Shown piece by piece: positions 1-64,000 of a DNA stretch of 64,000 bases (positions within the stretch are counted from its first letter, which is position 1; each line of letters opens with the position of its first letter). This DNA is from Sulfurovum lithotrophicum (GTDB taxonomy: Bacteria > Campylobacterota > Campylobacteria > Campylobacterales > Sulfurovaceae). The notes under the pieces are model-generated. The model ran no database searches. It had not been told where the DNA came from and was given only the letters and a program-made list of their open reading frames with translations. The position numbers and the translations under genes are program-made. The DNA lies in contig NZ_CP011308.1 of assembly GCF_000987835.1 (NCBI RefSeq), forward strand, positions 1,736,001 through 1,800,000, written 5' to 3'.

Positions 1-471
1 AGGTTCATTACTTTGGACCACGATCACACCGGCCATGCCATTGGCACCGAATGTCGTTCCCTGCGGTCCACGGAGTACTTCTACCTGTTTCGTGTCGAAC
101 AGTGTAATCCCCAGAGGGTTTTGTGAAAAGTCCATGCCATCAATGATGATACCGACCGAAGGATTGATCGGTGTTTCAAACTGGCTACGCTCACCGATAC
201 CTCTAATCTGCACATATTTTGCCTTGGATGCTCCTGCAGAAAAGTTGACATTGGGTGCCTGTGTAAGCGTTTCTATAAAAGGCTCTGTCGCCTTGTCATA
301 TAGATCCTCTTCGGCGAAGACCGTCATACTGTTGGTAACCTGTGAAAGGTTTGCTTCCCTGAAGTCTGCGCCGACTACAATAGGGTCAATGTTTACCTCT
401 TCTGCGTAAAGTGCTGTCGAGACAAGTGCCGAAGCCGCCATGACCGATAATGTTAAAAATCTGGATTTCAT
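1..471 (-). CDS. TonB-dependent outer-membrane receptor, 5' part only
   Basis: The ATG at 471 follows an AGGAG ribosome site and opens a signal peptide (MKSRFLTLSVMAASA... ending LYA-EE). A plug domain follows: residues about 25-157 include VQIRGIGERSQ, GIIIDGM and the typical VEVLRGPQGTTFGANGMAGV. The barrel lies outside the window. Such receptors import scarce ligands across the outer membrane with TonB/ExbBD energy. A TPP riboswitch lies in its leader and the thiamine operon is immediately upstream, so thiamine or a thiamine precursor is the inferred substrate. The plug domain is certain; the substrate is inference. Confidence 0.9.
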   Translation of the reverse strand, partial: MKSRFLTLSVMAASALVSTALYAEEVNIDPIVVGADFREANLSQVTNSMTVFAEEDLYDKATEPFIETLTQAPNVNFSAGASKAKYVQIRGIGERSQFETPINPSVGIIIDGMDFSQNPLGITLFDTKQVEVLRGPQGTTFGANGMAGVIVVQSNEP

Positions 472-549
472 AATAATTTTCTCCTAATGATTGATCATAG
501 TGGAAGAGGAGTGTTTCAAGCGGGATAAATATCTTGCTGTAGACATTCG

Positions 550-631
550 ACTCTTCCTTACGCCGGTATGAACCGGGTCAAGTTCTGCGGGTGGTTTTCT
601 CAGCCTTTATTACAAAAGACACCCCGAGAGT
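550..631 (-). promoter_or_regulatory. TPP riboswitch (THI element) ahead of the TonB receptor
   Basis: On the minus strand the segment starts ACTCTCGGGGTG, contains GGCTGAGA, then ACTTGACCCGGTTCATACC and GGCGTAAGGAAGAGT. These are the conserved thi-box blocks in the right order, and the ends pair as the P1 stem. It sits about 80 nt before the receptor start. It should lower receptor expression when thiamine pyrophosphate is abundant. It is separate from the riboswitch of the thiC operon. Confidence 0.93.
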
Positions 632-698
632 GATCTGTAGGTATGTTATACAAAAAATAATATTGTATTATCCTTAAATAGGACTATTTTACTCTCAT

Positions 699-1511
699 TT
701 AAAAGATCGGCTCCCTTTTTTCCTCATTTTTGGTATGATATTGCAAGTCTAATTCATCAGCATGTTCCAGCTTCCGGGAAAGAAAGTCTTTGGCTTCCGA
801 CACGCTTTCATTCATTTCCAGCCCTTTTGCAAGCCCTGTTGCTACTGCTGAAGAGAGAAGACAGCCTGTGCCGTGTGTATGGGTGGTGTCTATTCTTCTG
901 TGAGCGAACGACTCCATAGTATCGTCTCGCTGTACAAGATGATCAATCGCCTCTTCAGCTTCACTATGACCGCCTTTAAGCAGTACTGCGTTCACACCCA
1001 GATCAAAAAAGGCTTGGGCAACCTCTTGGGTCTCACTTTCTTTTCCACTGTATGTGTGATGCTGCAGGGTATTGACCTCCGGAATGTTTGGTGTTATGAG
1101 ATCGACCAGAGGGAAAAGTTCCTTTTTCATAACCTCTACAGCATCCTCTCGGATCAGTTGCCTGCCGCTTGAACTGACCAATACCGTATCTAAGACGATA
1201 TTTTTCAAATCGTATTTTTGAATGACCTCAACAATACTTCGAACCACCTCTTTGTCGGCAAGCATACCGATCTTCACTGCATCCACACTGATGTCATCCA
1301 AAAGTACTTCAAGCTGTGCTCTGAGTATTTCGGGTGAAATATTCTGAACACTTTTAACACCCGTTGAATTTTGCGCAGTAACGGCAGTAACCGAAGAGAG
1401 AGCATACCCTCCCAATGCATGGATCGTCTTTACATCCATCACTACCCCTGCCCCACCATACGGATCAAATCCGGCAATGGTCAGTACCGTCGGCGTATGC
1501 TCAGACCCCAT
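699..1511 (-). CDS. thiD: Hydroxymethylpyrimidine (phosphate) kinase
   Basis: Phosphorylates HMP and HMP-P to HMP-PP, the pyrimidine half of thiamine. Visible ribokinase-fold motifs are TIAGFDPYGGAGVVMDVKT at the N-terminus, VLDTVLVSSSG and LITPNIPE in the middle, VLLKGGH, and the C-terminal anion hole THTHGTGCLLSSAVA. Length is normal at 270 residues. I chose the ATG at 1511, which overlaps the end of thiE; a TTG three codons upstream is possible. It is the last gene of the thiC-thiO-thiS-thiG-thiE-thiD set. Confidence 0.95.
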   Translation of the reverse strand: MGSEHTPTVLTIAGFDPYGGAGVVMDVKTIHALGGYALSSVTAVTAQNSTGVKSVQNISPEILRAQLEVLLDDISVDAVKIGMLADKEVVRSIVEVIQKYDLKNIVLDTVLVSSSGRQLIREDAVEVMKKELFPLVDLITPNIPEVNTLQHHTYSGKESETQEVAQAFFDLGVNAVLLKGGHSEAEEAIDHLVQRDDTMESFAHRRIDTTHTHGTGCLLSSAVATGLAKGLEMNESVSEAKDFLSRKLEHADELDLQYHTKNEEKREPIF

Positions 1512-2133
1512 AGGTTTCAAATACCTCTATGAGTACTTTTGTTTTTTCCTTACTGACCTTGTCTGCCTCCAATACACCGGAGATCATCGCGATGCCACTG
1601 GCTGCTTTCGTCTGTGCAACCTCTTTGATATTATCGAGGGTAATCCCGCCGATAGCCACCACCGGATAGTCCACACTTTCCGCCCACGATTTCAGCAGTC
1701 CAATGCCCACCGTATTGTACTTCAACTCCTTGGAGATCGGTACAAAAACAGGGCCGATCGCGATATAGGAAGGTTCAAATCCCAGGGCGATATCGATCTC
1801 TTCTGGCGTGTGTGTGCTGATGCCCAGACGGATACCTGCATCAAATATGGCCGCTACATCCGCTTCCCGGATGTCTTCCTGCCCCAAATGAATACCGTAG
1901 GCATCATGCTCGATGGCAAGCTGCCAGTAGTCATTGACAAAAAGTCTGGCTTTGAATTCTTCAGATATCCTGATCGCTTCTATGATCTCTTGCTCAAGCG
2001 CTTTACCTTCCATATCCTTGACACGCAGTTGCGCTGTCGTGATACCGCATTCGTAAAGCGGTCTGAGTTTATCGGCTCTGTCCACGACCGGGTAGATACC
2101 CAGCGGGCTTTCGTTACATTTTGGAAATCTCAT
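1501..2133 (-). CDS. thiE: Thiamine-phosphate synthase
   Basis: Joins HMP-PP and thiazole phosphate to give thiamine phosphate. TIM-barrel landmarks are YPVVDR near the start, TAQLRVKD, LFVNDYWQLA, GIHLGQED, the phosphate loop AIGPVF and VVAIGGIT. Length is typical at 210 residues. An AGGA ribosome site lies 6 nt before the ATG. The 3' end overlaps thiD by 11 nt, which suggests translational coupling. Confidence 0.95.
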   Translation of the reverse strand: MRFPKCNESPLGIYPVVDRADKLRPLYECGITTAQLRVKDMEGKALEQEIIEAIRISEEFKARLFVNDYWQLAIEHDAYGIHLGQEDIREADVAAIFDAGIRLGISTHTPEEIDIALGFEPSYIAIGPVFVPISKELKYNTVGIGLLKSWAESVDYPVVAIGGITLDNIKEVAQTKAASGIAMISGVLEADKVSKEKTKVLIEVFETYGV

Positions 2134-2151
2134 CTTTTTTCCTGTTCCTTT

Positions 2152-2173
2152 GGTGCGTGTCTACGCACCCTAC
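2152..2173. repeat. Short palindromic intergenic repeat (REP-like), copy 1
   Basis: A small hairpin, GGTGCGTG then TACGCACC, followed by CTAC, lies in the thiG-thiE gap. Near copies occur at 3032, 7098 and 57611. Related pieces beginning GTAGGGTGGAT occur at 9616 and 57661. All are intergenic. It resembles REP-type dispersed palindromes; whether it affects thiE expression is unknown. Confidence 0.6.
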
Positions 2174-2203
2174 AAAATTTCTGATCACTGTTACACACCT
2201 CTG

Positions 2204-3016
2204 TCACTGATTCTGGTGCCAGAAAGGTGTGCCGACCGTCGGTGTGGAGGGAGAAGCAAACTCACGCTCCTGCATTGCACCCGCTTCATACCCTGTTCGC
2301 CCGGCTTCAACTGCCAGGGAAAATGCCTTTGCCATGGCTAGAGGGTCCTGTGCAAGGGCCACTGCCGAATTGAGAAGAATGCCGTCATACCCCAGTTCCA
2401 TCGCCTGGATAGCATGGGAGGGTTTTCCGATACCTGCATCTATGATGAGCGGCATTTCAGGAAAGGCTTCCCTGATCGCTTTGAGATTGTAAGGATTTAT
2501 CAGCCCTTTCCCCGACCCGATGGGTGATCCCCACGGCATCAGAATGTTACACCCAACATCGACCAGTCTCTTGGCAAAAACCAGATCGTCCGTCGTATAA
2601 GGAAATACTTCAAACCCCTCTTGAATGAGTACCTTGGCTGCTTCTACCGTTTCATAAGGATCCGGCTGCAAGTTGTACTGGTCACCTATCACTTCAAGCT
2701 TGATCCAACTGGTCTTGAAGACTTCCCTGGCCATCATTGCAATGGTGATCGCTTCTTTGGCAGAGTGGCATCCTGCCGTATTGGGAAGTACTTCCATCCC
2801 CAGATCACGGATGATCTTCCAGAATCCTTCACCCGCTTCCTTGTTCACACCCTGTCGGCGCAGGGAAACAGTGACCACCTGTGAACCTGAAGCTCTGATC
2901 GATGCCTCCATAATTGCAGGTGAAGGGTAAAGCGCCGAGCCTATGAACATCCTTGAATTCAGGGTCTTACCACCGATCTGCCAGCTCTTCTCTTCCTGTT
3001 TCATATGTTGTGTCAT
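2204..3016 (-). CDS. thiG: Thiazole synthase
   Basis: Forms the thiazole ring from deoxyxylulose phosphate, dehydroglycine and ThiS thiocarboxylate. Visible features are the Schiff-base lysine region WIKLEVIGD, the phosphate-binding stretch [12 protein letters not shown], and [14 protein letters not shown] followed by [12 protein letters not shown]. Length is 270 residues from the ATG at 3016, which has AAAGGA 6 nt upstream; an ATG two codons earlier overlaps that site. The dehydroglycine probably comes from ThiO, encoded upstream. No thiH is present in the window. Confidence 0.96.
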
Positions 3017-3031
3017 TTTCATTCCTTTATC

Positions 3032-3053
3032 GGTGCGTGGTTACGCACCCTAC
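3032..3053. repeat. Short palindromic intergenic repeat (REP-like), copy 2
   Basis: GGTGCGTG and TACGCACC pair around a short loop, followed by CTAC as in copy 1. It lies 8 nt from the MITE-like element, between thiS and thiG. Confidence 0.6.
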
Positions 3054-3061
3054 ATTGTACA

Positions 3062-3235
3062 TTTATCCCGGATTATGCATTAGAATTACTTGAAATCTGC
3101 CAAACACTTGTGCTGTGGGTATTTTCGGAAAACTTAAGGTGCACCCGCAGGTGCATCGATGGTTTCTCCGTAAGTGCCCACGGTGCAATGGTTTGTGTGG
3201 CATTCTGTAATCTCTAATGCATAATCCGGGTTTAT
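3062..3235. mobile_element. MITE-like element, copy A, inside the thiamine operon
   Basis: A 174-bp element with terminal inverted repeats built on CCCGGATTATGCATTAGA, about 24 bp including imperfect positions. It is bounded on both sides by TTTAT. An internal palindrome TGCACC/GGTGCA is present. It fills the thiS-thiG gap. Copy B (7138-7311) has exactly the same length with 13 differences by my count (about 92% identity), mostly transitions. It encodes no transposase, so it would need one in trans. TTTAT may be a target duplication or part of the element, since both copies have it. Confidence 0.75.
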
Positions 3236-3236
3236 A

Positions 3237-3437
3237 TTACCCTCCGCAGACCGGTGCGAGTATCTCGACCTCATCACCTTCACTCAAAAGTGTTTTTTCA
3301 TAGCTGTCCGATGGTACAAAGGTCATGTTGTATGCCACAGCGCCCACTTTTTCGGAAAACCCAAGAAAAGCGATAAGTTCTGCAATACTCATTTGACCTG
3401 CTACCTCTTTGCTCTCACCATTGACTATGATCATCAT
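3237..3437 (-). CDS. thiS: Sulfur-carrier protein ThiS
   Basis: A 66-residue ubiquitin-fold protein ending in the di-glycine tail PVCGG that is adenylated and thiocarboxylated as sulfur donor for ThiG. It begins with the usual IIVNGE strand. The start overlaps the thiO stop by 4 nt (ATGA). The adenylating enzyme ThiF is not in this window and must be encoded elsewhere. Confidence 0.95.
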   Translation of the reverse strand: MMIIVNGESKEVAGQMSIAELIAFLGFSEKVGAVAYNMTFVPSDSYEKTLLSEGDEVEILAPVCGG

Positions 3438-4555
3438 GCACTCTCCTTCATACCGTGTTCATTCAAAAGCATTCCTTCCTTCAGTGCTTTTTCCACGACT
3501 GCGGGTGCCAACAAATACCCGTGTCTGTAAAGTCCGTTGATGCGCGTCAGGCCTTTTTCATTCTCTATGCGCGGCAGGTTATCTTTAAATGCCGGACGGC
3601 AGTTGGTCTCGGTATTGACCACCCGTGCCTCTCCAAAGCTGGGGTGCAGCGTATAGAGCGCAGAGAGCAGTTCCATGGAGGAGCGTACCGAAATAGGCGA
3701 ACTGTCTTCACTCTCGATCTCCGTCGCCCCTATGAGATAACGTTTGTAACCCACCGTCTGAGACAACTTGCAGTCTTTACAATACTCGAGGTCTATTCCC
3801 TCGCATCCGTTCCCGCGGGGGACGATGTAGAGTTTGTAACGCGGGTGCATCAAACGTGTGGGACGGGAAATGTCGATGTCATTGGCTTCCACCCACATCA
3901 CTTCACCACGGACACCGCGAAGGTCGTCAAAATGCTCCTTGGCTCCAAGACCTCTGGTATCAAAGACCCAGTCAAATGCTTCTACACCCTCTTTGGTATG
4001 TACCAGCCCCGCTTCGATCTTCTCTACAGGCGTGTACTCTCTAAAACTCACATTTTCATAACGGTCAAAGTAATTGACCGAAAAAGCCATAAAACGCTGT
4101 GCGTCGACCAGGCCTTCATCGGGGATATAAAAACCTTTCTGATGCGTGTAAAGGTCCGGTTCGAGTACAGTCATCTTCCCTGCATCAAGCAGATCGATAT
4201 TGTCTGCCGTATTTACTTTGCGCTGAAGCATTCCGATGAAATGTTCCAGCTCACCCATATCCTGTCCATGAGCGGTAATGACCGTACCTTTCTGCTGATA
4301 CCCGTCAAAAAGCCCGATCTGCCTGAGCAGGTCAGGCCATAGATCGATGGAGCGGTGGCCAAGATCGAATATGACCGACTCTGCCGTCTCCAGCTCCGCA
4401 TAGGGAGCGAGCATCCCTGCTGCCGTGAAGCCTGCTGCCGTGACACCCTCTTTTGAGTCTTTGTCAAAGAAGGTTATGGTGTGGTTACCGGAACGAAGCA
4501 GGTTGAGTGCGACCACTCTTCCGACCAGTCCGGCACCGGCTATTGCGATGTTCAT
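3434..4555 (-). CDS. thiO: FAD-dependent glycine oxidase ThiO
   Basis: Oxidises glycine to the imine used by ThiG, replacing the radical-SAM enzyme ThiH. The N-terminus has the dinucleotide fold NIAIAGAGLVGRVVALNLL ending in FFDKD. The C-terminal part carries NCRPAFKDNLPRI and GLYRHGYLLAPAVVE, typical of D-amino-acid-oxidase-type flavoproteins. Length is 373 residues from the ATG at 4555, which has AAGGAAG close upstream; an earlier in-frame ATG at 4582 lacks a good ribosome site. It lies between thiC and thiS. Confidence 0.92.
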   Translation of the reverse strand: MNIAIAGAGLVGRVVALNLLRSGNHTITFFDKDSKEGVTAAGFTAAGMLAPYAELETAESVIFDLGHRSIDLWPDLLRQIGLFDGYQQKGTVITAHGQDMGELEHFIGMLQRKVNTADNIDLLDAGKMTVLEPDLYTHQKGFYIPDEGLVDAQRFMAFSVNYFDRYENVSFREYTPVEKIEAGLVHTKEGVEAFDWVFDTRGLGAKEHFDDLRGVRGEVMWVEANDIDISRPTRLMHPRYKLYIVPRGNGCEGIDLEYCKDCKLSQTVGYKRYLIGATEIESEDSSPISVRSSMELLSALYTLHPSFGEARVVNTETNCRPAFKDNLPRIENEKGLTRINGLYRHGYLLAPAVVEKALKEGMLLNEHGMKESA

Positions 4556-4618
4556 TTTGTGCTTCCTTTTTTTATTTCCCATACGATGTAAACGAGGTGT
4601 GCTTTCCCCTTCATTTTT

Positions 4619-6619
<2,001 letters not shown>

Positions 6620-6626
6620 TTACAAA

Positions 6627-6719
6627 AGCTCTTCCTTACGCCGGTATGATCCGGGTCAAGTTCAGCGGGTAGGCTTTTGCGGCCTTCTCAGCCTCAACTT
6701 GTGAGGCACCCCGAGAGTT
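6627..6719 (-). promoter_or_regulatory. TPP riboswitch of the thiC operon
   Basis: The minus strand reads ACTCTCGGGGTG, then GAGGCTGAGAAGG, ACTTGACCCGGATCATACC and GGCGTAAGGAAGAG. This is a textbook thi box with an extra P3a-like hairpin (TGCCTCACAAGTTGAGGC). It lies upstream of thiC on the same strand. Binding of thiamine pyrophosphate should repress the operon. Confidence 0.96.
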
Positions 6720-6850
6720 TGATGGTGCTACTATAGAATAATTCAGATAAAAATAATCTTAATTGATTTTTAAAGTACAGCAAAAGGAGAAATATGTACA
6801 ATTAGCAAAAAAATTGATATAATTCAACTAAAATTTTTAAAGGAGCAGTC

Positions 6851-7060
6851 ATGACACCTCTTATCAACCGACTAATTGATGCCGTCCAGTCTGCTCCCAT
6901 TTTACAGCAGCGAGTTTGTCTGTGCAACTGCTTTTATAAAAGCAAAGCACGCTTGGTACTACTTTTAAACCACTTCATTCCCCGTTGTCCATTCTATACG
7001 ACATTTTACGCCTTTCGGCGTACGGGTGTGCATCCTCCAAAATCTCTTTTTTCATTCTAA
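6851..7060 (+). CDS. Small cysteine-containing ORF before metE (uncertain)
   Basis: A 69-codon ORF with a good ribosome site (AAAGGAG, 6 nt spacing) and a plausible -10 TATAAT at 6818. I do not recognise the product. Residues about 23-28 read CLCNCF, and a small hairpin ACGCC-TTTC-GGCGT lies near its end. The stretch between it and metE holds only a REP-like repeat and MITE copy B. It could be a decayed gene or a leader peptide; coding is not established. Confidence 0.3.
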   Translation: MTPLINRLIDAVQSAPILQQRVCLCNCFYKSKARLVLLLNHFIPRCPFYTTFYAFRRTGVHPPKSLFSF

Positions 7061-7097
7061 ACCAATAATCAATATTTTTTAGCCGGTATCTGTTTCA

Positions 7098-7118
7098 GTG
7101 CGTGTCTACGCACCCTAC
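7098..7118. repeat. Short palindromic intergenic repeat (REP-like), copy 3
   Basis: GTGCGTG and TACGCAC pair, followed by CCTAC, as in copies 1 and 2. It lies 19 bp from MITE copy B, as copy 2 lies next to MITE copy A. Confidence 0.55.
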
Positions 7119-7137
7119 GTTTACCTGGTTTTCATTA

Positions 7138-7311
7138 TTTATCCCGGATTATGCATTAGAATTACTTGAAATCTACCAAATGCTTGTGCTGTGGGTATTT
7201 GCGAAAAATTTGAGGTGCACCCGTAGGTGCATTGATGGTTTCTCCGTAAGTGCCCACAGTGCAATGGTTTGCGTAGCGTTCTGTAATCTCTAATGCATAA
7301 TCCGGGTTTAT
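7138..7311. mobile_element. MITE-like element, copy B, at the metE ribosome site
   Basis: Same 174-bp length, same terminal inverted repeats (CCCGGATTATGCATTAGA) and same TTTAT borders as the copy at 3062-3235. It ends only 25 bp before the metE start codon and 12 bp before its AAAGGA site. Any metE promoter must therefore lie within or upstream of the element. Reading frames through both copies look like by-products of the repeat. Confidence 0.75.
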
Positions 7312-7336
7312 TTGTATATGAACAAAGGATACACAC

Positions 7337-9607
7337 ATGTCAAAAAATTACATAACAGGGTTCCCGAGAATCGGGGAGCAGAGAGAACTGAAAAAAGTAC
7401 TGGAAAAATTCTGGGCGAAAGAAACGGACTTTTCAGAAGTTGAATACATCGCAGCACAACTGAAAGCAAGACACTGGAACTATCAGAAAGAAGCCGGCAT
7501 CGACTTCATCTCAAGCAATGATTTTTCACTCTATGACAATATGCTTGATACTGCCATTATGCTCGGAGCGATCCCCGCACGTTTCAAAGGGCTCGAGAAC
7601 GAGGAGCTCTACTTCTCTATGGCAAGAGGAAACAAGGATGCAGTAGCGATGGAGATGACCAAGTGGTTCAACACCAACTATCACTACATTGTACCTGAAC
7701 TGGGCCAGACAGACAGCTATGCTCTTAACAGTACAAAAATTACTGAAGAGTATCGGGAAGCCAAAGCATTGGGCATTACCACAAAGGTCAACCTCATCGG
7801 CCCCATCACTTTTCTGGGACTCTCCAAACGTACGGACAGAGGAGATACCTATGAACTCTTCAGCAAAATCCTTCCGCTGTATGAGCAACTCATCAAAGAA
7901 ATAGGCAGTCTTGATGACCACGTGACCGTACAGATCGATGAGCCGATCTTCGTCAAAGACATAGAGCCAAAAGTCCTCAGCCTTATCAAACCTTGTTATG
8001 ACACCATTTGCAATGCGGCAGACAATGTCAATATCATTGTTTCCACCTACTTTGAGCATGCCACTGAAGCAACCAAGGTGCTCGTACATACACCGGTATG
8101 GGGGATCGGCCTTGACTTTCTCTATGGTGGAAAGAATTTTGAAAGTCTCGAAGCCATTGCCAAGAGCGGCAAGAAGCTCATTGCCGGTATCGTAGACGGA
8201 CGCAACATCTGGAAAAATGATATTGAAGCGACCGTGGCACTGCTTGAAAAGATAGCCCAAAGCATCGAAAAAGAGAACATCATCGTCTCAACCTCTTCCT
8301 CTCTGTTACATACTCCCTTCACACTCAAATATGAGGAGAAGATGGATGAAGAAGTCAGAAACTGGCTCAGCTATGCTGTTGAAAAACTCGATGAACTCAA
8401 CCTGATCAACAAATTATTCTCTGGAGAGAAACTCAGCAATACAGAAAAAAATGCACTTGATGCGAACAGATCGGCTAATGAAAGCCGAAGAAGTTCCAAA
8501 CGTATTCATGACAAAGCTGTTCAAGAGCGACTATCAACATTCAGTAGATTTGAACGTGAAGGTACATACGAGGAACGCATCGCTATTCAGCATGATGTAT
8601 TGCAATATAAACCACTTGCAACCACTACCATCGGCTCATTTCCTCAAACTGCAGAGGTAAGAAAAGCACGACGCAATTTCAAAAACGGAACCATAGACGA
8701 AAAAGCCTATACCAAAACAATGCAGGAGTATATTGATGAGTGTGTTGCATTCCAGGAGGAGTGCGGTATAGAAATACTTGTGCATGGTGAACCGGAGCGT
8801 AACGATATGGTCGAGTATTTCGGTGAACAGCTCAAAGGCTACGGTTTCAGTCAGAACGGCTGGGTACAGAGCTACGGCAGCCGATGTGTCAAACCACCCT
8901 TCATCTATGGTGACATAAGCCGTCCCAAAGCAATGACCGTAGAGTGGATCAGCTATGCGCAGAGTCGAACAAAGAAGATTATGAAGGGGATGCTCACCGG
9001 CCCGGTCACTATTCTCAACTGGTCTTTCGTACGTGACGATCTGCCAAGGAGTGAAGTAAGCAAACAGATCGCCCTTGCCATCCATGATGAAGTAAATGAC
9101 CTGCAAAATGCAGCTATCAAGATCATCCAGGTAGATGAAGCCGCCTTTAAAGAAGGATACCCACTCAGAAGCCAAAATATACCCGAGTACGAAAACTGGG
9201 CGGTCAGAGACTTCAGGGTTGCTGTCAGTTCTGCACGGAAGGAAACACAGATCCATACCCATATGTGCTATTCTGAGTTCAATGACATCATTCGAACCAT
9301 CGAAGCGATGGATGCTGATGTCATTTCCATAGAGACGGCCCGAAGCGGCAACGAACTGCTCAAGATCTTCGCAGAGGTCGGATACAAACAGGAAGTCGGA
9401 CCCGGAGTATATGACATCCACTCTCCGCGTATTCCATCGGTAGAAGAGATCGTTGAGCAGATCAAAAAACTGCTGAAAGTCCTACCAAAAGAACAGCTCT
9501 GGATCAATCCGGACTGCGGCTTGAAGACCCGTAAATGGGAAGAGGTAAAACCAAGTTTGGAAAATATGGTGAAGGCTGTACAGATCGTACGGGAAGAGTT
9601 GGCTTAA
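7337..9607 (+). CDS. metE: Cobalamin-independent methionine synthase
   Basis: Transfers the methyl group of 5-methyltetrahydropteroyl-triglutamate to homocysteine. Length is 756 residues, normal for the two-barrel MetE. N-terminal signature is ITGFPRIGEQRELKK. The C-terminal barrel starts at TTTIGSFPQTAEVRKAR. Zinc and substrate motifs are HGEPERNDMVEYF, HTHMCYSEF and NPDCGLKTR. AAAGGA lies 7-8 nt before the ATG. It stands alone, not in an operon. Confidence 0.97.
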   Translation: MSKNYITGFPRIGEQRELKKVLEKFWAKETDFSEVEYIAAQLKARHWNYQKEAGIDFISSNDFSLYDNMLDTAIMLGAIPARFKGLENEELYFSMARGNKDAVAMEMTKWFNTNYHYIVPELGQTDSYALNSTKITEEYREAKALGITTKVNLIGPITFLGLSKRTDRGDTYELFSKILPLYEQLIKEIGSLDDHVTVQIDEPIFVKDIEPKVLSLIKPCYDTICNAADNVNIIVSTYFEHATEATKVLVHTPVWGIGLDFLYGGKNFESLEAIAKSGKKLIAGIVDGRNIWKNDIEATVALLEKIAQSIEKENIIVSTSSSLLHTPFTLKYEEKMDEEVRNWLSYAVEKLDELNLINKLFSGEKLSNTEKNALDANRSANESRRSSKRIHDKAVQERLSTFSRFEREGTYEERIAIQHDVLQYKPLATTTIGSFPQTAEVRKARRNFKNGTIDEKAYTKTMQEYIDECVAFQEECGIEILVHGEPERNDMVEYFGEQLKGYGFSQNGWVQSYGSRCVKPPFIYGDISRPKAMTVEWISYAQSRTKKIMKGMLTGPVTILNWSFVRDDLPRSEVSKQIALAIHDEVNDLQNAAIKIIQVDEAAFKEGYPLRSQNIPEYENWAVRDFRVAVSSARKETQIHTHMCYSEFNDIIRTIEAMDADVISIETARSGNELLKIFAEVGYKQEVGPGVYDIHSPRIPSVEEIVEQIKKLLKVLPKEQLWINPDCGLKTRKWEEVKPSLENMVKAVQIVREELA

Positions 9608-9615
9608 ATATATAT

Positions 9616-9695
9616 GTAGGGTGGATTCATCCACCGTCAACTTAAAATGCTCCTATGTAAATACGACTTGTCGATGGTGGAAAATCCCATCCTAC
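9616..9695. repeat. Convergent REP-like hairpins after metE
   Basis: GTAGGGTGGATTCATCCACC forms a tight hairpin (GGTGGA/TCCACC). A second related unit, GATGGTGG...CCATCCTAC, follows at 9673-9695. The pair lies between metE and the convergent small gene at 9692. It may act as a two-way terminator. Confidence 0.5.
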
Positions 9696-9955
9696 GCATC
9701 TTCATCTGTTTTCAGATCGACAAGTTCGGTGAGAAGCTCTTCTGCTTCCTCCTCGTCGAGCTCATCTTTTTTGATCTCCTCTACAATGGCAAAGCATTCC
9801 GTTCTCATTTCACGCATCTCTTCAAGGTCTTCTTTCTGCTCTTTAGTTGCATTTTTTGCTTTGTCTATCGCAGCAAAAAGCTCATCGATGGCTACTTCAA
9901 GATCGGGAATGATCTCAAGCTCCAAAAGGTTTTTCAGTTTTTCTGTATTGGTCAT
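9692..9955 (-). CDS. Small acidic coiled-coil protein, unknown function
   Basis: An 87-residue protein very rich in Glu, Asp and Lys, with heptad-like leucines (KLKNLLELEIIPDLEVAID; EEAEELLTELVDLKTDEDA). It is probably all helical and cytosolic; no signal peptide or cysteine cluster is visible. AGGATACC stands before the ATG. It is convergent with metE and followed by a tRNA gene on the same strand upstream. I do not recognise the family. Confidence 0.7.
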   Translation of the reverse strand: MTNTEKLKNLLELEIIPDLEVAIDELFAAIDKAKNATKEQKEDLEEMREMRTECFAIVEEIKKDELDEEEAEELLTELVDLKTDEDA

Positions 9956-10028
9956 TATGGTATCCTGTCTGTTTTATATTTCCGTATTGTAGCGAAAGTT
10001 GATATTTTTTGGGAGTAAAAAAGAAAAG

Positions 10029-10106
10029 TGGTCGGAGTGACAGGACTTGAACCTGCGACCTCTATCACCCCAAGATAGCACGCTAGCCAGACTGCGCTAC
10101 ACCCCG
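10029..10106 (-). tRNA. tRNA-Pro (anticodon GGG)
   Basis: The minus strand gives the acceptor stem CGGGGTG pairing with CACTCCG (one G-U). The anticodon stem CTATC/GATAG encloses the loop TTGGGGT, so the anticodon is GGG. The T-arm GCAGGTTCAAGTCCTGT follows, with encoded discriminator A and CCA. All arms fold normally. Confidence 0.93.
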
Positions 10107-10185
10107 ACGATTTAGTAGTATATAGTGTTTTGAGGTGCGGAAGTATACACCAGAAAAGCTAAAAAAACATAGTAAAAAATGAAGG

Positions 10186-10206
10186 AGTATCCGGCAAAAG
10201 CCGGAA
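10186..10206 (-). terminator. Hairpin downstream of mrp, possible terminator
   Basis: CCGGC-AAAA-GCCGG forms a compact hairpin 9 bp past the mrp stop codon. On the minus strand the following sequence is ATACTCCTTCATTTTTT, so the T-run is displaced. Weak as an intrinsic terminator. Confidence 0.4.
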
Positions 10207-10214
10207 AAGAAGAA

Positions 10215-11327
10215 TTAGACGCTACACGCACTCACACCCGGAGGTGTCGTAGGCTGTATCGCCTGGTTGTCTGCGCCGCCTTCTGCGTTCACTTTGTCAA
10301 TGAATGCAAGCAGGTCGGTCGCCGCTGCCTGGTATCTTTTGGCTGTTTCGGAATCAGGCTTGTGGTAGGTTACAGGCATACCTGTATCTCCGCCCACTCT
10401 GATCTCCGGCTCTATAGGAATACGAGCGATCACATGCGTATCATACTCTTTGGCTACCGGTTCCGTCGTTCCCATACCGAAGATATCTGACTCCGTATGA
10501 CACTCAGGACAGATAAATCCGCTCATGTTCTCGATGATACCCGCTGTCGGGATATGCAGTTTCTGGAACATGTCGAGTGAACGTCTGCTGTCATCAAGTG
10601 ACACTTCCTGAGGTGTCGTAACCGTAATACCTGCCGTGACCGGTACCGACTGCGCCAGTGTAAGCTGTGCATCACCTGTTCCCGGAGGCATATCGATGAC
10701 CAGTACATCAAGTTCTGACCAGAGAATGTCCCTGAGGAACTGCTCGATAGCCTTCATGATCATGGAACCTCTCCAGATAAGAGATTGTCCCGGCTCCATC
10801 AGCGAACCCATGGACATCACTTCTACACCGTAGGCTTTCAAAGGAAGTACTTTGTTCCCCTGGATTTCGGGTTTTTGATCTTCTACACCCATCATACGGG
10901 GGATGTTCGGTCCATAAATGTCCGCATCGAGAAGACCCACTTTTTTACCCTGCATCGCCATCGCGATCGCCAGGTTCACGGAAGTCGTTGATTTGCCGAC
11001 TCCGCCTTTTCCTGAACTGACCATTACAAAGTTTTTAACATGCGGTGCTATATTCTTGCCACTGACAGAGTTTGACATCTGCTTTGGCGCTTCCGGTGCC
11101 TTGATATTGATGTTGATATTTTCAAATCCAAGTTTTTGAAGCTCTTTGGTCGCATCTTCTCTAAGCTGTGCTTTTACTTCATCCGCTGAAGATGTGATAT
11201 CAATCGTTAACCCTATGGTTTTATCGTTGATCAATATGTCTTTTACAAATCCAAATGTCACGATATCTTTCGTGAAACCGGGATAGGTCACATTTTTCAA
11301 TGCTTCCAGTACATTTTCTTCTGTCAT
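10215..11327 (-). CDS. mrp: Mrp/ApbC-type iron-sulfur carrier ATPase
   Basis: Binds and transfers Fe-S clusters to apo-proteins in the cytosol. A MIP18/DUF59-like domain (residues about 1-80) precedes a deviant Walker A P-loop SSGKGGVGKSTTSVNLA. Then come LLDADIYGPNIPRMMG, the Walker B stretch VLVIDMPPGTGDAQLT, and the cluster-binding CPEC motif in GFICPECHTES. Length is 370 residues. The stand-alone position and family order are normal. Confidence 0.95.
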   Translation of the reverse strand: MTEENVLEALKNVTYPGFTKDIVTFGFVKDILINDKTIGLTIDITSSADEVKAQLREDATKELQKLGFENININIKAPEAPKQMSNSVSGKNIAPHVKNFVMVSSGKGGVGKSTTSVNLAIAMAMQGKKVGLLDADIYGPNIPRMMGVEDQKPEIQGNKVLPLKAYGVEVMSMGSLMEPGQSLIWRGSMIMKAIEQFLRDILWSELDVLVIDMPPGTGDAQLTLAQSVPVTAGITVTTPQEVSLDDSRRSLDMFQKLHIPTAGIIENMSGFICPECHTESDIFGMGTTEPVAKEYDTHVIARIPIEPEIRVGGDTGMPVTYHKPDSETAKRYQAAATDLLAFIDKVNAEGGADNQAIQPTTPPGVSACSV

Positions 11328-11403
11328 CTTTATGACTCCTAATATTTGAGATTATTCATGCAAGAGTTATACCACTCAAATCTTAAAATATATTGAAATT
11401 ACA

Positions 11404-11445
11404 CTAACTAGGAGTAAAATTATCCAATTTATTCATTTCAGACAT
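11404..11445 (-). CDS. Possible 13-residue leader ORF before mrp
   Basis: A tiny ORF, MSEMNKLDNFTPS, follows an excellent ribosome site (GAGGAG, 6 nt spacing) and ends 76 nt before the mrp start. Nothing else in the 190-bp gap explains this site. It could be a leader peptide or the remnant of a longer gene. Confidence 0.25.
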   Translation of the reverse strand: MSEMNKLDNFTPS

Positions 11446-11479
11446 TTTAACTCCTCACAGTAATTATCAAGCAAGATAA

Positions 11480-11520
11480 GGTATAATCCGTTACTATTTG
11501 ATACACAGTGAGGTTTTCAG
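11480..11520 (+). promoter_or_regulatory. Probable promoter of ispDF
   Basis: A TATAAT box lies at about 11483-11488 in AAGGTATAATCCG, with the A/T-rich stretch of the mrp-ispDF gap upstream. The ribosome site GAGG precedes the GTG start at 11521. It drives the ispDF-regulator pair. Confidence 0.5.
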
Positions 11521-12642
11521 GTGTCTGATATCACATTAATACTGCTTGGGGCAGGCAACTCCACACGATTCAAGAGCGAAGTGAAAAAACAGTGGCTCTA
11601 CAGCGGAGATATCCCTTTATGGCTCTCTGTGGCTGAGCGTTTCGGAGCCATGGAGCTCTTTGCAAAAATTATCATTGTCTCCTCTGCCGAAGATATCGGG
11701 CTTATGAAACACTATGCGGACTATACCTATGTTCAGGGCGGAGAGACAAGGCAGGCGTCACTGAAAAACGGCCTTGAAGATGTTACGACTGAGTATGTTC
11801 TTGTCTCGGATATCGCCAGATGCTGTGTGCCAGAAGCAATGATACGCCGTATTCTCGATGCCAGAAAAGAGGCAAGCTGCATTGTTCCGGTCCTCCCTGT
11901 TACCGATACGCTCTACCTGGCTCAGACCCCTTTGGACAGGGAGCAGGTGAGGATTATACAGACCCCGCAGCTCAGTGTTACCAAAACGCTCAAAGAGGCA
12001 TTGCAAACCGATCACGTATTTACCGATGACAGCTCTGCCGTTGCTTCCATGGGAGAAAAGGTCTATTTTGTCGAAGGTGCACATGAAGCGCACAAACTGA
12101 CCACCATTGATGACCTGAAAAAACTTCCCTGTATCAAGGCACCTTCCAAGAGAACACTGACCGGCTTCGGCCTTGATATCCATCCTTTCGAGGAAAGAAA
12201 GCCTATGGTTCTCTGCGGCGTACAAATAGACGTGGACTACGGATTCAAGGCTCACAGCGACGGTGATGTCGCCATCCATGCACTCATCGATGCCCTTTTG
12301 GGTGCTGCGGGTATGGGCGACATTGGGGAACTTTACCCGGACACCGATGAAAGTTATGCCGGAGCAGACTCGACACGGCTTCTGAGCGATACGGTCAGAA
12401 AGATCAGAACACACGGATTTGACATAGGCAATGTCGATATGACCATTCTTGCCCAGGCACCCCGCCTGCTTCCCTATAAAGAGAAGATGAAGCATTCCAT
12501 CGCATCGCTGCTGGGTATCAGGCCGCATCTGGTGAACATCAAAGCAACCACGGCTGAAAAACTCGGTTTCGTCGGACGCAAAGAGGGTGTTACGGTACAT
12601 GCCGTAGCAAATTTAACCTATCATAACTGGAAAGAAAAATGA
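11521..12642 (+). CDS. ispDF: Bifunctional IspDF (MEP pathway)
   Basis: Fused CDP-methylerythritol synthase and MECDP synthase for isoprenoid precursors. Residues about 1-205 form the nucleotidyltransferase (LILLGAGNSTRFKSEVKKQW). Residues about 215-373 form IspF: GFGLDIHPF, AHSDGDVAIHALIDALLGAAGMGDIGELYPDTD, and TTAEKLGFVGRKEGV. The IspD part starts LLGAGNSTRF rather than the more common AAGxGxRM. The start is GTG. The stop overlaps the next gene by 4 nt. The fused form is common in Campylobacterota. Confidence 0.95.
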   Translation: MSDITLILLGAGNSTRFKSEVKKQWLYSGDIPLWLSVAERFGAMELFAKIIIVSSAEDIGLMKHYADYTYVQGGETRQASLKNGLEDVTTEYVLVSDIARCCVPEAMIRRILDARKEASCIVPVLPVTDTLYLAQTPLDREQVRIIQTPQLSVTKTLKEALQTDHVFTDDSSAVASMGEKVYFVEGAHEAHKLTTIDDLKKLPCIKAPSKRTLTGFGLDIHPFEERKPMVLCGVQIDVDYGFKAHSDGDVAIHALIDALLGAAGMGDIGELYPDTDESYAGADSTRLLSDTVRKIRTHGFDIGNVDMTILAQAPRLLPYKEKMKHSIASLLGIRPHLVNIKATTAEKLGFVGRKEGVTVHAVANLTYHNWKEK

Positions 12643-13520
12643 AAATAATTATCGTAGAAAATGAACTCTATCTGGCGCAGAGTATCGCCAGCAAACTGGT
12701 AGAGAACGGCTTCGATACCGAAATATTCTCTTCGATCAAGGAAGCGATGAACAGCAACGGAGATGTCTATCTGCTCTCCACCAACCTTCCCGGACAGAAT
12801 ACCTCTCCGCTGATCACAAAATTCAAAGAGAAGATCGTTATTCTTATGGTCAGCTACATCAACAATGACACTGTCGGCGAACCGTTGAAACTTGGGGCAA
12901 AAGACTACATCGTCAAACCTTTCATGATCGAAGAACTGCTGAGAAAAATAGAGCACTATCAGGAGTATCAGAATCTCAGGAAGAAAACCGCACTTTACCA
13001 TGAATATATGCAGAACCTGCTCAAAGAGATCAAGCTCGATTTCGAGATGGAAAAACTCACCTACCCCCTTGTCATACAAACCAATTACCAGCGACTTGTG
13101 GACAAACTCGTTTTCGAGTATGCACATCACAATAACACACTGCTGACCTTCGTGCCGCTTGGAAACAATGGGTGGAAAGAGAAAATAGAGGAGAACGGCA
13201 GAAAGTCACTACTCTATGTCACGGAAATTCACCTCATCAAAAAAGCGGAAAGAGAGAAGCTTTTCTCCATGCTCGAAGGGCATGACTTCATACTCTGCAG
13301 CACTTCGGAACTCGAAACACCCTTCCCGACCATCACACTCAATACCGATTCGAAACTCTACGACCAGAACGAGATTCTGACCATCGATGATTATGTTAAG
13401 TTCATCGTCAACTCTTTCCAGTACAAGTTTCCCGATACCGAGCTCTCCAAAAAGCTGGGCATCTCTCGAAAAAGTCTCTGGGAAAAAAGGAAGAAGTATG
13501 ATCTTTTCAAAAAGAAGTAA
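12639..13520 (+). CDS. Atypical orphan response regulator, HP1021/Cj1608 type
   Basis: Residues 1-115 are a receiver-like domain, but the phospho-acceptor aspartate is replaced by serine (S47 in VYLLSTNLPG) and the acidic pocket reads VENE. K93 of the switch lysine motif IVKPF is kept. The C-terminus has a Fis-type helix-turn-helix (TELSKKLGISRKSLWEKRKK). Position after ispDF and before the sat-like gene and pgpA matches Helicobacter HP1021 and Campylobacter Cj1608. That family controls replication initiation and redox-response genes without canonical phosphorylation. Coupled to ispDF by an ATGA overlap. Confidence 0.85.
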   Translation: MKIIIVENELYLAQSIASKLVENGFDTEIFSSIKEAMNSNGDVYLLSTNLPGQNTSPLITKFKEKIVILMVSYINNDTVGEPLKLGAKDYIVKPFMIEELLRKIEHYQEYQNLRKKTALYHEYMQNLLKEIKLDFEMEKLTYPLVIQTNYQRLVDKLVFEYAHHNNTLLTFVPLGNNGWKEKIEENGRKSLLYVTEIHLIKKAEREKLFSMLEGHDFILCSTSELETPFPTITLNTDSKLYDQNEILTIDDYVKFIVNSFQYKFPDTELSKKLGISRKSLWEKRKKYDLFKKK

Positions 13521-13559
13521 CCCGATACGATATACCGGCATTATTGAGAAAGGTATGTA

Positions 13560-14741
13560 ATGAAAAAGAACAAATCTCTCCATATCGACACAGAAGCACT
13601 CTCTACCCTTGCCCTTGTAAAAGCAGGACTGATTTCACCTGTTGAAGGGCTTATGAACGAAGCAGAAGCCAGAGAGGTGGATGAAAGCAAATTTTACAAA
13701 GGGGTCCCCTTTCCTTTCTCATTCATCCTGTCACCGACAGGCAAACGTAACAAAGAAGTACTTCAAAGCCTGAAAAAAGGCGATATAGTCGACCTGGTCA
13801 ATTATGACAAAAAAGTGGGTGAGCTTATCGTCAATGAGACCTTTCCTGTCGATATTCAAAAGCGCCTGCATAACATTTACGGCACCAATGACCTTTCCCA
13901 TCCGGGCGTCAAGAACACAATGGCTCGTCTCGGAGAAATCGCCGTAAGCGGTGAGTACACGGTGGAGTACCCGCTCATTACGGACAATACCAAACGTATC
14001 CAAAACATGATCACAAAGACCGGGGCAAAACATATCTCCTCCATGATGCTTGCAGCCAATCCCTTCAACCGTGCCCATGAACGCATGATACGCCAGGCCA
14101 TCAGCGATGCGGATCTTCTGGTGATCTTTCTGCGAAAACCTTTTACTTCCGAAGGATTGCGCTACGACATCCGGTACAACTCCCTCAATACCTTCATCGA
14201 CAACTTTCTGCCGCGCAACAAGGTAATCATCATCCCGTTCGAGAACTCCTATATTTTTGCAGGATTCAACGAACTGATACTCGATGCGCTTCTGGCAAAG
14301 AACTACGGCTGCAACCAGCTTGTCATCGGGAAAAACCATGGAGGTTTGGGGCTTTACTATGACAAGAACCGCCTGAGTACGGTCTTCGATCTTTGCAGGA
14401 ATATCGATATCGACATAAAGACTGTCGACGAATATGTCTACTGTGACACCTGTAAAACGCTTGTAAGCACCCAGACCTGTCCGCATGGTCAGCACCACCA
14501 TGTCCATTATCATTCAGAATCGATCATGAAGCTGATCCAGAGCGGAGTGATACCTCCACCGATCCTGGTCAGAAAAGAGGTTTCCGCCAACATCCTTGCC
14601 GCCCTCTTCCCCGAACGTTTCGACAACCTGCAGGAGCTCTACTACTCTCTCATGCCCGGATCAGGCCTGTTGGAGCAGCAAAGCGAAGAGCAGTTCTATA
14701 TGAAGCTGATCCAACTGTATCAGACATCATCGTTGACATAG
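13560..14741 (+). CDS. ATP-sulfurylase-like protein with altered active site
   Basis: A 393-residue homologue of dissimilatory-type sulfate adenylyltransferase. The overall plan is intact: PUA-like N-domain, catalytic core, and the late CDTC...TCPHG...H stretch followed by GVIPPPILVRKEV. However, the QxRNxxHxxH motif reads LAANPFNRAH (residues 164-173), losing Gln, Arg and the first His, and GRDHAG reads GKNHGG (257-262). The reaction sulfate + ATP to APS is therefore doubtful. The ispDF-regulator-sat-pgpA order is as in Campylobacter (Cj1607-Cj1610). Confidence 0.8.
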   Translation: MKKNKSLHIDTEALSTLALVKAGLISPVEGLMNEAEAREVDESKFYKGVPFPFSFILSPTGKRNKEVLQSLKKGDIVDLVNYDKKVGELIVNETFPVDIQKRLHNIYGTNDLSHPGVKNTMARLGEIAVSGEYTVEYPLITDNTKRIQNMITKTGAKHISSMMLAANPFNRAHERMIRQAISDADLLVIFLRKPFTSEGLRYDIRYNSLNTFIDNFLPRNKVIIIPFENSYIFAGFNELILDALLAKNYGCNQLVIGKNHGGLGLYYDKNRLSTVFDLCRNIDIDIKTVDEYVYCDTCKTLVSTQTCPHGQHHHVHYHSESIMKLIQSGVIPPPILVRKEVSANILAALFPERFDNLQELYYSLMPGSGLLEQQSEEQFYMKLIQLYQTSSLT

Positions 14742-14750
14742 GAGAGCATC

Positions 14751-15242
14751 ATGACCGTACAAACACTTTTTCTGACTTTCCTGGGTACAGGGCTGAGCCC
14801 CAAAGCACCTAAAGCCGCAGGAACACTGGCTGCCCTCATAGTCGGTATGTTTATTCTGTACTATCTTGGAATGGACACACTTTTCATGCTCACCTTTGCC
14901 GTCACCGTCATTGGTATCTTCGAGATAAACAAATATGAGAATTCTGGCGGGGAACATAACGCTAAAGAGATCGTCATCGATGAAGCAGCAGGAATGTGGA
15001 TGAGCCTGATGATCGCACTCTCCACTGCCGAGACCCTGAACTACCCCTATGCAACCCTGTTCGCGGTCTTCTTCAGCTTTGTTGCATTCAGACTTTTTGA
15101 TTCCTGGAAACCCTCCACCATCGGCTGGATACACAGAGAGGTAAAAGGCGGGCTGGGTGTGATGATGGATGACATGCTTTCGGGGATCGCAGGCGGGCTT
15201 TTGTCGGTAGTGCTCCTGATGGGGATTGGAAAGTTATTTTAA
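14751..15242 (+). CDS. pgpA: Phosphatidylglycerophosphatase A
   Basis: Inner-membrane enzyme that dephosphorylates phosphatidylglycerol phosphate. Family motifs are GTGLSPKAPKAAGTLAAL near the N-terminus, IVIDEAAGMW in the middle and FRLFDSWKP. Four hydrophobic segments are visible and length is 163 residues. AGGAG precedes the ATG and the gene follows the sat-like gene by 9 nt, so they probably share a transcript. Confidence 0.93.
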   Translation: MTVQTLFLTFLGTGLSPKAPKAAGTLAALIVGMFILYYLGMDTLFMLTFAVTVIGIFEINKYENSGGEHNAKEIVIDEAAGMWMSLMIALSTAETLNYPYATLFAVFFSFVAFRLFDSWKPSTIGWIHREVKGGLGVMMDDMLSGIAGGLLSVVLLMGIGKLF

Positions 15243-15270
15243 TTTAGGTTTCTTTTCTGTACTGAACGCA

Positions 15271-16677
15271 TCAAAGAACATTCCTGTCAATGAGACGTTT
15301 CAGTACTGTTTCAATGAGCTGTTCATATTCTTTCAGCATTTCCGGTTTGACCTCATCTCCCGAACGGAAGAGTTTATGGTATTTCTCCAGAGACTTCCGC
15401 AGTGGATCATCCATCCACAGATCGGTAAAATCACGGCCCATCTCCAATACGACTTTGTCTCTGATCGCATGGGATCTTTGGGCTATTTTCACGGCATGAA
15501 AAAGAGCACGGTTGAGCAGAATGTAGGGGAAGTTCACGTTCTTCATGGGGCCGGCTTCCAGATATTTCTTTCCCAGTTTCTGCCCCAGCACTTTGACGTC
15601 AGAAAGTTCGCTGAAACCGAAGAAAGCACTTGTGCCGCCCACTACCGCACCGATGGCGGACCCGAGAAAAAGCGTACTGCCTCCCAGCAGCAGATCGACT
15701 CCCGCACCGGTCACTGCACCTCCGGTCGCGCCGGTGAGCAGCAGCTCTTTCCGGCTCAGACCAAAAAGCGAAGCACTCTCTTTTGAGAAGAGGTCCATCC
15801 CGTCGAAAAGCAGTGCCTGCTGCGCTTTTTCCAGGTTCTCATGATGCCATATCTGTTCCACCCTGTGCTGTGAAACCTCTTCATACGTCCTGAGCTTTGC
15901 TTTGTAGCGCTCGAGTACCAGTGTTTTTTCTGCTTCTGTCGCCTCTTCTGATCTGATCGGCAGGCGCTCTACATGAGCAAGTGACTGATGCAGCAGGCGT
16001 GTAATACTCTGCGTAGTCCGTTCGAACATTTGCTCATGATAGACTTTGAAAAGCCGTATCGATTCATTCACAGGGGCAATCCACTCTTCCTTGAGCTGCG
16101 CGATGCTTTCAAGCAGGGAAAGATGCTGGGGAAAGGTCGCTTTCATCGGGTTAAAAAGACGTACCATCTTGAAGTACTGCCCCAGCGCCCTCTTCCACTC
16201 TTCCACATAGTTCGTATCGTCTATGAGATTGATCAGTGCCATGGAGGGCTGTCCTGTCCAGCGCAGTATCTCCATCTCCGCCTCATACTCTTCTCCGTAG
16301 GGTTTGGAGCCGTCCACCACATAGATGATCCCCGCTCCGTTCATAATGGGCTCGAGCAGTTCAATCTCGTCGTTGAAACGCGGGTTATCTCTGTGTTCGT
16401 TTATGAATGCCTGTACCACTTCAGGTCTTTTGTCCGCGGTCACTTCATGTTTCTGCAGCCAAGCAAGTACTGAACGTGCCCTCTGAAAACCAGGGGTATC
16501 AAAAAGTTCATACAGGACCTTTCCGTCAACAGTAAGAGGAAAACTGCGTTTCTTTGTTGTCGTTCCCGGCGTATCCGATATCTGTACGGTGTCATCGAAT
16601 GCCAGAGTCGAGACGATGCTGCTTTTTCCTTTATTCGGATGGCCCACAACGGCAAAAGTGGGATGTGAGACTGTCAT
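15271..16677 (-). CDS. DUF3482-type GTPase
   Basis: A 468-residue protein with an N-terminal Era/TrmE-like G domain: G1 VVGHPNKGKSS, G2 region TPGTTTKK, G3 FDTPGF, and INLIDD where NKxD is expected. The C-terminal half has a glycine-rich, probably membrane-inserting stretch (TGGAVTGAGVDLLLGGSTLF, SAIGAVVGG). The ATG at 16677 overlaps the stop of the DUF2868 gene by 4 nt; a longer reading frame to 16728 is unlikely. GTPases of this family are regularly paired with DUF2868 membrane proteins. Function is unknown. Confidence 0.8.
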   Translation of the reverse strand: MTVSHPTFAVVGHPNKGKSSIVSTLAFDDTVQISDTPGTTTKKRSFPLTVDGKVLYELFDTPGFQRARSVLAWLQKHEVTADKRPEVVQAFINEHRDNPRFNDEIELLEPIMNGAGIIYVVDGSKPYGEEYEAEMEILRWTGQPSMALINLIDDTNYVEEWKRALGQYFKMVRLFNPMKATFPQHLSLLESIAQLKEEWIAPVNESIRLFKVYHEQMFERTTQSITRLLHQSLAHVERLPIRSEEATEAEKTLVLERYKAKLRTYEEVSQHRVEQIWHHENLEKAQQALLFDGMDLFSKESASLFGLSRKELLLTGATGGAVTGAGVDLLLGGSTLFLGSAIGAVVGGTSAFFGFSELSDVKVLGQKLGKKYLEAGPMKNVNFPYILLNRALFHAVKIAQRSHAIRDKVVLEMGRDFTDLWMDDPLRKSLEKYHKLFRSGDEVKPEMLKEYEQLIETVLKRLIDRNVL

Positions 16678-18050
16678 ATCTTCAACCACACTTTCTCTTC
16701 TCCCATACCCTGCAGTTTTCTGCCCCACATTGCAAGTTCATTCTGTTTGGGCAGATAGCCGTTCTGGGGTATACCCACAGGAGCAACGATGATCCTGTCA
16801 GCCACTTTTGAAAGATCTTCGAGAAAATCAACGAAGTCCATCGTAGGCGGTTCCCAGGCTTTGACATAAAAAAGTACCTCTCCCTTTGCTTTGAGAACGA
16901 TCTCCCTGTCTTCATCGAGCGTGTTGGTCCCACCTACATCTTCAAGCAGAGGCGAGGTGATCTTCATGGCATCATTGAGCAGGACAAGGTCATCATGTGA
17001 CATCGCCCAGCCCAAAGTCAGGTCATAGGAACTGTCAAACGTTTCCACTTCACGGACATAATGGTTTCCTTTGGGCTTAAACACCTCTTCTGTTTTGGGA
17101 GAGGAGGTCGTGATAAGCGGTTCGCTCATAGACCGTAAAAGTGCCTGCGCTCCGTCAAGATTGAGAAAAGACCTTTTAAGCGCTCTTCGGTAGCCAATGA
17201 CAGAGATCATCCACATAAAAAATCGTAGAATGATCGCATAGAAAAGTGTGGCAAAAGCAAGAAACTTCCACCACTCTCCCAGTTCTGAAGCATTGCGTAC
17301 CATTTCCGGGTCAAGCTTTTCTCCCAGGCGGAAGTATTGGCTCTTCTCTATGAGTTCAAGAGAAGGCACAGCTGTAGGAAAAAATGATTTCCATGGCAGA
17401 GCGACCGTTTCAAGCAGTGCGTGGAATTCCTGTGCACTGACATGCAGTGTCGTACTCCATGCAAAAGCGATATCTTTGGTGACGACCATGCCCAGAAGCG
17501 CCACAAGCAGGCCGATAGAAAATATCAGGGCAAGCAACTGGGAGCGTCGGATGACAAGCCAGTTGAGAATAGAAGGATTGACCTGAAGTTCATCAAGGCT
17601 CTTCTTCACTTTCCCGGGAAGCAGACGCAGGACCTTCTCCATCCAGTATGCCGGGGAGATATGTACCAGGAAACTGCGTGACGCATTGGCCCTTAACATG
17701 GAAAAAAGTGCCAGTGTCATGGTGATAATCGGTAAGAGTATCACCATCGCCATAAAGTAAACGACATTGACCGGTTCATGCCCGCTGTAACTCAGGAGGG
17801 CAAGCCCGGAAAAAAGGCCAAGAAAAAAGGCGACCACACCCAAAATCAGTGTGGTCCCATAAAGGTATCCCGTAACCGTTTCACTTAGCAAAGGCTTTTT
17901 CAGACACCCGCGATGCTGCTGCGTCCAGAGCAACAGCAGTTTGAACGGGTTCTCTCCCTCATGTTCCAGGCCAAAAGCACGTTTCTCTTCGCGTGTACTC
18001 TTGTCAGTCTGAAGCAGTGCATAGAGATCGAGGTAGGATGCCAGATTCAT
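16674..18050 (-). CDS. DUF2868-type membrane protein
   Basis: A 458-residue protein with two hydrophobic hairpins at about residues 63-120, one segment at about 170-190 and another at about 268-288. A soluble C-terminal domain of about 150 residues follows. The partner GTPase gene overlaps its stop codon. The C-terminus has a GTPase-partner-like beta/alpha pattern (VLFYVKAWEPPTMDFVDFL). No catalytic motif recognised. Confidence 0.75.
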   Translation of the reverse strand: MNLASYLDLYALLQTDKSTREEKRAFGLEHEGENPFKLLLLWTQQHRGCLKKPLLSETVTGYLYGTTLILGVVAFFLGLFSGLALLSYSGHEPVNVVYFMAMVILLPIITMTLALFSMLRANASRSFLVHISPAYWMEKVLRLLPGKVKKSLDELQVNPSILNWLVIRRSQLLALIFSIGLLVALLGMVVTKDIAFAWSTTLHVSAQEFHALLETVALPWKSFFPTAVPSLELIEKSQYFRLGEKLDPEMVRNASELGEWWKFLAFATLFYAIILRFFMWMISVIGYRRALKRSFLNLDGAQALLRSMSEPLITTSSPKTEEVFKPKGNHYVREVETFDSSYDLTLGWAMSHDDLVLLNDAMKITSPLLEDVGGTNTLDEDREIVLKAKGEVLFYVKAWEPPTMDFVDFLEDLSKVADRIIVAPVGIPQNGYLPKQNELAMWGRKLQGMGEEKVWLKI

Positions 18051-18056
18051 GCAGTC

Positions 18057-19337
18057 TTACGCTTCTTCCTCATCAGGACAGCCATAGATAAGGCATCTGA
18101 GCTTTTCTCTGTAGGCTTCATGGTCATAGCTGTCAACTCTTGCCACACCCTCTTCGAATGCAGCCTTCGCTACCGCAGAAGCAACCCAGATAAGTGCCTC
18201 TTTGTTGAAAGGAAGCGGAATAATATGTTCTTTTCCATACTCTATATTGTCATTGTGATACGCTGCCTTGACATAATAAGGGACCGGTTCCTTTGCCAGT
18301 CCTGCCAGTGCTTCAGCCGCTGCCATCTTCATGCCTTCGGTAATCTTTCTTGCCCGTACATCAAGTGCGCCTCTAAAGATAAAGGGGAATCCCAGTACAT
18401 TATTGGTCTGATTAGGGTAATCGGAGCGTCCTGTTCCCATGATCGCATCGTCCCTGACCTCCTTGACCTCTTCAGGCAGAATTTCCGGTACAGGGTTTGC
18501 CAGCGCGAAAATGATCGGCTCGGGTGCCATCTTCGCTACCATCTCTTTAGTCAAGGCACCCGCCACACTGAGTCCAAGGAACATGTCAGCCCCTTCAATG
18601 GCATCTTCCAGGGTCTTATCTTCTGTTTCAACGGCAAACTCAGCCTTGTATTTATTCAGGTCATCCCTGCTGGTCGAGATCACCCCTTTGGAATCACACA
18701 TAATGATATTCTTCACACCCAATGCCTGATACATTTTTGCACAGGAGATACCCGCCGCGCCTGCTCCGTTGACCACGATCTTGATCTCATCCACTTTTTT
18801 ACCTGTCAGGTCCAGTACATTGATAAGTCCAGCGGTCGTGATAATAGCCGTCCCGTGCTGGTCGTCATGGAACACGGGAATATCCAGTGCTTCCTGAAGG
18901 CGTCTTTCGATCTCGAAACATTTGGGTGCTTTGATATCTTCAAGATTTATCCCCCCGAATGTCGGTGCGATCGCTTTACATGTCGCAATGATCTCTTCGG
19001 TCTCGTGCACATCCAGTTCTATATCAAATGCATCCACGTTGGCAAACTTCTTGAAAAGGACCGACTTCCCCTCCATGACCGGCTTACCTGCCAACGGTCC
19101 TATATCTCCAAGCCCCAGTACGGCAGTTCCGTCAGAAATAACGCCAACGAGATTACCGCGGTTGGTATATTCAAACGAAAGATTCTCATCTTTTTCTATT
19201 TCAAGGCAGGGGATCGCCACACCCGGCGTATAGGCAAGCGAAAGTTCATACTGCGTGTTGCAGGGCTTGGTAAGGTCAATCCCGATCTTACCATTCTTGT
19301 GGTATTCAAGTGCTTTTTCTTTGGTGATTGTTGACAT
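18057..19337 (-). CDS. maeB: Malic enzyme, short NAD(P)-dependent type
   Basis: Oxidative decarboxylation of malate to pyruvate. Residues about 1-160 hold the malic domain (AYTPGVAIPCLEI, GVISDGTAVLGLGDIGP, FGGINLEDIKAPKCFEIE, FHDDQHGTA). The NAD-binding half has VNGAGAAGISCAKM and MCDSKG. Length is 426 residues, so the phosphotransacetylase domain of long MaeB proteins is missing, as is usual in this phylum. Monocistronic, with 74 bp to the next gene. Confidence 0.9.
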   Translation of the reverse strand: MSTITKEKALEYHKNGKIGIDLTKPCNTQYELSLAYTPGVAIPCLEIEKDENLSFEYTNRGNLVGVISDGTAVLGLGDIGPLAGKPVMEGKSVLFKKFANVDAFDIELDVHETEEIIATCKAIAPTFGGINLEDIKAPKCFEIERRLQEALDIPVFHDDQHGTAIITTAGLINVLDLTGKKVDEIKIVVNGAGAAGISCAKMYQALGVKNIIMCDSKGVISTSRDDLNKYKAEFAVETEDKTLEDAIEGADMFLGLSVAGALTKEMVAKMAPEPIIFALANPVPEILPEEVKEVRDDAIMGTGRSDYPNQTNNVLGFPFIFRGALDVRARKITEGMKMAAAEALAGLAKEPVPYYVKAAYHNDNIEYGKEHIIPLPFNKEALIWVASAVAKAAFEEGVARVDSYDHEAYREKLRCLIYGCPDEEEA

Positions 19338-19411
19338 AATAAACCTTTCTAATAATTATAGGGACCTCTAATAATGTAATTATACTCCAAGAAAGGTTAA
19401 CAGGGGGGATA

Positions 19412-19873
19412 CTATACAAAATACTCTTCAATGATCTGAGGGAAGAGTTTCATGGTTTTTCTGGCTTTGTCGATCTTGGGCTGGAATATCTCGGAGGAAG
19501 CAGGGAAATCCTGCATCAGCTCCTGATAGATCACGATCTTTCCTTCCATATGCTTCCCGAGTGCATCGAGCACCGCCTCCATATTCTCTTTGCTTGTCGC
19601 ATACTTCATCAGCAGTTCGAACATTCTTTTTCTCGGATGGATCGCCATGGAATCGCCTGCTTCAAGCGCGATATCCTTGATGTCCCATCGTGAAACATAA
19701 ATACCGCTTACCGCAGGAGAGACCAGTTTGGCATACAGTGCTTCCGTGTAGGAGGGGTAGTCTTTCAGGTCCGTCTCTTCATCACTGGCACAGCTGCCGT
19801 CCACGCACGCTTCTTCATTAATATTAAAGTTCTCGAACTCTTTTCTCAGGTCTTCCATGTTTCTTTCATTCAT
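19412..19873 (-). CDS. Conserved-looking hypothetical protein of the molybdoenzyme locus
   Basis: 153 residues, mostly helical in appearance, with two cysteines near the N-terminus (ACVDGSCASDEE) and a C-terminal helical region (KIDKARKTMKLFPQIIEEYF). Coupled to the upstream gene by a 4-nt overlap and last in the oxidoreductase-torD-ferredoxin series. No family recognised; an accessory or assembly role is only suggested by position. Confidence 0.6.
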   Translation of the reverse strand: MNERNMEDLRKEFENFNINEEACVDGSCASDEETDLKDYPSYTEALYAKLVSPAVSGIYVSRWDIKDIALEAGDSMAIHPRKRMFELLMKYATSKENMEAVLDALGKHMEGKIVIYQELMQDFPASSEIFQPKIDKARKTMKLFPQIIEEYFV

Positions 19874-20346
19874 TGTTTTTCTCCTATTAACGTTGGTATC
19901 TCATCCGCATCTATCCTGGCACCAAACCATCGGTTGGCAAGCAGCATCATCTTGGCGACGAACAGTATCTGCTCATCGAGGAATTCAGGCTTGTTAAAAA
20001 GGGCTTTGGCTTTATCATCGAGACAATGGCCATGAACCTTTCCCTCTGCTACTTCGATGAACTCGACATGTTTTTCTCTCTGTGCACATTCATCGAGCGT
20101 ATCGCAGTACTGCAGCGCTTTCTCCTGGAACTCCTTCTCCAGCATCATCCGGTCAACCTTGGACTGTCCTACACTTGTCATCGTGAAGTCAAAGTGCTCG
20201 TCTTTGATGTTCAAAGCGATCGCTGTGGCATTGATACCGTTGTGTTTGAGTATACGGTTAAAGTACTTTCTCATATACCCGGTCTGGGCGTTGTACCCAA
20301 GGATCGTACACAAGCCCGTATCGGGTTTTATCTCTTCAGGTCTCAT
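19870..20346 (-). CDS. Hypothetical protein of the molybdoenzyme locus
   Basis: 158 residues, soluble, starting at ATG 20346, which overlaps the ferredoxin stop by 4 nt. The N-terminal half (TILGYNAQTGYMRKYFNRIL, then NATAIALNIKDEHFDF) faintly recalls a shikimate-dehydrogenase-type fold, which I would not rely on. Cysteines are scattered. Both neighbours overlap it, so the three are surely co-translated. Confidence 0.6.
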   Translation of the reverse strand: MRPEEIKPDTGLCTILGYNAQTGYMRKYFNRILKHNGINATAIALNIKDEHFDFTMTSVGQSKVDRMMLEKEFQEKALQYCDTLDECAQREKHVEFIEVAEGKVHGHCLDDKAKALFNKPEFLDEQILFVAKMMLLANRWFGARIDADEIPTLIGEKQ

Positions 20347-21494
20347 TCTTTCTCTCCAGACATTTTCTTCGCATTCTCATGAAGGAACATCGCTTCTTCC
20401 TCTTCTACCATACATCTCGGGCAGGTTACTTCCCCGCCGGTGTAGGTAAAGTAATTTCCGCATTCATTACAGCGTTTGACAGAGAAGGTCGCCAGTGTCC
20501 GCTGTGTCGGCTCAAAAAACTCTTTTATCTCGAAGCCTTTCTGCAGATGGATCGCATCGGGTTCACAGGCATCGTGGCAGAGACGGCACTTCAGGCAGAG
20601 CATCGCATCGAAATGGATCAGTGAGAATTTACCATCGGATGAAAGTGCACCCGTCGGGCAGATGCGGTAGCAGATCTGGCAGTTCGTACAGTTATCATCG
20701 ATATATTTCTGTGAGACGAAACTGATCTCCTCTTCCGGAAGTACTTCTAATACGTCAGGTACACCTGCACGTTTGAGTGTAGTAAAAAGAATCTTGCGTT
20801 TGTCAGGCAGCTGTTTATCTTTGATCTTTTCGACTACGGAAACATCGATGTCAAAACGCTGAAGCTCGTCGGCATCCACTGCTTCATCAAAGGCTTTCTT
20901 ATGCTTAATAACCCCTTTGAGAGACACATTCCCCAGGAAAGAACGTCTCGATAAAACTTCCTCTTCGCTACTCCCGTCATTCCCAGCCTGATCCGGGATC
21001 TTCTGCGATCCTGAGTCATCTTCAGGATGATGCGGCATATCATCGACATTCGTTTCAAGCTGTTTATCCGAAAAACTCGACAAAACAAAATTGGCCTCAT
21101 CTATCGTCTTTTCAATATGTTCGAAAAGGATCGAATCAGGATCATAGACGCTCAGGTCAAGGGTAATGGGTTCTTCGCTTGCCAGAGCGAGGGAAATGAG
21201 GTGTTCCACACTCAGAACAGAGAGACAGGGTACATTGATATTGGGTGAGATCAGCCTGACTTTCGATTCCAGAAAGGTGAAAAAGAACTCTGTGGTCGAA
21301 AAATCCGACAGAGCAAAAGCTTCGGTAGGACATACGCCTACGCAGGCAGCCGCTTCCACTCCTGTAGCCGTTTTGAAGGTGGGCAGATTGTCCTGCATTG
21401 AAATGGAATCGGGACAGATATCCATACATTTGGTGCACTCGGAGAATTTACTTTTGGCCCTGACGCAGGAGGCCACATCGAAATGCAGTTTCAT
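20343..21494 (-). CDS. Multi-cluster ferredoxin with C-terminal zinc-ribbon-like motif
   Basis: 383 residues. An N-terminal cysteine group (CVRAKSKFSECTKCMDICP, then CVGVCP) suggests one or two 4Fe-4S clusters. A second pair lies at about residues 268-315 (CTNCQICYRICPTGAL; CLKCRLCHDACEP), and a rubredoxin/zinc-ribbon-like CNECG...CPRC closes the protein. Probably shuttles electrons to or assists the molybdoenzyme. A short linker (HHPEDD...KIPDQAGNDGSS) is coded by an inserted palindromic repeat. Lies between torD and two unknown genes, with 3-nt spacing or overlaps. Confidence 0.85.
   Translation of the reverse strand: MKLHFDVASCVRAKSKFSECTKCMDICPDSISMQDNLPTFKTATGVEAAACVGVCPTEAFALSDFSTTEFFFTFLESKVRLISPNINVPCLSVLSVEHLISLALASEEPITLDLSVYDPDSILFEHIEKTIDEANFVLSSFSDKQLETNVDDMPHHPEDDSGSQKIPDQAGNDGSSEEEVLSRRSFLGNVSLKGVIKHKKAFDEAVDADELQRFDIDVSVVEKIKDKQLPDKRKILFTTLKRAGVPDVLEVLPEEEISFVSQKYIDDNCTNCQICYRICPTGALSSDGKFSLIHFDAMLCLKCRLCHDACEPDAIHLQKGFEIKEFFEPTQRTLATFSVKRCNECGNYFTYTGGEVTCPRCMVEEEEAMFLHENAKKMSGEKE
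20974..21036. repeat. Palindromic repeat inserted inside the ferredoxin gene
   Basis: The segment holds GTCATTCCCAGCC, then GATCCGGGATC and a paired TCCTGAGTCATCTTCAGGA. These are typical pieces of proteobacterial intergenic palindromes. Here it is translated, yielding KIPDQAGNDG in a variable linker between the two ferredoxin domains. The reading frame is kept. A related repeat lies between fur and lysS (55886-55934). Confidence 0.6.
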
Positions 21495-21497
21495 AAA

Positions 21498-22145
21498 TTA
21501 CTGTATATCCTGGCAGAAGGTATCGAGCTTCTCATTGACATATTCATAATCACTAAGCAGGAACTCCAGGGTCAATTCCGCACCGTCATGATAGAGCGGC
21601 GTTCTTGACTCTCTTTTGGCATTGATGAGGAACATGGAGCCCCACTCCAGAAGATGGTCTTTCAGAAAGCCTTTCTGGATCTGGAAGAGTTCGCATATCC
21701 CCTCTTTGTCGTTGGCTTCAAGTGCTTTGAGCTGTGCATTACAGAGCATATACATGAATTCCAGTTCTACCCCGATATGGTCGCCGCTGACCACTCTGGC
21801 TTTATCCAGTTCGACTCGGAAATCCAAAGCATCATAGAGTTCGATCACCGGATTTCCATTCCCGCTGTCGATCATCTGATCCTCTCTGACATAGAAACTT
21901 TCATACGGCACAAGATGCATCAGAAAAAGATTGGTAAAATCCACATTATAATACTGTTCAATCAGTTCCTGTGTCTTAAAATCTTTACGCTTGGACCAGT
22001 TTCTGTAATTGGGAAAAAGAGAAAGCAGATTTTCATCTTTTTCTATCGTATCCAAAAAAGCTTCATCCACTTCCGTGATCATCAATCTTGATATCAATGC
22101 ATACAATGCTACTCTATTCTCTAAATCCTGTTTTAATTCTTGCAT
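21498..22145 (-). CDS. TorD/DmsD-family molybdoenzyme chaperone
   Basis: 215 residues, all helical. The N-terminus VALYALISRLMITEVDEAFL and central LVPYESFYVREDQM are typical of TorD-like proteins that bind Tat signal peptides of molybdoenzymes and hold the apo-enzyme until cofactor insertion. It directly follows the Tat-exported catalytic subunit. The ATG at 22145 is used here; a GTG three codons earlier is possible. Partner assignment is by context. Confidence 0.85.
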   Translation of the reverse strand: MQELKQDLENRVALYALISRLMITEVDEAFLDTIEKDENLLSLFPNYRNWSKRKDFKTQELIEQYYNVDFTNLFLMHLVPYESFYVREDQMIDSGNGNPVIELYDALDFRVELDKARVVSGDHIGVELEFMYMLCNAQLKALEANDKEGICELFQIQKGFLKDHLLEWGSMFLINAKRESRTPLYHDGAELTLEFLLSDYEYVNEKLDTFCQDIQ

Positions 22146-22256
22146 ATGGTTCACTGCCTTTTTAGCTTAGTCACTTGTTGCGGTAATATACCACTTTCAA
22201 AATAAATTTAACTTAAGAAACATGTCAAAAGAAAATTATTTGGAAAATTGTATGAA

Positions 22257-22283
22257 CAGGGGCAGACAGATGTCTGTCCCCAT
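22257..22283 (-). terminator. Strong hairpin between oxidoreductase and torD genes
   Basis: GGGGCAGACA pairs with TGTCTGTCCCC (one bulge) 13 bp past the stop of the catalytic-subunit gene. The minus-strand tail is TGTTCATACAATTTTCC, without a clean T-run. It may end or attenuate transcription, lowering torD relative to the structural genes. Confidence 0.5.
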
Positions 22284-22295
22284 ATTGTAAGAGTG

Positions 22296-25200
22296 TTATG
22301 CTTTGATATCTACAGTATAAGCTTTCAGTGTCAATGGCACTGCCGGTCTCTTAATGTGAACCGGTCTTCTCAGTTTGTCACCTGGAGCCAACGGACGTGT
22401 CAGTCTGTCTCTCCATGCCTGATAGACTTTGAAGTTGTTGTCATAGTTCACATAGATATCACCGATCTTGTCATCTTTGCCGGCTTTTTCTATACTGACC
22501 TTCTGATGCCATGCGTGGTTACCACCGATAGGATCCGGATGTGAAGGTGCCACGGCATTTTGCCATGAACCGCTCAAACCATCCCACCAGATGTTGTCAA
22601 GGTCCTTGTTGTACTCTTTGAACTGCCACGTATCTCTACGTGCCTGCATACCTTCATTGATACCCTCTTTTGGTTTCATCGTACCGATCTTGCCATCCAT
22701 AGTCATATCGAACAGTGGAGCACCAAGACCGAGAACACCTAGTTTATGCTCGAATCCTGGGATCTCTACCGCATTCTTGAGCTTCCATCTACCTGCATGG
22801 TGTGAACAGGCAAGAACACCAGGCATCGTACCTTCCGTCGGTACCGCCATCGCGATGAAGTAACCGGACTCAAGGCCGGACACGGTATCGGTGATCGTTA
22901 CTTTGATCGGATCTTCTCTTTTGATACCGAGACGTTTCGCATCTTCCGTATTGATCCAGACCGGGTTATGGTTCTGTGAAATTTCCATCAAGTGCTTCGA
23001 GTTGACTGAACGTGTATGAATGTTATACGGCAATCTAAATACCGTGTTCAGTGCAAAGTCATTATCCTTTTGCATAAAGTCGTGGTGCACCTGTGTAACG
23101 AGATGTACCATATCTTTACGCTCCTGCGCATTTCTTGGATAAATAGGAATAGCATACTCAGGCCATTTCCACTCTGTCAGCCATTTACAATAGAACTCCA
23201 GTTTACCGCTGAGTGTATGGAATCCTTGCTTGATCTCACCATCAACCTCAACACCGATTGGCTTCATTCCGCCAAAAACATGGTCTTCAACAAGCAATGT
23301 ACCATATTCATCTTTTTCTACATCACTGATATCATATTCGTGACCATGAGCGATATATTTGTCACCCTCTCTTTTGAGTGGTCTCTCCTGCGGTCTGAAG
23401 ATATGGTCTTCTTCCAGCCATGTACCCATATCTCTCATCATCTCATAGTTGGGATACTTTGAGTTGGGATACTTGAGTTTTGCTGTCTTTCTAAGGTTAG
23501 GAAGCTTGTCAAAGGCTGCCTGATACCATTCAGGGATCGTTACCGCTCTGTTTGGATCTTCTTTGGAAGCCCAGAACTTTCTGACACCGAGACTTCCGTC
23601 AGGATCGACATGGTGAACCATGATGTTCGCCCAGAATTCCACTTCTTCCCAAATTTCACCAAGTCCTGCAGTAGTGTGTGCTTCCAAGGTAGCACGTGCC
23701 GGATCTTTAGGTTTCCATCCGAGTTTTTCAAGCGCAACTCTGAGTGCAGGGTTCTTGAAGCTCAACCATCTTGCCGGTTTTGTAGGCTCGGATGATTGAT
23801 CATGTCTTTCACCTGCAAGTCCTACAGGCAATACAAAATCACAGTACCAGTTGGTCTCTGACCATGTAGGAGAGAGGTTGAATGCCATTTCAATCTTATC
23901 TTCTCTTTTAAGCGCTTCGATCCATCTGAAACCGTCCGGGTTGATCCAGACAGGGTTGTACATACGGGGGATCCACACAGCGAGTTTTTCTGGTATGGAG
24001 TTAAGCCCTTTTTTCTTCCACTTCGCTCTCCACTCATCATCAAGCAGCAAATGTGGCATGATATGAGACATTTCAAATGAACTTAACGGATATTCAGGCG
24101 GCCATGCGATCTCATTCCACACATCGACTCGTGGAGGTCTTTCTCCTGCAACGGTTGCTGCATCACCTTTACCGTTCACAGAGATAACATGCCAGTGGTG
24201 CAGTCCCACACCACCGATATTTCCTGCCATGGCACCACGAAGTGCCAACGGGAAGAAACCGGAACGTGTATTCATCCAGCTACCTCTGTGACCGATCGTA
24301 CCGGCTCTCCAAAGGTAAGTAGTAATTCTGTCACCTGCATCAATGAACATCTCAAAGAGTTCATCAAGTTTATGGCCATATCCTTCCATTTTACATTCTT
24401 TGATGACGAATTCTTTCGTATAAGGTGAATAGATCTCTTTGAGCATCTCGATAAAGCTTTCATAACTTTCATCCTGAGGTACCTGCTTCATGTAGCCTTT
24501 GGATACCATCAGAGACAACTGCTCTTTGTCGTTCATCAATTGATCCCAGTTCACCCAGTTCTTGAAGAAGGCATGATTTACCAGAGACTTTCCGTGAATA
24601 TCTGTTTCATTCAGAATTCTGTTTGCAAGATGCAGATAAAGTGCTGCTTCTGTTCCCGGCCATACAGGTATCCAAAGATCGGCAATACCCGCTGAGTTGG
24701 AGAGTCTCGGGTCCATTACAACAAGCTTTGCACCTTTTCTTCTTGCATCGGCAATATACCCTGCCGACTGCTGGAAATAGTGTCCCGCATCCGCTGCATG
24801 GGATGACTGAAGGAATACCAGTTTTGCATTAGCCCAATCCGGAGAGTTTCTGTCATCGTTCGTCCACTGGATCGTACCCTGCCTAGCACCTGCCGAACAG
24901 ATGTTGGTGTGTGAATCATACCCGTCGAGACCCATTGAGTGCGGTACACGGTGACCGAAACCGTTCTCATTCGGACGACCGACATGGTACATGATCATCT
25001 TTTTGGAGACTTCGTCACCTTTTTTAAGCGTATCATGCATCTTTTTACCGATCTTAGCCATCGCTTCATCCCAAGTGGTTCTTACCCACTTGCCTTCACC
25101 TCTTTTGGAGCCCGGAGCTCTCATCAAAGGGAAAGGGATCCTGTCCGGATCATACATTTGGGTTTGTGATGCATACCCTTTGGCACAGTTTCTACCACGG

Positions 25201-25649
25201 CTTCCTGCATGAAGCGGGTTACCCATGTATTTCTTCACAAAAAGATCTTTGGGATTCTTGGTTCTTTTATACTCACCGATCTCGACCCATGCAGTCAGAC
25301 CACACTGCGCCTCACAGTTGGAACATACGGTAGGAACCAGCATGAACTCATTGACTTTGATTCCGTCAGGGTTGTCTTCGCCTCTGATACCGTTTCTTTC
25401 GGCACCACCTCTTTTCCAGTCATCGCCATCCAACTCTTTAAAGCTGTCCCACTGTTCGAACGGTGGATAGAATGAAAGTGTTTCCGGTGTCGCCGTGAAC
25501 GATTTGTCTTCAGCTGTTGCAGGGGTATCTACGATCGTCTCGAACACACCTGCTGCCAGAGTTGCACCGGCTACAGAATAGGCTGTCCCTTTCAGGAAAC
25601 TTCTTCTGCTCTCTATAAAATTCGTATCATTTTTCATTGATTTTGTCAT
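22296..25649 (-). CDS. Tat-exported molybdopterin oxidoreductase, catalytic subunit (PsrA/TtrA/SoeA-like)
   Basis: 1117 residues. A twin-arginine signal (SRRSFLK, residues 14-20) predicts export with cofactor. A 4Fe-4S site is formed by C109, C112, C116 and C155. The probable molybdenum ligand is C251 in SHTNICSAGARQGT, which argues for the polysulfide/tetrathionate/sulfite branch of the DMSO-reductase family rather than the serine-ligated TMAO/DMSO enzymes. The protein is longer than PsrA (about 760). Substrate is inferred to be a sulfur compound from the adjacent sox locus; arsenate-type enzymes are not excluded. GGAGG precedes the ATG. Confidence 0.85.
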   Translation of the reverse strand: MTKSMKNDTNFIESRRSFLKGTAYSVAGATLAAGVFETIVDTPATAEDKSFTATPETLSFYPPFEQWDSFKELDGDDWKRGGAERNGIRGEDNPDGIKVNEFMLVPTVCSNCEAQCGLTAWVEIGEYKRTKNPKDLFVKKYMGNPLHAGSRGRNCAKGYASQTQMYDPDRIPFPLMRAPGSKRGEGKWVRTTWDEAMAKIGKKMHDTLKKGDEVSKKMIMYHVGRPNENGFGHRVPHSMGLDGYDSHTNICSAGARQGTIQWTNDDRNSPDWANAKLVFLQSSHAADAGHYFQQSAGYIADARRKGAKLVVMDPRLSNSAGIADLWIPVWPGTEAALYLHLANRILNETDIHGKSLVNHAFFKNWVNWDQLMNDKEQLSLMVSKGYMKQVPQDESYESFIEMLKEIYSPYTKEFVIKECKMEGYGHKLDELFEMFIDAGDRITTYLWRAGTIGHRGSWMNTRSGFFPLALRGAMAGNIGGVGLHHWHVISVNGKGDAATVAGERPPRVDVWNEIAWPPEYPLSSFEMSHIMPHLLLDDEWRAKWKKKGLNSIPEKLAVWIPRMYNPVWINPDGFRWIEALKREDKIEMAFNLSPTWSETNWYCDFVLPVGLAGERHDQSSEPTKPARWLSFKNPALRVALEKLGWKPKDPARATLEAHTTAGLGEIWEEVEFWANIMVHHVDPDGSLGVRKFWASKEDPNRAVTIPEWYQAAFDKLPNLRKTAKLKYPNSKYPNYEMMRDMGTWLEEDHIFRPQERPLKREGDKYIAHGHEYDISDVEKDEYGTLLVEDHVFGGMKPIGVEVDGEIKQGFHTLSGKLEFYCKWLTEWKWPEYAIPIYPRNAQERKDMVHLVTQVHHDFMQKDNDFALNTVFRLPYNIHTRSVNSKHLMEISQNHNPVWINTEDAKRLGIKREDPIKVTITDTVSGLESGYFIAMAVPTEGTMPGVLACSHHAGRWKLKNAVEIPGFEHKLGVLGLGAPLFDMTMDGKIGTMKPKEGINEGMQARRDTWQFKEYNKDLDNIWWDGLSGSWQNAVAPSHPDPIGGNHAWHQKVSIEKAGKDDKIGDIYVNYDNNFKVYQAWRDRLTRPLAPGDKLRRPVHIKRPAVPLTLKAYTVDIKA

Positions 25650-25660
25650 ACATATCCTCC

Positions 25661-26608
25661 TTAACTCAAGTTTAGCAATTGTGGGATTTTAAGCCATACA
25701 TCTTTTGCCATATACAGCCCGATCAATGCCAAAATAGCGGCGAATCTAAGCATTGTTTTATTGTCTTCTTTCATATTCTTGACTGCAAGGAAGAATGGAA
25801 TGATAAATCCAAGCACCATTGCGAACCAGAACTCTGCATTGTACTCTCCGCCGGAGTGAACGTATGCTAATGTCGCTTCTGCTTCAGCAGACTTGAATGA
25901 GAAGAAATACTCACCCATATACATCAGGAAGGAGAAGAACGTCGCGATCGCCAATACAAGTGCAAGGTCTCTTCTGCTTTCTTTGCTCCATGAACCGGAG
26001 ATGAAGATAAGACCTGCCGAACCTGCCAGGAGCGCTGCCCACATCATTTGCATGACTTCCGCAGGCGCTTGCCACAACTCTCTCGCAGAAGCTTCCGCCA
26101 TGATGATCGCTGTGTACAGTGTTACAGGAACTGCCAGGAACACAACAAATGGAAAGAGTTTCTCATACAAAGCACTGTGTTCTCTAGCCGCTTTGGCGCA
26201 GGCACCGTGTTTTCTGACATTTGGGTGTGCATCAAAGTAACCAATTACCATCAGGATCGTAATAAGGCCGGTAAAGAGCGACGCCATCCAGGCACCGACC
26301 GTGATTGCTGATGTCCAATGCGGGTGCAGGAAGATATTGATCATTCTGTACGGCTGATGAAGGTCCGTCAGCGTGAAAAGAAGGAAAATATTTAAAAAGA
26401 TGAAGGAGATAAGCGGCATCATCCATCTAATGTTCGGCATCTCTTCTTTCTTGTGTCTGTATAGCAAAAATGCACCTACAAGGATCACACCTGTACCCAC
26501 AGATTTAGCCCACATGTTTAATGTGATCATCCAGCCCCAGATAATACCTGGAAGCGCGACATCCAATGTTACAACAGCCTGTGTTGCGTGAATTCCATGT
26601 TCTACCAT
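25661..26608 (-). CDS. NrfD/PsrC-type membrane subunit
   Basis: 315 residues with about eight membrane segments, beginning WGWMITLNMWAKSVGTGVILVGAFLLYR. The stretch LTDLHQPYRMINIFLHPHWTSA matches the quinone-pocket region of NrfD/PsrC proteins. It anchors the B and A subunits and exchanges electrons with the quinone pool. The start codon shares one base with the ferredoxin-subunit stop (TAATG), so it is translationally coupled. Confidence 0.88.
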   Translation of the reverse strand: MVEHGIHATQAVVTLDVALPGIIWGWMITLNMWAKSVGTGVILVGAFLLYRHKKEEMPNIRWMMPLISFIFLNIFLLFTLTDLHQPYRMINIFLHPHWTSAITVGAWMASLFTGLITILMVIGYFDAHPNVRKHGACAKAAREHSALYEKLFPFVVFLAVPVTLYTAIIMAEASARELWQAPAEVMQMMWAALLAGSAGLIFISGSWSKESRRDLALVLAIATFFSFLMYMGEYFFSFKSAEAEATLAYVHSGGEYNAEFWFAMVLGFIIPFFLAVKNMKEDNKTMLRFAAILALIGLYMAKDVWLKIPQLLNLS

Positions 26609-27363
26609 TAGTGACCTCCCTCTTCTTCATGAGATTCATGTGAATTGTCAAAATCCATAAAACTTTTATTGTCCAGATGTTCATGCGAAGTGAACGGTGC
26701 AAGGAATCTGTCTATCACACCGTGATGCGGATCACCGATATGCTTCAGGTGTGTCACGTTGTTGAACAGGTTATATCCTTCAAGACGCTGCTGAGCAAGC
26801 GGATTCAATGTCTGGTTACCACCACCTACATAAAAATGTTTCGGGGTAGTGTGTTTTTCTGGTTTACGTACCTGAACAGCACCCTGATGCTCCATGATAT
26901 ACTGGGAAATATGGCTGGTGTCATCATCGATATCACCGAAAATATTTGCCTGTACAGGACAGATAACGACACAGGCAGGCATCATACCGCTTTCGACACG
27001 GTGTGCACAGTAGGTACATTTGTCAGCCGTGTTCGTTTCAGGGTCCATATAGATAGCACCGTAAGGACAGGCCATCATACAACCCGCACATCCAATACAT
27101 CTCGAAGAGTCGACATTCACGATGCCGTTCTCCAAATAATGCAATGCCGATACCGGACAGATTCTCTCACACGGAGCACTTTCACAGTGATTACATCTCA
27201 ACGGTGTAAAAGATCTCGACGTGTCAGGGAATGTCCCTATATCAATATACTTTACACGCAGACGCCAAGAGCCGAGCGGAACTTCATTTTCCACTTTACA
27301 AGCCACTTCACAACCTTTACAACCCATACACAGGTTCAGGTCAACTAAGAAACCTAGTTTCAT
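26608..27363 (-). CDS. Four-cluster ferredoxin subunit (PsrB/DmsB-like)
   Basis: 251 residues. Cysteine groups are CMGCKGCEVAC (12-22), CNHCESAPCERICP, CIGCAGCMMACP and CTYCAHRV...CVVICP, the standard set for four 4Fe-4S clusters of DMSO-reductase-family electron-transfer subunits. A His-rich tail ends the protein. AAGGAGGT stands 4 nt before the ATG. First gene of the operon. Its first 125 bp lie inside unit 1 of the tandem array and are copied twice more as part of the chimeric genes. Confidence 0.92.
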   Translation of the reverse strand: MKLGFLVDLNLCMGCKGCEVACKVENEVPLGSWRLRVKYIDIGTFPDTSRSFTPLRCNHCESAPCERICPVSALHYLENGIVNVDSSRCIGCAGCMMACPYGAIYMDPETNTADKCTYCAHRVESGMMPACVVICPVQANIFGDIDDDTSHISQYIMEHQGAVQVRKPEKHTTPKHFYVGGGNQTLNPLAQQRLEGYNLFNNVTHLKHIGDPHHGVIDRFLAPFTSHEHLDNKSFMDFDNSHESHEEEGGH

Positions 27364-27635
27364 ACTACCTCCTTGAATTTTAGCTATGCTTATAATAATT
27401 ATAAGTACCCGTTAAACGGTGGTTTCGCGGGTTAACGCATAGATTAAGTCTATTCAACTTTGTATTAAAAATGCTTTAGAATCTTCAATAAAAAGAGGCT
27501 TTGGGGCGAACTGTTTCAAAAGTAGCGCTTTTGATCAATTGTCGTGACAGTCAACATCAGTAATAGTGTATTTGGATTTTATGCGGTAGAACAATATGAA
27601 TGTTCTACCAGCTTTTGAGAATGTTTTTGAGGATT
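27364..27635 (-). promoter_or_regulatory. Control region of the molybdoenzyme operon
   Basis: 272 bp without a gene. A near-palindrome CTTATAATAATTATAAG (about 27388-27405) can supply a -10 box for the minus strand. Just upstream is CCCGTTAAACGG and, 16 bp further, GGGTTAACG, giving an inverted CGTTAA/TTAACG pair that could be an operator. The DUF302 gene ends at 27636. Because the region lies inside the repeat unit, identical copies precede both chimeric genes at 31247-31518 and 35130-35401. Confidence 0.5.
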
Positions 27636-28604
27636 TTACTCTGTAAGTTCTGATAAAATTTTATTCATGCTTCCCTGTGCCTCTTCAAGAACCTCAAGTG
27701 ACTCTTTATTTTTTATATCCATTGAAGAGATCCAGTTATAAACACTCGGAAAAGCCAAATGCATACTGTTCTCACCCTTCTTCTTATACATATAGAGTGA
27801 ACATGGTGCGTACGCCCCTGCTTCAGGATGTGTTTTTGCAACCGTATAGATGACTGGAAGTTTACAGATAGAGTAGACATCATAGAAATCATAACCTTCA
27901 TATTTGTTCTCTTTAAAGTCATGATTAAGGTCATTGGTTCCTGCTATCACAAAACCATAGGTAGAGAGCGTTCCCTCAAACTCCATCTTAAACTCTTCCT
28001 TTTCATCTTCCCACTCTTCGGGATCCATCTCCATCTCATAACTTGAAACCAAAGAGCCTTTTGGCTCCTGCACACTGTAGGAGAGTGCTTCAAACTTGCC
28101 TTGAGGCATGGCGGTTTTCAGAGCCTCTTTTACCATTGCTCCTATCTTTACAAGTACCGCATCATCTGCAGGAATCTTCAATATTTTTGCCATCGCCTCT
28201 ACTCTGAGAGAAGAGATTGAAATTTTCTTATCACCTTTTTTGGTATAAATTGACATACTCATAGGAGAGAACATACCGATACTTGGATACTTTTTTGCCA
28301 GCTCAAGTGTCTCTTTTTTACTAAAGAATGTAAAAAGATTATAGACATCAAAACTTGTCTCTTTAAACTTTTTCTTAAACGGTACGTTCATATCTCTGTT
28401 TGCAGAGATAAAGAAACCCTCTTTTTTAAATGCCGCTTCAATAGTTGCGGGTGTAATCTTCCCGCCTGCATTGTCTGAAGTGAATATCTGAATATCACCT
28501 GCTGTACTCTTTTGTGCTGCCGGAGATGCAGATTTCACTTCTTTTGCCCATACTGTACCCATAAATAACGAGAGACACAATATTCCTTTAACTACTATTT
28601 TCAT
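27636..28604 (-). CDS. Exported double-DUF302 protein, copy 1
   Basis: 322 residues. A signal peptide (MKIVVKGILCLSLFMGTVWAKE) predicts a periplasmic protein. Two DUF302-like domains follow: about 60-190 (DVYNLFTFFSKKETLELAKKYP; MFSPMSMSIYTKKGD) and about 200-320 (YDFYDVYSICKLPVIYTVAK; YAPCSLYMYKKKGE). An acidic linker (EMEMDPEEWEDEKEEFKME) separates them. DUF302 proteins recur near sulfur-oxidation genes, but their activity is not known. The ATG at 28604 has AAGG upstream; an in-frame ATG at 28637 is less likely. It has its own promoter with the sox-type box. Confidence 0.85.
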   Translation of the reverse strand: MKIVVKGILCLSLFMGTVWAKEVKSASPAAQKSTAGDIQIFTSDNAGGKITPATIEAAFKKEGFFISANRDMNVPFKKKFKETSFDVYNLFTFFSKKETLELAKKYPSIGMFSPMSMSIYTKKGDKKISISSLRVEAMAKILKIPADDAVLVKIGAMVKEALKTAMPQGKFEALSYSVQEPKGSLVSSYEMEMDPEEWEDEKEEFKMEFEGTLSTYGFVIAGTNDLNHDFKENKYEGYDFYDVYSICKLPVIYTVAKTHPEAGAYAPCSLYMYKKKGENSMHLAFPSVYNWISSMDIKNKESLEVLEEAQGSMNKILSELTE

Positions 28605-28630
28605 CTTTACAACCTTATGTTTAAGTTGCT

Positions 28631-28665
28631 GTATCATACCAATTAAGTGTAAAAATAATGTAAAA
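28631..28665 (-). promoter_or_regulatory. Sox-type promoter box before DUF302 gene, copy 1
   Basis: On the minus strand TTTTACA is repeated with an 11-bp period. The second repeat continues as ACACTT, then 6 nt, then TATGATAC as the -10. The soxX promoter (45104-45138) has the same 35-nt layout. Two direct repeats one helical turn apart are typical for OmpR-family regulators. Confidence 0.6.
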
Positions 28666-28675
28666 TTTGCTACCG

Positions 28676-29113
28676 TTACGGTCGTATATAGATATATCCC
28701 CGCAACTGCCTTTCTATCAATTCAACAATCCCTGCAGTGACCACTTCCACACCATCTATAAGATCTTTTTTCTCTATATGCAGTGTCCGCATGGTGTTAC
28801 CGCATGCGATGAATTCCACATCATAAGTCATGAGTGCTTCGACGCGTTTTCTAATGTCTCTATCCCCATGTTTTAAAAGTGCTTCTATCCCTTGAGAATA
28901 GGCAACAATCACCACTTCAACATTCTCCGGTCCGTAAAATTTCATCACATTATTTGCGGAACTCAAGACATGATTGATTTCTTTTCTGTCTCTAACAGTA
29001 ATGGGGAATATAAATTTTCTTGGATTATCGATGGCTGGCTTGGGATTGGCAAACTCTGTCTCTGCCGACACAAACTGAATCATACAGATACACACTAAAA
29101 GTATCTTTTTCAC
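28676..29113 (-). CDS. Periplasmic DsrE-like protein, copy 1
   Basis: 145 residues with a signal peptide (MKKILLVCICMIQFVSAET). The mature part has the DsrE/F fold pattern: VEVVIVAYSQGIEALLKHG in the middle and the conserved cysteine region VEFIACGNTMR (C104), ending GYIYIRP. Cytoplasmic DsrE proteins carry sulfur as persulfide; an exported version suggests sulfur handling in the periplasm. The start overlaps the upstream gene by 4 nt. Confidence 0.85.
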   Translation of the reverse strand: MKKILLVCICMIQFVSAETEFANPKPAIDNPRKFIFPITVRDRKEINHVLSSANNVMKFYGPENVEVVIVAYSQGIEALLKHGDRDIRKRVEALMTYDVEFIACGNTMRTLHIEKKDLIDGVEVVTAGIVELIERQLRGYIYIRP

Positions 29114-29922
29114 TGTTTTTTCCTTTTTATTTTTTCTGCCTCTTTAAGAATCTCCAGGAAATCCTCTTTGCTCCATGAGCCGGGGATACGCTTTGTCTTT
29201 ACACTTTCACTTTGCTGGTCGGCAAAGACAAAAAAGAATGTCGGGGTCATACTGACACTTAACCCAAGAGGCAGAGGTTGCTTGCTGACATCTACATGAA
29301 GTACGATGAACGATTTTTTCAGAAGATCAATGACTTCTGCATCAGAAAAAACCCGTTTCTCCATTTTTTTGCAATATCTGCAATGGGGTGCGGTTGCCTT
29401 GATCAGAATAGTTTTATGTTCCCCTTTTGCCCTTTTGAGTATTGTACCAAAAAAACCATCTTCCTCTTTTGCTTTTTTATGAATCTTCTTGTCATAATCA
29501 TACACAAAATTACTAATGGCTTCAATGTCTTCCGTGGTCAGCTTTCCTTTGAGACTGGGCATCGTTTTAAAGCACTTTCCGATCTTTGGATTAAGCACGC
29601 TCTTGCTTTTATCGGGATAAATAATATAATCGGCAATGAACGAACTGACCTCCAAACGCTGTATCTCTTCATCTGAACGGGGATCTCCGATCTTTTCTTT
29701 CATGCTTCGTGAGATCTGGCTGATCGTAGGGGCTTTGAGCTTCAACAGTGTATTGTTTGCTTCGAAAAAATTTTCCGCAAGTTTCTCTTCTGCGATATGA
29801 AGTTGGTGACACTTGGAACAAATGGTCCGATAAACCGATTCTCCCCTGTCGGCATACAATGATGCAACACATGCCATACCAACTACAACACTTCTGAATA
29901 GATACAGAGCACTATATTTCAT
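29110..29922 (-). CDS. Cytochrome c-thioredoxin fusion protein B, copy 1
   Basis: 270 residues. After a signal peptide, one c-type heme site CSKCH (35-39) with likely distal Met121 (KTMPSLKG) forms a cytochrome domain. A thioredoxin domain follows with active site CRYC (181-184) and cis-proline loop MTPTFFF. The pairing suggests electron transfer between heme and a disulfide or persulfide in the periplasm. It is a paralogue of protein A next door. SoxW-like thioredoxins normally lack the heme domain. Confidence 0.88.
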   Translation of the reverse strand: MKYSALYLFRSVVVGMACVASLYADRGESVYRTICSKCHQLHIAEEKLAENFFEANNTLLKLKAPTISQISRSMKEKIGDPRSDEEIQRLEVSSFIADYIIYPDKSKSVLNPKIGKCFKTMPSLKGKLTTEDIEAISNFVYDYDKKIHKKAKEEDGFFGTILKRAKGEHKTILIKATAPHCRYCKKMEKRVFSDAEVIDLLKKSFIVLHVDVSKQPLPLGLSVSMTPTFFFVFADQQSESVKTKRIPGSWSKEDFLEILKEAEKIKRKKQ

Positions 29923-30704
29923 TTTTTTGCCTTTTTGCTTTTTGCCGCTTCTTTTGCCTCTTTAAGCAATGCAAGAAAATCCTGTTTCCCCCAGGCTCCG
30001 GGAATATTTCCAAGTACATTGCCATATTTGTCTATAAAAATAAAACTTGGCGTAAGTTCTGCTTTTAACCCCAAAGGCAAAGCATGGGTAGAAATATCAA
30101 TGGATACCGGAATAAAATCTCTCTCTATTGCCCGAATTACCTCCGTATCTATCATCACTTCCCGTTCCATTTTTCTACAAAAATGGCATGTTCGGCTCAT
30201 CGCTTCGATCATTATGATCTTATCTTCTTTTTTTGCTCGCTGCAAGGCTTTTTCAAATCCTTCGAATTTAACACTTTTCTGTTTTACGATCTCTTCGTCA
30301 AAATCATACAGATATGTGCCTATCTCTTCGAGTTCCTCTTCACTCACCTTGCCTTTAAGTGATGGCATCGTATCAAAGGCTCTCATCACCTCATCAAGAC
30401 AGAGACTTTTATCGCGGTCAGGATTCATTACATAGCTACTCATGAATGCTATGACCTCCATGCGGTGTATCTCCTTATCCCCTTTGGGATCACCAATACG
30501 CTGTTTCAGTCGATAGGAGAGTTGATTGAGTGTCGGTGCTTTAAGTTTTAGCAGGGTATTGTTATGGTCCGCAAAATTCTCTTTAAGTTCTAACATGGGC
30601 ACAAAAGGTGTGTGACAGGACAGACAATGCTTTTCAAACAGCATTTTACCCTCATCTGCCCACACACTCAGCAACATAGCGGCTATCAAGCCTATGATTT
30701 TCAT
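29919..30704 (-). CDS. Cytochrome c-thioredoxin fusion protein A, copy 1
   Basis: 261 residues: signal peptide, heme site CLSCH (27-31), likely Met113 (DTMPSLKG), then a thioredoxin domain with CHFC (173-176) and LTPSFIF. Same architecture as protein B with many shared stretches (NNTLLKLKAPT), so the pair arose by an old duplication. Overlaps both neighbours by 4 nt. Confidence 0.88.
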   Translation of the reverse strand: MKIIGLIAAMLLSVWADEGKMLFEKHCLSCHTPFVPMLELKENFADHNNTLLKLKAPTLNQLSYRLKQRIGDPKGDKEIHRMEVIAFMSSYVMNPDRDKSLCLDEVMRAFDTMPSLKGKVSEEELEEIGTYLYDFDEEIVKQKSVKFEGFEKALQRAKKEDKIIMIEAMSRTCHFCRKMEREVMIDTEVIRAIERDFIPVSIDISTHALPLGLKAELTPSFIFIDKYGNVLGNIPGAWGKQDFLALLKEAKEAAKSKKAKK

Positions 30705-31246
30705 TCTTCATCCTCTATCATTTCCAACTCTTTATAGGCATCCAGAACATTCCGGGCATGAAGAACATCATACAGTTTCATATTTTTATACTGTGGCATG
30801 GTGACTTTTTTCGTAATATCTTCCATACCCACATCTTCATCCAGGGCATACTGTACCTCTTTTTTCATCTCTTGCAGATAACTTCTAAAATGTTCAGTAA
30901 CGGTCGCATCAGTCTCATAGCCGTGCCCGCCAACGATTACTTTGGCACCATACGCATCTATCATGTCCAATGCCTCAAGTGAACCGACCAAAGAGCCGTC
31001 CCGCAAAGAAGTGATTCTGCCGCTAAAAACAAGATCTCCGACAAACAGTACCTTCTGCCCCTTCAAAAAGACGATCAGATCCCCTTTGGTATGTGCCGCC
31101 TTTACAGGCTGACTGATCATGATATCAATATACTTTACACGCAGACGCCAAGAGCCGAGCGGAACTTCATTTTCCACTTTACAAGCCACTTCACAACCTT
31201 TACAACCCATACACAGGTTCAGGTCAACTAAGAAACCTAGTTTCAT
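30701..31246 (-). CDS. Chimeric gene: ferredoxin N-terminus fused to hydrolase C-terminus, junction 1
   Basis: 181 residues. Residues 1-42 equal the ferredoxin subunit (including CMGCKGCEVAC) and 43-181 equal residues 166-304 of the hydrolase at 38467. The fusion is in frame and keeps the ferredoxin ribosome site and promoter region. It lacks the hydrolase signal peptide and the metal motif HDHDDH, keeping only the later His and Asp (AAHTKGD, FVGDLVF, GGHGYE). A functional hydrolase is unlikely. It is a by-product of the tandem duplication, but its promoter may now drive the downstream module. Confidence 0.85.
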   Translation of the reverse strand: MKLGFLVDLNLCMGCKGCEVACKVENEVPLGSWRLRVKYIDIMISQPVKAAHTKGDLIVFLKGQKVLFVGDLVFSGRITSLRDGSLVGSLEALDMIDAYGAKVIVGGHGYETDATVTEHFRSYLQEMKKEVQYALDEDVGMEDITKKVTMPQYKNMKLYDVLHARNVLDAYKELEMIEDEE

Positions 31247-31518
31247 ACTACCTCCTTGAATTTTAGCTATGCTTATAATAATTATAAGTACCCGTTAAAC
31301 GGTGGTTTCGCGGGTTAACGCATAGATTAAGTCTATTCAACTTTGTATTAAAAATGCTTTAGAATCTTCAATAAAAAGAGGCTTTGGGGCGAACTGTTTC
31401 AAAAGTAGCGCTTTTGATCAATTGTCGTGACAGTCAACATCAGTAATAGTGTATTTGGATTTTATGCGGTAGAACAATATGAATGTTCTACCAGCTTTTG
31501 AGAATGTTTTTGAGGATT

Positions 31519-32487
31519 TTACTCTGTAAGTTCTGATAAAATTTTATTCATGCTTCCCTGTGCCTCTTCAAGAACCTCAAGTGACTCTTTATTTTTTATA
31601 TCCATTGAAGAGATCCAGTTATAAACACTCGGAAAAGCCAAATGCATACTGTTCTCACCCTTCTTCTTATACATATAGAGTGAACATGGTGCGTACGCCC
31701 CTGCTTCAGGATGTGTTTTTGCAACCGTATAGATGACTGGAAGTTTACAGATAGAGTAGACATCATAGAAATCATAACCTTCATATTTGTTCTCTTTAAA
31801 GTCATGATTAAGGTCATTGGTTCCTGCTATCACAAAACCATAGGTAGAGAGCGTTCCCTCAAACTCCATCTTAAACTCTTCCTTTTCATCTTCCCACTCT
31901 TCGGGATCCATCTCCATCTCATAACTTGAAACCAAAGAGCCTTTTGGCTCCTGCACACTGTAGGAGAGTGCTTCAAACTTGCCTTGAGGCATGGCGGTTT
32001 TCAGAGCCTCTTTTACCATTGCTCCTATCTTTACAAGTACCGCATCATCTGCAGGAATCTTCAATATTTTTGCCATCGCCTCTACTCTGAGAGAAGAGAT
32101 TGAAATTTTCTTATCACCTTTTTTGGTATAAATTGACATACTCATAGGAGAGAACATACCGATACTTGGATACTTTTTTGCCAGCTCAAGTGTCTCTTTT
32201 TTACTAAAGAATGTAAAAAGATTATAGACATCAAAACTTGTCTCTTTAAACTTTTTCTTAAACGGTACGTTCATATCTCTGTTTGCAGAGATAAAGAAAC
32301 CCTCTTTTTTAAATGCCGCTTCAATAGTTGCGGGTGTAATCTTCCCGCCTGCATTGTCTGAAGTGAATATCTGAATATCACCTGCTGTACTCTTTTGTGC
32401 TGCCGGAGATGCAGATTTCACTTCTTTTGCCCATACTGTACCCATAAATAACGAGAGACACAATATTCCTTTAACTACTATTTTCAT
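31519..32487 (-). CDS. Exported double-DUF302 protein, copy 2
   Basis: Translation is identical to copy 1 (27636-28604), including the signal peptide and both DUF302 domains. It lies in unit 2 of the array. Confidence 0.85.
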   Translation of the reverse strand: MKIVVKGILCLSLFMGTVWAKEVKSASPAAQKSTAGDIQIFTSDNAGGKITPATIEAAFKKEGFFISANRDMNVPFKKKFKETSFDVYNLFTFFSKKETLELAKKYPSIGMFSPMSMSIYTKKGDKKISISSLRVEAMAKILKIPADDAVLVKIGAMVKEALKTAMPQGKFEALSYSVQEPKGSLVSSYEMEMDPEEWEDEKEEFKMEFEGTLSTYGFVIAGTNDLNHDFKENKYEGYDFYDVYSICKLPVIYTVAKTHPEAGAYAPCSLYMYKKKGENSMHLAFPSVYNWISSMDIKNKESLEVLEEAQGSMNKILSELTE

Positions 32488-32513
32488 CTTTACAACCTTA
32501 TGTTTAAGTTGCT

Positions 32514-32548
32514 GTATCATACCAATTAAGTGTAAAAATAATGTAAAA
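32514..32548 (-). promoter_or_regulatory. Sox-type promoter box before DUF302 gene, copy 2
   Basis: Identical to the site at 28631-28665 (offset 3,883): paired TTTTACA repeats, ACACTT, 6 nt, TATGATAC. Confidence 0.6.
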
Positions 32549-32558
32549 TTTGCTACCG

Positions 32559-32996
32559 TTACGGTCGTATATAGATATATCCCCGCAACTGCCTTTCTAT
32601 CAATTCAACAATCCCTGCAGTGACCACTTCCACACCATCTATAAGATCTTTTTTCTCTATATGCAGTGTCCGCATGGTGTTACCGCATGCGATGAATTCC
32701 ACATCATAAGTCATGAGTGCTTCGACGCGTTTTCTAATGTCTCTATCCCCATGTTTTAAAAGTGCTTCTATCCCTTGAGAATAGGCAACAATCACCACTT
32801 CAACATTCTCCGGTCCGTAAAATTTCATCACATTATTTGCGGAACTCAAGACATGATTGATTTCTTTTCTGTCTCTAACAGTAATGGGGAATATAAATTT
32901 TCTTGGATTATCGATGGCTGGCTTGGGATTGGCAAACTCTGTCTCTGCCGACACAAACTGAATCATACAGATACACACTAAAAGTATCTTTTTCAC
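32559..32996 (-). CDS. Periplasmic DsrE-like protein, copy 2
   Basis: Identical to the 145-residue protein at 28676-29113, with signal peptide and Cys104. Confidence 0.85.
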   Translation of the reverse strand: MKKILLVCICMIQFVSAETEFANPKPAIDNPRKFIFPITVRDRKEINHVLSSANNVMKFYGPENVEVVIVAYSQGIEALLKHGDRDIRKRVEALMTYDVEFIACGNTMRTLHIEKKDLIDGVEVVTAGIVELIERQLRGYIYIRP

Positions 32997-33805
32997 TGTT
33001 TTTTCCTTTTTATTTTTTCTGCCTCTTTAAGAATCTCCAGGAAATCCTCTTTGCTCCATGAGCCGGGGATACGCTTTGTCTTTACACTTTCACTTTGCTG
33101 GTCGGCAAAGACAAAAAAGAATGTCGGGGTCATACTGACACTTAACCCAAGAGGCAGAGGTTGCTTGCTGACATCTACATGAAGTACGATGAACGATTTT
33201 TTCAGAAGATCAATGACTTCTGCATCAGAAAAAACCCGTTTCTCCATTTTTTTGCAATATCTGCAATGGGGTGCGGTTGCCTTGATCAGAATAGTTTTAT
33301 GTTCCCCTTTTGCCCTTTTGAGTATTGTACCAAAAAAACCATCTTCCTCTTTTGCTTTTTTATGAATCTTCTTGTCATAATCATACACAAAATTACTAAT
33401 GGCTTCAATGTCTTCCGTGGTCAGCTTTCCTTTGAGACTGGGCATCGTTTTAAAGCACTTTCCGATCTTTGGATTAAGCACGCTCTTGCTTTTATCGGGA
33501 TAAATAATATAATCGGCAATGAACGAACTGACCTCCAAACGCTGTATCTCTTCATCTGAACGGGGATCTCCGATCTTTTCTTTCATGCTTCGTGAGATCT
33601 GGCTGATCGTAGGGGCTTTGAGCTTCAACAGTGTATTGTTTGCTTCGAAAAAATTTTCCGCAAGTTTCTCTTCTGCGATATGAAGTTGGTGACACTTGGA
33701 ACAAATGGTCCGATAAACCGATTCTCCCCTGTCGGCATACAATGATGCAACACATGCCATACCAACTACAACACTTCTGAATAGATACAGAGCACTATAT
33801 TTCAT
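32993..33805 (-). CDS. Cytochrome c-thioredoxin fusion protein B, copy 2
   Basis: Identical to 29110-29922 (heme CSKCH, thioredoxin CRYC). Confidence 0.88.
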   Translation of the reverse strand: MKYSALYLFRSVVVGMACVASLYADRGESVYRTICSKCHQLHIAEEKLAENFFEANNTLLKLKAPTISQISRSMKEKIGDPRSDEEIQRLEVSSFIADYIIYPDKSKSVLNPKIGKCFKTMPSLKGKLTTEDIEAISNFVYDYDKKIHKKAKEEDGFFGTILKRAKGEHKTILIKATAPHCRYCKKMEKRVFSDAEVIDLLKKSFIVLHVDVSKQPLPLGLSVSMTPTFFFVFADQQSESVKTKRIPGSWSKEDFLEILKEAEKIKRKKQ

Positions 33806-34587
33806 TTTTTTGCCTTTTTGCTTTTTGCCGCTTCTTTTGCCTCTTTAAGCAATGCAAGAAAATCCTGTTTCCCCCAGGCTCCGGGAATATTTCCAAGTAC
33901 ATTGCCATATTTGTCTATAAAAATAAAACTTGGCGTAAGTTCTGCTTTTAACCCCAAAGGCAAAGCATGGGTAGAAATATCAATGGATACCGGAATAAAA
34001 TCTCTCTCTATTGCCCGAATTACCTCCGTATCTATCATCACTTCCCGTTCCATTTTTCTACAAAAATGGCATGTTCGGCTCATCGCTTCGATCATTATGA
34101 TCTTATCTTCTTTTTTTGCTCGCTGCAAGGCTTTTTCAAATCCTTCGAATTTAACACTTTTCTGTTTTACGATCTCTTCGTCAAAATCATACAGATATGT
34201 GCCTATCTCTTCGAGTTCCTCTTCACTCACCTTGCCTTTAAGTGATGGCATCGTATCAAAGGCTCTCATCACCTCATCAAGACAGAGACTTTTATCGCGG
34301 TCAGGATTCATTACATAGCTACTCATGAATGCTATGACCTCCATGCGGTGTATCTCCTTATCCCCTTTGGGATCACCAATACGCTGTTTCAGTCGATAGG
34401 AGAGTTGATTGAGTGTCGGTGCTTTAAGTTTTAGCAGGGTATTGTTATGGTCCGCAAAATTCTCTTTAAGTTCTAACATGGGCACAAAAGGTGTGTGACA
34501 GGACAGACAATGCTTTTCAAACAGCATTTTACCCTCATCTGCCCACACACTCAGCAACATAGCGGCTATCAAGCCTATGATTTTCAT
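33802..34587 (-). CDS. Cytochrome c-thioredoxin fusion protein A, copy 2
   Basis: Identical to 29919-30704 (heme CLSCH, thioredoxin CHFC). Confidence 0.88.
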   Translation of the reverse strand: MKIIGLIAAMLLSVWADEGKMLFEKHCLSCHTPFVPMLELKENFADHNNTLLKLKAPTLNQLSYRLKQRIGDPKGDKEIHRMEVIAFMSSYVMNPDRDKSLCLDEVMRAFDTMPSLKGKVSEEELEEIGTYLYDFDEEIVKQKSVKFEGFEKALQRAKKEDKIIMIEAMSRTCHFCRKMEREVMIDTEVIRAIERDFIPVSIDISTHALPLGLKAELTPSFIFIDKYGNVLGNIPGAWGKQDFLALLKEAKEAAKSKKAKK

Positions 34588-35129
34588 TCTTCATCCTCTA
34601 TCATTTCCAACTCTTTATAGGCATCCAGAACATTCCGGGCATGAAGAACATCATACAGTTTCATATTTTTATACTGTGGCATGGTGACTTTTTTCGTAAT
34701 ATCTTCCATACCCACATCTTCATCCAGGGCATACTGTACCTCTTTTTTCATCTCTTGCAGATAACTTCTAAAATGTTCAGTAACGGTCGCATCAGTCTCA
34801 TAGCCGTGCCCGCCAACGATTACTTTGGCACCATACGCATCTATCATGTCCAATGCCTCAAGTGAACCGACCAAAGAGCCGTCCCGCAAAGAAGTGATTC
34901 TGCCGCTAAAAACAAGATCTCCGACAAACAGTACCTTCTGCCCCTTCAAAAAGACGATCAGATCCCCTTTGGTATGTGCCGCCTTTACAGGCTGACTGAT
35001 CATGATATCAATATACTTTACACGCAGACGCCAAGAGCCGAGCGGAACTTCATTTTCCACTTTACAAGCCACTTCACAACCTTTACAACCCATACACAGG
35101 TTCAGGTCAACTAAGAAACCTAGTTTCAT
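34584..35129 (-). CDS. Chimeric ferredoxin-hydrolase gene, junction 2
   Basis: Identical to the chimera at 30701-31246, including the same junction base. Two identical junctions mean that one illegitimate event made the first duplication and homologous recombination or unequal crossover added the third unit. Confidence 0.85.
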   Translation of the reverse strand: MKLGFLVDLNLCMGCKGCEVACKVENEVPLGSWRLRVKYIDIMISQPVKAAHTKGDLIVFLKGQKVLFVGDLVFSGRITSLRDGSLVGSLEALDMIDAYGAKVIVGGHGYETDATVTEHFRSYLQEMKKEVQYALDEDVGMEDITKKVTMPQYKNMKLYDVLHARNVLDAYKELEMIEDEE

Positions 35130-35401
35130 ACTACCTCCTTGAATTTTAGCTATGCTTATAATAATTATAAGTACCCGTTAAACGGTGGTTTCGCGGGTTA
35201 ACGCATAGATTAAGTCTATTCAACTTTGTATTAAAAATGCTTTAGAATCTTCAATAAAAAGAGGCTTTGGGGCGAACTGTTTCAAAAGTAGCGCTTTTGA
35301 TCAATTGTCGTGACAGTCAACATCAGTAATAGTGTATTTGGATTTTATGCGGTAGAACAATATGAATGTTCTACCAGCTTTTGAGAATGTTTTTGAGGAT
35401 T

Positions 35402-36370
35402 TTACTCTGTAAGTTCTGATAAAATTTTATTCATGCTTCCCTGTGCCTCTTCAAGAACCTCAAGTGACTCTTTATTTTTTATATCCATTGAAGAGATCCA
35501 GTTATAAACACTCGGAAAAGCCAAATGCATACTGTTCTCACCCTTCTTCTTATACATATAGAGTGAACATGGTGCGTACGCCCCTGCTTCAGGATGTGTT
35601 TTTGCAACCGTATAGATGACTGGAAGTTTACAGATAGAGTAGACATCATAGAAATCATAACCTTCATATTTGTTCTCTTTAAAGTCATGATTAAGGTCAT
35701 TGGTTCCTGCTATCACAAAACCATAGGTAGAGAGCGTTCCCTCAAACTCCATCTTAAACTCTTCCTTTTCATCTTCCCACTCTTCGGGATCCATCTCCAT
35801 CTCATAACTTGAAACCAAAGAGCCTTTTGGCTCCTGCACACTGTAGGAGAGTGCTTCAAACTTGCCTTGAGGCATGGCGGTTTTCAGAGCCTCTTTTACC
35901 ATTGCTCCTATCTTTACAAGTACCGCATCATCTGCAGGAATCTTCAATATTTTTGCCATCGCCTCTACTCTGAGAGAAGAGATTGAAATTTTCTTATCAC
36001 CTTTTTTGGTATAAATTGACATACTCATAGGAGAGAACATACCGATACTTGGATACTTTTTTGCCAGCTCAAGTGTCTCTTTTTTACTAAAGAATGTAAA
36101 AAGATTATAGACATCAAAACTTGTCTCTTTAAACTTTTTCTTAAACGGTACGTTCATATCTCTGTTTGCAGAGATAAAGAAACCCTCTTTTTTAAATGCC
36201 GCTTCAATAGTTGCGGGTGTAATCTTCCCGCCTGCATTGTCTGAAGTGAATATCTGAATATCACCTGCTGTACTCTTTTGTGCTGCCGGAGATGCAGATT
36301 TCACTTCTTTTGCCCATACTGTACCCATAAATAACGAGAGACACAATATTCCTTTAACTACTATTTTCAT
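35402..36370 (-). CDS. Exported double-DUF302 protein, copy 3
   Basis: Identical to copies 1 and 2. It lies in the unit that joins the intact hydrolase gene. Confidence 0.85.
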   Translation of the reverse strand: MKIVVKGILCLSLFMGTVWAKEVKSASPAAQKSTAGDIQIFTSDNAGGKITPATIEAAFKKEGFFISANRDMNVPFKKKFKETSFDVYNLFTFFSKKETLELAKKYPSIGMFSPMSMSIYTKKGDKKISISSLRVEAMAKILKIPADDAVLVKIGAMVKEALKTAMPQGKFEALSYSVQEPKGSLVSSYEMEMDPEEWEDEKEEFKMEFEGTLSTYGFVIAGTNDLNHDFKENKYEGYDFYDVYSICKLPVIYTVAKTHPEAGAYAPCSLYMYKKKGENSMHLAFPSVYNWISSMDIKNKESLEVLEEAQGSMNKILSELTE

Positions 36371-36396
36371 CTTTACAACCTTATGTTTAAGTTGCT

Positions 36397-36431
36397 GTAT
36401 CATACCAATTAAGTGTAAAAATAATGTAAAA
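36397..36431 (-). promoter_or_regulatory. Sox-type promoter box before DUF302 gene, copy 3
   Basis: Same 35-nt layout as 28631-28665, offset 7,766. Confidence 0.6.
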
Positions 36432-36441
36432 TTTGCTACCG

Positions 36442-36879
36442 TTACGGTCGTATATAGATATATCCCCGCAACTGCCTTTCTATCAATTCAACAATCCCTG
36501 CAGTGACCACTTCCACACCATCTATAAGATCTTTTTTCTCTATATGCAGTGTCCGCATGGTGTTACCGCATGCGATGAATTCCACATCATAAGTCATGAG
36601 TGCTTCGACGCGTTTTCTAATGTCTCTATCCCCATGTTTTAAAAGTGCTTCTATCCCTTGAGAATAGGCAACAATCACCACTTCAACATTCTCCGGTCCG
36701 TAAAATTTCATCACATTATTTGCGGAACTCAAGACATGATTGATTTCTTTTCTGTCTCTAACAGTAATGGGGAATATAAATTTTCTTGGATTATCGATGG
36801 CTGGCTTGGGATTGGCAAACTCTGTCTCTGCCGACACAAACTGAATCATACAGATACACACTAAAAGTATCTTTTTCAC
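36442..36879 (-). CDS. Periplasmic DsrE-like protein, copy 3
   Basis: Identical to the proteins at 28676 and 32559. Confidence 0.85.
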   Translation of the reverse strand: MKKILLVCICMIQFVSAETEFANPKPAIDNPRKFIFPITVRDRKEINHVLSSANNVMKFYGPENVEVVIVAYSQGIEALLKHGDRDIRKRVEALMTYDVEFIACGNTMRTLHIEKKDLIDGVEVVTAGIVELIERQLRGYIYIRP

Positions 36880-37688
36880 TGTTTTTTCCTTTTTATTTTT
36901 TCTGCCTCTTTAAGAATCTCCAGGAAATCCTCTTTGCTCCATGAGCCGGGGATACGCTTTGTCTTTACACTTTCACTTTGCTGGTCGGCAAAGACAAAAA
37001 AGAATGTCGGGGTCATACTGACACTTAACCCAAGAGGCAGAGGTTGCTTGCTGACATCTACATGAAGTACGATGAACGATTTTTTCAGAAGATCAATGAC
37101 TTCTGCATCAGAAAAAACCCGTTTCTCCATTTTTTTGCAATATCTGCAATGGGGTGCGGTTGCCTTGATCAGAATAGTTTTATGTTCCCCTTTTGCCCTT
37201 TTGAGTATTGTACCAAAAAAACCATCTTCCTCTTTTGCTTTTTTATGAATCTTCTTGTCATAATCATACACAAAATTACTAATGGCTTCAATGTCTTCCG
37301 TGGTCAGCTTTCCTTTGAGACTGGGCATCGTTTTAAAGCACTTTCCGATCTTTGGATTAAGCACGCTCTTGCTTTTATCGGGATAAATAATATAATCGGC
37401 AATGAACGAACTGACCTCCAAACGCTGTATCTCTTCATCTGAACGGGGATCTCCGATCTTTTCTTTCATGCTTCGTGAGATCTGGCTGATCGTAGGGGCT
37501 TTGAGCTTCAACAGTGTATTGTTTGCTTCGAAAAAATTTTCCGCAAGTTTCTCTTCTGCGATATGAAGTTGGTGACACTTGGAACAAATGGTCCGATAAA
37601 CCGATTCTCCCCTGTCGGCATACAATGATGCAACACATGCCATACCAACTACAACACTTCTGAATAGATACAGAGCACTATATTTCAT
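36876..37688 (-). CDS. Cytochrome c-thioredoxin fusion protein B, copy 3
   Basis: Identical to 29110-29922. This copy is in the ancestral context, downstream of the intact hydrolase, porin and soxXYZAB genes. Confidence 0.88.
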   Translation of the reverse strand: MKYSALYLFRSVVVGMACVASLYADRGESVYRTICSKCHQLHIAEEKLAENFFEANNTLLKLKAPTISQISRSMKEKIGDPRSDEEIQRLEVSSFIADYIIYPDKSKSVLNPKIGKCFKTMPSLKGKLTTEDIEAISNFVYDYDKKIHKKAKEEDGFFGTILKRAKGEHKTILIKATAPHCRYCKKMEKRVFSDAEVIDLLKKSFIVLHVDVSKQPLPLGLSVSMTPTFFFVFADQQSESVKTKRIPGSWSKEDFLEILKEAEKIKRKKQ

Positions 37689-38470
37689 TTTTTTGCCTTT
37701 TTGCTTTTTGCCGCTTCTTTTGCCTCTTTAAGCAATGCAAGAAAATCCTGTTTCCCCCAGGCTCCGGGAATATTTCCAAGTACATTGCCATATTTGTCTA
37801 TAAAAATAAAACTTGGCGTAAGTTCTGCTTTTAACCCCAAAGGCAAAGCATGGGTAGAAATATCAATGGATACCGGAATAAAATCTCTCTCTATTGCCCG
37901 AATTACCTCCGTATCTATCATCACTTCCCGTTCCATTTTTCTACAAAAATGGCATGTTCGGCTCATCGCTTCGATCATTATGATCTTATCTTCTTTTTTT
38001 GCTCGCTGCAAGGCTTTTTCAAATCCTTCGAATTTAACACTTTTCTGTTTTACGATCTCTTCGTCAAAATCATACAGATATGTGCCTATCTCTTCGAGTT
38101 CCTCTTCACTCACCTTGCCTTTAAGTGATGGCATCGTATCAAAGGCTCTCATCACCTCATCAAGACAGAGACTTTTATCGCGGTCAGGATTCATTACATA
38201 GCTACTCATGAATGCTATGACCTCCATGCGGTGTATCTCCTTATCCCCTTTGGGATCACCAATACGCTGTTTCAGTCGATAGGAGAGTTGATTGAGTGTC
38301 GGTGCTTTAAGTTTTAGCAGGGTATTGTTATGGTCCGCAAAATTCTCTTTAAGTTCTAACATGGGCACAAAAGGTGTGTGACAGGACAGACAATGCTTTT
38401 CAAACAGCATTTTACCCTCATCTGCCCACACACTCAGCAACATAGCGGCTATCAAGCCTATGATTTTCAT
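37685..38470 (-). CDS. Cytochrome c-thioredoxin fusion protein A, copy 3
   Basis: Identical to 29919-30704. Its start overlaps the end of the intact hydrolase gene by 4 nt, which shows the original coupled order hydrolase, A, B, DsrE, DUF302. Confidence 0.88.
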   Translation of the reverse strand: MKIIGLIAAMLLSVWADEGKMLFEKHCLSCHTPFVPMLELKENFADHNNTLLKLKAPTLNQLSYRLKQRIGDPKGDKEIHRMEVIAFMSSYVMNPDRDKSLCLDEVMRAFDTMPSLKGKVSEEELEEIGTYLYDFDEEIVKQKSVKFEGFEKALQRAKKEDKIIMIEAMSRTCHFCRKMEREVMIDTEVIRAIERDFIPVSIDISTHALPLGLKAELTPSFIFIDKYGNVLGNIPGAWGKQDFLALLKEAKEAAKSKKAKK

Positions 38471-39381
38471 TCTTCATCCTCTATCATTTCCAACTCTTTA
38501 TAGGCATCCAGAACATTCCGGGCATGAAGAACATCATACAGTTTCATATTTTTATACTGTGGCATGGTGACTTTTTTCGTAATATCTTCCATACCCACAT
38601 CTTCATCCAGGGCATACTGTACCTCTTTTTTCATCTCTTGCAGATAACTTCTAAAATGTTCAGTAACGGTCGCATCAGTCTCATAGCCGTGCCCGCCAAC
38701 GATTACTTTGGCACCATACGCATCTATCATGTCCAATGCCTCAAGTGAACCGACCAAAGAGCCGTCCCGCAAAGAAGTGATTCTGCCGCTAAAAACAAGA
38801 TCTCCGACAAACAGTACCTTCTGCCCCTTCAAAAAGACGATCAGATCCCCTTTGGTATGTGCCGCCTTTACAGGCTGACTGATCATGAATACTTTGTCTC
38901 CTGCCTTCAAAGTAAGGTTGTCATCCACTATCGTATCGAGTTTTACAATGGAGGTCTTTCCATAAAGCTCTTTTCCCAACACACGCTGCATTCGTGTCTC
39001 CATACCGGCAACTACATTTTGCTCATAAGTCTTCGGACCTATCAACAAAGCACCTTTGCTCTTGTAAAAGCTGTTACCAAGCCAGTGGTCGTCATGATCA
39101 TGGGTTGTAATGACATATTTTACGGGAAGTTTTGCGATCTGCTGCATCTTCTCATAGGCTTGAGAAGCATAATCGTATGTGGGGCCGCTGTCGATAACAA
39201 CGAACCCCTCTTTTGTGTGAACAAAACATGTATTGACCATATTGCCACCATTCTCTTTACTGATATTTTCCAGTTTTCCAAAAAAACAGTATGTATCCTC
39301 TGCAACCTTTTTGGGTACAAGGTTGTACTCAAATGCCTGCAGAAAAAGACTCATTAGAGAGATAAGGACAATATGCTTCAT
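38467..39381 (-). CDS. Exported metallo-beta-lactamase-fold hydrolase (SoxH-like)
   Basis: 304 residues with a signal peptide (MKHIVLISLMSLFLQAFEYN). Metal ligands are complete: HDHDDH at 94-99, H175 (AAHTKGD), D194 (FVGDLVF) and H231 (GGHGYE). Periplasmic proteins of this fold occur in sox loci (SoxH) and in quinoprotein-associated clusters; thiol-ester or persulfide substrates are plausible but unproven. It is the only intact copy; units 1 and 2 keep only its C-terminal 139 residues. Starts 9 nt after the porin stop. Confidence 0.88.
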   Translation of the reverse strand: MKHIVLISLMSLFLQAFEYNLVPKKVAEDTYCFFGKLENISKENGGNMVNTCFVHTKEGFVVIDSGPTYDYASQAYEKMQQIAKLPVKYVITTHDHDDHWLGNSFYKSKGALLIGPKTYEQNVVAGMETRMQRVLGKELYGKTSIVKLDTIVDDNLTLKAGDKVFMISQPVKAAHTKGDLIVFLKGQKVLFVGDLVFSGRITSLRDGSLVGSLEALDMIDAYGAKVIVGGHGYETDATVTEHFRSYLQEMKKEVQYALDEDVGMEDITKKVTMPQYKNMKLYDVLHARNVLDAYKELEMIEDEE

Positions 39382-39389
39382 CTCAATGC

Positions 39390-40913
39390 CTAGAAAAGAT
39401 AGTTGAATTCTAAACGGAATTCATCATATGACCAGTCTTTTTTATACTCTGTAAGACTGCCTGGTTTGAGTGTCGTATCATCCGCAGAAACATGACCATA
39501 ACGCATTCTCATTTGAAGATCTTGTGTAATATTCGTCCAGGTATCTATGTGGATTACATTAGAGTCTGAAGGTACATTCTTGTTATCATCAAAATCCTGG
39601 ATCGCATAACGGATACTTGCTTTCCATGTCGGGTTGAATTTATACACTGCTCTCAGCATGAATGTTTCAGTATTTGAGAACCAGTTGTACTGTGCCATCG
39701 CTCTGGTAAATCCACCGGTAGGGAATCCTCTCCATGGTGCAACAATATCAGCTTCATCAGCTACTTTTGAGTAACCTAATCTAAAGAAGCCCTTTTTATC
39801 TGGCATTAAAACATCTAATCTGGCATTGAAAAGACTTGAATCCAATGAACCCAATACGCTTGGATCATACCCTGCAAGAGATGCACCCAGTGCATTACTG
39901 TTACCAGCAACTGCTCCACCGCCATCGTCATTTTGAATAAATTCACGAATACCTGGTCTTACAGCCCATCCTGAATCAGAAAGAGGGATTTTATAGTGTG
40001 CTTCGATGACAAAATCCTGTAATACGCCAGGGATTTGAAGATAACTTCCTGTTAATTTCAAGTTTTTAATATATTTTGTTGTAATGTCAGCAAGATACAT
40101 ATCATGATTTGGATCTTCTCCTGCAGCAATAAAGTTATTATAATTTAAACCTTTATGTTTACCTGCGTCATCATTATTGTTCCAACTTTCACCATTTTCA
40201 TCCTTAAAAGTAATAACATCATGTGCATCTTCATGGTCTCTCAGTTTCTGTTTGCCAAACCATGCTATTCTAGCTTTTGTTTTCGGTGCAATCTTCACTG
40301 CAGCAGAAACACCATCAAAGGTATTTGGGATCATTTTTGTATCATTGGATTTAGTGAATACAGATTCAAAAAGTTGACGACCGGCTTTTACATCCACTGT
40401 CCCATTATTATATTCCAAATATCCTTGCCCTAAAGCATGTAAACCGAAATGTCCTGTTTTTTTCACTTTATAACGACTGAAAGTATCTTTCCCTGCTTTT
40501 GCGAGTCCTACATCTGCGTCATCTGGTCTCCAGAACTCCGGGTTCAATGATCCGTAATATCCCAATGTAAAACTAAAGTGATTCAAAGAGGCAGATTTAT
40601 AGATAAGACTTCCACCTATACCCATATTTTTGTTAGCATCATTGTTCGCACCATCTGCCGCCCACTGCCAATAAAATGTATTGGATCTCAAACGACCATA
40701 AAAAACACCTTCCGAAAACATATCATGTATATTATCTACGTCGCCCGGTAAAACTTTGTAGTTCAACGTCATGTTACCATTTAATGTTCTTTTTACTACA
40801 TCTTCTTTTACCGGTGCTTCTCCAGGTACGATATCACCGCCTGCCATCAAAGCAGTACTTCCCATTAATAACGTTGCCGTTACCAATCCTAATTTTATTG
40901 TTCCTTGTTTCAT
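39390..40913 (-). CDS. Outer-membrane porin-like barrel protein
   Basis: 507 residues. A signal peptide (ending STALMAG) is followed by a beta-rich sequence with alternating hydrophobic residues, a terminal phenylalanine (RLEFNYLF) and aromatic girdle-type strands (TFMLRAVYKFNPTWKASIRYAI). It resembles Campylobacterota OprD/major-porin-type proteins. Between soxB and the hydrolase gene it may import sulfur compounds, but that is context only. AAAGGA precedes the ATG. Confidence 0.8.
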   Translation of the reverse strand: MKQGTIKLGLVTATLLMGSTALMAGGDIVPGEAPVKEDVVKRTLNGNMTLNYKVLPGDVDNIHDMFSEGVFYGRLRSNTFYWQWAADGANNDANKNMGIGGSLIYKSASLNHFSFTLGYYGSLNPEFWRPDDADVGLAKAGKDTFSRYKVKKTGHFGLHALGQGYLEYNNGTVDVKAGRQLFESVFTKSNDTKMIPNTFDGVSAAVKIAPKTKARIAWFGKQKLRDHEDAHDVITFKDENGESWNNNDDAGKHKGLNYNNFIAAGEDPNHDMYLADITTKYIKNLKLTGSYLQIPGVLQDFVIEAHYKIPLSDSGWAVRPGIREFIQNDDGGGAVAGNSNALGASLAGYDPSVLGSLDSSLFNARLDVLMPDKKGFFRLGYSKVADEADIVAPWRGFPTGGFTRAMAQYNWFSNTETFMLRAVYKFNPTWKASIRYAIQDFDDNKNVPSDSNVIHIDTWTNITQDLQMRMRYGHVSADDTTLKPGSLTEYKKDWSYDEFRLEFNYLF

Positions 40914-40989
40914 TTTTCTTCCTTTTTATTTGTTCATCTTTTTGAAAAGATAAGTTTGGCTATAATTAAAAGGTGATATTTACTATCAC

Positions 40990-41060
40990 AACCATGGGTA
41001 CCCCGTCTACTTTAGAGAAAACTTGCAACGTTCTTTTGGCAAAAGAGGCGAGGTATGGTT
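40990..41060 (-). promoter_or_regulatory. Possible structured leader of the porin gene
   Basis: On the minus strand AACCAT (41055-41060) can pair with ATGGTT (40990-40995), closing a 71-nt domain. Inside, CTTTT-GCC-AAAAG forms a hairpin, and GTTGCAAG and GACGGGGTACC resemble conserved riboswitch-type blocks. A second hairpin (GTGATA/TATCAC) with CTTTTAATTAT follows at 40962-40990. I could not match it securely to a known class. Confidence 0.35.
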
Positions 41061-41072
41061 TTTAATTCAGCT

Positions 41073-42848
41073 TTAGCACTTGGCACCTTTTGCAGGACAT
41101 CCGCAATCATAATCCAATACTTTTACGTTGGACTCCATACTGATATCTACAACTTTCTGTTTACGTATATAATCACTCACTACTTCATAGACAGCACGTA
41201 TTTTTTTCTCATCCAGGTTTTCACCTGCATTTTGTAAGTTTCCTCCCCATGAAGAGACCCTGTATGTCTTTTTTAGATCGATCGGTTTACCTCCTATCTT
41301 GAAATCTGAAATACGTTTTCCCGATGCGGCTGCAACTTTAATGCTGTAGCTTGCACCTGTCAAACGACTCATGTCTCCACCCTGTTGAAGCAATGGATTT
41401 TCATTGAATACATTGTCAGCAATGTCTTCCATAAGATTTGCAATCACTTCACCTTTAAGATCGAAAGTATACACTTCCGGATATGTGATCGCTGTCATTT
41501 CGTAGACATTGTCTTTGAGTATCTTGTCACCCGGCAGGAGCGTGGTTCCCCATCTGTACCCAGGTGTAAATACGATATCACTTCCCATCTCTGCCTGGAT
41601 CGCCTGGCCTATAAGTGCATCAAAGGTGGAGTAGAAAGTATCTCTTTTATAAAGGAGCCCTTTCGTCGTTCCCAACACTTCATTAAGCTCCTTGTCAAAT
41701 GGTGCATACGATTTTGCAACAAGTGCATCCCCCGCTTTATCTGCTGGTATGAGGTTTGAAGCTACAGGCATCAGTTTAAAGTTGTAGCCTGCCACTTTCT
41801 TGTCTTTGATATCGATATCCAGTCTGCCTACATATTTACCATGACTGCCTGCAATCAGAATCACAGTATCATTCACGATAATAGGTTTGGGACTAGGATC
41901 ATGTGTGTGGCCACTCAAGATGAAATCAACACCTTTCACCTTTTTCGCCAGTTCCTGGTCTACAGAGAAACCATCATGACTCAACACAACCACACAATCC
42001 ACTTTTTTCTCATTACGAAGCTCATCAATGAACTCCTGAAGAGACTCGTGTCTCAGTGCAAAACTCCATCCTTCAGTAAACTTTTTAGGGTTGGCTGTAG
42101 AAGTGAACGGGAATGACTGTCCGATAATACCGATCTTCGCTCCACCAACTTCTTTAATGGTATATGGAGGGAAGATCAACTCTTCAAAGTCATCAGAGAA
42201 AGGATCGTTGTCAATGACGTTTTGAGAGATAAACTCTCCCTTCAACATCTTGATAAGCTCCATCACTCGCTCTTTACCGTAGGTAAATTCCCAGTGACCT
42301 ACCATCACGTCCACACCCAGATAATTCTGTGCTTCAACGATGGCCGCCCCGTCCGTCTTCAATGCGACTGCCGTTCCCTGCCAGGTATCGCCACTGTCCA
42401 AAAGGAGGACATTCTTTTCGCCTCTCTCTTTTTTGACATGATCAATGATAGGTTTTATGTGGGCAATCCCACCCATTTTACCGAATTTCTCAGCAAGTGT
42501 TTCAAAGTCATTATAGGTATCAAAATATTGATCCAGTGAACCAGGTTTAATACCGTAATAACTCTCAAAACTGTCTCCACAGATGAAGCCTGGTGTTCCT
42601 ACCAGGTTTTTTGCAGAGATCAATGTTGATGGCTCTCTCCAGTAGAGTGGTTTGATATGTGCATGCAGGTCGCAAATATGCAGGATGGTCGCTTTACCTT
42701 TGGGTTCAAAATCCACAATATCAGAAAAACTAAGTTTTTTGATACGCTCCTTGCCGGCTTCTCCGGCAAAGAGATTCGTTCCTCCTGTTGCACCCAACAA
42801 ACCTAATGCTGCTGCAATCTGAAGGAAATCTCGTCTGTTAATATCCAT
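41073..42848 (-). CDS. soxB: SoxB thiosulfohydrolase
   Basis: 591 residues. Periplasmic di-manganese enzyme that cleaves sulfate from SoxY-bound thiosulfonate. Signal region MDINRRDFLQIAAALGLLGA carries an RR pair (Tat type). Motifs: HICDLHAHIKP, LLLDSGDTWQGTA, the hallmark VMVGHWEFTYG, VVVLSHDG and FILSGHTHDPSP. The C-terminal domain is of 5'-nucleotidase type. It ends in an unusual cysteine-rich tail, DCGCPAKGAKC. Follows soxA by 9 nt. Confidence 0.97.
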   Translation of the reverse strand: MDINRRDFLQIAAALGLLGATGGTNLFAGEAGKERIKKLSFSDIVDFEPKGKATILHICDLHAHIKPLYWREPSTLISAKNLVGTPGFICGDSFESYYGIKPGSLDQYFDTYNDFETLAEKFGKMGGIAHIKPIIDHVKKERGEKNVLLLDSGDTWQGTAVALKTDGAAIVEAQNYLGVDVMVGHWEFTYGKERVMELIKMLKGEFISQNVIDNDPFSDDFEELIFPPYTIKEVGGAKIGIIGQSFPFTSTANPKKFTEGWSFALRHESLQEFIDELRNEKKVDCVVVLSHDGFSVDQELAKKVKGVDFILSGHTHDPSPKPIIVNDTVILIAGSHGKYVGRLDIDIKDKKVAGYNFKLMPVASNLIPADKAGDALVAKSYAPFDKELNEVLGTTKGLLYKRDTFYSTFDALIGQAIQAEMGSDIVFTPGYRWGTTLLPGDKILKDNVYEMTAITYPEVYTFDLKGEVIANLMEDIADNVFNENPLLQQGGDMSRLTGASYSIKVAAASGKRISDFKIGGKPIDLKKTYRVSSWGGNLQNAGENLDEKKIRAVYEVVSDYIRKQKVVDISMESNVKVLDYDCGCPAKGAKC

Positions 42849-42857
42849 TGTATCCCC

Positions 42858-43619
42858 TTATCTTTTCAAACCAGGAATGGCAATAGCTTTTTTCTTGTCC
42901 TGTGCCAGTTTAGTGACATAGATTTCAAGGCCTACCATTTCTTTGGATCCTATCGGAATCACTTTAAGCAAAGCATTTTTCATACATCCCTGAAATCTTC
43001 TTTGCAATGTTCTGAGACTGGACTTCGTCATACGATATGCAGGCCATGTCACTCCAGATCCGGCTTCACCAAGATCAGGAAGAGGTTGTGTTCTAAGCAC
43101 CATACCCACGATATCTTTACTATGACAGGAGTTACAGGAAAGTCCTCTACCGCCTCTTGCTGTCATAAAGGTCTTTTTACCCAATTCATAGGCCTCTTTT
43201 TCATGTGGCTCATTCAAATCAAGATTGGGTACTTCATCATTTGCCAATGATTTCACATATGCCAGCATAGAGAACATTTTTCCACTTTTTAGCTTGAATT
43301 TTTTCTTACCCTGCTCTACCTGCATTGCCTGCATTACCTGGTCGAGCCCAACAACATTTCCAAGCTTTTTCACATATTTTGGAAAAGAGGCAATCTCTTT
43401 AGGCAACTCTTTTTCACTCACTCCCAAAAATTTTGCAAGTGCCGCTTCGCCACCCAGTTGTTCTTCAAGTATCTCTCCACCCTCTTCCACATAAATATCA
43501 GCAGGGTTGTTTTCCAACATTTCTTTATACATTGCTCTGTCAGCATCACTCATAGCAAACTGCTCTCCTGCAGTTGCCATGGTCACCAAAAGAGCCAATG
43601 GTAATATCACTCTTTTCAT
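42858..43619 (-). CDS. soxA: SoxA cytochrome c subunit
   Basis: 253 residues with signal peptide. One heme site, CNSCH (162-166), so this is the single-heme type. The catalytic cysteine region RRFQGCMKN (C212) supplies the Cys ligand on which thiosulfate is conjugated to SoxY. Works as a heterodimer with SoxX. AAAGGA precedes the ATG and 3 nt separate it from soxZ. Confidence 0.96.
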   Translation of the reverse strand: MKRVILPLALLVTMATAGEQFAMSDADRAMYKEMLENNPADIYVEEGGEILEEQLGGEAALAKFLGVSEKELPKEIASFPKYVKKLGNVVGLDQVMQAMQVEQGKKKFKLKSGKMFSMLAYVKSLANDEVPNLDLNEPHEKEAYELGKKTFMTARGGRGLSCNSCHSKDIVGMVLRTQPLPDLGEAGSGVTWPAYRMTKSSLRTLQRRFQGCMKNALLKVIPIGSKEMVGLEIYVTKLAQDKKKAIAIPGLKR

Positions 43620-43622
43620 TGC

Positions 43623-43961
43623 TTATCCTTTTGGTTTAAGTTTTTTGCTTTTACTGTTTTTCTCGCCTGTATTGTCTGTATAGTCCACTGTAATCTTACC
43701 TTTTCCAGGTACCTTGAAGTTAACAGAAAAGTAAGGGTTTGTTGAAACAGTTTCCCATACTTTCATCGTAGTGAACGGCTTACCGTCAAAACTGAATGTA
43801 ATGCTGTCTATATAGTGTGCAGGCTTTACCTTGCCGGTTTTCTTGTCTTTCTTTAAACCTGTATCCATCGGGTGGATGACAATAAAGTCAACTTTTACTA
43901 TATCTCCCGCTTTATACTTCTTTGGTTTGATCTTTATCATTGATTTTCGTGCTTCTGCCAT
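43623..43961 (-). CDS. soxZ: SoxZ sulfur-carrier partner
   Basis: 112 residues, no signal peptide; it is normally exported bound to SoxY. Immunoglobulin-like pattern with KIKPKKYKAGDIVKVDFIVIHPMDTG and YIDSITFSFDGKPF, matching SoxZ. Starts 56 nt after soxY. Confidence 0.95.
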   Translation of the reverse strand: MAEARKSMIKIKPKKYKAGDIVKVDFIVIHPMDTGLKKDKKTGKVKPAHYIDSITFSFDGKPFTTMKVWETVSTNPYFSVNFKVPGKGKITVDYTDNTGEKNSKSKKLKPKG

Positions 43962-44017
43962 TTGTTATCCTTTATATACTGTTATTTTTATATTGTGTAT
44001 TACCAGACCGGCTGAAA

Positions 44018-44497
44018 TCAACCACATCCACCAATCGTTACTTTAACACTTTTTGCTGCCTTTATGAACGTACCGTCACTTAGTTCCGCAACACCGATCA
44101 CTTCCTGCGTAGAACCCAATTTGATTCTCGTAGCAAAATAGGCTTTGCCATTGGCTGGTGTAAGCATCACATCTACACATCTTGAATTACCGTTTTTTGC
44201 AGCAAGTACATGAATAGCCTTGACATAATTTCCCTCTTCCATAGGATAATCGACATTTACTTTGACAGGGACAACCGCACCGTTCTCTGCGATCTCAGGT
44301 ACAGTAAGTTTTACTTTGTCACTCTCTTTTGCGCCTTTTCCTCCCGTAATTGCATCAATTGCAGCCTCTACCGATAAGGCATTCGGGCCCTTTGGCACTG
44401 CTTTTTTTGCTTCTTCTGCCATAAGTACTGCAGGAGTTACTGTCGCAACTACCGCCGAAACTGCTGCTATACTTTTTATAAAACTTCTTCTTTTCAT
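44018..44497 (-). CDS. soxY: SoxY sulfur-carrier protein
   Basis: 159 residues. A Tat-type signal (MKRRSFIKSIAAVSAV) precedes the mature carrier. The swinging arm ends KVTIGGCG, so the substrate-bearing cysteine is third from the... last-but-one position, one glycine shorter than the usual GGCGG end. AAGGAAGG precedes the ATG. It forms the SoxYZ carrier with the next gene. Confidence 0.95.
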   Translation of the reverse strand: MKRRSFIKSIAAVSAVVATVTPAVLMAEEAKKAVPKGPNALSVEAAIDAITGGKGAKESDKVKLTVPEIAENGAVVPVKVNVDYPMEEGNYVKAIHVLAAKNGNSRCVDVMLTPANGKAYFATRIKLGSTQEVIGVAELSDGTFIKAAKSVKVTIGGCG

Positions 44498-44514
44498 ACT
44501 TTACCTTCCTTTTA

Positions 44515-45075
44515 TTACTTTTTCTTTTTCTCGGATACTACATACGATGTAAGATCACATATTTCCTGCTCATTGAACAGTTTGGTTGTAAGATTTACAG
44601 TCATGTGTGTATCTGGGTTGTCTATCCTCGGATCTGCTATCTTTTGAAATACAAATGGATAATCTCTCGTTTTTGTATCAATGAACATTGCTTTGTATCC
44701 TGTCAGGTCAGGACCGATATTTCCGGCACCTTTGGCACCTTCTATATTGTGGCACGCCACACAGTTTCCATACTGTTTAGGCTTTTTTTTGCCATTCTTC
44801 TCAACAAATTTTGCCAATCCTTTTGGTGGCTTCTTTTTTGCTTTTTTCCCATTCAGATTATGGAAAATATACTCTCCTCTTGCGATGGACGCCGCATCTG
44901 TTGTTACGCACCCTTTGGGCATGGTATATTTCGTCGGTTTGGCAAGTTTGTCTTTTTCTATCAGCTTGCTTGCATCGGGCATTTCATATGCTTTGGTCAA
45001 ATCTACTGCATTCACCAGTGATGTTGATGAAATCAAGATTGCAGCAACAGTAACAAGTTTGATTTTTCTTTGCAT
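44515..45075 (-). CDS. soxX: SoxX cytochrome c subunit
   Basis: 186 residues: signal peptide, then a lysine-rich stretch (KKAKKKPPKG), the heme site CVACH (105-109), and a likely distal Met in DTHMTVN. SoxX accepts electrons when SoxA couples thiosulfate to SoxY. First gene of soxXYZAB; AGGAG precedes the ATG. Confidence 0.96.
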   Translation of the reverse strand: MQRKIKLVTVAAILISSTSLVNAVDLTKAYEMPDASKLIEKDKLAKPTKYTMPKGCVTTDAASIARGEYIFHNLNGKKAKKKPPKGLAKFVEKNGKKKPKQYGNCVACHNIEGAKGAGNIGPDLTGYKAMFIDTKTRDYPFVFQKIADPRIDNPDTHMTVNLTTKLFNEQEICDLTSYVVSEKKKK

Positions 45076-45103
45076 TTACACTCCTTTTTTTATAGTTACG
45101 GAA

Positions 45104-45138
45104 GTATCATAACAAAGAAGTGTAAAAAAACTGTAAAA
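45104..45138 (-). promoter_or_regulatory. soxX promoter with tandem TTTTACA box
   Basis: Minus strand: two TTTTACA repeats with an 11-bp period, ACACTT, 6 nt, TATGATAC. Layout and length equal those before the DUF302 genes. The -10 lies about 30 nt before soxX. The sensor kinase gene ends at 45166, so the whole gap is a promoter region. Confidence 0.65.
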
Positions 45139-45165
45139 AATTAAATGTATGATTATTAAAATAAA

Positions 45166-46359
45166 TTATTGACTTGGAAATGTGTAGGTAAAGGTCGTTC
45201 CTTTACCAGGTATTGACTTGACGTCGAGGCCTATATGTTCTTCTTCTGTAATCTGTTTAACAATATTCAGGCCTATACCAAAACCGCCCTTGGCCTCATC
45301 TTCCCTGTAATATCGGGAAAAGATCTTTTGCACATTCTTTATGCCAACGCCATGGTCTTCAACCTCAAATACGACCCTGCCCTCTACAAGCCTCAGCGAG
45401 ATAAGCACCCGGGTATCGTTGTTGCTGTATTTAATGGCATTGGAGATAGTGTTGTCCACGATGCGCTGCAGTTTCGTTTTTGAACAATGATACATCACCC
45501 CATTTTCAATATGGATATCAAGCACAATATTTTTCAGGTTGGCAACTTCTTGAAAATAATCTACCCTGTTTTGAACGAACTCTCCCATATCGATCATCTT
45601 TTTTGTGTACTCTATCCGCCCCTGCTTGATGAGGTAATCCATATCATTATAGATGGTTGCAAGCGTTTTGGAAGCAGACTTTATGCGAGAGAGGTATTTA
45701 TTGTCTCCATTTTTCCCGACAAAAAGGTCTACATTGAGATTGATGATGCTCAGAGGTGTATTGATCTCGTGCATGGAATCTTTGATAAAGTTGTCCAACT
45801 GCCTGTTCAGTTTTTCAAAAGGTACAGAAAAATTACGCAACAGCAAAAGAGAGAAAATGAAAAGTGCAATGAAAATAGCTATCAGAACTGAAAAAGCATA
45901 CAGATAGATACTACTGGAAGTATGTACCGTTTCAACCAACAATATTGATGCTCCAAAATAATAACCTTTCGGCAGAGGATAGACATAATAGTATCGGTTT
46001 GCATAATGGTGAAAGCCCTCGGTAAGTGTATTTGGCTTAAAATCCAATGTTGAAAAGATCGTTTTATACCTTTCATCATAGAGTGCCGCACTATACTCTT
46101 TATACCTTGGGAAATGGTATATTTTGTCACTGTTTTTATAGTTTTGCATGGAAAGCATGATCTCTTTTGCCTTGGAATCCAGAGAAAGCTTAACTTTTGC
46201 CTCGTCGATCTGCAGTAAAAGACCGACATAAGTGATCAGGGGTACGATCAGTAAAACCGCTAATACCAACGAATAGATAATTGCATATTTACGGGCAAAT
46301 TTACGGGCATCAAAAATCAATACTGTATCCCACACCACGGATATTTTTGATAAAATCAT
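45166..46359 (-). CDS. Sensor histidine kinase beside the sox operon
   Basis: 397 residues as drawn. Two membrane segments (about 26-48 and 150-172) enclose a periplasmic sensor of about 100 residues. The kinase core has an H-box (KDSMHEINTPLSIINLN), N-box (DNTISNAIKYS), EDHGVGI and GFGIGLNIV. The ATG at 46359 would overlap the regulator by 50 nt; TTG at 46320 or a GTG nearby is a likelier start. Pairs with the OmpR-type regulator encoded just upstream. Confidence 0.85.
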   Translation of the reverse strand: MILSKISVVWDTVLIFDARKFARKYAIIYSLVLAVLLIVPLITYVGLLLQIDEAKVKLSLDSKAKEIMLSMQNYKNSDKIYHFPRYKEYSAALYDERYKTIFSTLDFKPNTLTEGFHHYANRYYYVYPLPKGYYFGASILLVETVHTSSSIYLYAFSVLIAIFIALFIFSLLLLRNFSVPFEKLNRQLDNFIKDSMHEINTPLSIINLNVDLFVGKNGDNKYLSRIKSASKTLATIYNDMDYLIKQGRIEYTKKMIDMGEFVQNRVDYFQEVANLKNIVLDIHIENGVMYHCSKTKLQRIVDNTISNAIKYSNNDTRVLISLRLVEGRVVFEVEDHGVGIKNVQKIFSRYYREDEAKGGFGIGLNIVKQITEEEHIGLDVKSIPGKGTTFTYTFPSQ

Positions 46360-46969
46360 GTTTCAGTTTTTTACGCAGAGTACCGACCTGTACACGGATA
46401 TTGGTCGGGTCGATCCATTCACCCCATATCTCTTCCCAGAACATTTCATACGATACGACATTCCCTTTCTGCTTGATAAGCAGTTCGAGTATCTTCGCTT
46501 CTGTTTTTGTAAGTATGATATCCTCATCTCCAAAAGAGAGTTTTAATTTTTTAAGATCATAACAATACCCAAAGGGGAGTTCGATACGTTCGTCTTGGGA
46601 AGAGAAGCAGTATGTTTTAATGACCTGTTCCACCCGCAACCTGAGTTCGGCAAGGTCAAACGGTTTGCGTATATAATCACATGCTCCACACTCATAACCA
46701 CGGGTTAAATCTTCTATATCTGTTAAAGAAGTGATGAAAATCGCCGGTACTGTCACCCCCTCTTTTCGCAACATATCGAGTATTTCGAAACCATTCTTTT
46801 CGCCCAATACCTTTACATCCAGCAACAGCAGGTCATATACAGTTTCATAGATGGAATCGTAAGCTTCCTCAGAGTGGGCAAAGCAGTTCACCTCATACCC
46901 ACTGTCTTCAAGAAACTCTTTCATACTCAAGGCCAGCATTGATTCATCTTCCAGTATAAGTATTTTCAT
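46310..46969 (-). CDS. OmpR/PhoB-type response regulator
   Basis: 219 residues. Receiver with acidic pair ED (8-9), phospho-acceptor D51 (LLLLDVKVLG) and K102 (IRKPF). C-terminal winged helix with LTKTEAKILELLIKQKGNVVS and the recognition region NIRVQVGTLRKKL. Proteins of this class bind direct repeats about 11 bp apart, the pattern seen before soxX and the DUF302 genes. Overlaps the Cache-protein gene by 4 nt. Confidence 0.92.
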   Translation of the reverse strand: MKILILEDESMLALSMKEFLEDSGYEVNCFAHSEEAYDSIYETVYDLLLLDVKVLGEKNGFEILDMLRKEGVTVPAIFITSLTDIEDLTRGYECGACDYIRKPFDLAELRLRVEQVIKTYCFSSQDERIELPFGYCYDLKKLKLSFGDEDIILTKTEAKILELLIKQKGNVVSYEMFWEEIWGEWIDPTNIRVQVGTLRKKLKHDFIKNIRGVGYSIDF

Positions 46970-48072
46970 TTTATCACCCCAGTCTTCTTTTCGTTATGTT
47001 TATTGGAAAGTATGATATCGATCAGTTCTTCTTTGTTGTACTCCCCAAGAATACTTTTTGCTTCAGATTCAAACTCCTGTTTGTCTTCTTTCTTCAGTCG
47101 GGGAAGCAGTTCAATCAGTTCTTTGTCGTATCCGTTTCTAAAACTGCCAAAAGGGTGTGCCCATGAAGCAACAACATTTTGCATATCTTCATCTGAAAAC
47201 TGCGTAAAGAATGAAAAACCTTGCTTTTCATTTTCATAATTCTTCAATGCTTTTTGGGAAAGTGCAAGTACATACACACCTATTTTATCCCCCTTCCCGT
47301 TATGCATAGGCTCTAAAAGATAATAAGTACCCTCATGCAGCATATACGTTTTTTTTTCAAGTTTGTTCCAGTCTATTGCCTGTAATTTTTCTTTCCCTTG
47401 CTGATAATAATTCTGGTTAGCCAGAATATGGTTATGTATCACTGGAAAATTGCGCATTAATGCAGCCTGTTCCAGAAAACGTTCATCCATCAGCGCAAAA
47501 AGTTCTATGCCTTTTCTGCGGAGTTTTACCGAAAATTCATCAATCAACTTAATCGCTTCGAGATACCCTATGAGTTTTTTTCCGCTGCGTACGGGGATGG
47601 TGGCCTTAAATGTCAACAGCCTTCCTATTTCCATTCCCACTTTGGGTTGCTTATTATGTTTCAATTCCTGCAAATCATCCCTGAACCACCAGATGGGCAT
47701 ACCTTCAAATCCTTCGTTCCAGCTTCGTGCAAAAATATAGAAGTCTGGTGTAAGCAGCTGTATGCGAAGGGACTGGAGGTGCGTATATTTTTTAAAGCGT
47801 CGGGTAATATTCCGCAGAATCTCATATCCCTGGGATTCGTTATCGTTCAGGAGTGCATTTTTAATAGCTGCATCTTCTGCCAGAGCCAGGGAAAGCGACA
47901 ACAGGTCTGTCATTTCATAAGCAAGTCCGGCTCTGAAGTTCGATATGATGTGGTCACCCAGCGTTTCCAGCCTGGCTTCCCTTGTCTGTTTAAAAAAGAA
48001 AAAAACCGATGAAAAGAGAATGACCAGTATAAAAAAGGTAATCCAAATAAATATTTTATTATAGTGCTTCAT
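46966..48072 (-). CDS. Membrane-anchored Cache-like sensor protein
   Basis: 368 residues: one N-terminal membrane helix (FIWITFFILVILFSSVFFFF), then an extracytoplasmic part resembling a double-Cache sensor (LRIQLLTPDFYIFARSWNEGF; FKATIPVRSGKKLIGYLEA; GDKIGVYVLALS). There is no kinase, HAMP or output domain. First gene of a three-gene set with regulator and kinase, so it may be an auxiliary periplasmic sensor. The ATG at 48072 follows AGGA; an in-frame ATG at 48093 is less likely. Confidence 0.75.
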   Translation of the reverse strand: MKHYNKIFIWITFFILVILFSSVFFFFKQTREARLETLGDHIISNFRAGLAYEMTDLLSLSLALAEDAAIKNALLNDNESQGYEILRNITRRFKKYTHLQSLRIQLLTPDFYIFARSWNEGFEGMPIWWFRDDLQELKHNKQPKVGMEIGRLLTFKATIPVRSGKKLIGYLEAIKLIDEFSVKLRRKGIELFALMDERFLEQAALMRNFPVIHNHILANQNYYQQGKEKLQAIDWNKLEKKTYMLHEGTYYLLEPMHNGKGDKIGVYVLALSQKALKNYENEKQGFSFFTQFSDEDMQNVVASWAHPFGSFRNGYDKELIELLPRLKKEDKQEFESEAKSILGEYNKEELIDIILSNKHNEKKTGVIK

Positions 48073-48149
48073 TATTTTAATCCTACGAAACAAACACTGT
48101 ATTTGGGCTTAACGCAAGCAATAACCATAGAGATTTTATAGCTCTTTAT

Positions 48150-48176
48150 ACTTTTTTTACACTTTTTTGATATAAA
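48150..48176 (+). promoter_or_regulatory. Promoter box of the second DsrE-like gene
   Basis: TTTTTACACTT followed after 6 nt in total (TTTTGA) by TATAAAT. The spacing from ACACTT to the -10 is the same as in the soxX and DUF302 promoters. The upstream half-site is imperfect (TTTATAC, 9 bp away). The region also serves the divergent Cache-regulator-kinase operon. Confidence 0.5.
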
Positions 48177-48193
48177 TTTTGTGAAGGATATCA

Positions 48194-48661
48194 ATGAAAA
48201 AGATTCTTATCATATTACTTTTGGCATGTGCCATCCTCCATGCAGAGGAAGAGACAGCACAGGTTGTTTACGACCTTACGACGGGGAACCTGAAGACATT
48301 TGAACGCAAGTTACTTAAAGGTGTTGTTGCCAATAAAGCACATTATGAAGGCAAGCTCAAAGAGCTTAATGTTGTCGTGGTCATCCATGGTGGAGCCTAT
48401 AAGTTCTTCACAAAAGATCCGATCCATTCCATTTTCAAAAGGGACAATGCCCTTATGGAAAATCACAAAACACTTGCCAAACGCATCAAATCCATGGTGA
48501 AGAATTATGATGTGGAATTTCTTATGTGCGGTGCCGGTATGTCCAAAAATAAACTGCAAGCAAAAGATATATATAGTTTTGTTAAAATAATTCCTAATTC
48601 CACCATTGGACTCATAGACAAACAGAATGAAGGATATGCTTATATCCCCATTGGTGACTAA
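48194..48661 (+). CDS. Second periplasmic DsrE-like protein
   Basis: 155 residues with signal peptide (MKKILIILLLACAILHAEE). DsrE-like core LNVVVVIHGGAYKFF and YDVEFLMCGAGMSKNKL (C112), ending GYAYIPIGD. It is clearly related to the DsrE-like protein in the array. Starts 12 nt before the phosphoesterase gene ribosome site, so the two form an operon. Confidence 0.85.
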   Translation: MKKILIILLLACAILHAEEETAQVVYDLTTGNLKTFERKLLKGVVANKAHYEGKLKELNVVVVIHGGAYKFFTKDPIHSIFKRDNALMENHKTLAKRIKSMVKNYDVEFLMCGAGMSKNKLQAKDIYSFVKIIPNSTIGLIDKQNEGYAYIPIGD

Positions 48662-48672
48662 AAGGAGCCATT

Positions 48673-49518
48673 ATGGCAACAATTACAAGAAGAGGTTTTA
48701 TGAAAGGGGCACTGGCAGTCAGTGCTTTCCCGCTTGTCTCCCCTGCAAACGAAGCGGAGGAAAACAACCGTCTTAAATTCATCCATATTACAGATTCACA
48801 TATGGATCTCAGCAACGATGAAAGTGTAGAAGCCATGGAACTCATGGTGGCATTCGTCAATAAGAATTATCCTGATCTGGATTTTGTTCTTTTTGGAGGC
48901 GACAACTTCAACAACAATGTCAAAGGCAATTCCGATGCGTTGAAATTCAAAGAAATCATTGGAAAACTGCACTGCCCCTCCTATGTGGTCCGAGGCAACA
49001 AAGAATCTTCGCCGAAGCCAAATGACAGTATCCATCTAAATGAATTCAAATCCCTATTTATGGATGACAAAGCACTGACCGTACAGGGAAAAGACTGGCT
49101 GCTGGAGAAAAAAGGAGTACAGATACTGGGCCTGGACAGCTGCATAGAGAATGCCAATAACGGAATCTATACCCAAGAAACGATTCATTTTGCAAAAAAA
49201 GTTTTAAATGCCGGAAAACCCTCAATTATCCTCAACCACCATCCCTACACCAATTACTGGAAAGGAACAGAGGAGAAGGATCTGCACAAATATGTACTGA
49301 ACAACACAAAAGAAGTACAGCAGGCTCTCTTCTCCTATCCCAATCTTATACTTACGCTCTCAGGGCATAAACACATAGATTCCGTCACACAGATCAAGCA
49401 TGTTAAAGTTGTGGTTACCAGAGGATTTATAAGACCCCTGGATATGGATATGTATCCAATGCGTTATATTGAAATCCATGCTGGAAAGGTTCAGGAGAAA
49501 TTGATCTATACTGCCTGA
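48673..49518 (+). CDS. Tat-exported metallophosphoesterase
   Basis: 281 residues. Twin-arginine signal (TRRGFMKGALAVSAFP). Calcineurin-like motifs: ITDSHMDL (D-x-H), FGGDNF (GD), a changed RGNKES in place of GNHD, ILNHHPY and LSGHKH. So most metal ligands are present but the GNHD motif has lost its His. Ends head-to-head with the kinase gene, stop codons adjacent. Substrate unknown; SoxB belongs to the same superfamily. Confidence 0.82.
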   Translation: MATITRRGFMKGALAVSAFPLVSPANEAEENNRLKFIHITDSHMDLSNDESVEAMELMVAFVNKNYPDLDFVLFGGDNFNNNVKGNSDALKFKEIIGKLHCPSYVVRGNKESSPKPNDSIHLNEFKSLFMDDKALTVQGKDWLLEKKGVQILGLDSCIENANNGIYTQETIHFAKKVLNAGKPSIILNHHPYTNYWKGTEEKDLHKYVLNNTKEVQQALFSYPNLILTLSGHKHIDSVTQIKHVKVVVTRGFIRPLDMDMYPMRYIEIHAGKVQEKLIYTA

Positions 49519-50538
49519 TCAGAGCCCGAAGGAGAAGGTGGACCCTTCCTCCAGTTTACTCTCAATATCCAGTCTGCTGCCGTGCAGTGTCAAAATGGTT
49601 TTTACGATGGAGAGTCCCAGCCCCATGGAATTGTCCCAGTTGTGAGTACCGGAACGGTAGAATTTCTTCGTCACTTTTCCCAGATCCTTTTCACTGATCC
49701 CTGTTCCTTTGTCGATAACGGATATACGGTCATCTTCGATCTTGACTGTGACGATATCTTTGGAATACTTCAACGCATTTTCAATCAGGTTCTTCAGTAC
49801 CAGTTCGATGAGCGTACGGTCCGCTTTCATCATTCGGTCTTCCCCTATGATCTCGACCTCTCTGTCTTTATAGGCTTCCTGCAGTACCATTTTTACCTCA
49901 TTGGCCAGAGAAAGGATGCTGAAGGAACTTTTATGCAGTGTCGCTTCACCGCTCTCAAATTTGTTCCACAGGATAAGCCGTGAGAGCAGGTCTTCTATTT
50001 TCTGACCGTTATTATAGACTTTGCCAAGAAATTTCTCCTGCAGGACTTTGGGAATGTTCGGATCCTCCTGCAATGTCTGTGAATAACCCATAATGGAAGC
50101 AATGGGGTTTCGGAACTCATGCGCAATGGCTGAGAGCATATCGGCACGTTGGCGGTTTTTGAGTTTAAGTTTGGCATTGTAACGCTGTTTGATATCTTCA
50201 CGTTTTTTGGCACTTTTGAGGACACGGATAAGATTCTCGTTGATCTCTTCGAATTCCCGCGTAAAGAAGCGTGTCTCGTAATCGATCTTCTCTATCTCGT
50301 CAAGATTCTTGAGATATCTGTTGATCACTTCAAGCTCGTTCTGCATACGTTTGGCACCGCGGAAAATGGAGAAGATAAAAATAGCGAAAGCGATGCCAAG
50401 CAAAACAATGGAAAGGAGTATATCCTCCCGTTCCTGCATAACGACTACGATGAGGACAGAAAATAGGATAAAAAGGAATACGCCGAGTGTCACCAGTCTG
50501 GCCATGACATATTCGGTAAATTTCGGTTTACTGAACAC
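49519..50538 (-). CDS. Orphan sensor histidine kinase
   Basis: 339 residues. Two adjacent membrane segments (about 14-34 and 41-59) leave almost no periplasmic loop, so it likely senses membrane or cytosolic signals. Kinase motifs: IAHEFRNPIASIMGYSQTL, NLIENALKYS, DKGTGIS and MGLGLSIV. No regulator gene adjoins it. 63 bp separate it from the thioredoxin gene upstream. Confidence 0.88.
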   Translation of the reverse strand: MFSKPKFTEYVMARLVTLGVFLFILFSVLIVVVMQEREDILLSIVLLGIAFAIFIFSIFRGAKRMQNELEVINRYLKNLDEIEKIDYETRFFTREFEEINENLIRVLKSAKKREDIKQRYNAKLKLKNRQRADMLSAIAHEFRNPIASIMGYSQTLQEDPNIPKVLQEKFLGKVYNNGQKIEDLLSRLILWNKFESGEATLHKSSFSILSLANEVKMVLQEAYKDREVEIIGEDRMMKADRTLIELVLKNLIENALKYSKDIVTVKIEDDRISVIDKGTGISEKDLGKVTKKFYRSGTHNWDNSMGLGLSIVKTILTLHGSRLDIESKLEEGSTFSFGL

Positions 50539-50601
50539 CTGTTTCCTCCTCCTTTAAGAACTACCTGAAACAGACAGGGAAAATCCGATCTCACGGGTAG
50601 A

Positions 50602-51006
50602 TCACTTCTGTGCAGCTCTTTTCTCTTCCACCGTAGTGATAAAGCTGAGGAAGTCATCCACATCATAATATCCGACCAGTTTCTGGATCACCTCTTTGTC
50701 TGCATTCATAAAGAAGATGGTCGGTACGCCGTCGATCTTAGGCAGTGTTTTCACTGCTTTCTTATCTTCCTCCATGACACGGACAGTCACATAGTTGGAA
50801 AGCTTCTTTTCCACACCTTCGTCACCCAGTGTACGGTAGCGCATTTTTTTGCACCATTTGCAGTGCTCGCCCTCTACCATGACCATAACGATCTTGTGCT
50901 CTTTCCCCGCTTTTGTAAAAGCTGAAGAGAGGTCTTTCTGCCAGTCGAGATCGGCAAAGAGCTGTGTAAACATCAAAAAGACAGAGAGCAGTAAAATTTT
51001 TTTCAC
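50602..51006 (-). CDS. Periplasmic thioredoxin-like protein
   Basis: 134 residues, signal peptide (MKKILLLSVFLMFTQLFA), active site CKWC (49-52) in EGEHCKWCKKMRYRT, and cis-proline GVPTIFF. Resembles SoxW/DsbD-gamma-type thioredoxins and the thioredoxin halves in the array. Lies 3 nt after dapE. Confidence 0.88.
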   Translation of the reverse strand: MKKILLLSVFLMFTQLFADLDWQKDLSSAFTKAGKEHKIVMVMVEGEHCKWCKKMRYRTLGDEGVEKKLSNYVTVRVMEEDKKAVKTLPKIDGVPTIFFMNADKEVIQKLVGYYDVDDFLSFITTVEEKRAAQK

Positions 51007-51009
51007 GGT

Positions 51010-52113
51010 TTATCCTTGGCTAAAATGGGTGATCGTCTCCCTGAAAACTTCATAAAGCTTTTCAACTTCTTCGATCGTCGTTCTTTCATTCGGTGCGTGG
51101 ATCGTGTCGTTGATCACGCCGAATTCAATGACATCAATACCATAGGCAGCGATAAACCTCGCATCGCTTGTACCGCCTGCGGTAGAGTGCTTTGGCGTGA
51201 TACCGCAGACCTTTTGAATACTTCTATCAAGCGTATGCACGATCGGCCGGTCGGGATCCGTCAGGAACGGCGTGGCAGACTGGTTGAGTGTCAGATCGTA
51301 ATCCATACCGTTAAAATAGGTATGCACGAATTTCTCCACATCTTCAAGGGTCGTTTCAGTCGAGTTGCGGACATTGAACATCATTTTGAGTTTGCCCGGT
51401 GTGACATTGGTCACTTCCATACCGGCACGCAGGTCAGTGATAACGAACTGACTCGGTCCAAAAAACTCGTCACCCTCGTCTAAATTCACTCCCGCCATCA
51501 TTGGCAGTACCTGTGCCACCTTGTGAATGGGATTTTTCGCTTTCTCCGGATAGGCTGCATGCCCCTGTATGCCATGTTTTTCTATCACACCGTTGATGGA
51601 ACCTCTCCGTCCCACTTTGATCGCATCACCAAAGATTTTTTCACAGGTCGGTTCTGCCACGATGCAGGCATCGGGAAGCATTCCAATCTCTTTAAGATAC
51701 CCAAGCATGATCTGCGTACCGTAGGTAGCATCACCCTCCTCATCCGAAGTCAAAAGTATGGAAAGCCTTCCGGAAAAATCCTCACACTCTTTCACCGCCT
51801 GCAGGAATGCGGCGACACCGCTTTTCATATCCTGCGCCCCACGGGCATAGATCTTTCCCTCTTTGATCACGGGAACGAAGGGATTGGTATGCCAACCATC
51901 ACCGGCAGGAACGACATCGACGTGGCCAGCAAAGCAGAGATGGGGTCCCTCGGAGAATTTTTTGGTCAAAAAGAGATTCTTTACTCCCTCTTTGTTCACA
52001 TACGTCGCTTCGTACCCTTTAAGATAGGATTCTATGAATGCCAGGGAACCTGCATCATCGGGTGTAACGGATTTGAAGCTCAACAGCTTCATTAAAAGAT
52101 CGACGACATTCAT
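51010..52113 (-). CDS. dapE: Succinyl-diaminopimelate desuccinylase
   Basis: 367 residues. Zinc peptidase-like enzyme of lysine/peptidoglycan precursor synthesis. Motifs: FAGHVDVVPAG, YARGAQDMKSGVAAF, LTSDEEGDATYGT, IVAEPT and GGTSDARF. First of the dapE-thioredoxin pair. Confidence 0.96.
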   Translation of the reverse strand: MNVVDLLMKLLSFKSVTPDDAGSLAFIESYLKGYEATYVNKEGVKNLFLTKKFSEGPHLCFAGHVDVVPAGDGWHTNPFVPVIKEGKIYARGAQDMKSGVAAFLQAVKECEDFSGRLSILLTSDEEGDATYGTQIMLGYLKEIGMLPDACIVAEPTCEKIFGDAIKVGRRGSINGVIEKHGIQGHAAYPEKAKNPIHKVAQVLPMMAGVNLDEGDEFFGPSQFVITDLRAGMEVTNVTPGKLKMMFNVRNSTETTLEDVEKFVHTYFNGMDYDLTLNQSATPFLTDPDRPIVHTLDRSIQKVCGITPKHSTAGGTSDARFIAAYGIDVIEFGVINDTIHAPNERTTIEEVEKLYEVFRETITHFSQG

Positions 52114-52125
52114 TTATGCTCTTTT

Positions 52126-52470
52126 TTATTTTTCTATTTCACCGCGATACGATACGATCCCGCCGATGTGGTTCAATGTTTTACTGTGTCCGTTCTGGGC
52201 GAAGACCTGCTGCACCTGTCCGCTTCTGTTGTCCGTCCGACAGGTAAATATGATAGTTTTGTCTTTGTATGAATCAAAAATTTCCTGGGCCCACTGCTGG
52301 AACGTGGATGTTGGCCTTAACATATCCACACCTTTGATGTGGCCCATGTTGTACTCCATATCTTCCCGTACATCGATAAGCAGAAAATCGACTTTACCTT
52401 CTTCTCTGGCCTTCAACAGTGTTTCCAGTTCTGCGGAACTGACATGGTTTTTCTCAAGAAGTTCTTGCAT
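52126..52470 (-). CDS. Rhodanese-domain protein
   Basis: 114 residues, single rhodanese domain, no signal peptide. Active-site loop CRTDNRSG with catalytic C77; LLIDVREDMEYNMGHIKG is the substrate-pocket strand. Cytosolic sulfur transfer is likely. Located 12 nt before dapE on the same strand. Confidence 0.9.
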   Translation of the reverse strand: MQELLEKNHVSSAELETLLKAREEGKVDFLLIDVREDMEYNMGHIKGVDMLRPTSTFQQWAQEIFDSYKDKTIIFTCRTDNRSGQVQQVFAQNGHSKTLNHIGGIVSYRGEIEK

Positions 52471-52570
52471 GCTACACTCTCCTTCATTGCATGGGAAATC
52501 CCCATGACGTTAAAATAATCGCGTATTGTACCCTATCTTCTTAAAAGCAACCGAACATTACAGGGCCCTG

Positions 52571-52915
52571 CTAACTGTTTTCTGCCACGTATTCAGGTGT
52601 GCAGAAAATACCACAGTGACACTTCCCTTCATTGGGGATCTCATCGTTCAGTGCCTGGGGACAGGGACAGATACGGTCATCGGAACTCTTGAATTTACCC
52701 GGCTTGGACTCATCGGGTTCTACCATGAAACAGGGGCAGAATCTTTTACCGTAAAGCATTTTGTGTCTGGCCAATCCAAGCTGTACGCCTTCATTGACAT
52801 CCTCCATAGGATGGTATTTGAATCCGAACTGCTCACATACTTTATCCGTAAATTTTTTAGTCTTTTCCAGTTCTGCCAAAAATTCGGGGGAACTCATATC
52901 CAGTTGCTGCATCAT
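52571..52915 (-). CDS. Ferredoxin-thioredoxin reductase catalytic-chain-like protein
   Basis: 114 residues with the characteristic cysteine pairs CPC (60-62), CPC (83-85) and CHC (99-101) of the FTR beta chain: one 4Fe-4S cluster next to a redox disulfide. It would reduce a thioredoxin with electrons from ferredoxin. No variable (alpha) chain lies nearby, as in many non-phototrophs. Confidence 0.88.
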   Translation of the reverse strand: MMQQLDMSSPEFLAELEKTKKFTDKVCEQFGFKYHPMEDVNEGVQLGLARHKMLYGKRFCPCFMVEPDESKPGKFKSSDDRICPCPQALNDEIPNEGKCHCGIFCTPEYVAENS

Positions 52916-53019
52916 CTTTTTTCCTTCTATATAATAATCTTTTTCAATATTATAGTTATATCTTAAACCAAATTAATATATAATAATATAGTTACAATAT
53001 AATCATAAAAAGGAAAATT

Positions 53020-53310
53020 GTGCAGATAGACAACACTGTTTTGGAAAAACTCGAAAAACTCTCCCATCTTCGTATCGATACGTCCAAAAAAGAGGAAGTG
53101 ATGGGCCAGTTGAGCGAGATTCTCGGCTACATCGAAAACCTTAACGAACTCGATACGGAACATCTCGATGCAGCATTTTCAACCCTTCAGGGAGGGACAC
53201 CCTTGCGAGAAGATACCCCCAGGGAAGAAAACGGGATAGCAAAAGAGATCCTTTCGCGTGCACCCCAAAGCAAAGATGATTTTTTCATCGTACCTGCGAT
53301 CATAGAATAG
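53020..53310 (+). CDS. gatC: Asp/Glu-tRNA amidotransferase subunit C
   Basis: 96 residues: LEKLEKLSHLRID, then DAAFSTLQGGTPLREDTPREE and the C-terminal FFIVPAIIE typical of GatC. GTG start with AAGGA upstream. It links GatA and GatB in transamidation of Glu-tRNA-Gln; gatA and gatB are elsewhere. Confidence 0.92.
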   Translation: MQIDNTVLEKLEKLSHLRIDTSKKEEVMGQLSEILGYIENLNELDTEHLDAAFSTLQGGTPLREDTPREENGIAKEILSRAPQSKDDFFIVPAIIE

Positions 53311-53314
53311 AGCA

Positions 53315-53665
53315 ATGATCAAAATTTACGGTATCAAAAACTGTGACAGTGTCCGAAAAGCACGCAAGTTTTTCAAGTCACACGGCATTCCTCATGAATT
53401 CATCGATTTTCGTGAGACACCTGTCACAGCGGAGACCATCGACAGCTGGCTTCAATACTCTGATATCAATACACTGTTCAATACACGGGGTACGACCTAC
53501 AGAACCCTCAAACTTAAAGAAAAGAACCTTTCTGACGATGAGAAATGCCAGTGGCTGGCCAAAGAGAATATGCTCATTAAAAGACCGGTCGTTACATTTG
53601 AAAAGCATGTTATAATCGGGTATAATGAGTCACAGTATCAAAATTTACTATCAAAGCACACATAA
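53315..53665 (+). CDS. ArsC/Spx-family protein (YffB type)
   Basis: 116 residues, thioredoxin fold with a single N-terminal cysteine: YGIKNCDSVRKARKF. EFIDFRETPV and LIKRPVVTF follow the ArsC plan. Lacks further conserved arsenate-reductase cysteines, so a glutathione-linked or unknown reductase is likelier than arsenate resistance. 4 nt after gatC. Confidence 0.85.
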   Translation: MIKIYGIKNCDSVRKARKFFKSHGIPHEFIDFRETPVTAETIDSWLQYSDINTLFNTRGTTYRTLKLKEKNLSDDEKCQWLAKENMLIKRPVVTFEKHVIIGYNESQYQNLLSKHT

Positions 53666-53677
53666 AAGGATCCCTGC

Positions 53678-54736
53678 ATGGCTGAATTCGACATCAAAAA
53701 ACTGTTACAAAGTGTTGTGAAACATGGCGCATCCGACCTTCACCTGGTCACGGATGCGGAACCCCAGATAAGACTCGACGGTGCACTCAAGCCGGTCAAT
53801 CTTCCCAAACTGACCGGTGAAGATATCGAAGAGATGTGCTATTCGATGATCACTGAGAAACAGAAGCAGCATTTTGAAGAGCATGATGAGCTTGACTTCG
53901 CCCTGTACCTGCCGGGGATCGGCCGCTTCAGAGCGAACTACTACCGTACCCTTGGCAATGTCGCTGCTGCATTCAGGGTCATTCCCATCGAGATCCCTTC
54001 CCTCGATGATCTGGGTACACCCCTGATTTTTAAAAAGCTGATCAAACGTGAAAAAGGGCTCATCCTTGTGACCGGGCCTACAGGTTCGGGTAAGTCGACC
54101 ACACTGGCCGCCCTTCTGAACGAGATCAATCTCAATGAACAGAAACATATTATTACGGTTGAAGATCCTGTGGAATTCATTCATACCAATAAAAAGTGTG
54201 TCTTCTCTCACAGAGGGGTCGGAGAGGATACCAAAAGCTTTGCCACGGCTCTCAAATTTGCCATGCGTCAGGATCCGGATGTCATCCTGATCGGGGAGAT
54301 GAGGGACAAAGAGACGATCGAAGCGGCACTGACCGCGGCGGAGACAGGCCACCTCGTCTTCGGCACACTGCATACCTCTTCGGCACCGGGAACCATCAAC
54401 CGTATCATCGATGTATTCACCGGTGATGAACAGCCCCAGATCAGAGCTATGATATCCACCTCGCTTGTTGCTGTCATCGCTCAGTCACTTCTGCCAAAAC
54501 TTGGCGGAGGACGTGTTGCTTCACATGAAATCCTTGTGACCAACCATGCGATCTCCAACCTGATCCGTGAAGACAAGGTACACCAGATCTATTCGCAGAT
54601 GCAGCTCGGTCAGGAAGGTACAGGTATGCAAACACAGACCCAGGCGCTCCTTAAATATATCAGAGACGGAAAGATCAGTCGCGAGATAGCCATACAGTTC
54701 TCCAACAAGCCAGAAGAACTCACGAAAGCCCTCTAA
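53678..54736 (+). CDS. pilT: Type IV pilus retraction ATPase
   Basis: 352 residues. Walker A GPTGSGKSTT, Asp box VEDPVEF, Walker B DVILIGEMRD, His box FGTLHTSSAPGTINRI, and AIRNLIREDK-like HAISNLIREDKVHQIYSQMQ near the C-terminus. Powers pilus retraction and twitching. No other pilus genes in view. Confidence 0.94.
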   Translation: MAEFDIKKLLQSVVKHGASDLHLVTDAEPQIRLDGALKPVNLPKLTGEDIEEMCYSMITEKQKQHFEEHDELDFALYLPGIGRFRANYYRTLGNVAAAFRVIPIEIPSLDDLGTPLIFKKLIKREKGLILVTGPTGSGKSTTLAALLNEINLNEQKHIITVEDPVEFIHTNKKCVFSHRGVGEDTKSFATALKFAMRQDPDVILIGEMRDKETIEAALTAAETGHLVFGTLHTSSAPGTINRIIDVFTGDEQPQIRAMISTSLVAVIAQSLLPKLGGGRVASHEILVTNHAISNLIREDKVHQIYSQMQLGQEGTGMQTQTQALLKYIRDGKISREIAIQFSNKPEELTKAL

Positions 54737-54790
54737 CAGCTTGACAGGGTACAATACGAAAATTTTAGTGAGGAAGAGGAACATACAGTA

Positions 54791-55411
54791 ATGGAAAATT
54801 TTTCAATGGTCGATTTCAACTATTTTGATGTTACCATAAGTGCCATCGTCCTGCTCTTGGGTATCAAAGGCTTTATGAACGGTTTCATCAAAGAGATCTT
54901 CGGACTTGCAGGACTGGTTGCAGGGGTCTATTTGGGATCACGCTTTGCCGATACGGCAGCAACTTTCATCAATGACAATTTTCTGCAGATGCAGAACCCT
55001 ACCCTGCTCAAACTTCTCGGATTCCTCGCAGTGCTGATCATTGTCTGGCTGGGAGCGACGCTGCTGGGTTCCATTCTCTCCAAACTGACAAGTGCAAGCG
55101 GACTCAGTTTCATCGACAGGCTTTTCGGTTTCATAGCAGGCGGTGGAAAATATTTCATCATTTTTGCCCTGATCGTAACGGCACTCTCCAATGTCACTCT
55201 GGTCAAGGAGAACCTTGGCAAATATGTCAAAGACTCCCTGTTATACCCCTACCTTCTGGAAGTAGGCTCCAAGATCATCCATCTTGACCCTGCCTCTCTG
55301 GGACTGGGCAATGCCTCCAAAACCAAAATGCTTAAAGATATTGCGAACCTCAACAGAGACAAAGAAAACAACAGCTCGGCAGAGAACAATACTTCTGCCC
55401 CCGCACAGTAA
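54791..55411 (+). CDS. CvpA-family membrane protein
   Basis: 206 residues with four membrane segments: FDVTISAIVLLLGIKGFMNGFIKEIFGLAG at the N-terminus, then LLGFLAVLIIVWLGATLLG and FIAGGGKYFIIFALIV. A charged, Asn/Ser-rich tail follows. CvpA-like proteins are linked to envelope function; the exact role is unknown. Confidence 0.85.
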   Translation: MENFSMVDFNYFDVTISAIVLLLGIKGFMNGFIKEIFGLAGLVAGVYLGSRFADTAATFINDNFLQMQNPTLLKLLGFLAVLIIVWLGATLLGSILSKLTSASGLSFIDRLFGFIAGGGKYFIIFALIVTALSNVTLVKENLGKYVKDSLLYPYLLEVGSKIIHLDPASLGLGNASKTKMLKDIANLNRDKENNSSAENNTSAPAQ

Positions 55412-55426
55412 AGGGGATACACAGTC

Positions 55427-55873
55427 ATGATCACCTACCCGATTCTTCTTGAGAAGTTCAAAGCACTCTTAAAGAGCAATTCACTCAAGTTCACCAAGCA
55501 GAGAGAATTGATCTTGAAGTTCCTTTATGAAAATGAAGGGCATTTTACACCGGAAGATATCTATATGCTCATCAAAAAAGAGTACCCTGATGTCAATATA
55601 GGAATCACAACGGTCTATAGAACACTTACCCTGCTGGAGAATGAGGGAATCGCCAGTTCCATCTCTTTTGGTGTACAGGGAAAAAAATATGAACTGGGGC
55701 TCAAAAAGCATCATGACCATCTTATCTGTACCTCTTGCGGCAAGATCATTGAATTCTATGATGACACCATTGAGAGACAGCAGGAAAAAATCGCAGAGAA
55801 ATACAACTTCAAGATGACCGATCATACCATGAAAATCATTGGCCTTTGTGAAAAGTGCCGAAACCAAAAATAA
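55427..55873 (+). CDS. fur: Ferric-uptake regulator family protein
   Basis: 148 residues. Winged helix with TKQRELILKFLYENEGHFTPEDIYML and NIGITTVYRTLTLLENEGI, then the metal region KKHHDHLICTSCGKIIEF and CEKC. Upstream of lysS as in Campylobacter, where fur-lysS-glyA are linked, so it is more likely Fur than PerR. Confidence 0.9.
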   Translation: MITYPILLEKFKALLKSNSLKFTKQRELILKFLYENEGHFTPEDIYMLIKKEYPDVNIGITTVYRTLTLLENEGIASSISFGVQGKKYELGLKKHHDHLICTSCGKIIEFYDDTIERQQEKIAEKYNFKMTDHTMKIIGLCEKCRNQK

Positions 55874-55885
55874 ACTACATACGTC

Positions 55886-55934
55886 ATCCTGAACTTGCAC
55901 CCCAAGGGCATTTCCGATGGGCATTCAGGACAAA
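55886..55934. repeat. Palindromic repeat between fur and lysS
   Basis: GTCATCCTGAA and TTCAGGAC bracket a short stem with CACCCCAAGGGCATTTCC. Same kind of element as the one translated inside the ferredoxin gene at 20974. Confidence 0.5.
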
Positions 55935-55960
55935 CATTATATTCTACTACAGGAGAGACC

Positions 55961-57604
55961 TTGATATTTGACAACCAATATATTCAGGAACGAATCAAAA
56001 AAACAGAAAAACTCAGAGAAGAGGGAATCAACCCCTATCCGGCCAATACTGTAAAAGGCATGCCCTCTTCAGATTTTTTTGAGCACTATGCCTATGTAAA
56101 AGAACAAACGGCAGACGAGAAAAAAGATGAACAGCAGATTGTTACATTGACCGGACGTATCAAATTCATACGCATCATGGGGAAAGCCGCTTTTGCCAAG
56201 ATAGAAGATTCTGACGGCCTTGTACAGATCTACTACAACCGAGACGACCTTCCCGAAGGCTACTACAACACTGTAGCGAAGAAACTTTTCGAAGTGGGTG
56301 ATATTATTGAGGCGACAGGCTATCCTTTCGTAACACAGACAGGCGAGCTTACATTGCACTGCAGGGATCTCAAGATTGTCTCCAAGGCCATTATGCCGCT
56401 TCCGGAAAAGTTCCACGGCCTGACCGACCATGAGATCCGCTACCGACAGCGTTACCTTGACATGATCATGAACCCGGAGGTCAAAGAGACTTTCATCATG
56501 CGTTCCAGGATCGTTTCACTCATCAGACGCTTCTTTGAAGATCACAGCTTCCTCGAAGTCGAAACACCGATGATGCACCCCATCCCCGGCGGTGCAAATG
56601 CCAAACCCTTTGTGACCCATCACAATGCACTGGGAGTGGACAGATACCTGCGTATCGCTCCGGAACTCTACCTCAAACGTTTGACGGTAGGAGGGATGGA
56701 AGCGGTTTTCGAGATCAACCGAAACTTCCGTAACGAGGGAATGGACCAGACACACAACCCGGAATTCACCTCCATCGAGTTCTACTGGGCCTACCACAAC
56801 TACCTTGACCTGATGCAACTGACCGAAGAGCTTTTCGAGTACATTTTTGCCCAGCTTCAGATGGACAAGACCATCACCTACGGCGAGTATGAGATCGACT
56901 GTTCAACACCTTTTGCCAAAGTACCCTTCGTAGAAGCACTGACCAGCATCGGTGAGGTACCCAAAGAAGTTGCCAACGACAGGGAAAAAGCGATCGCCTA
57001 CCTTAAAGAGCATGGTGTGGAGGTAAATCCGAACCTTACGCTGGGCTACCTTCAGGCAGAGCTTTTTGACGAGTTCGTCGAAGGCAAGCTGATCAACCCG
57101 ACCTTCATTACCGACTACCCTATCGATATTTCGCCACTTTCAAGAAGAAGCGATGACAATCCTGACATTGCAGAGCGTTTTGAGCTTTTCATGGCAGGTA
57201 AAGAGATCGCCAACGGATTCAACGAGCTCAACGACCCGATCGACCAGTTCGAGCGTTTTAAGGCACAGGCTGATGCCAAAGAGGCGACCGGTGACGAAGA
57301 GACTATGCATATGGACCTCGACTTCATAAGGGCACTGGGGCACGGTATGACACCGACTGCCGGAGAGGGTATCGGTATCGACCGTCTTGTCATGATGCTG
57401 ACCAACAACCACTCCATCCGTGACGTCATCCTCTTCCCGGCCATGAAGCCAGAAGCAAAACTTGAAGAGGCCAAAGCGGAGATCGCCTGCAAAAAGTGCG
57501 GTAACACCAATGAAGAGGAGCTCAAACCTGCCAAAAAAGGCAAAGGGTTCTTCTGTAAAGATGCAGCGGCCTGCAACAAGAGAGCACAGGAGAAGAAAGC
57601 CTGA
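55961..57604 (+). CDS. lysS: Lysyl-tRNA synthetase, class II, with zinc-ribbon-like tail
   Basis: 547 residues from the TTG at 55961, which has AGGAGAG just upstream; the longer frame to 55895 would read through the repeat. OB-fold domain ([21 protein letters not shown]) and class II core: [50 protein letters not shown]. The C-terminal 50 residues are extra and hold CKKCGN...FFCKDAAAC, a possible metal site. Confidence 0.94.
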
Positions 57605-57610
57605 TTTTTC

Positions 57611-57680
57611 GGCATGTGATTACGCACCCTACGCGGTTTTTCTAAATCGGTATTTTCAATGTAGGGTGGATTTATTCATC
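57611..57680. repeat. REP-like repeats between lysS and the transglycosylase gene
   Basis: A degenerate copy of the palindrome (TTACGCACCCTAC at 57620-57632) and a second unit, GTAGGGTGGATTTATTCATC at 57661. They fill the gap between the convergent genes lysS and mltB-like. Confidence 0.5.
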
Positions 57681-57695
57681 ATTTATACAGGCTTT

Positions 57696-58715
57696 TTACC
57701 TGAGATAGTTTCCGTACTTCTTCCTATATCCCTTTTTTAATTTTTCCGCCAGCTGGTAGACCGCCATTGCATAATAGTTACTGTGGTTATATCGTGTGAT
57801 CACATAGAAGTTGTGCGCACCGTACCAAAGCTCATCAAAACCATACCGTTTCAGCCTGATCAAATGTACCTTGCCATGATAATCGAAATTCCATTTGGGA
57901 GATATGTTTTTAAGTGAGGCACGGGAATATTTGTATTTGTACCCTGTCCTTTTCCCTGTAAAACGTTTTCCGGGGTAAGAAACCCTTACGGCAACCGGCT
58001 GCCCTCTTCGCCATCCGTGACTTTTAAAGTAGTAGGCGACACTTCCTATGGCATCTTCAGGACTGTTCATTCTTTTTTTGCCATCTTTGTTGAAGTCGAC
58101 AACAAAGGTCCTGTAATTACTCGGCATAAACTGTCCCAGCCCGATCGCGCCGGCAAAAGAGCCTTTGACATTTTGCGGGTTGACCTTTTCCCTGCGTGTC
58201 ATCAGAAGGAACTCTTTGAGTTCGGAACGGTAGAACCTCTGCCGTCTGTTCTTTTCAAATGCCAGTGTCGTCAGGGTATCCAGCACAGGGAATTTACCCG
58301 TATTTTTTCCAAAATGGCTCTCTATACCGATGATCGCAGCAATATATTCGGGCTGTACTCCGTATTTTTTATAGGCCCGCAGAAAGGTTTTTCTGTATTT
58401 ATGCATATATTCTATGCCCAGATCGGTCTTGGAAGATTTAAGAAATATCTCTTCATAGCGGTCCCACGAGCCCTGCTTCTTTCTTCTTTTGGGCGATTTC
58501 CACTTCTTTCTGTATTGCGGCACATAGATGGCAAGCGCCCTTCTCTGGAACTTCACATGGGAAAAAAGATTGTTCAGATAGCTTCGGTTGAAGTGATAAT
58601 GTTTGACCATCCTGCCTATGAAGACACGGACTTCACGTTTTTTCGTGTAATCCTTGGACCAGACCGTGGAGCTGAACAAAAGAACGGCAAACACTGCTAT
58701 AACTATTCGTTTCAT
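57696..58715 (-). CDS. mltB: Lytic murein transglycosylase, MltB type
   Basis: 339 residues with signal peptide (ending STVWSK). Catalytic glutamate in IIGIESHFGKNTGKFPVLDTL; then KGSFAGAIGLGQFMPSNY, FVVDFNKDGKKRMNSPEDAIGSVAYYFKSHGW. No lipobox cysteine, so soluble periplasmic. Interrupts the lysS-glyA order together with the antiporter gene. Confidence 0.93.
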   Translation of the reverse strand: MKRIVIAVFAVLLFSSTVWSKDYTKKREVRVFIGRMVKHYHFNRSYLNNLFSHVKFQRRALAIYVPQYRKKWKSPKRRKKQGSWDRYEEIFLKSSKTDLGIEYMHKYRKTFLRAYKKYGVQPEYIAAIIGIESHFGKNTGKFPVLDTLTTLAFEKNRRQRFYRSELKEFLLMTRREKVNPQNVKGSFAGAIGLGQFMPSNYRTFVVDFNKDGKKRMNSPEDAIGSVAYYFKSHGWRRGQPVAVRVSYPGKRFTGKRTGYKYKYSRASLKNISPKWNFDYHGKVHLIRLKRYGFDELWYGAHNFYVITRYNHSNYYAMAVYQLAEKLKKGYRKKYGNYLR

Positions 58716-58729
58716 CTGTGCAAATGCTC

Positions 58730-59947
58730 CTATATTTTCTCATAGGCTGTTTTGATCAGCAGTGGCGGCAGCATCGTGGTCAACACGATTACCACGATGA
58801 GCGCCGTATATATCTCATTCTCAAAGATCCCGCTGGCACGGCCTATCTCTGCAAAGATCAACCCTACTTCACCGCGTGGCACCATGGAGAGGCCGATGAT
58901 CATCCTCTTTCTAACGCTCAGACTTTTCAGCAACAGAGGAAACAGCATCTTCCCTATGACAGAAACAAGCAGGATCGTTCCGCCGAAAAACCAGATATGC
59001 GATTCACTCCAATCGATCTTCTGCAGGTTGATGGAGAGCCCTACCGTTACAAAGAAGATCGGAGTGAAAAGCAGCACGATGGGACGAATCTGCTTCTCTA
59101 TTTTGTCGGCAAAATGCCTGTCCTCACCTATCATGGCACCAAAAGGAAGAAAAAAACGTCTTGAGAGTGCGAGTCCGGCGGCGAATCCGCCTATGATCTC
59201 CGGTGCGCCCATCTGATGTGCCATCCAGGCAAAAAAGAGTACCAGGGAGATGATCGCCGTGGGGATAAGCCCGGGGTAATTCGTCCGGGTATCATATTTC
59301 TGTATCACTACCGCCATAAGTTTCGCAGCCACAGGTGCAATGATGAAAAAGGCTGTGATAAAGAGAAGGACCCGCCCGGTATCGAGCAGGTTCACTTCAC
59401 CGCTTTGAGAAAAGTCATAAAGGATCGCAAGCAGGACCACACCGAAAACATCATCGAGGACTGCAGCACCCAGTATGATCTCACCCTCTTTGCTCTGATT
59501 CTTTTTCAAGTCTTTGAGCACACGCACAGTGATACCGATACTCGTAGCCGTGATCGTTCCCCCTATGAAAAGAGATGTGATCAGATTGAGATCGAAAAGA
59601 TAAAAAGAGAGTGCCGCACCCAGCAACAGAGGAACAACAAAACCGCCTATCGCCACAAGCGTAGCGCTCCATCCGCTCTCCTTGAGCCTACGAAGGTCTG
59701 TCTCCAATCCTACATCGAAGAGCAGCAGTATGATCCCTATCTCGGCAAGCATCTTGATGGTGTCATTCAGGCTTACCCAGCCCAGAATGCTCGGTCCCAG
59801 AAACAGACCGGCAGCCAGTTCGCCCAGTACGGGCGGAAGACCGATACGCCCAAAGAGTTCTGCAAAAATGCGCGCGCCTACCAGTATCAACAATAGAATG
59901 AGAAAAAAGTCATGTGCCTGCATAATGGGTATTATAACAGAACTCAT
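58730..59947 (-). CDS. CPA2-family cation/proton antiporter
   Basis: 405 residues, about 12 membrane segments. GLPPVLGELAAGLFLGPSILG, LLLFDVGLETDLRRLKESG and VPRGEVGLIFAEIGRASGIF are typical of KefB/NapA-like exchangers. No C-terminal TrkA-N domain. Start uncertain: a TATAAT at 59929 lies inside the first codons, so ATG at 59923 may be the true start. Confidence 0.88.
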   Translation of the reverse strand: MSSVIIPIMQAHDFFLILLLILVGARIFAELFGRIGLPPVLGELAAGLFLGPSILGWVSLNDTIKMLAEIGIILLLFDVGLETDLRRLKESGWSATLVAIGGFVVPLLLGAALSFYLFDLNLITSLFIGGTITATSIGITVRVLKDLKKNQSKEGEIILGAAVLDDVFGVVLLAILYDFSQSGEVNLLDTGRVLLFITAFFIIAPVAAKLMAVVIQKYDTRTNYPGLIPTAIISLVLFFAWMAHQMGAPEIIGGFAAGLALSRRFFLPFGAMIGEDRHFADKIEKQIRPIVLLFTPIFFVTVGLSINLQKIDWSESHIWFFGGTILLVSVIGKMLFPLLLKSLSVRKRMIIGLSMVPRGEVGLIFAEIGRASGIFENEIYTALIVVIVLTTMLPPLLIKTAYEKI

Positions 59948-60062
59948 TACCGTTTGTACCTGAAGGCGTTATTTGAAAATAGACCAGGAACAACGCTACT
60001 CTAATATAGCCCTTAGAGGAATTTTGATATAAATACATTTAAATTATTCCTAAAGGAACATA

Positions 60063-61313
60063 ATGTCATATGCCATAGAAACGTTTGACCCTGAGATCTT
60101 CCAGGCGATCGAAAATGAACTAGAGAGACAGACGAACCACCTTGAGATGATCGCATCAGAGAACTTCACCATTCCTGCTGTCATGGAAGCAATGGGTTCT
60201 GTATTTACCAACAAATATGCAGAGGGTTACCCGTACAAGAGATATTACGGCGGATGCGAATATGCCGATGTGGTAGAACAGCTTGCTATCGACAGGGCCT
60301 GCGAACTCTTTGACTGCAACTATGCAAATGTACAGCCCCACTCCGGCTCACAGGCGAACGGTGCCGTCTATGCGGCGCTGATCAAAGCCGGGGACAAAAT
60401 ACTTGGTATGGACCTCAGCCACGGCGGTCACCTCACTCACGGCTCAAAACCCAGTTTTTCCGGTAAAAACTACCACAGCTTTACCTACGGTGTCGAGCTT
60501 GACGGGCGTATCAACTATGACAGAGTCATGGAGATTGCAAAGATCGTACAACCGAAGATCATCGTCTGCGGCGCTTCCGCCTATGCCAGAGAGATCGACT
60601 TCAAGAAGTTCAGGGAGATCGCCGATGAAGTAGGCGCGATCCTCTTTGCGGACATCGCGCACATCGCGGGCCTTGTCTGTGCCGGTGAGCACCCAAGCCC
60701 CTTCCCGTATGCCGACGTGGTCACGACAACGACACACAAAACACTTGCAGGACCTCGTGGCGGTATGATCATGACCAACGATGAAGACATTGCCAAGAAG
60801 ATCAACTCTGCCATCTTCCCGGGTCTCCAGGGCGGACCGCTTGTTCATGTAATCGCTGCCAAAGCAGTCGGTTTCAAGCACAACCTTTCTGATGAATGGA
60901 AAGTCTATGCAAAACAGGTAAAAGCCAATGCCAACAAGCTGGCTGAAGTACTGGTAGCCAGAGGTTACGACGTCGTTTCCGGCGGAACAGACAACCACCT
61001 TGTGCTTGTCTCCTTCCTCGATAAAGAATTCTCAGGGAAAGATGCTGATGCGGCACTCGGAGCTGCGGGTATCACTGTGAACAAGAACACGGTTCCGGGA
61101 GAGACAAGAAGCCCGTTCGTGACTTCAGGTATCCGTATCGGTTCGCCTGCATTGACAAGCCGTGGTATGAAAGAAGCGGAGTTTGAGATCATCGCCAACA
61201 AGATCGCTGATGTACTCGACAATGTCAACGACAGCGAACTGCATGCAAAGATCAAAGAGGAAATGAAGGAACTTGCTTCCAACTTCGTGATCTACGATAA
61301 GCCGATCTACTAA
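60063..61313 (+). CDS. glyA: Serine hydroxymethyltransferase
   Basis: 416 residues, PLP enzyme making glycine and methylene-THF from serine. [54 protein letters not shown] (PLP lysine) and [25 protein letters not shown] precedes the ATG, and TTGATATAAATAC upstream is a candidate promoter. Confidence 0.97.
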
Positions 61314-61324
61314 AAGGACGCTTT

Positions 61325-61447
61325 TTGAACAGAGTCCAACAAAGCTACGCTGACGCTGTGTCGACTTACGACTCGGTATTTAGTACCTCGCTTGCACTGC
61401 AATTTAGTTGCTTGTCAGCAGTCGGCTCACGCAACTTGTTGCGTTAA
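61325..61447 (+). CDS. Possible 40-codon ORF in an insert after glyA
   Basis: TTG start with AAAGGA 7 nt upstream, 40 codons, no recognised product. It fills a segment bounded by near-direct repeats ACGCTTTTTGAA (61318) and ACGCTTTTGAA (61454). This looks like an insertion that took over the ribosome site of the DUF1882 gene. It contains a small hairpin, GCAAC-TT-GTTGC. Confidence 0.25.
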   Translation: MNRVQQSYADAVSTYDSVFSTSLALQFSCLSAVGSRNLLR

Positions 61448-61459
61448 AGAGTCACGCTT

Positions 61460-61957
61460 TTGAAGGTATTTGATTTAGATCTCAACGACGGTCACTACTA
61501 CATCAAACACAATACGATCGTCGAAAAGATCCATTTCGACAATCGTACCTTCTATGCCAAGTTCGAGCGCATAGAAGAGCCCCTCACCCCGCTTCTGCTT
61601 ACCCAGCACCTCAACAAACAGTATACCATCGCCGCACCGCTTCTGGACAAAGAGGGGCTCACCAACTATCTTGTACTCGAGTACAGAGGCGATGAGCACC
61701 AGCGTTTCTACTACCTTGTCAAACAGCTCTTCAGAACATTTGGCATAAAAGACTACCACATCTACCGGGGTAAGCATGAAGAAACCATCCAGGTCTTCAT
61801 AGAGGTCAAACCGCTTACACTGCAAGAGGCTGACGATGCACTGCAAAAGATCTCCGATGCCCTCAAAGAGAAACTGGGGAAGAAGTGGAAAACACTGCCT
61901 TCTGCCTCCCTGCCTGAAGCATATAATATCGTTACGCTCCCCTATAAAGAGATTTAA
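61460..61957 (+). CDS. DUF1882-family protein
   Basis: 165 residues, soluble, start TTG at 61460. Starts KVFDLDLNDGHYYIKHNTIV; the family is found in Campylobacterota next to glyA (Cj0403-like). Function unknown. The last 50 codons recur as a diverged fragment at 63467-63613. Confidence 0.8.
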   Translation: MKVFDLDLNDGHYYIKHNTIVEKIHFDNRTFYAKFERIEEPLTPLLLTQHLNKQYTIAAPLLDKEGLTNYLVLEYRGDEHQRFYYLVKQLFRTFGIKDYHIYRGKHEETIQVFIEVKPLTLQEADDALQKISDALKEKLGKKWKTLPSASLPEAYNIVTLPYKEI

Positions 61958-61977
61958 GTTAACGTACTTATTAAATT

Positions 61978-62331
61978 TCAGGATGTCTTGGTAGGCTTAT
62001 TTGTCTTCTCGTCCATTCTGAGTTCTTCAAGCCGTCTATTAACCTTCACAACTTCACCCGTCTCTACACAGTAAGCTGAAAGCTCTCCAAAACCATAGGT
62101 GTTTGAGTAGCATCCTGTATCTACATTCACATAACTCTTTTCTATCTCTACTCCAAACTCCACAGGTGTATGTCCTCCCTCATGTACAAACCTCACAACA
62201 TCTCTGCTTTTTGGCCCTCTGTCTATGAGGTCTCCTACAAAAACAAGTCTGGCATTTTTCGGCAGTCTGTCCACCAATGTACAAAGCGTATCGTAATGCC
62301 CGTGTACGTCTCCTATGATGTATGTTCTCAC
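61978..62331 (-). pseudogene. Shortened Ser/Thr-phosphatase-type phosphoesterase
   Basis: 117 residues. N-terminus is typical: [25 protein letters not shown]. After VVRFV the sequence jumps to [20 protein letters not shown] and VNVDTGCYS, which belong to the C-terminal part. The GNHE motif and about 100 central residues of PrpA-type enzymes are missing, probably by an in-frame deletion. Stop overlaps nothing; the start touches the next gene's stop. Confidence 0.7.
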
Positions 62332-63353
62332 TACACCATTTCCTTCATGTATATCTCTACAAGCTCTTTTTTAAAGTGTTTCATCGATTCAAGTTCCTGT
62401 AAAATGTTTATATTGACCATATACTCTTTGATCAACTGTGTCACCAGACGAGCCTGCGCCTCATCTCTGTTTTTTTTGAGTATGTTTCTGTCACTAACGG
62501 TTGAGAGCCAGTATTTGTAGACGGCAAACTCCAGTGGATGAATGGTAGAGAGTATGGCGCACTTACCATTATCTGCAATAACCATACTTTTGAAGATGCG
62601 CGAATTTTCCAGCCATTGCATCCCCTCCATGGTCAAAGAAAGCACATTGGTAAAACCATCTGCCAGTGCTTCGCCGCCAAATGCATCTTTTTCCTGAACA
62701 GGACTTAGTACTTCAAGCAGTACCCCCTCTTTGTTTCTAAACCGGTAAGGGACATCCCCATCGGGTTCAAAACTCTTATCTATAAGTTTGATCATCTCTG
62801 TCAGCTTACCCTGTGGCAACACTTCATCAAATACCACCGACAATGCTTTACTATGTTTGTTTAGCAGGTCTATGTCATCGGTCGCCAAATTTTCCTCTTC
62901 TATAAACACTCCACAATACGATTCATAAGCATACAATGCATTCGTTCCAATGAGTATCATCTTCTCATCCAGACCAAGTTCGTTTATTTTACGGTATATA
63001 TTTACCAGGGCATTGGGTACACGGGTGAGCTGTTCTATTTTGGAAAGTTTACGGGCTCTTTCCAGTTTGGATTCAAGCTGTGCAATTTCCTCTTTGAGCA
63101 TCGCTTTTGATCGCTTAAACTCCTCATATATTTTTATAGTCTCCGCATTTTTGGCTCCGAGTGAGACAACCTTGTTTGTAGAGGAGCGCTTTTTTGTCAA
63201 ATACTCTTTTCCCCCTACCTTCTTCCAGTACATGCTGATATGATACTCTCTAAGATAGCGCTGCCGCTTCTGGATGTAGTATTCGTAAAGCTGCTGTGTA
63301 TTGATGTAATGTTTACGCTGAGATGCGGTATATTCTGTAAAATGAAAGGACAT
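62331..63353 (-). CDS. Nucleotidyltransferase-like protein (NTP_transf_8 type)
   Basis: 340 residues. N-terminal half is a basic coiled coil ([27 protein letters not shown]). The C-terminal half has [17 protein letters not shown] and LATDDIDLL, the G(T)N...DxD pattern of nucleotidyltransferase-fold proteins. Family name tentative. The stop shares a base with the phosphoesterase start. Lies in the variable segment between the two DUF1882 3' ends. Confidence 0.65.
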
Positions 63354-63371
63354 TTTTACCTGCTTTTTACA

Positions 63372-63413
63372 TATTGTACCAAAAAATATAATTTTTTTAA
63401 AATTTGGTACAAT
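63372..63413. promoter_or_regulatory. Palindromic operator candidate before the nucleotidyltransferase gene
   Basis: ATTGTACCAAA (63372-63382) and TTTGGTACAAT (63403-63413) are perfect inverted repeats 20 bp apart, 19 bp upstream of the start at 63353. The A/T-rich centre can hold a -10 box. No regulator gene is adjacent. Confidence 0.55.
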
Positions 63414-63466
63414 TTAAAATTCTGAAAGGCAGTAATTTATATATAAAAGTAGCCTGCTCCCTTTAA

Positions 63467-63625
63467 CCTCTTACACTGCAAGAGGCTGACGATGCACTGC
63501 AAAAGATCTCCGATGCCCTTAAAGAGAAACTGGGAAAAAAATGGAAAACCCTTCCCTCCGTCTCACTGCCTGAAGCGTATAATATCGTTACACTGCCCTA
63601 TAAAGAGATTTAAGTTAACGCACTC
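63467..63625 (+). pseudogene. 3' fragment of a DUF1882 gene
   Basis: Matches 61811-61969 (last 49 codons, stop and GTTAACG beyond it) with about 16 differences in 155 bp, mainly at third codon positions. It has no start and no upstream part. With the intact gene it forms an imperfect direct repeat around the phosphoesterase and nucleotidyltransferase genes. Confidence 0.75.
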
Positions 63626-63799
63626 ATATTATCCAAAAACATTCCTGCTCCAAAACCTTATAAATTTATATATTTTATAAGGTTTATCGCTGTAGTAATA
63701 TTTAGAAACTATAAATATGTAAACAAGTATATGAGCCTTTATAAAATAGGCTAAATAATATTGCAATTTCAAGTTTAAGAATAGATTATTTTTTTCATT

Positions 63800-64000
63800 T
63801 TAGAGTCCATCATCATGTTCTCCAACTCCATAAAACTTTTTCAACTTTATATAGTTATTTTCAAAAGTAAAATGAAGTCGTGTAGATGTTGGTCGTGGAG
63901 TAATACGAATCCTTACCTCTTCACCGATAGTTTCTTCTTGTAAAGCGCTTGATACGGCTTGGCTCCGTGTCATAGATAACCTTTGTTTAATTGCATTTAT
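63800..64000 (-). CDS. Hypothetical protein, C-terminal part, runs off the edge
   Basis: An open frame enters from the right edge and ends at 63800-63802 after 66 codons. The sequence ends LHFTFENNYIKLKKFYGVGEHDDGL. No family recognised. The 174 bp between it and the DUF1882 fragment (63626-63799) are A/T-rich and hold nothing I can identify. Confidence 0.5.
   Translation of the reverse strand: MNAIKQRLSMTRSQAVSSALQEETIGEEVRIRITPRPTSTRLHFTFENNYIKLKKFYGVGEHDDGL

Follow-up and report, generated by a model that had tools for sequence, protein, structure and literature searches.

Gene content of the locus

The window analysed here is a 64,000-nt stretch of the genome of Sulfurovum lithotrophicum 42BKT, a sulfur bacterium from the deep sea; all positions below are window positions. 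Its central part holds sulfur-metabolism genes, and every gene at the locus is transcribed leftward. From left to right, we distinguished the following features.

22296-25649, minus strand: molybdopterin oxidoreductase, 1,117 aa, single copy, partner of the Fe-S subunit
25661-26608, minus strand: NrfD-like membrane subunit, single copy, partner of the Fe-S subunit
26608-27363, minus strand: intact Fe-S subunit gene, TtrB/PsrB/ArrB-like, 251 aa, with the left breakpoint at codon 42
27364-27635, 31247-31518 and 35130-35401, minus strand: 272-bp intergenic region, present in every unit, with a hairpin, a palindrome and a ribosome-binding site
27636-28637, 31519-32520 and 35402-36403, minus strand: DUF302 protein, 333 aa
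28676-29113, 32559-32996 and 36442-36879, minus strand: DsrE-like protein, 145 aa
29110-29922, 32993-33805 and 36876-37688, minus strand: cytochrome c-like/thioredoxin-fold protein 2, SoxW-like, 270 aa
29919-30704, 33802-34587 and 37685-38470, minus strand: cytochrome c-like/thioredoxin-fold protein 1, SoxW-like, 261 aa
38467-39381, minus strand: SoxH-like metallo-hydrolase, 304 aa, the only intact copy (Pfam Lactamase_B; SoxH-related models TIGR04558/TIGR04559)
39390-45075, minus strand: porin-like gene, soxB, soxA, soxZ, soxY and soxX, upstream, single copy

Genes soxA and soxB were named by family models (SoxA and SoxB pass their cut-offs); the porin, soxZ, soxY and soxX were named from gene order and sequence. 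The metallo-hydrolase scored 189 and 183 bits against the SoxH-related models TIGR04558 and TIGR04559, both scores being below the cut-offs. The nearest solved relative by sequence of the 1,117-aa molybdopterin oxidoreductase is 2vpw, labelled thiosulfate reductase.

Elsewhere in the window, a 175-nt repeat occurs at 3061-3235 and 7137-7311 (93% identical); it has inverted ends (ATTTATCCCGGATTATGCATTAGA...), a strong hairpin (z -5.8) and some 6-7 copies in the genome, and is MITE- or REPIN-like. Two TPP riboswitches lie on the minus strand at 538-636 and 6616-6723, the second immediately 5' of a 641-aa ORF whose sequence resembles that of the thiamine gene thiC. A 163-nt direct repeat (61809-61971 and 63465-63627, 90% identical, the only two copies in the genome) flanks a 340-aa gene on the minus strand.

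Three exact copies of a 3,883-bp unit

Positions 27239-38888 (11,650 bp) consist of a 3,883-bp unit, present three times without a single mismatch, and one additional base, and a perfect tandem triplication of a unit of this length was indeed what the initial annotation had described. The two offsets it gave were recovered as well: at offset 3,883 the self-match is unbroken over 27239-35005 (7,767 consecutive bases), and at offset 7,766 over 27239-31122. Chance origin of this match is excluded. The units and the points where they meet are as follows.

27239-31121, no strand: unit copy 1 (left), 3,883 bp, identical to the other two
31122-35004, no strand: unit copy 2 (middle), 3,883 bp
35005-38887, no strand: unit copy 3 (right), base 38888 being the one-base overlap
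31121-31122, no strand: junction 1, from the 3' part of soxH to the 5' part of the Fe-S gene, with one shared base
35004-35005, no strand: junction 2, identical to junction 1

The base shared by the unit ends (27239, 31122, 35005 and 38888) is an A on the plus strand, so the array limits are ambiguous by 1 bp (27239-38887 or 27240-38888). When a 1,001-bp piece of the unit was used to query the whole 2,217,891-bp contig, exactly three full copies were found, all within the array, which lies at 1.763-1.775 Mb of a contig with dnaA at its start. Elsewhere in the 64-kb window, no sequence of 60 or more bases recurs exactly.

The unit begins inside soxH and runs through the two cytochrome c-like/thioredoxin-fold genes, dsrE, the DUF302 gene and the 272-bp intergenic region to codon 42 of the Fe-S gene. 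Thus, four complete genes are tripled, and the enzymes on both sides stay single. The two cytochrome c-like/thioredoxin-fold genes are not themselves a pair made by the array event; they are 42% identical, both are found in a close Sulfurovum genome with a single unit, and they go back to an older, separate duplication.

Junctions and hybrid ORFs

The internal junctions had been said to be the same and to have one base in common, which sequence comparison bore out. No repeats or IS elements were found at the ancestral breakpoints, where the only homology is the single shared base; when the two breakpoints were compared, 31 of 120 bases agreed, which is the chance level. An IS-mediated or repeat-mediated (homologous) origin was rejected in view of this lack of homology.

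Each junction creates a new reading frame.

30701-31246, minus strand: hybrid ORF, 181 aa, Fe-S residues 1-42 in frame with SoxH-like residues 166-304
34584-35129, minus strand: second, identical hybrid ORF, 181 aa

The odds of an in-frame fusion by luck are one in three. The hybrids carry neither the SoxH signal peptide nor the metal motif THDHDDH (soxH residues 93-99), which makes hydrolase activity of the 181-aa product improbable. As in the intact operon, the hybrid's stop codon and the start of the following gene overlap; therefore, translation can run on through the gene set.

Single copy in relatives

The claim that a single copy was the ancestral state agrees with what relatives hold. 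In the close genome G003, which we take to be Sulfurovum strain NBC37-1 (closed, one contig, 2,562,277 bp), the same gene order is present once, without the junction, and its segment is 97.2% identical to the unit in a gap-free alignment. The idea that the unit was imported or is unusually diverged was rejected, as the 2.8% divergence from G003 resembles that of the neighbouring sox genes. The farther flanks of the locus have diverged from G003 more than the unit has. Compared with its neighbours on both sides, the porin-like gene at 39390-40913 is far more diverged from G003, by up to 22% per 500 bp.

A soxH-trx-dsrE-DUF302 run, complete or partial, was found once in 19 of 20 further relatives. 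Several of their contigs stop short of the sox genes or have no Fe-S operon nearby, and none of the 20 relatives has an array; the remaining genome (G074) gave no soxH match. Wherever the contig extends far enough, the run adjoins sox genes. A scan of genome contigs gave two more Sulfurovum MAG loci and two remote loci. The 100 bp spanning the junction are present only in S. lithotrophicum, twice, and absent from the other 77 genomes of the genus that were searched; the same amplification was thus found in no relative within the genus. Given the single copy in G003 and other relatives and the absence of the junction elsewhere, the ancestral state was single and the event postdates the split from G003.

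Depending on the member of the genus, the run contains one or two trx genes and one or two DUF302 genes, which shows that gene number in this part of the operon has changed before. In three genomes (G046, G015 and G045; loci L041, L043 and L046), two diverged DUF302 genes stand side by side, an older change of gene number in the same segment.

Taken as a whole, the identical head-to-tail copies of a multi-gene segment, the two identical internal junctions between ancestral outer ends (the left Fe-S gene at 26608-27363 and the right metallo-hydrolase gene at 38467-39381 are intact, as the initial annotation held) and the close relatives with one copy and no scar place the array most likely in a well-known class, that of recent bacterial tandem gene amplifications.

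Intergenic region and possible promoter capture

About 30 bases behind the DUF302 stop codon, the 272-bp intergenic region has a hairpin, GGTAGAACA-7-TGTTCTACC, that is kept in G003. Nearer to the Fe-S gene it has a palindrome, CTTATAATTATTATAAG, located 26-42 bp before the ATG, and a ribosome-binding site, AAGGAGG. An exact or near match to the palindrome occurs at the same place upstream of the Fe-S gene in 10 of 15 Sulfurovum sequences (S. lithotrophicum included), and this conservation suggests a promoter with an operator. A scan for consensus sigma-70 promoters gave no more sites than shuffled sequences and none within the 272 bp, so the promoter role is putative, deduced from conservation; a consensus terminator scan of the area likewise did not exceed the number of hits in shuffled sequences.

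A copy of the 272-bp region stands immediately upstream of two of the three gene sets. As the fusion lies right behind a conserved, promoter-like palindromic region, the effect of the array may go beyond dosage and include promoter capture, with the two internal gene sets possibly brought under the promoter-like region of the Fe-S operon. The in-frame fusion and the presence of a promoter-like region in every unit go beyond what the initial annotation described.

Origin and age of the array

We consider the array to be a real and very recent tandem gene amplification that was present in about this form in the sequenced 42BKT culture (probability about 0.75). A single closed chromosome contains the three copies. 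In the first step, an essentially homology-free illegitimate join between Fe-S codon 42 and soxH-like codon 166 would have duplicated the 3,883 bp; candidate routes are a gyrase-type break and rejoining or template switching at a replication fork. In the second step, RecA-dependent unequal exchange between the 3.9-kb repeats would have added the third copy and would keep the copies identical. A homology-poor duplication followed by RecA-dependent expansion has been reviewed for other bacteria (PMC11721125), homology-independent junctions are common, with 36 of 104 in Acinetobacter (PMC4432121), and homology-free duplication with promoter capture has a precedent (PMC11111574). There is also a counter-precedent: experimentally confirmed spontaneous duplications in Salmonella had junction homology of at least 11 bp (PMC3411829).

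As a consequence, gene dosage is predicted to be 3x for the two SoxW-like cytochrome c-thioredoxins, for DsrE and for the DUF302 protein, but 1x for the sox enzymes, for soxH and for the Fe-S/NrfD/Mo oxidoreductase. Growth on thiosulfate in culture is the probable background, and the variant may have been selected there or merely sampled. In Sulfurovum indicum, dsrE, soxW and soxH1 beside soxABXY1Z1 are up 2.17-3.83-fold on thiosulfate (PMC10045233), which makes dosage selection in S. lithotrophicum during growth on thiosulfate plausible by analogy. A stronger, adaptive version would have the tripled SoxW/DsrE/DUF302 set rewired, two of the three sets having moved from sox control to that of the molybdopterin oxidoreductase operon through the in-frame fusion behind the conserved palindromic promoter, with better thiosulfate growth in culture as the outcome; we regard this version as doubtful.

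If mutations occur at 1e-10 to 1e-9 per base and generation and no exchange takes place between the copies, zero differences set an upper bound of ∼3e5 to 3e6 generations on the age. This bound is soft, since copies that recombine with one another stay identical as well. The initial annotation had read perfect identity as either very recent amplification or an assembly error; as far as the sequence goes this reading stands, but identity alone gives no date. Experimental systems are informative here: the loss rate of a 9.2-kb pneumococcal patAB duplication was 0.018 per generation (PMC4432121), and sdrM arrays undergo RecA expansion and loss (PMC11721125). In the absence of selection such arrays disappear rapidly, which makes a very recent origin, or selection that still acts on the present array, more likely.

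Sequencing data and alternative explanations

The 42BKT genome (CP011308, BioProject PRJNA279430) was determined from MiSeq PE300 and PacBio 20K library data with SMRT Analysis 2.3 and CLC at 852x, giving one contig; the main text of the genome paper mentions neither an array nor a repeat (PMC5588614). With its 11.65 kb the array approaches the length of a read, and the copy number of three could therefore be the assembler's choice or a population average. Accordingly, the junction may be real while the array was confined to a subpopulation or its copy number drifted from cell to cell, the assembler having fixed three. This is a serious possibility, somewhat short of an even chance; it is compatible with a real, recent amplification and concerns fixation only. 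Non-integer depths and single reads with two or five copies are on record for Bordetella pertussis cultures (PMC8942028), and tandem copy number shifts quickly, as the loss rate of the pneumococcal duplication illustrates (PMC4432121). Against drift, the closed consensus has three copies and the genome paper reports no alternative (PMC5588614).

An artefact of assembly or library construction, with chimeric or self-ligated molecules giving a false junction and the assembler inserting extra units, we consider improbable, although G003 holds one copy. Two identical non-homologous junctions, rightly placed between intact flanks, would need junction molecules to be frequent, and exact repeats of at least 60 bases are otherwise absent from the window. 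Assemblers collapse such repeats more often than they expand them, which also counts against an artefact. Finally, PacBio and Illumina data were mixed, at 852x (PMC5588614).

An ancient array, homogenized by gene conversion and maintained under long-standing dosage selection, is very improbable: zero differences by themselves cannot date the array and gene number in the segment does vary over the genus (one or two trx, one or two DUF302), yet identity extends to the hybrid ORFs and to all intergenic bases, array and junction are absent from relatives and unselected tandem arrays are usually lost fast (PMC11721125, PMC4432121).

Implications

Should the recent amplification be real, this model vent sulfur oxidizer, used also for work on CO2 fixation, has a type-strain genome with a copy-number state that goes unmentioned in the main text of its genome paper, and the copy number of the array may reflect laboratory culture. 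In that case, gene counts at the array should not be taken as traits of the species. The poorly understood SoxW, DsrE and DUF302 accessory proteins would then be a possible bottleneck in thiosulfate oxidation.

Comparison with known systems

The sox locus of G003 has an identical gene content and order, with a segment 97.2% identical to the unit, and differs by its single copy and the lack of a junction. The patAB duplication of Streptococcus pneumoniae M184 (9.2 kb) is likewise a kilobase-scale tandem, with a join that shares two bases, and its second copy came under a new upstream transcript, a case of promoter switching (PMC4432121). It differs in having two copies, in being drug-selected and in having its expression measured (PMC4432121), whereas the S. 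lithotrophicum array comprises three copies, fuses two genes in frame at its junctions and is not known to have been selected. Amplifications of sdrM in Staphylococcus aureus (7-13 kb) also show microhomology or no homology at their junctions and several copies, and one of their ends adjoins a new source of transcription (PMC11721125). They arose under laboratory drug selection (PMC11721125), in contrast to the present array, which lies in a sulfur-metabolism locus of a deposited type-strain genome.
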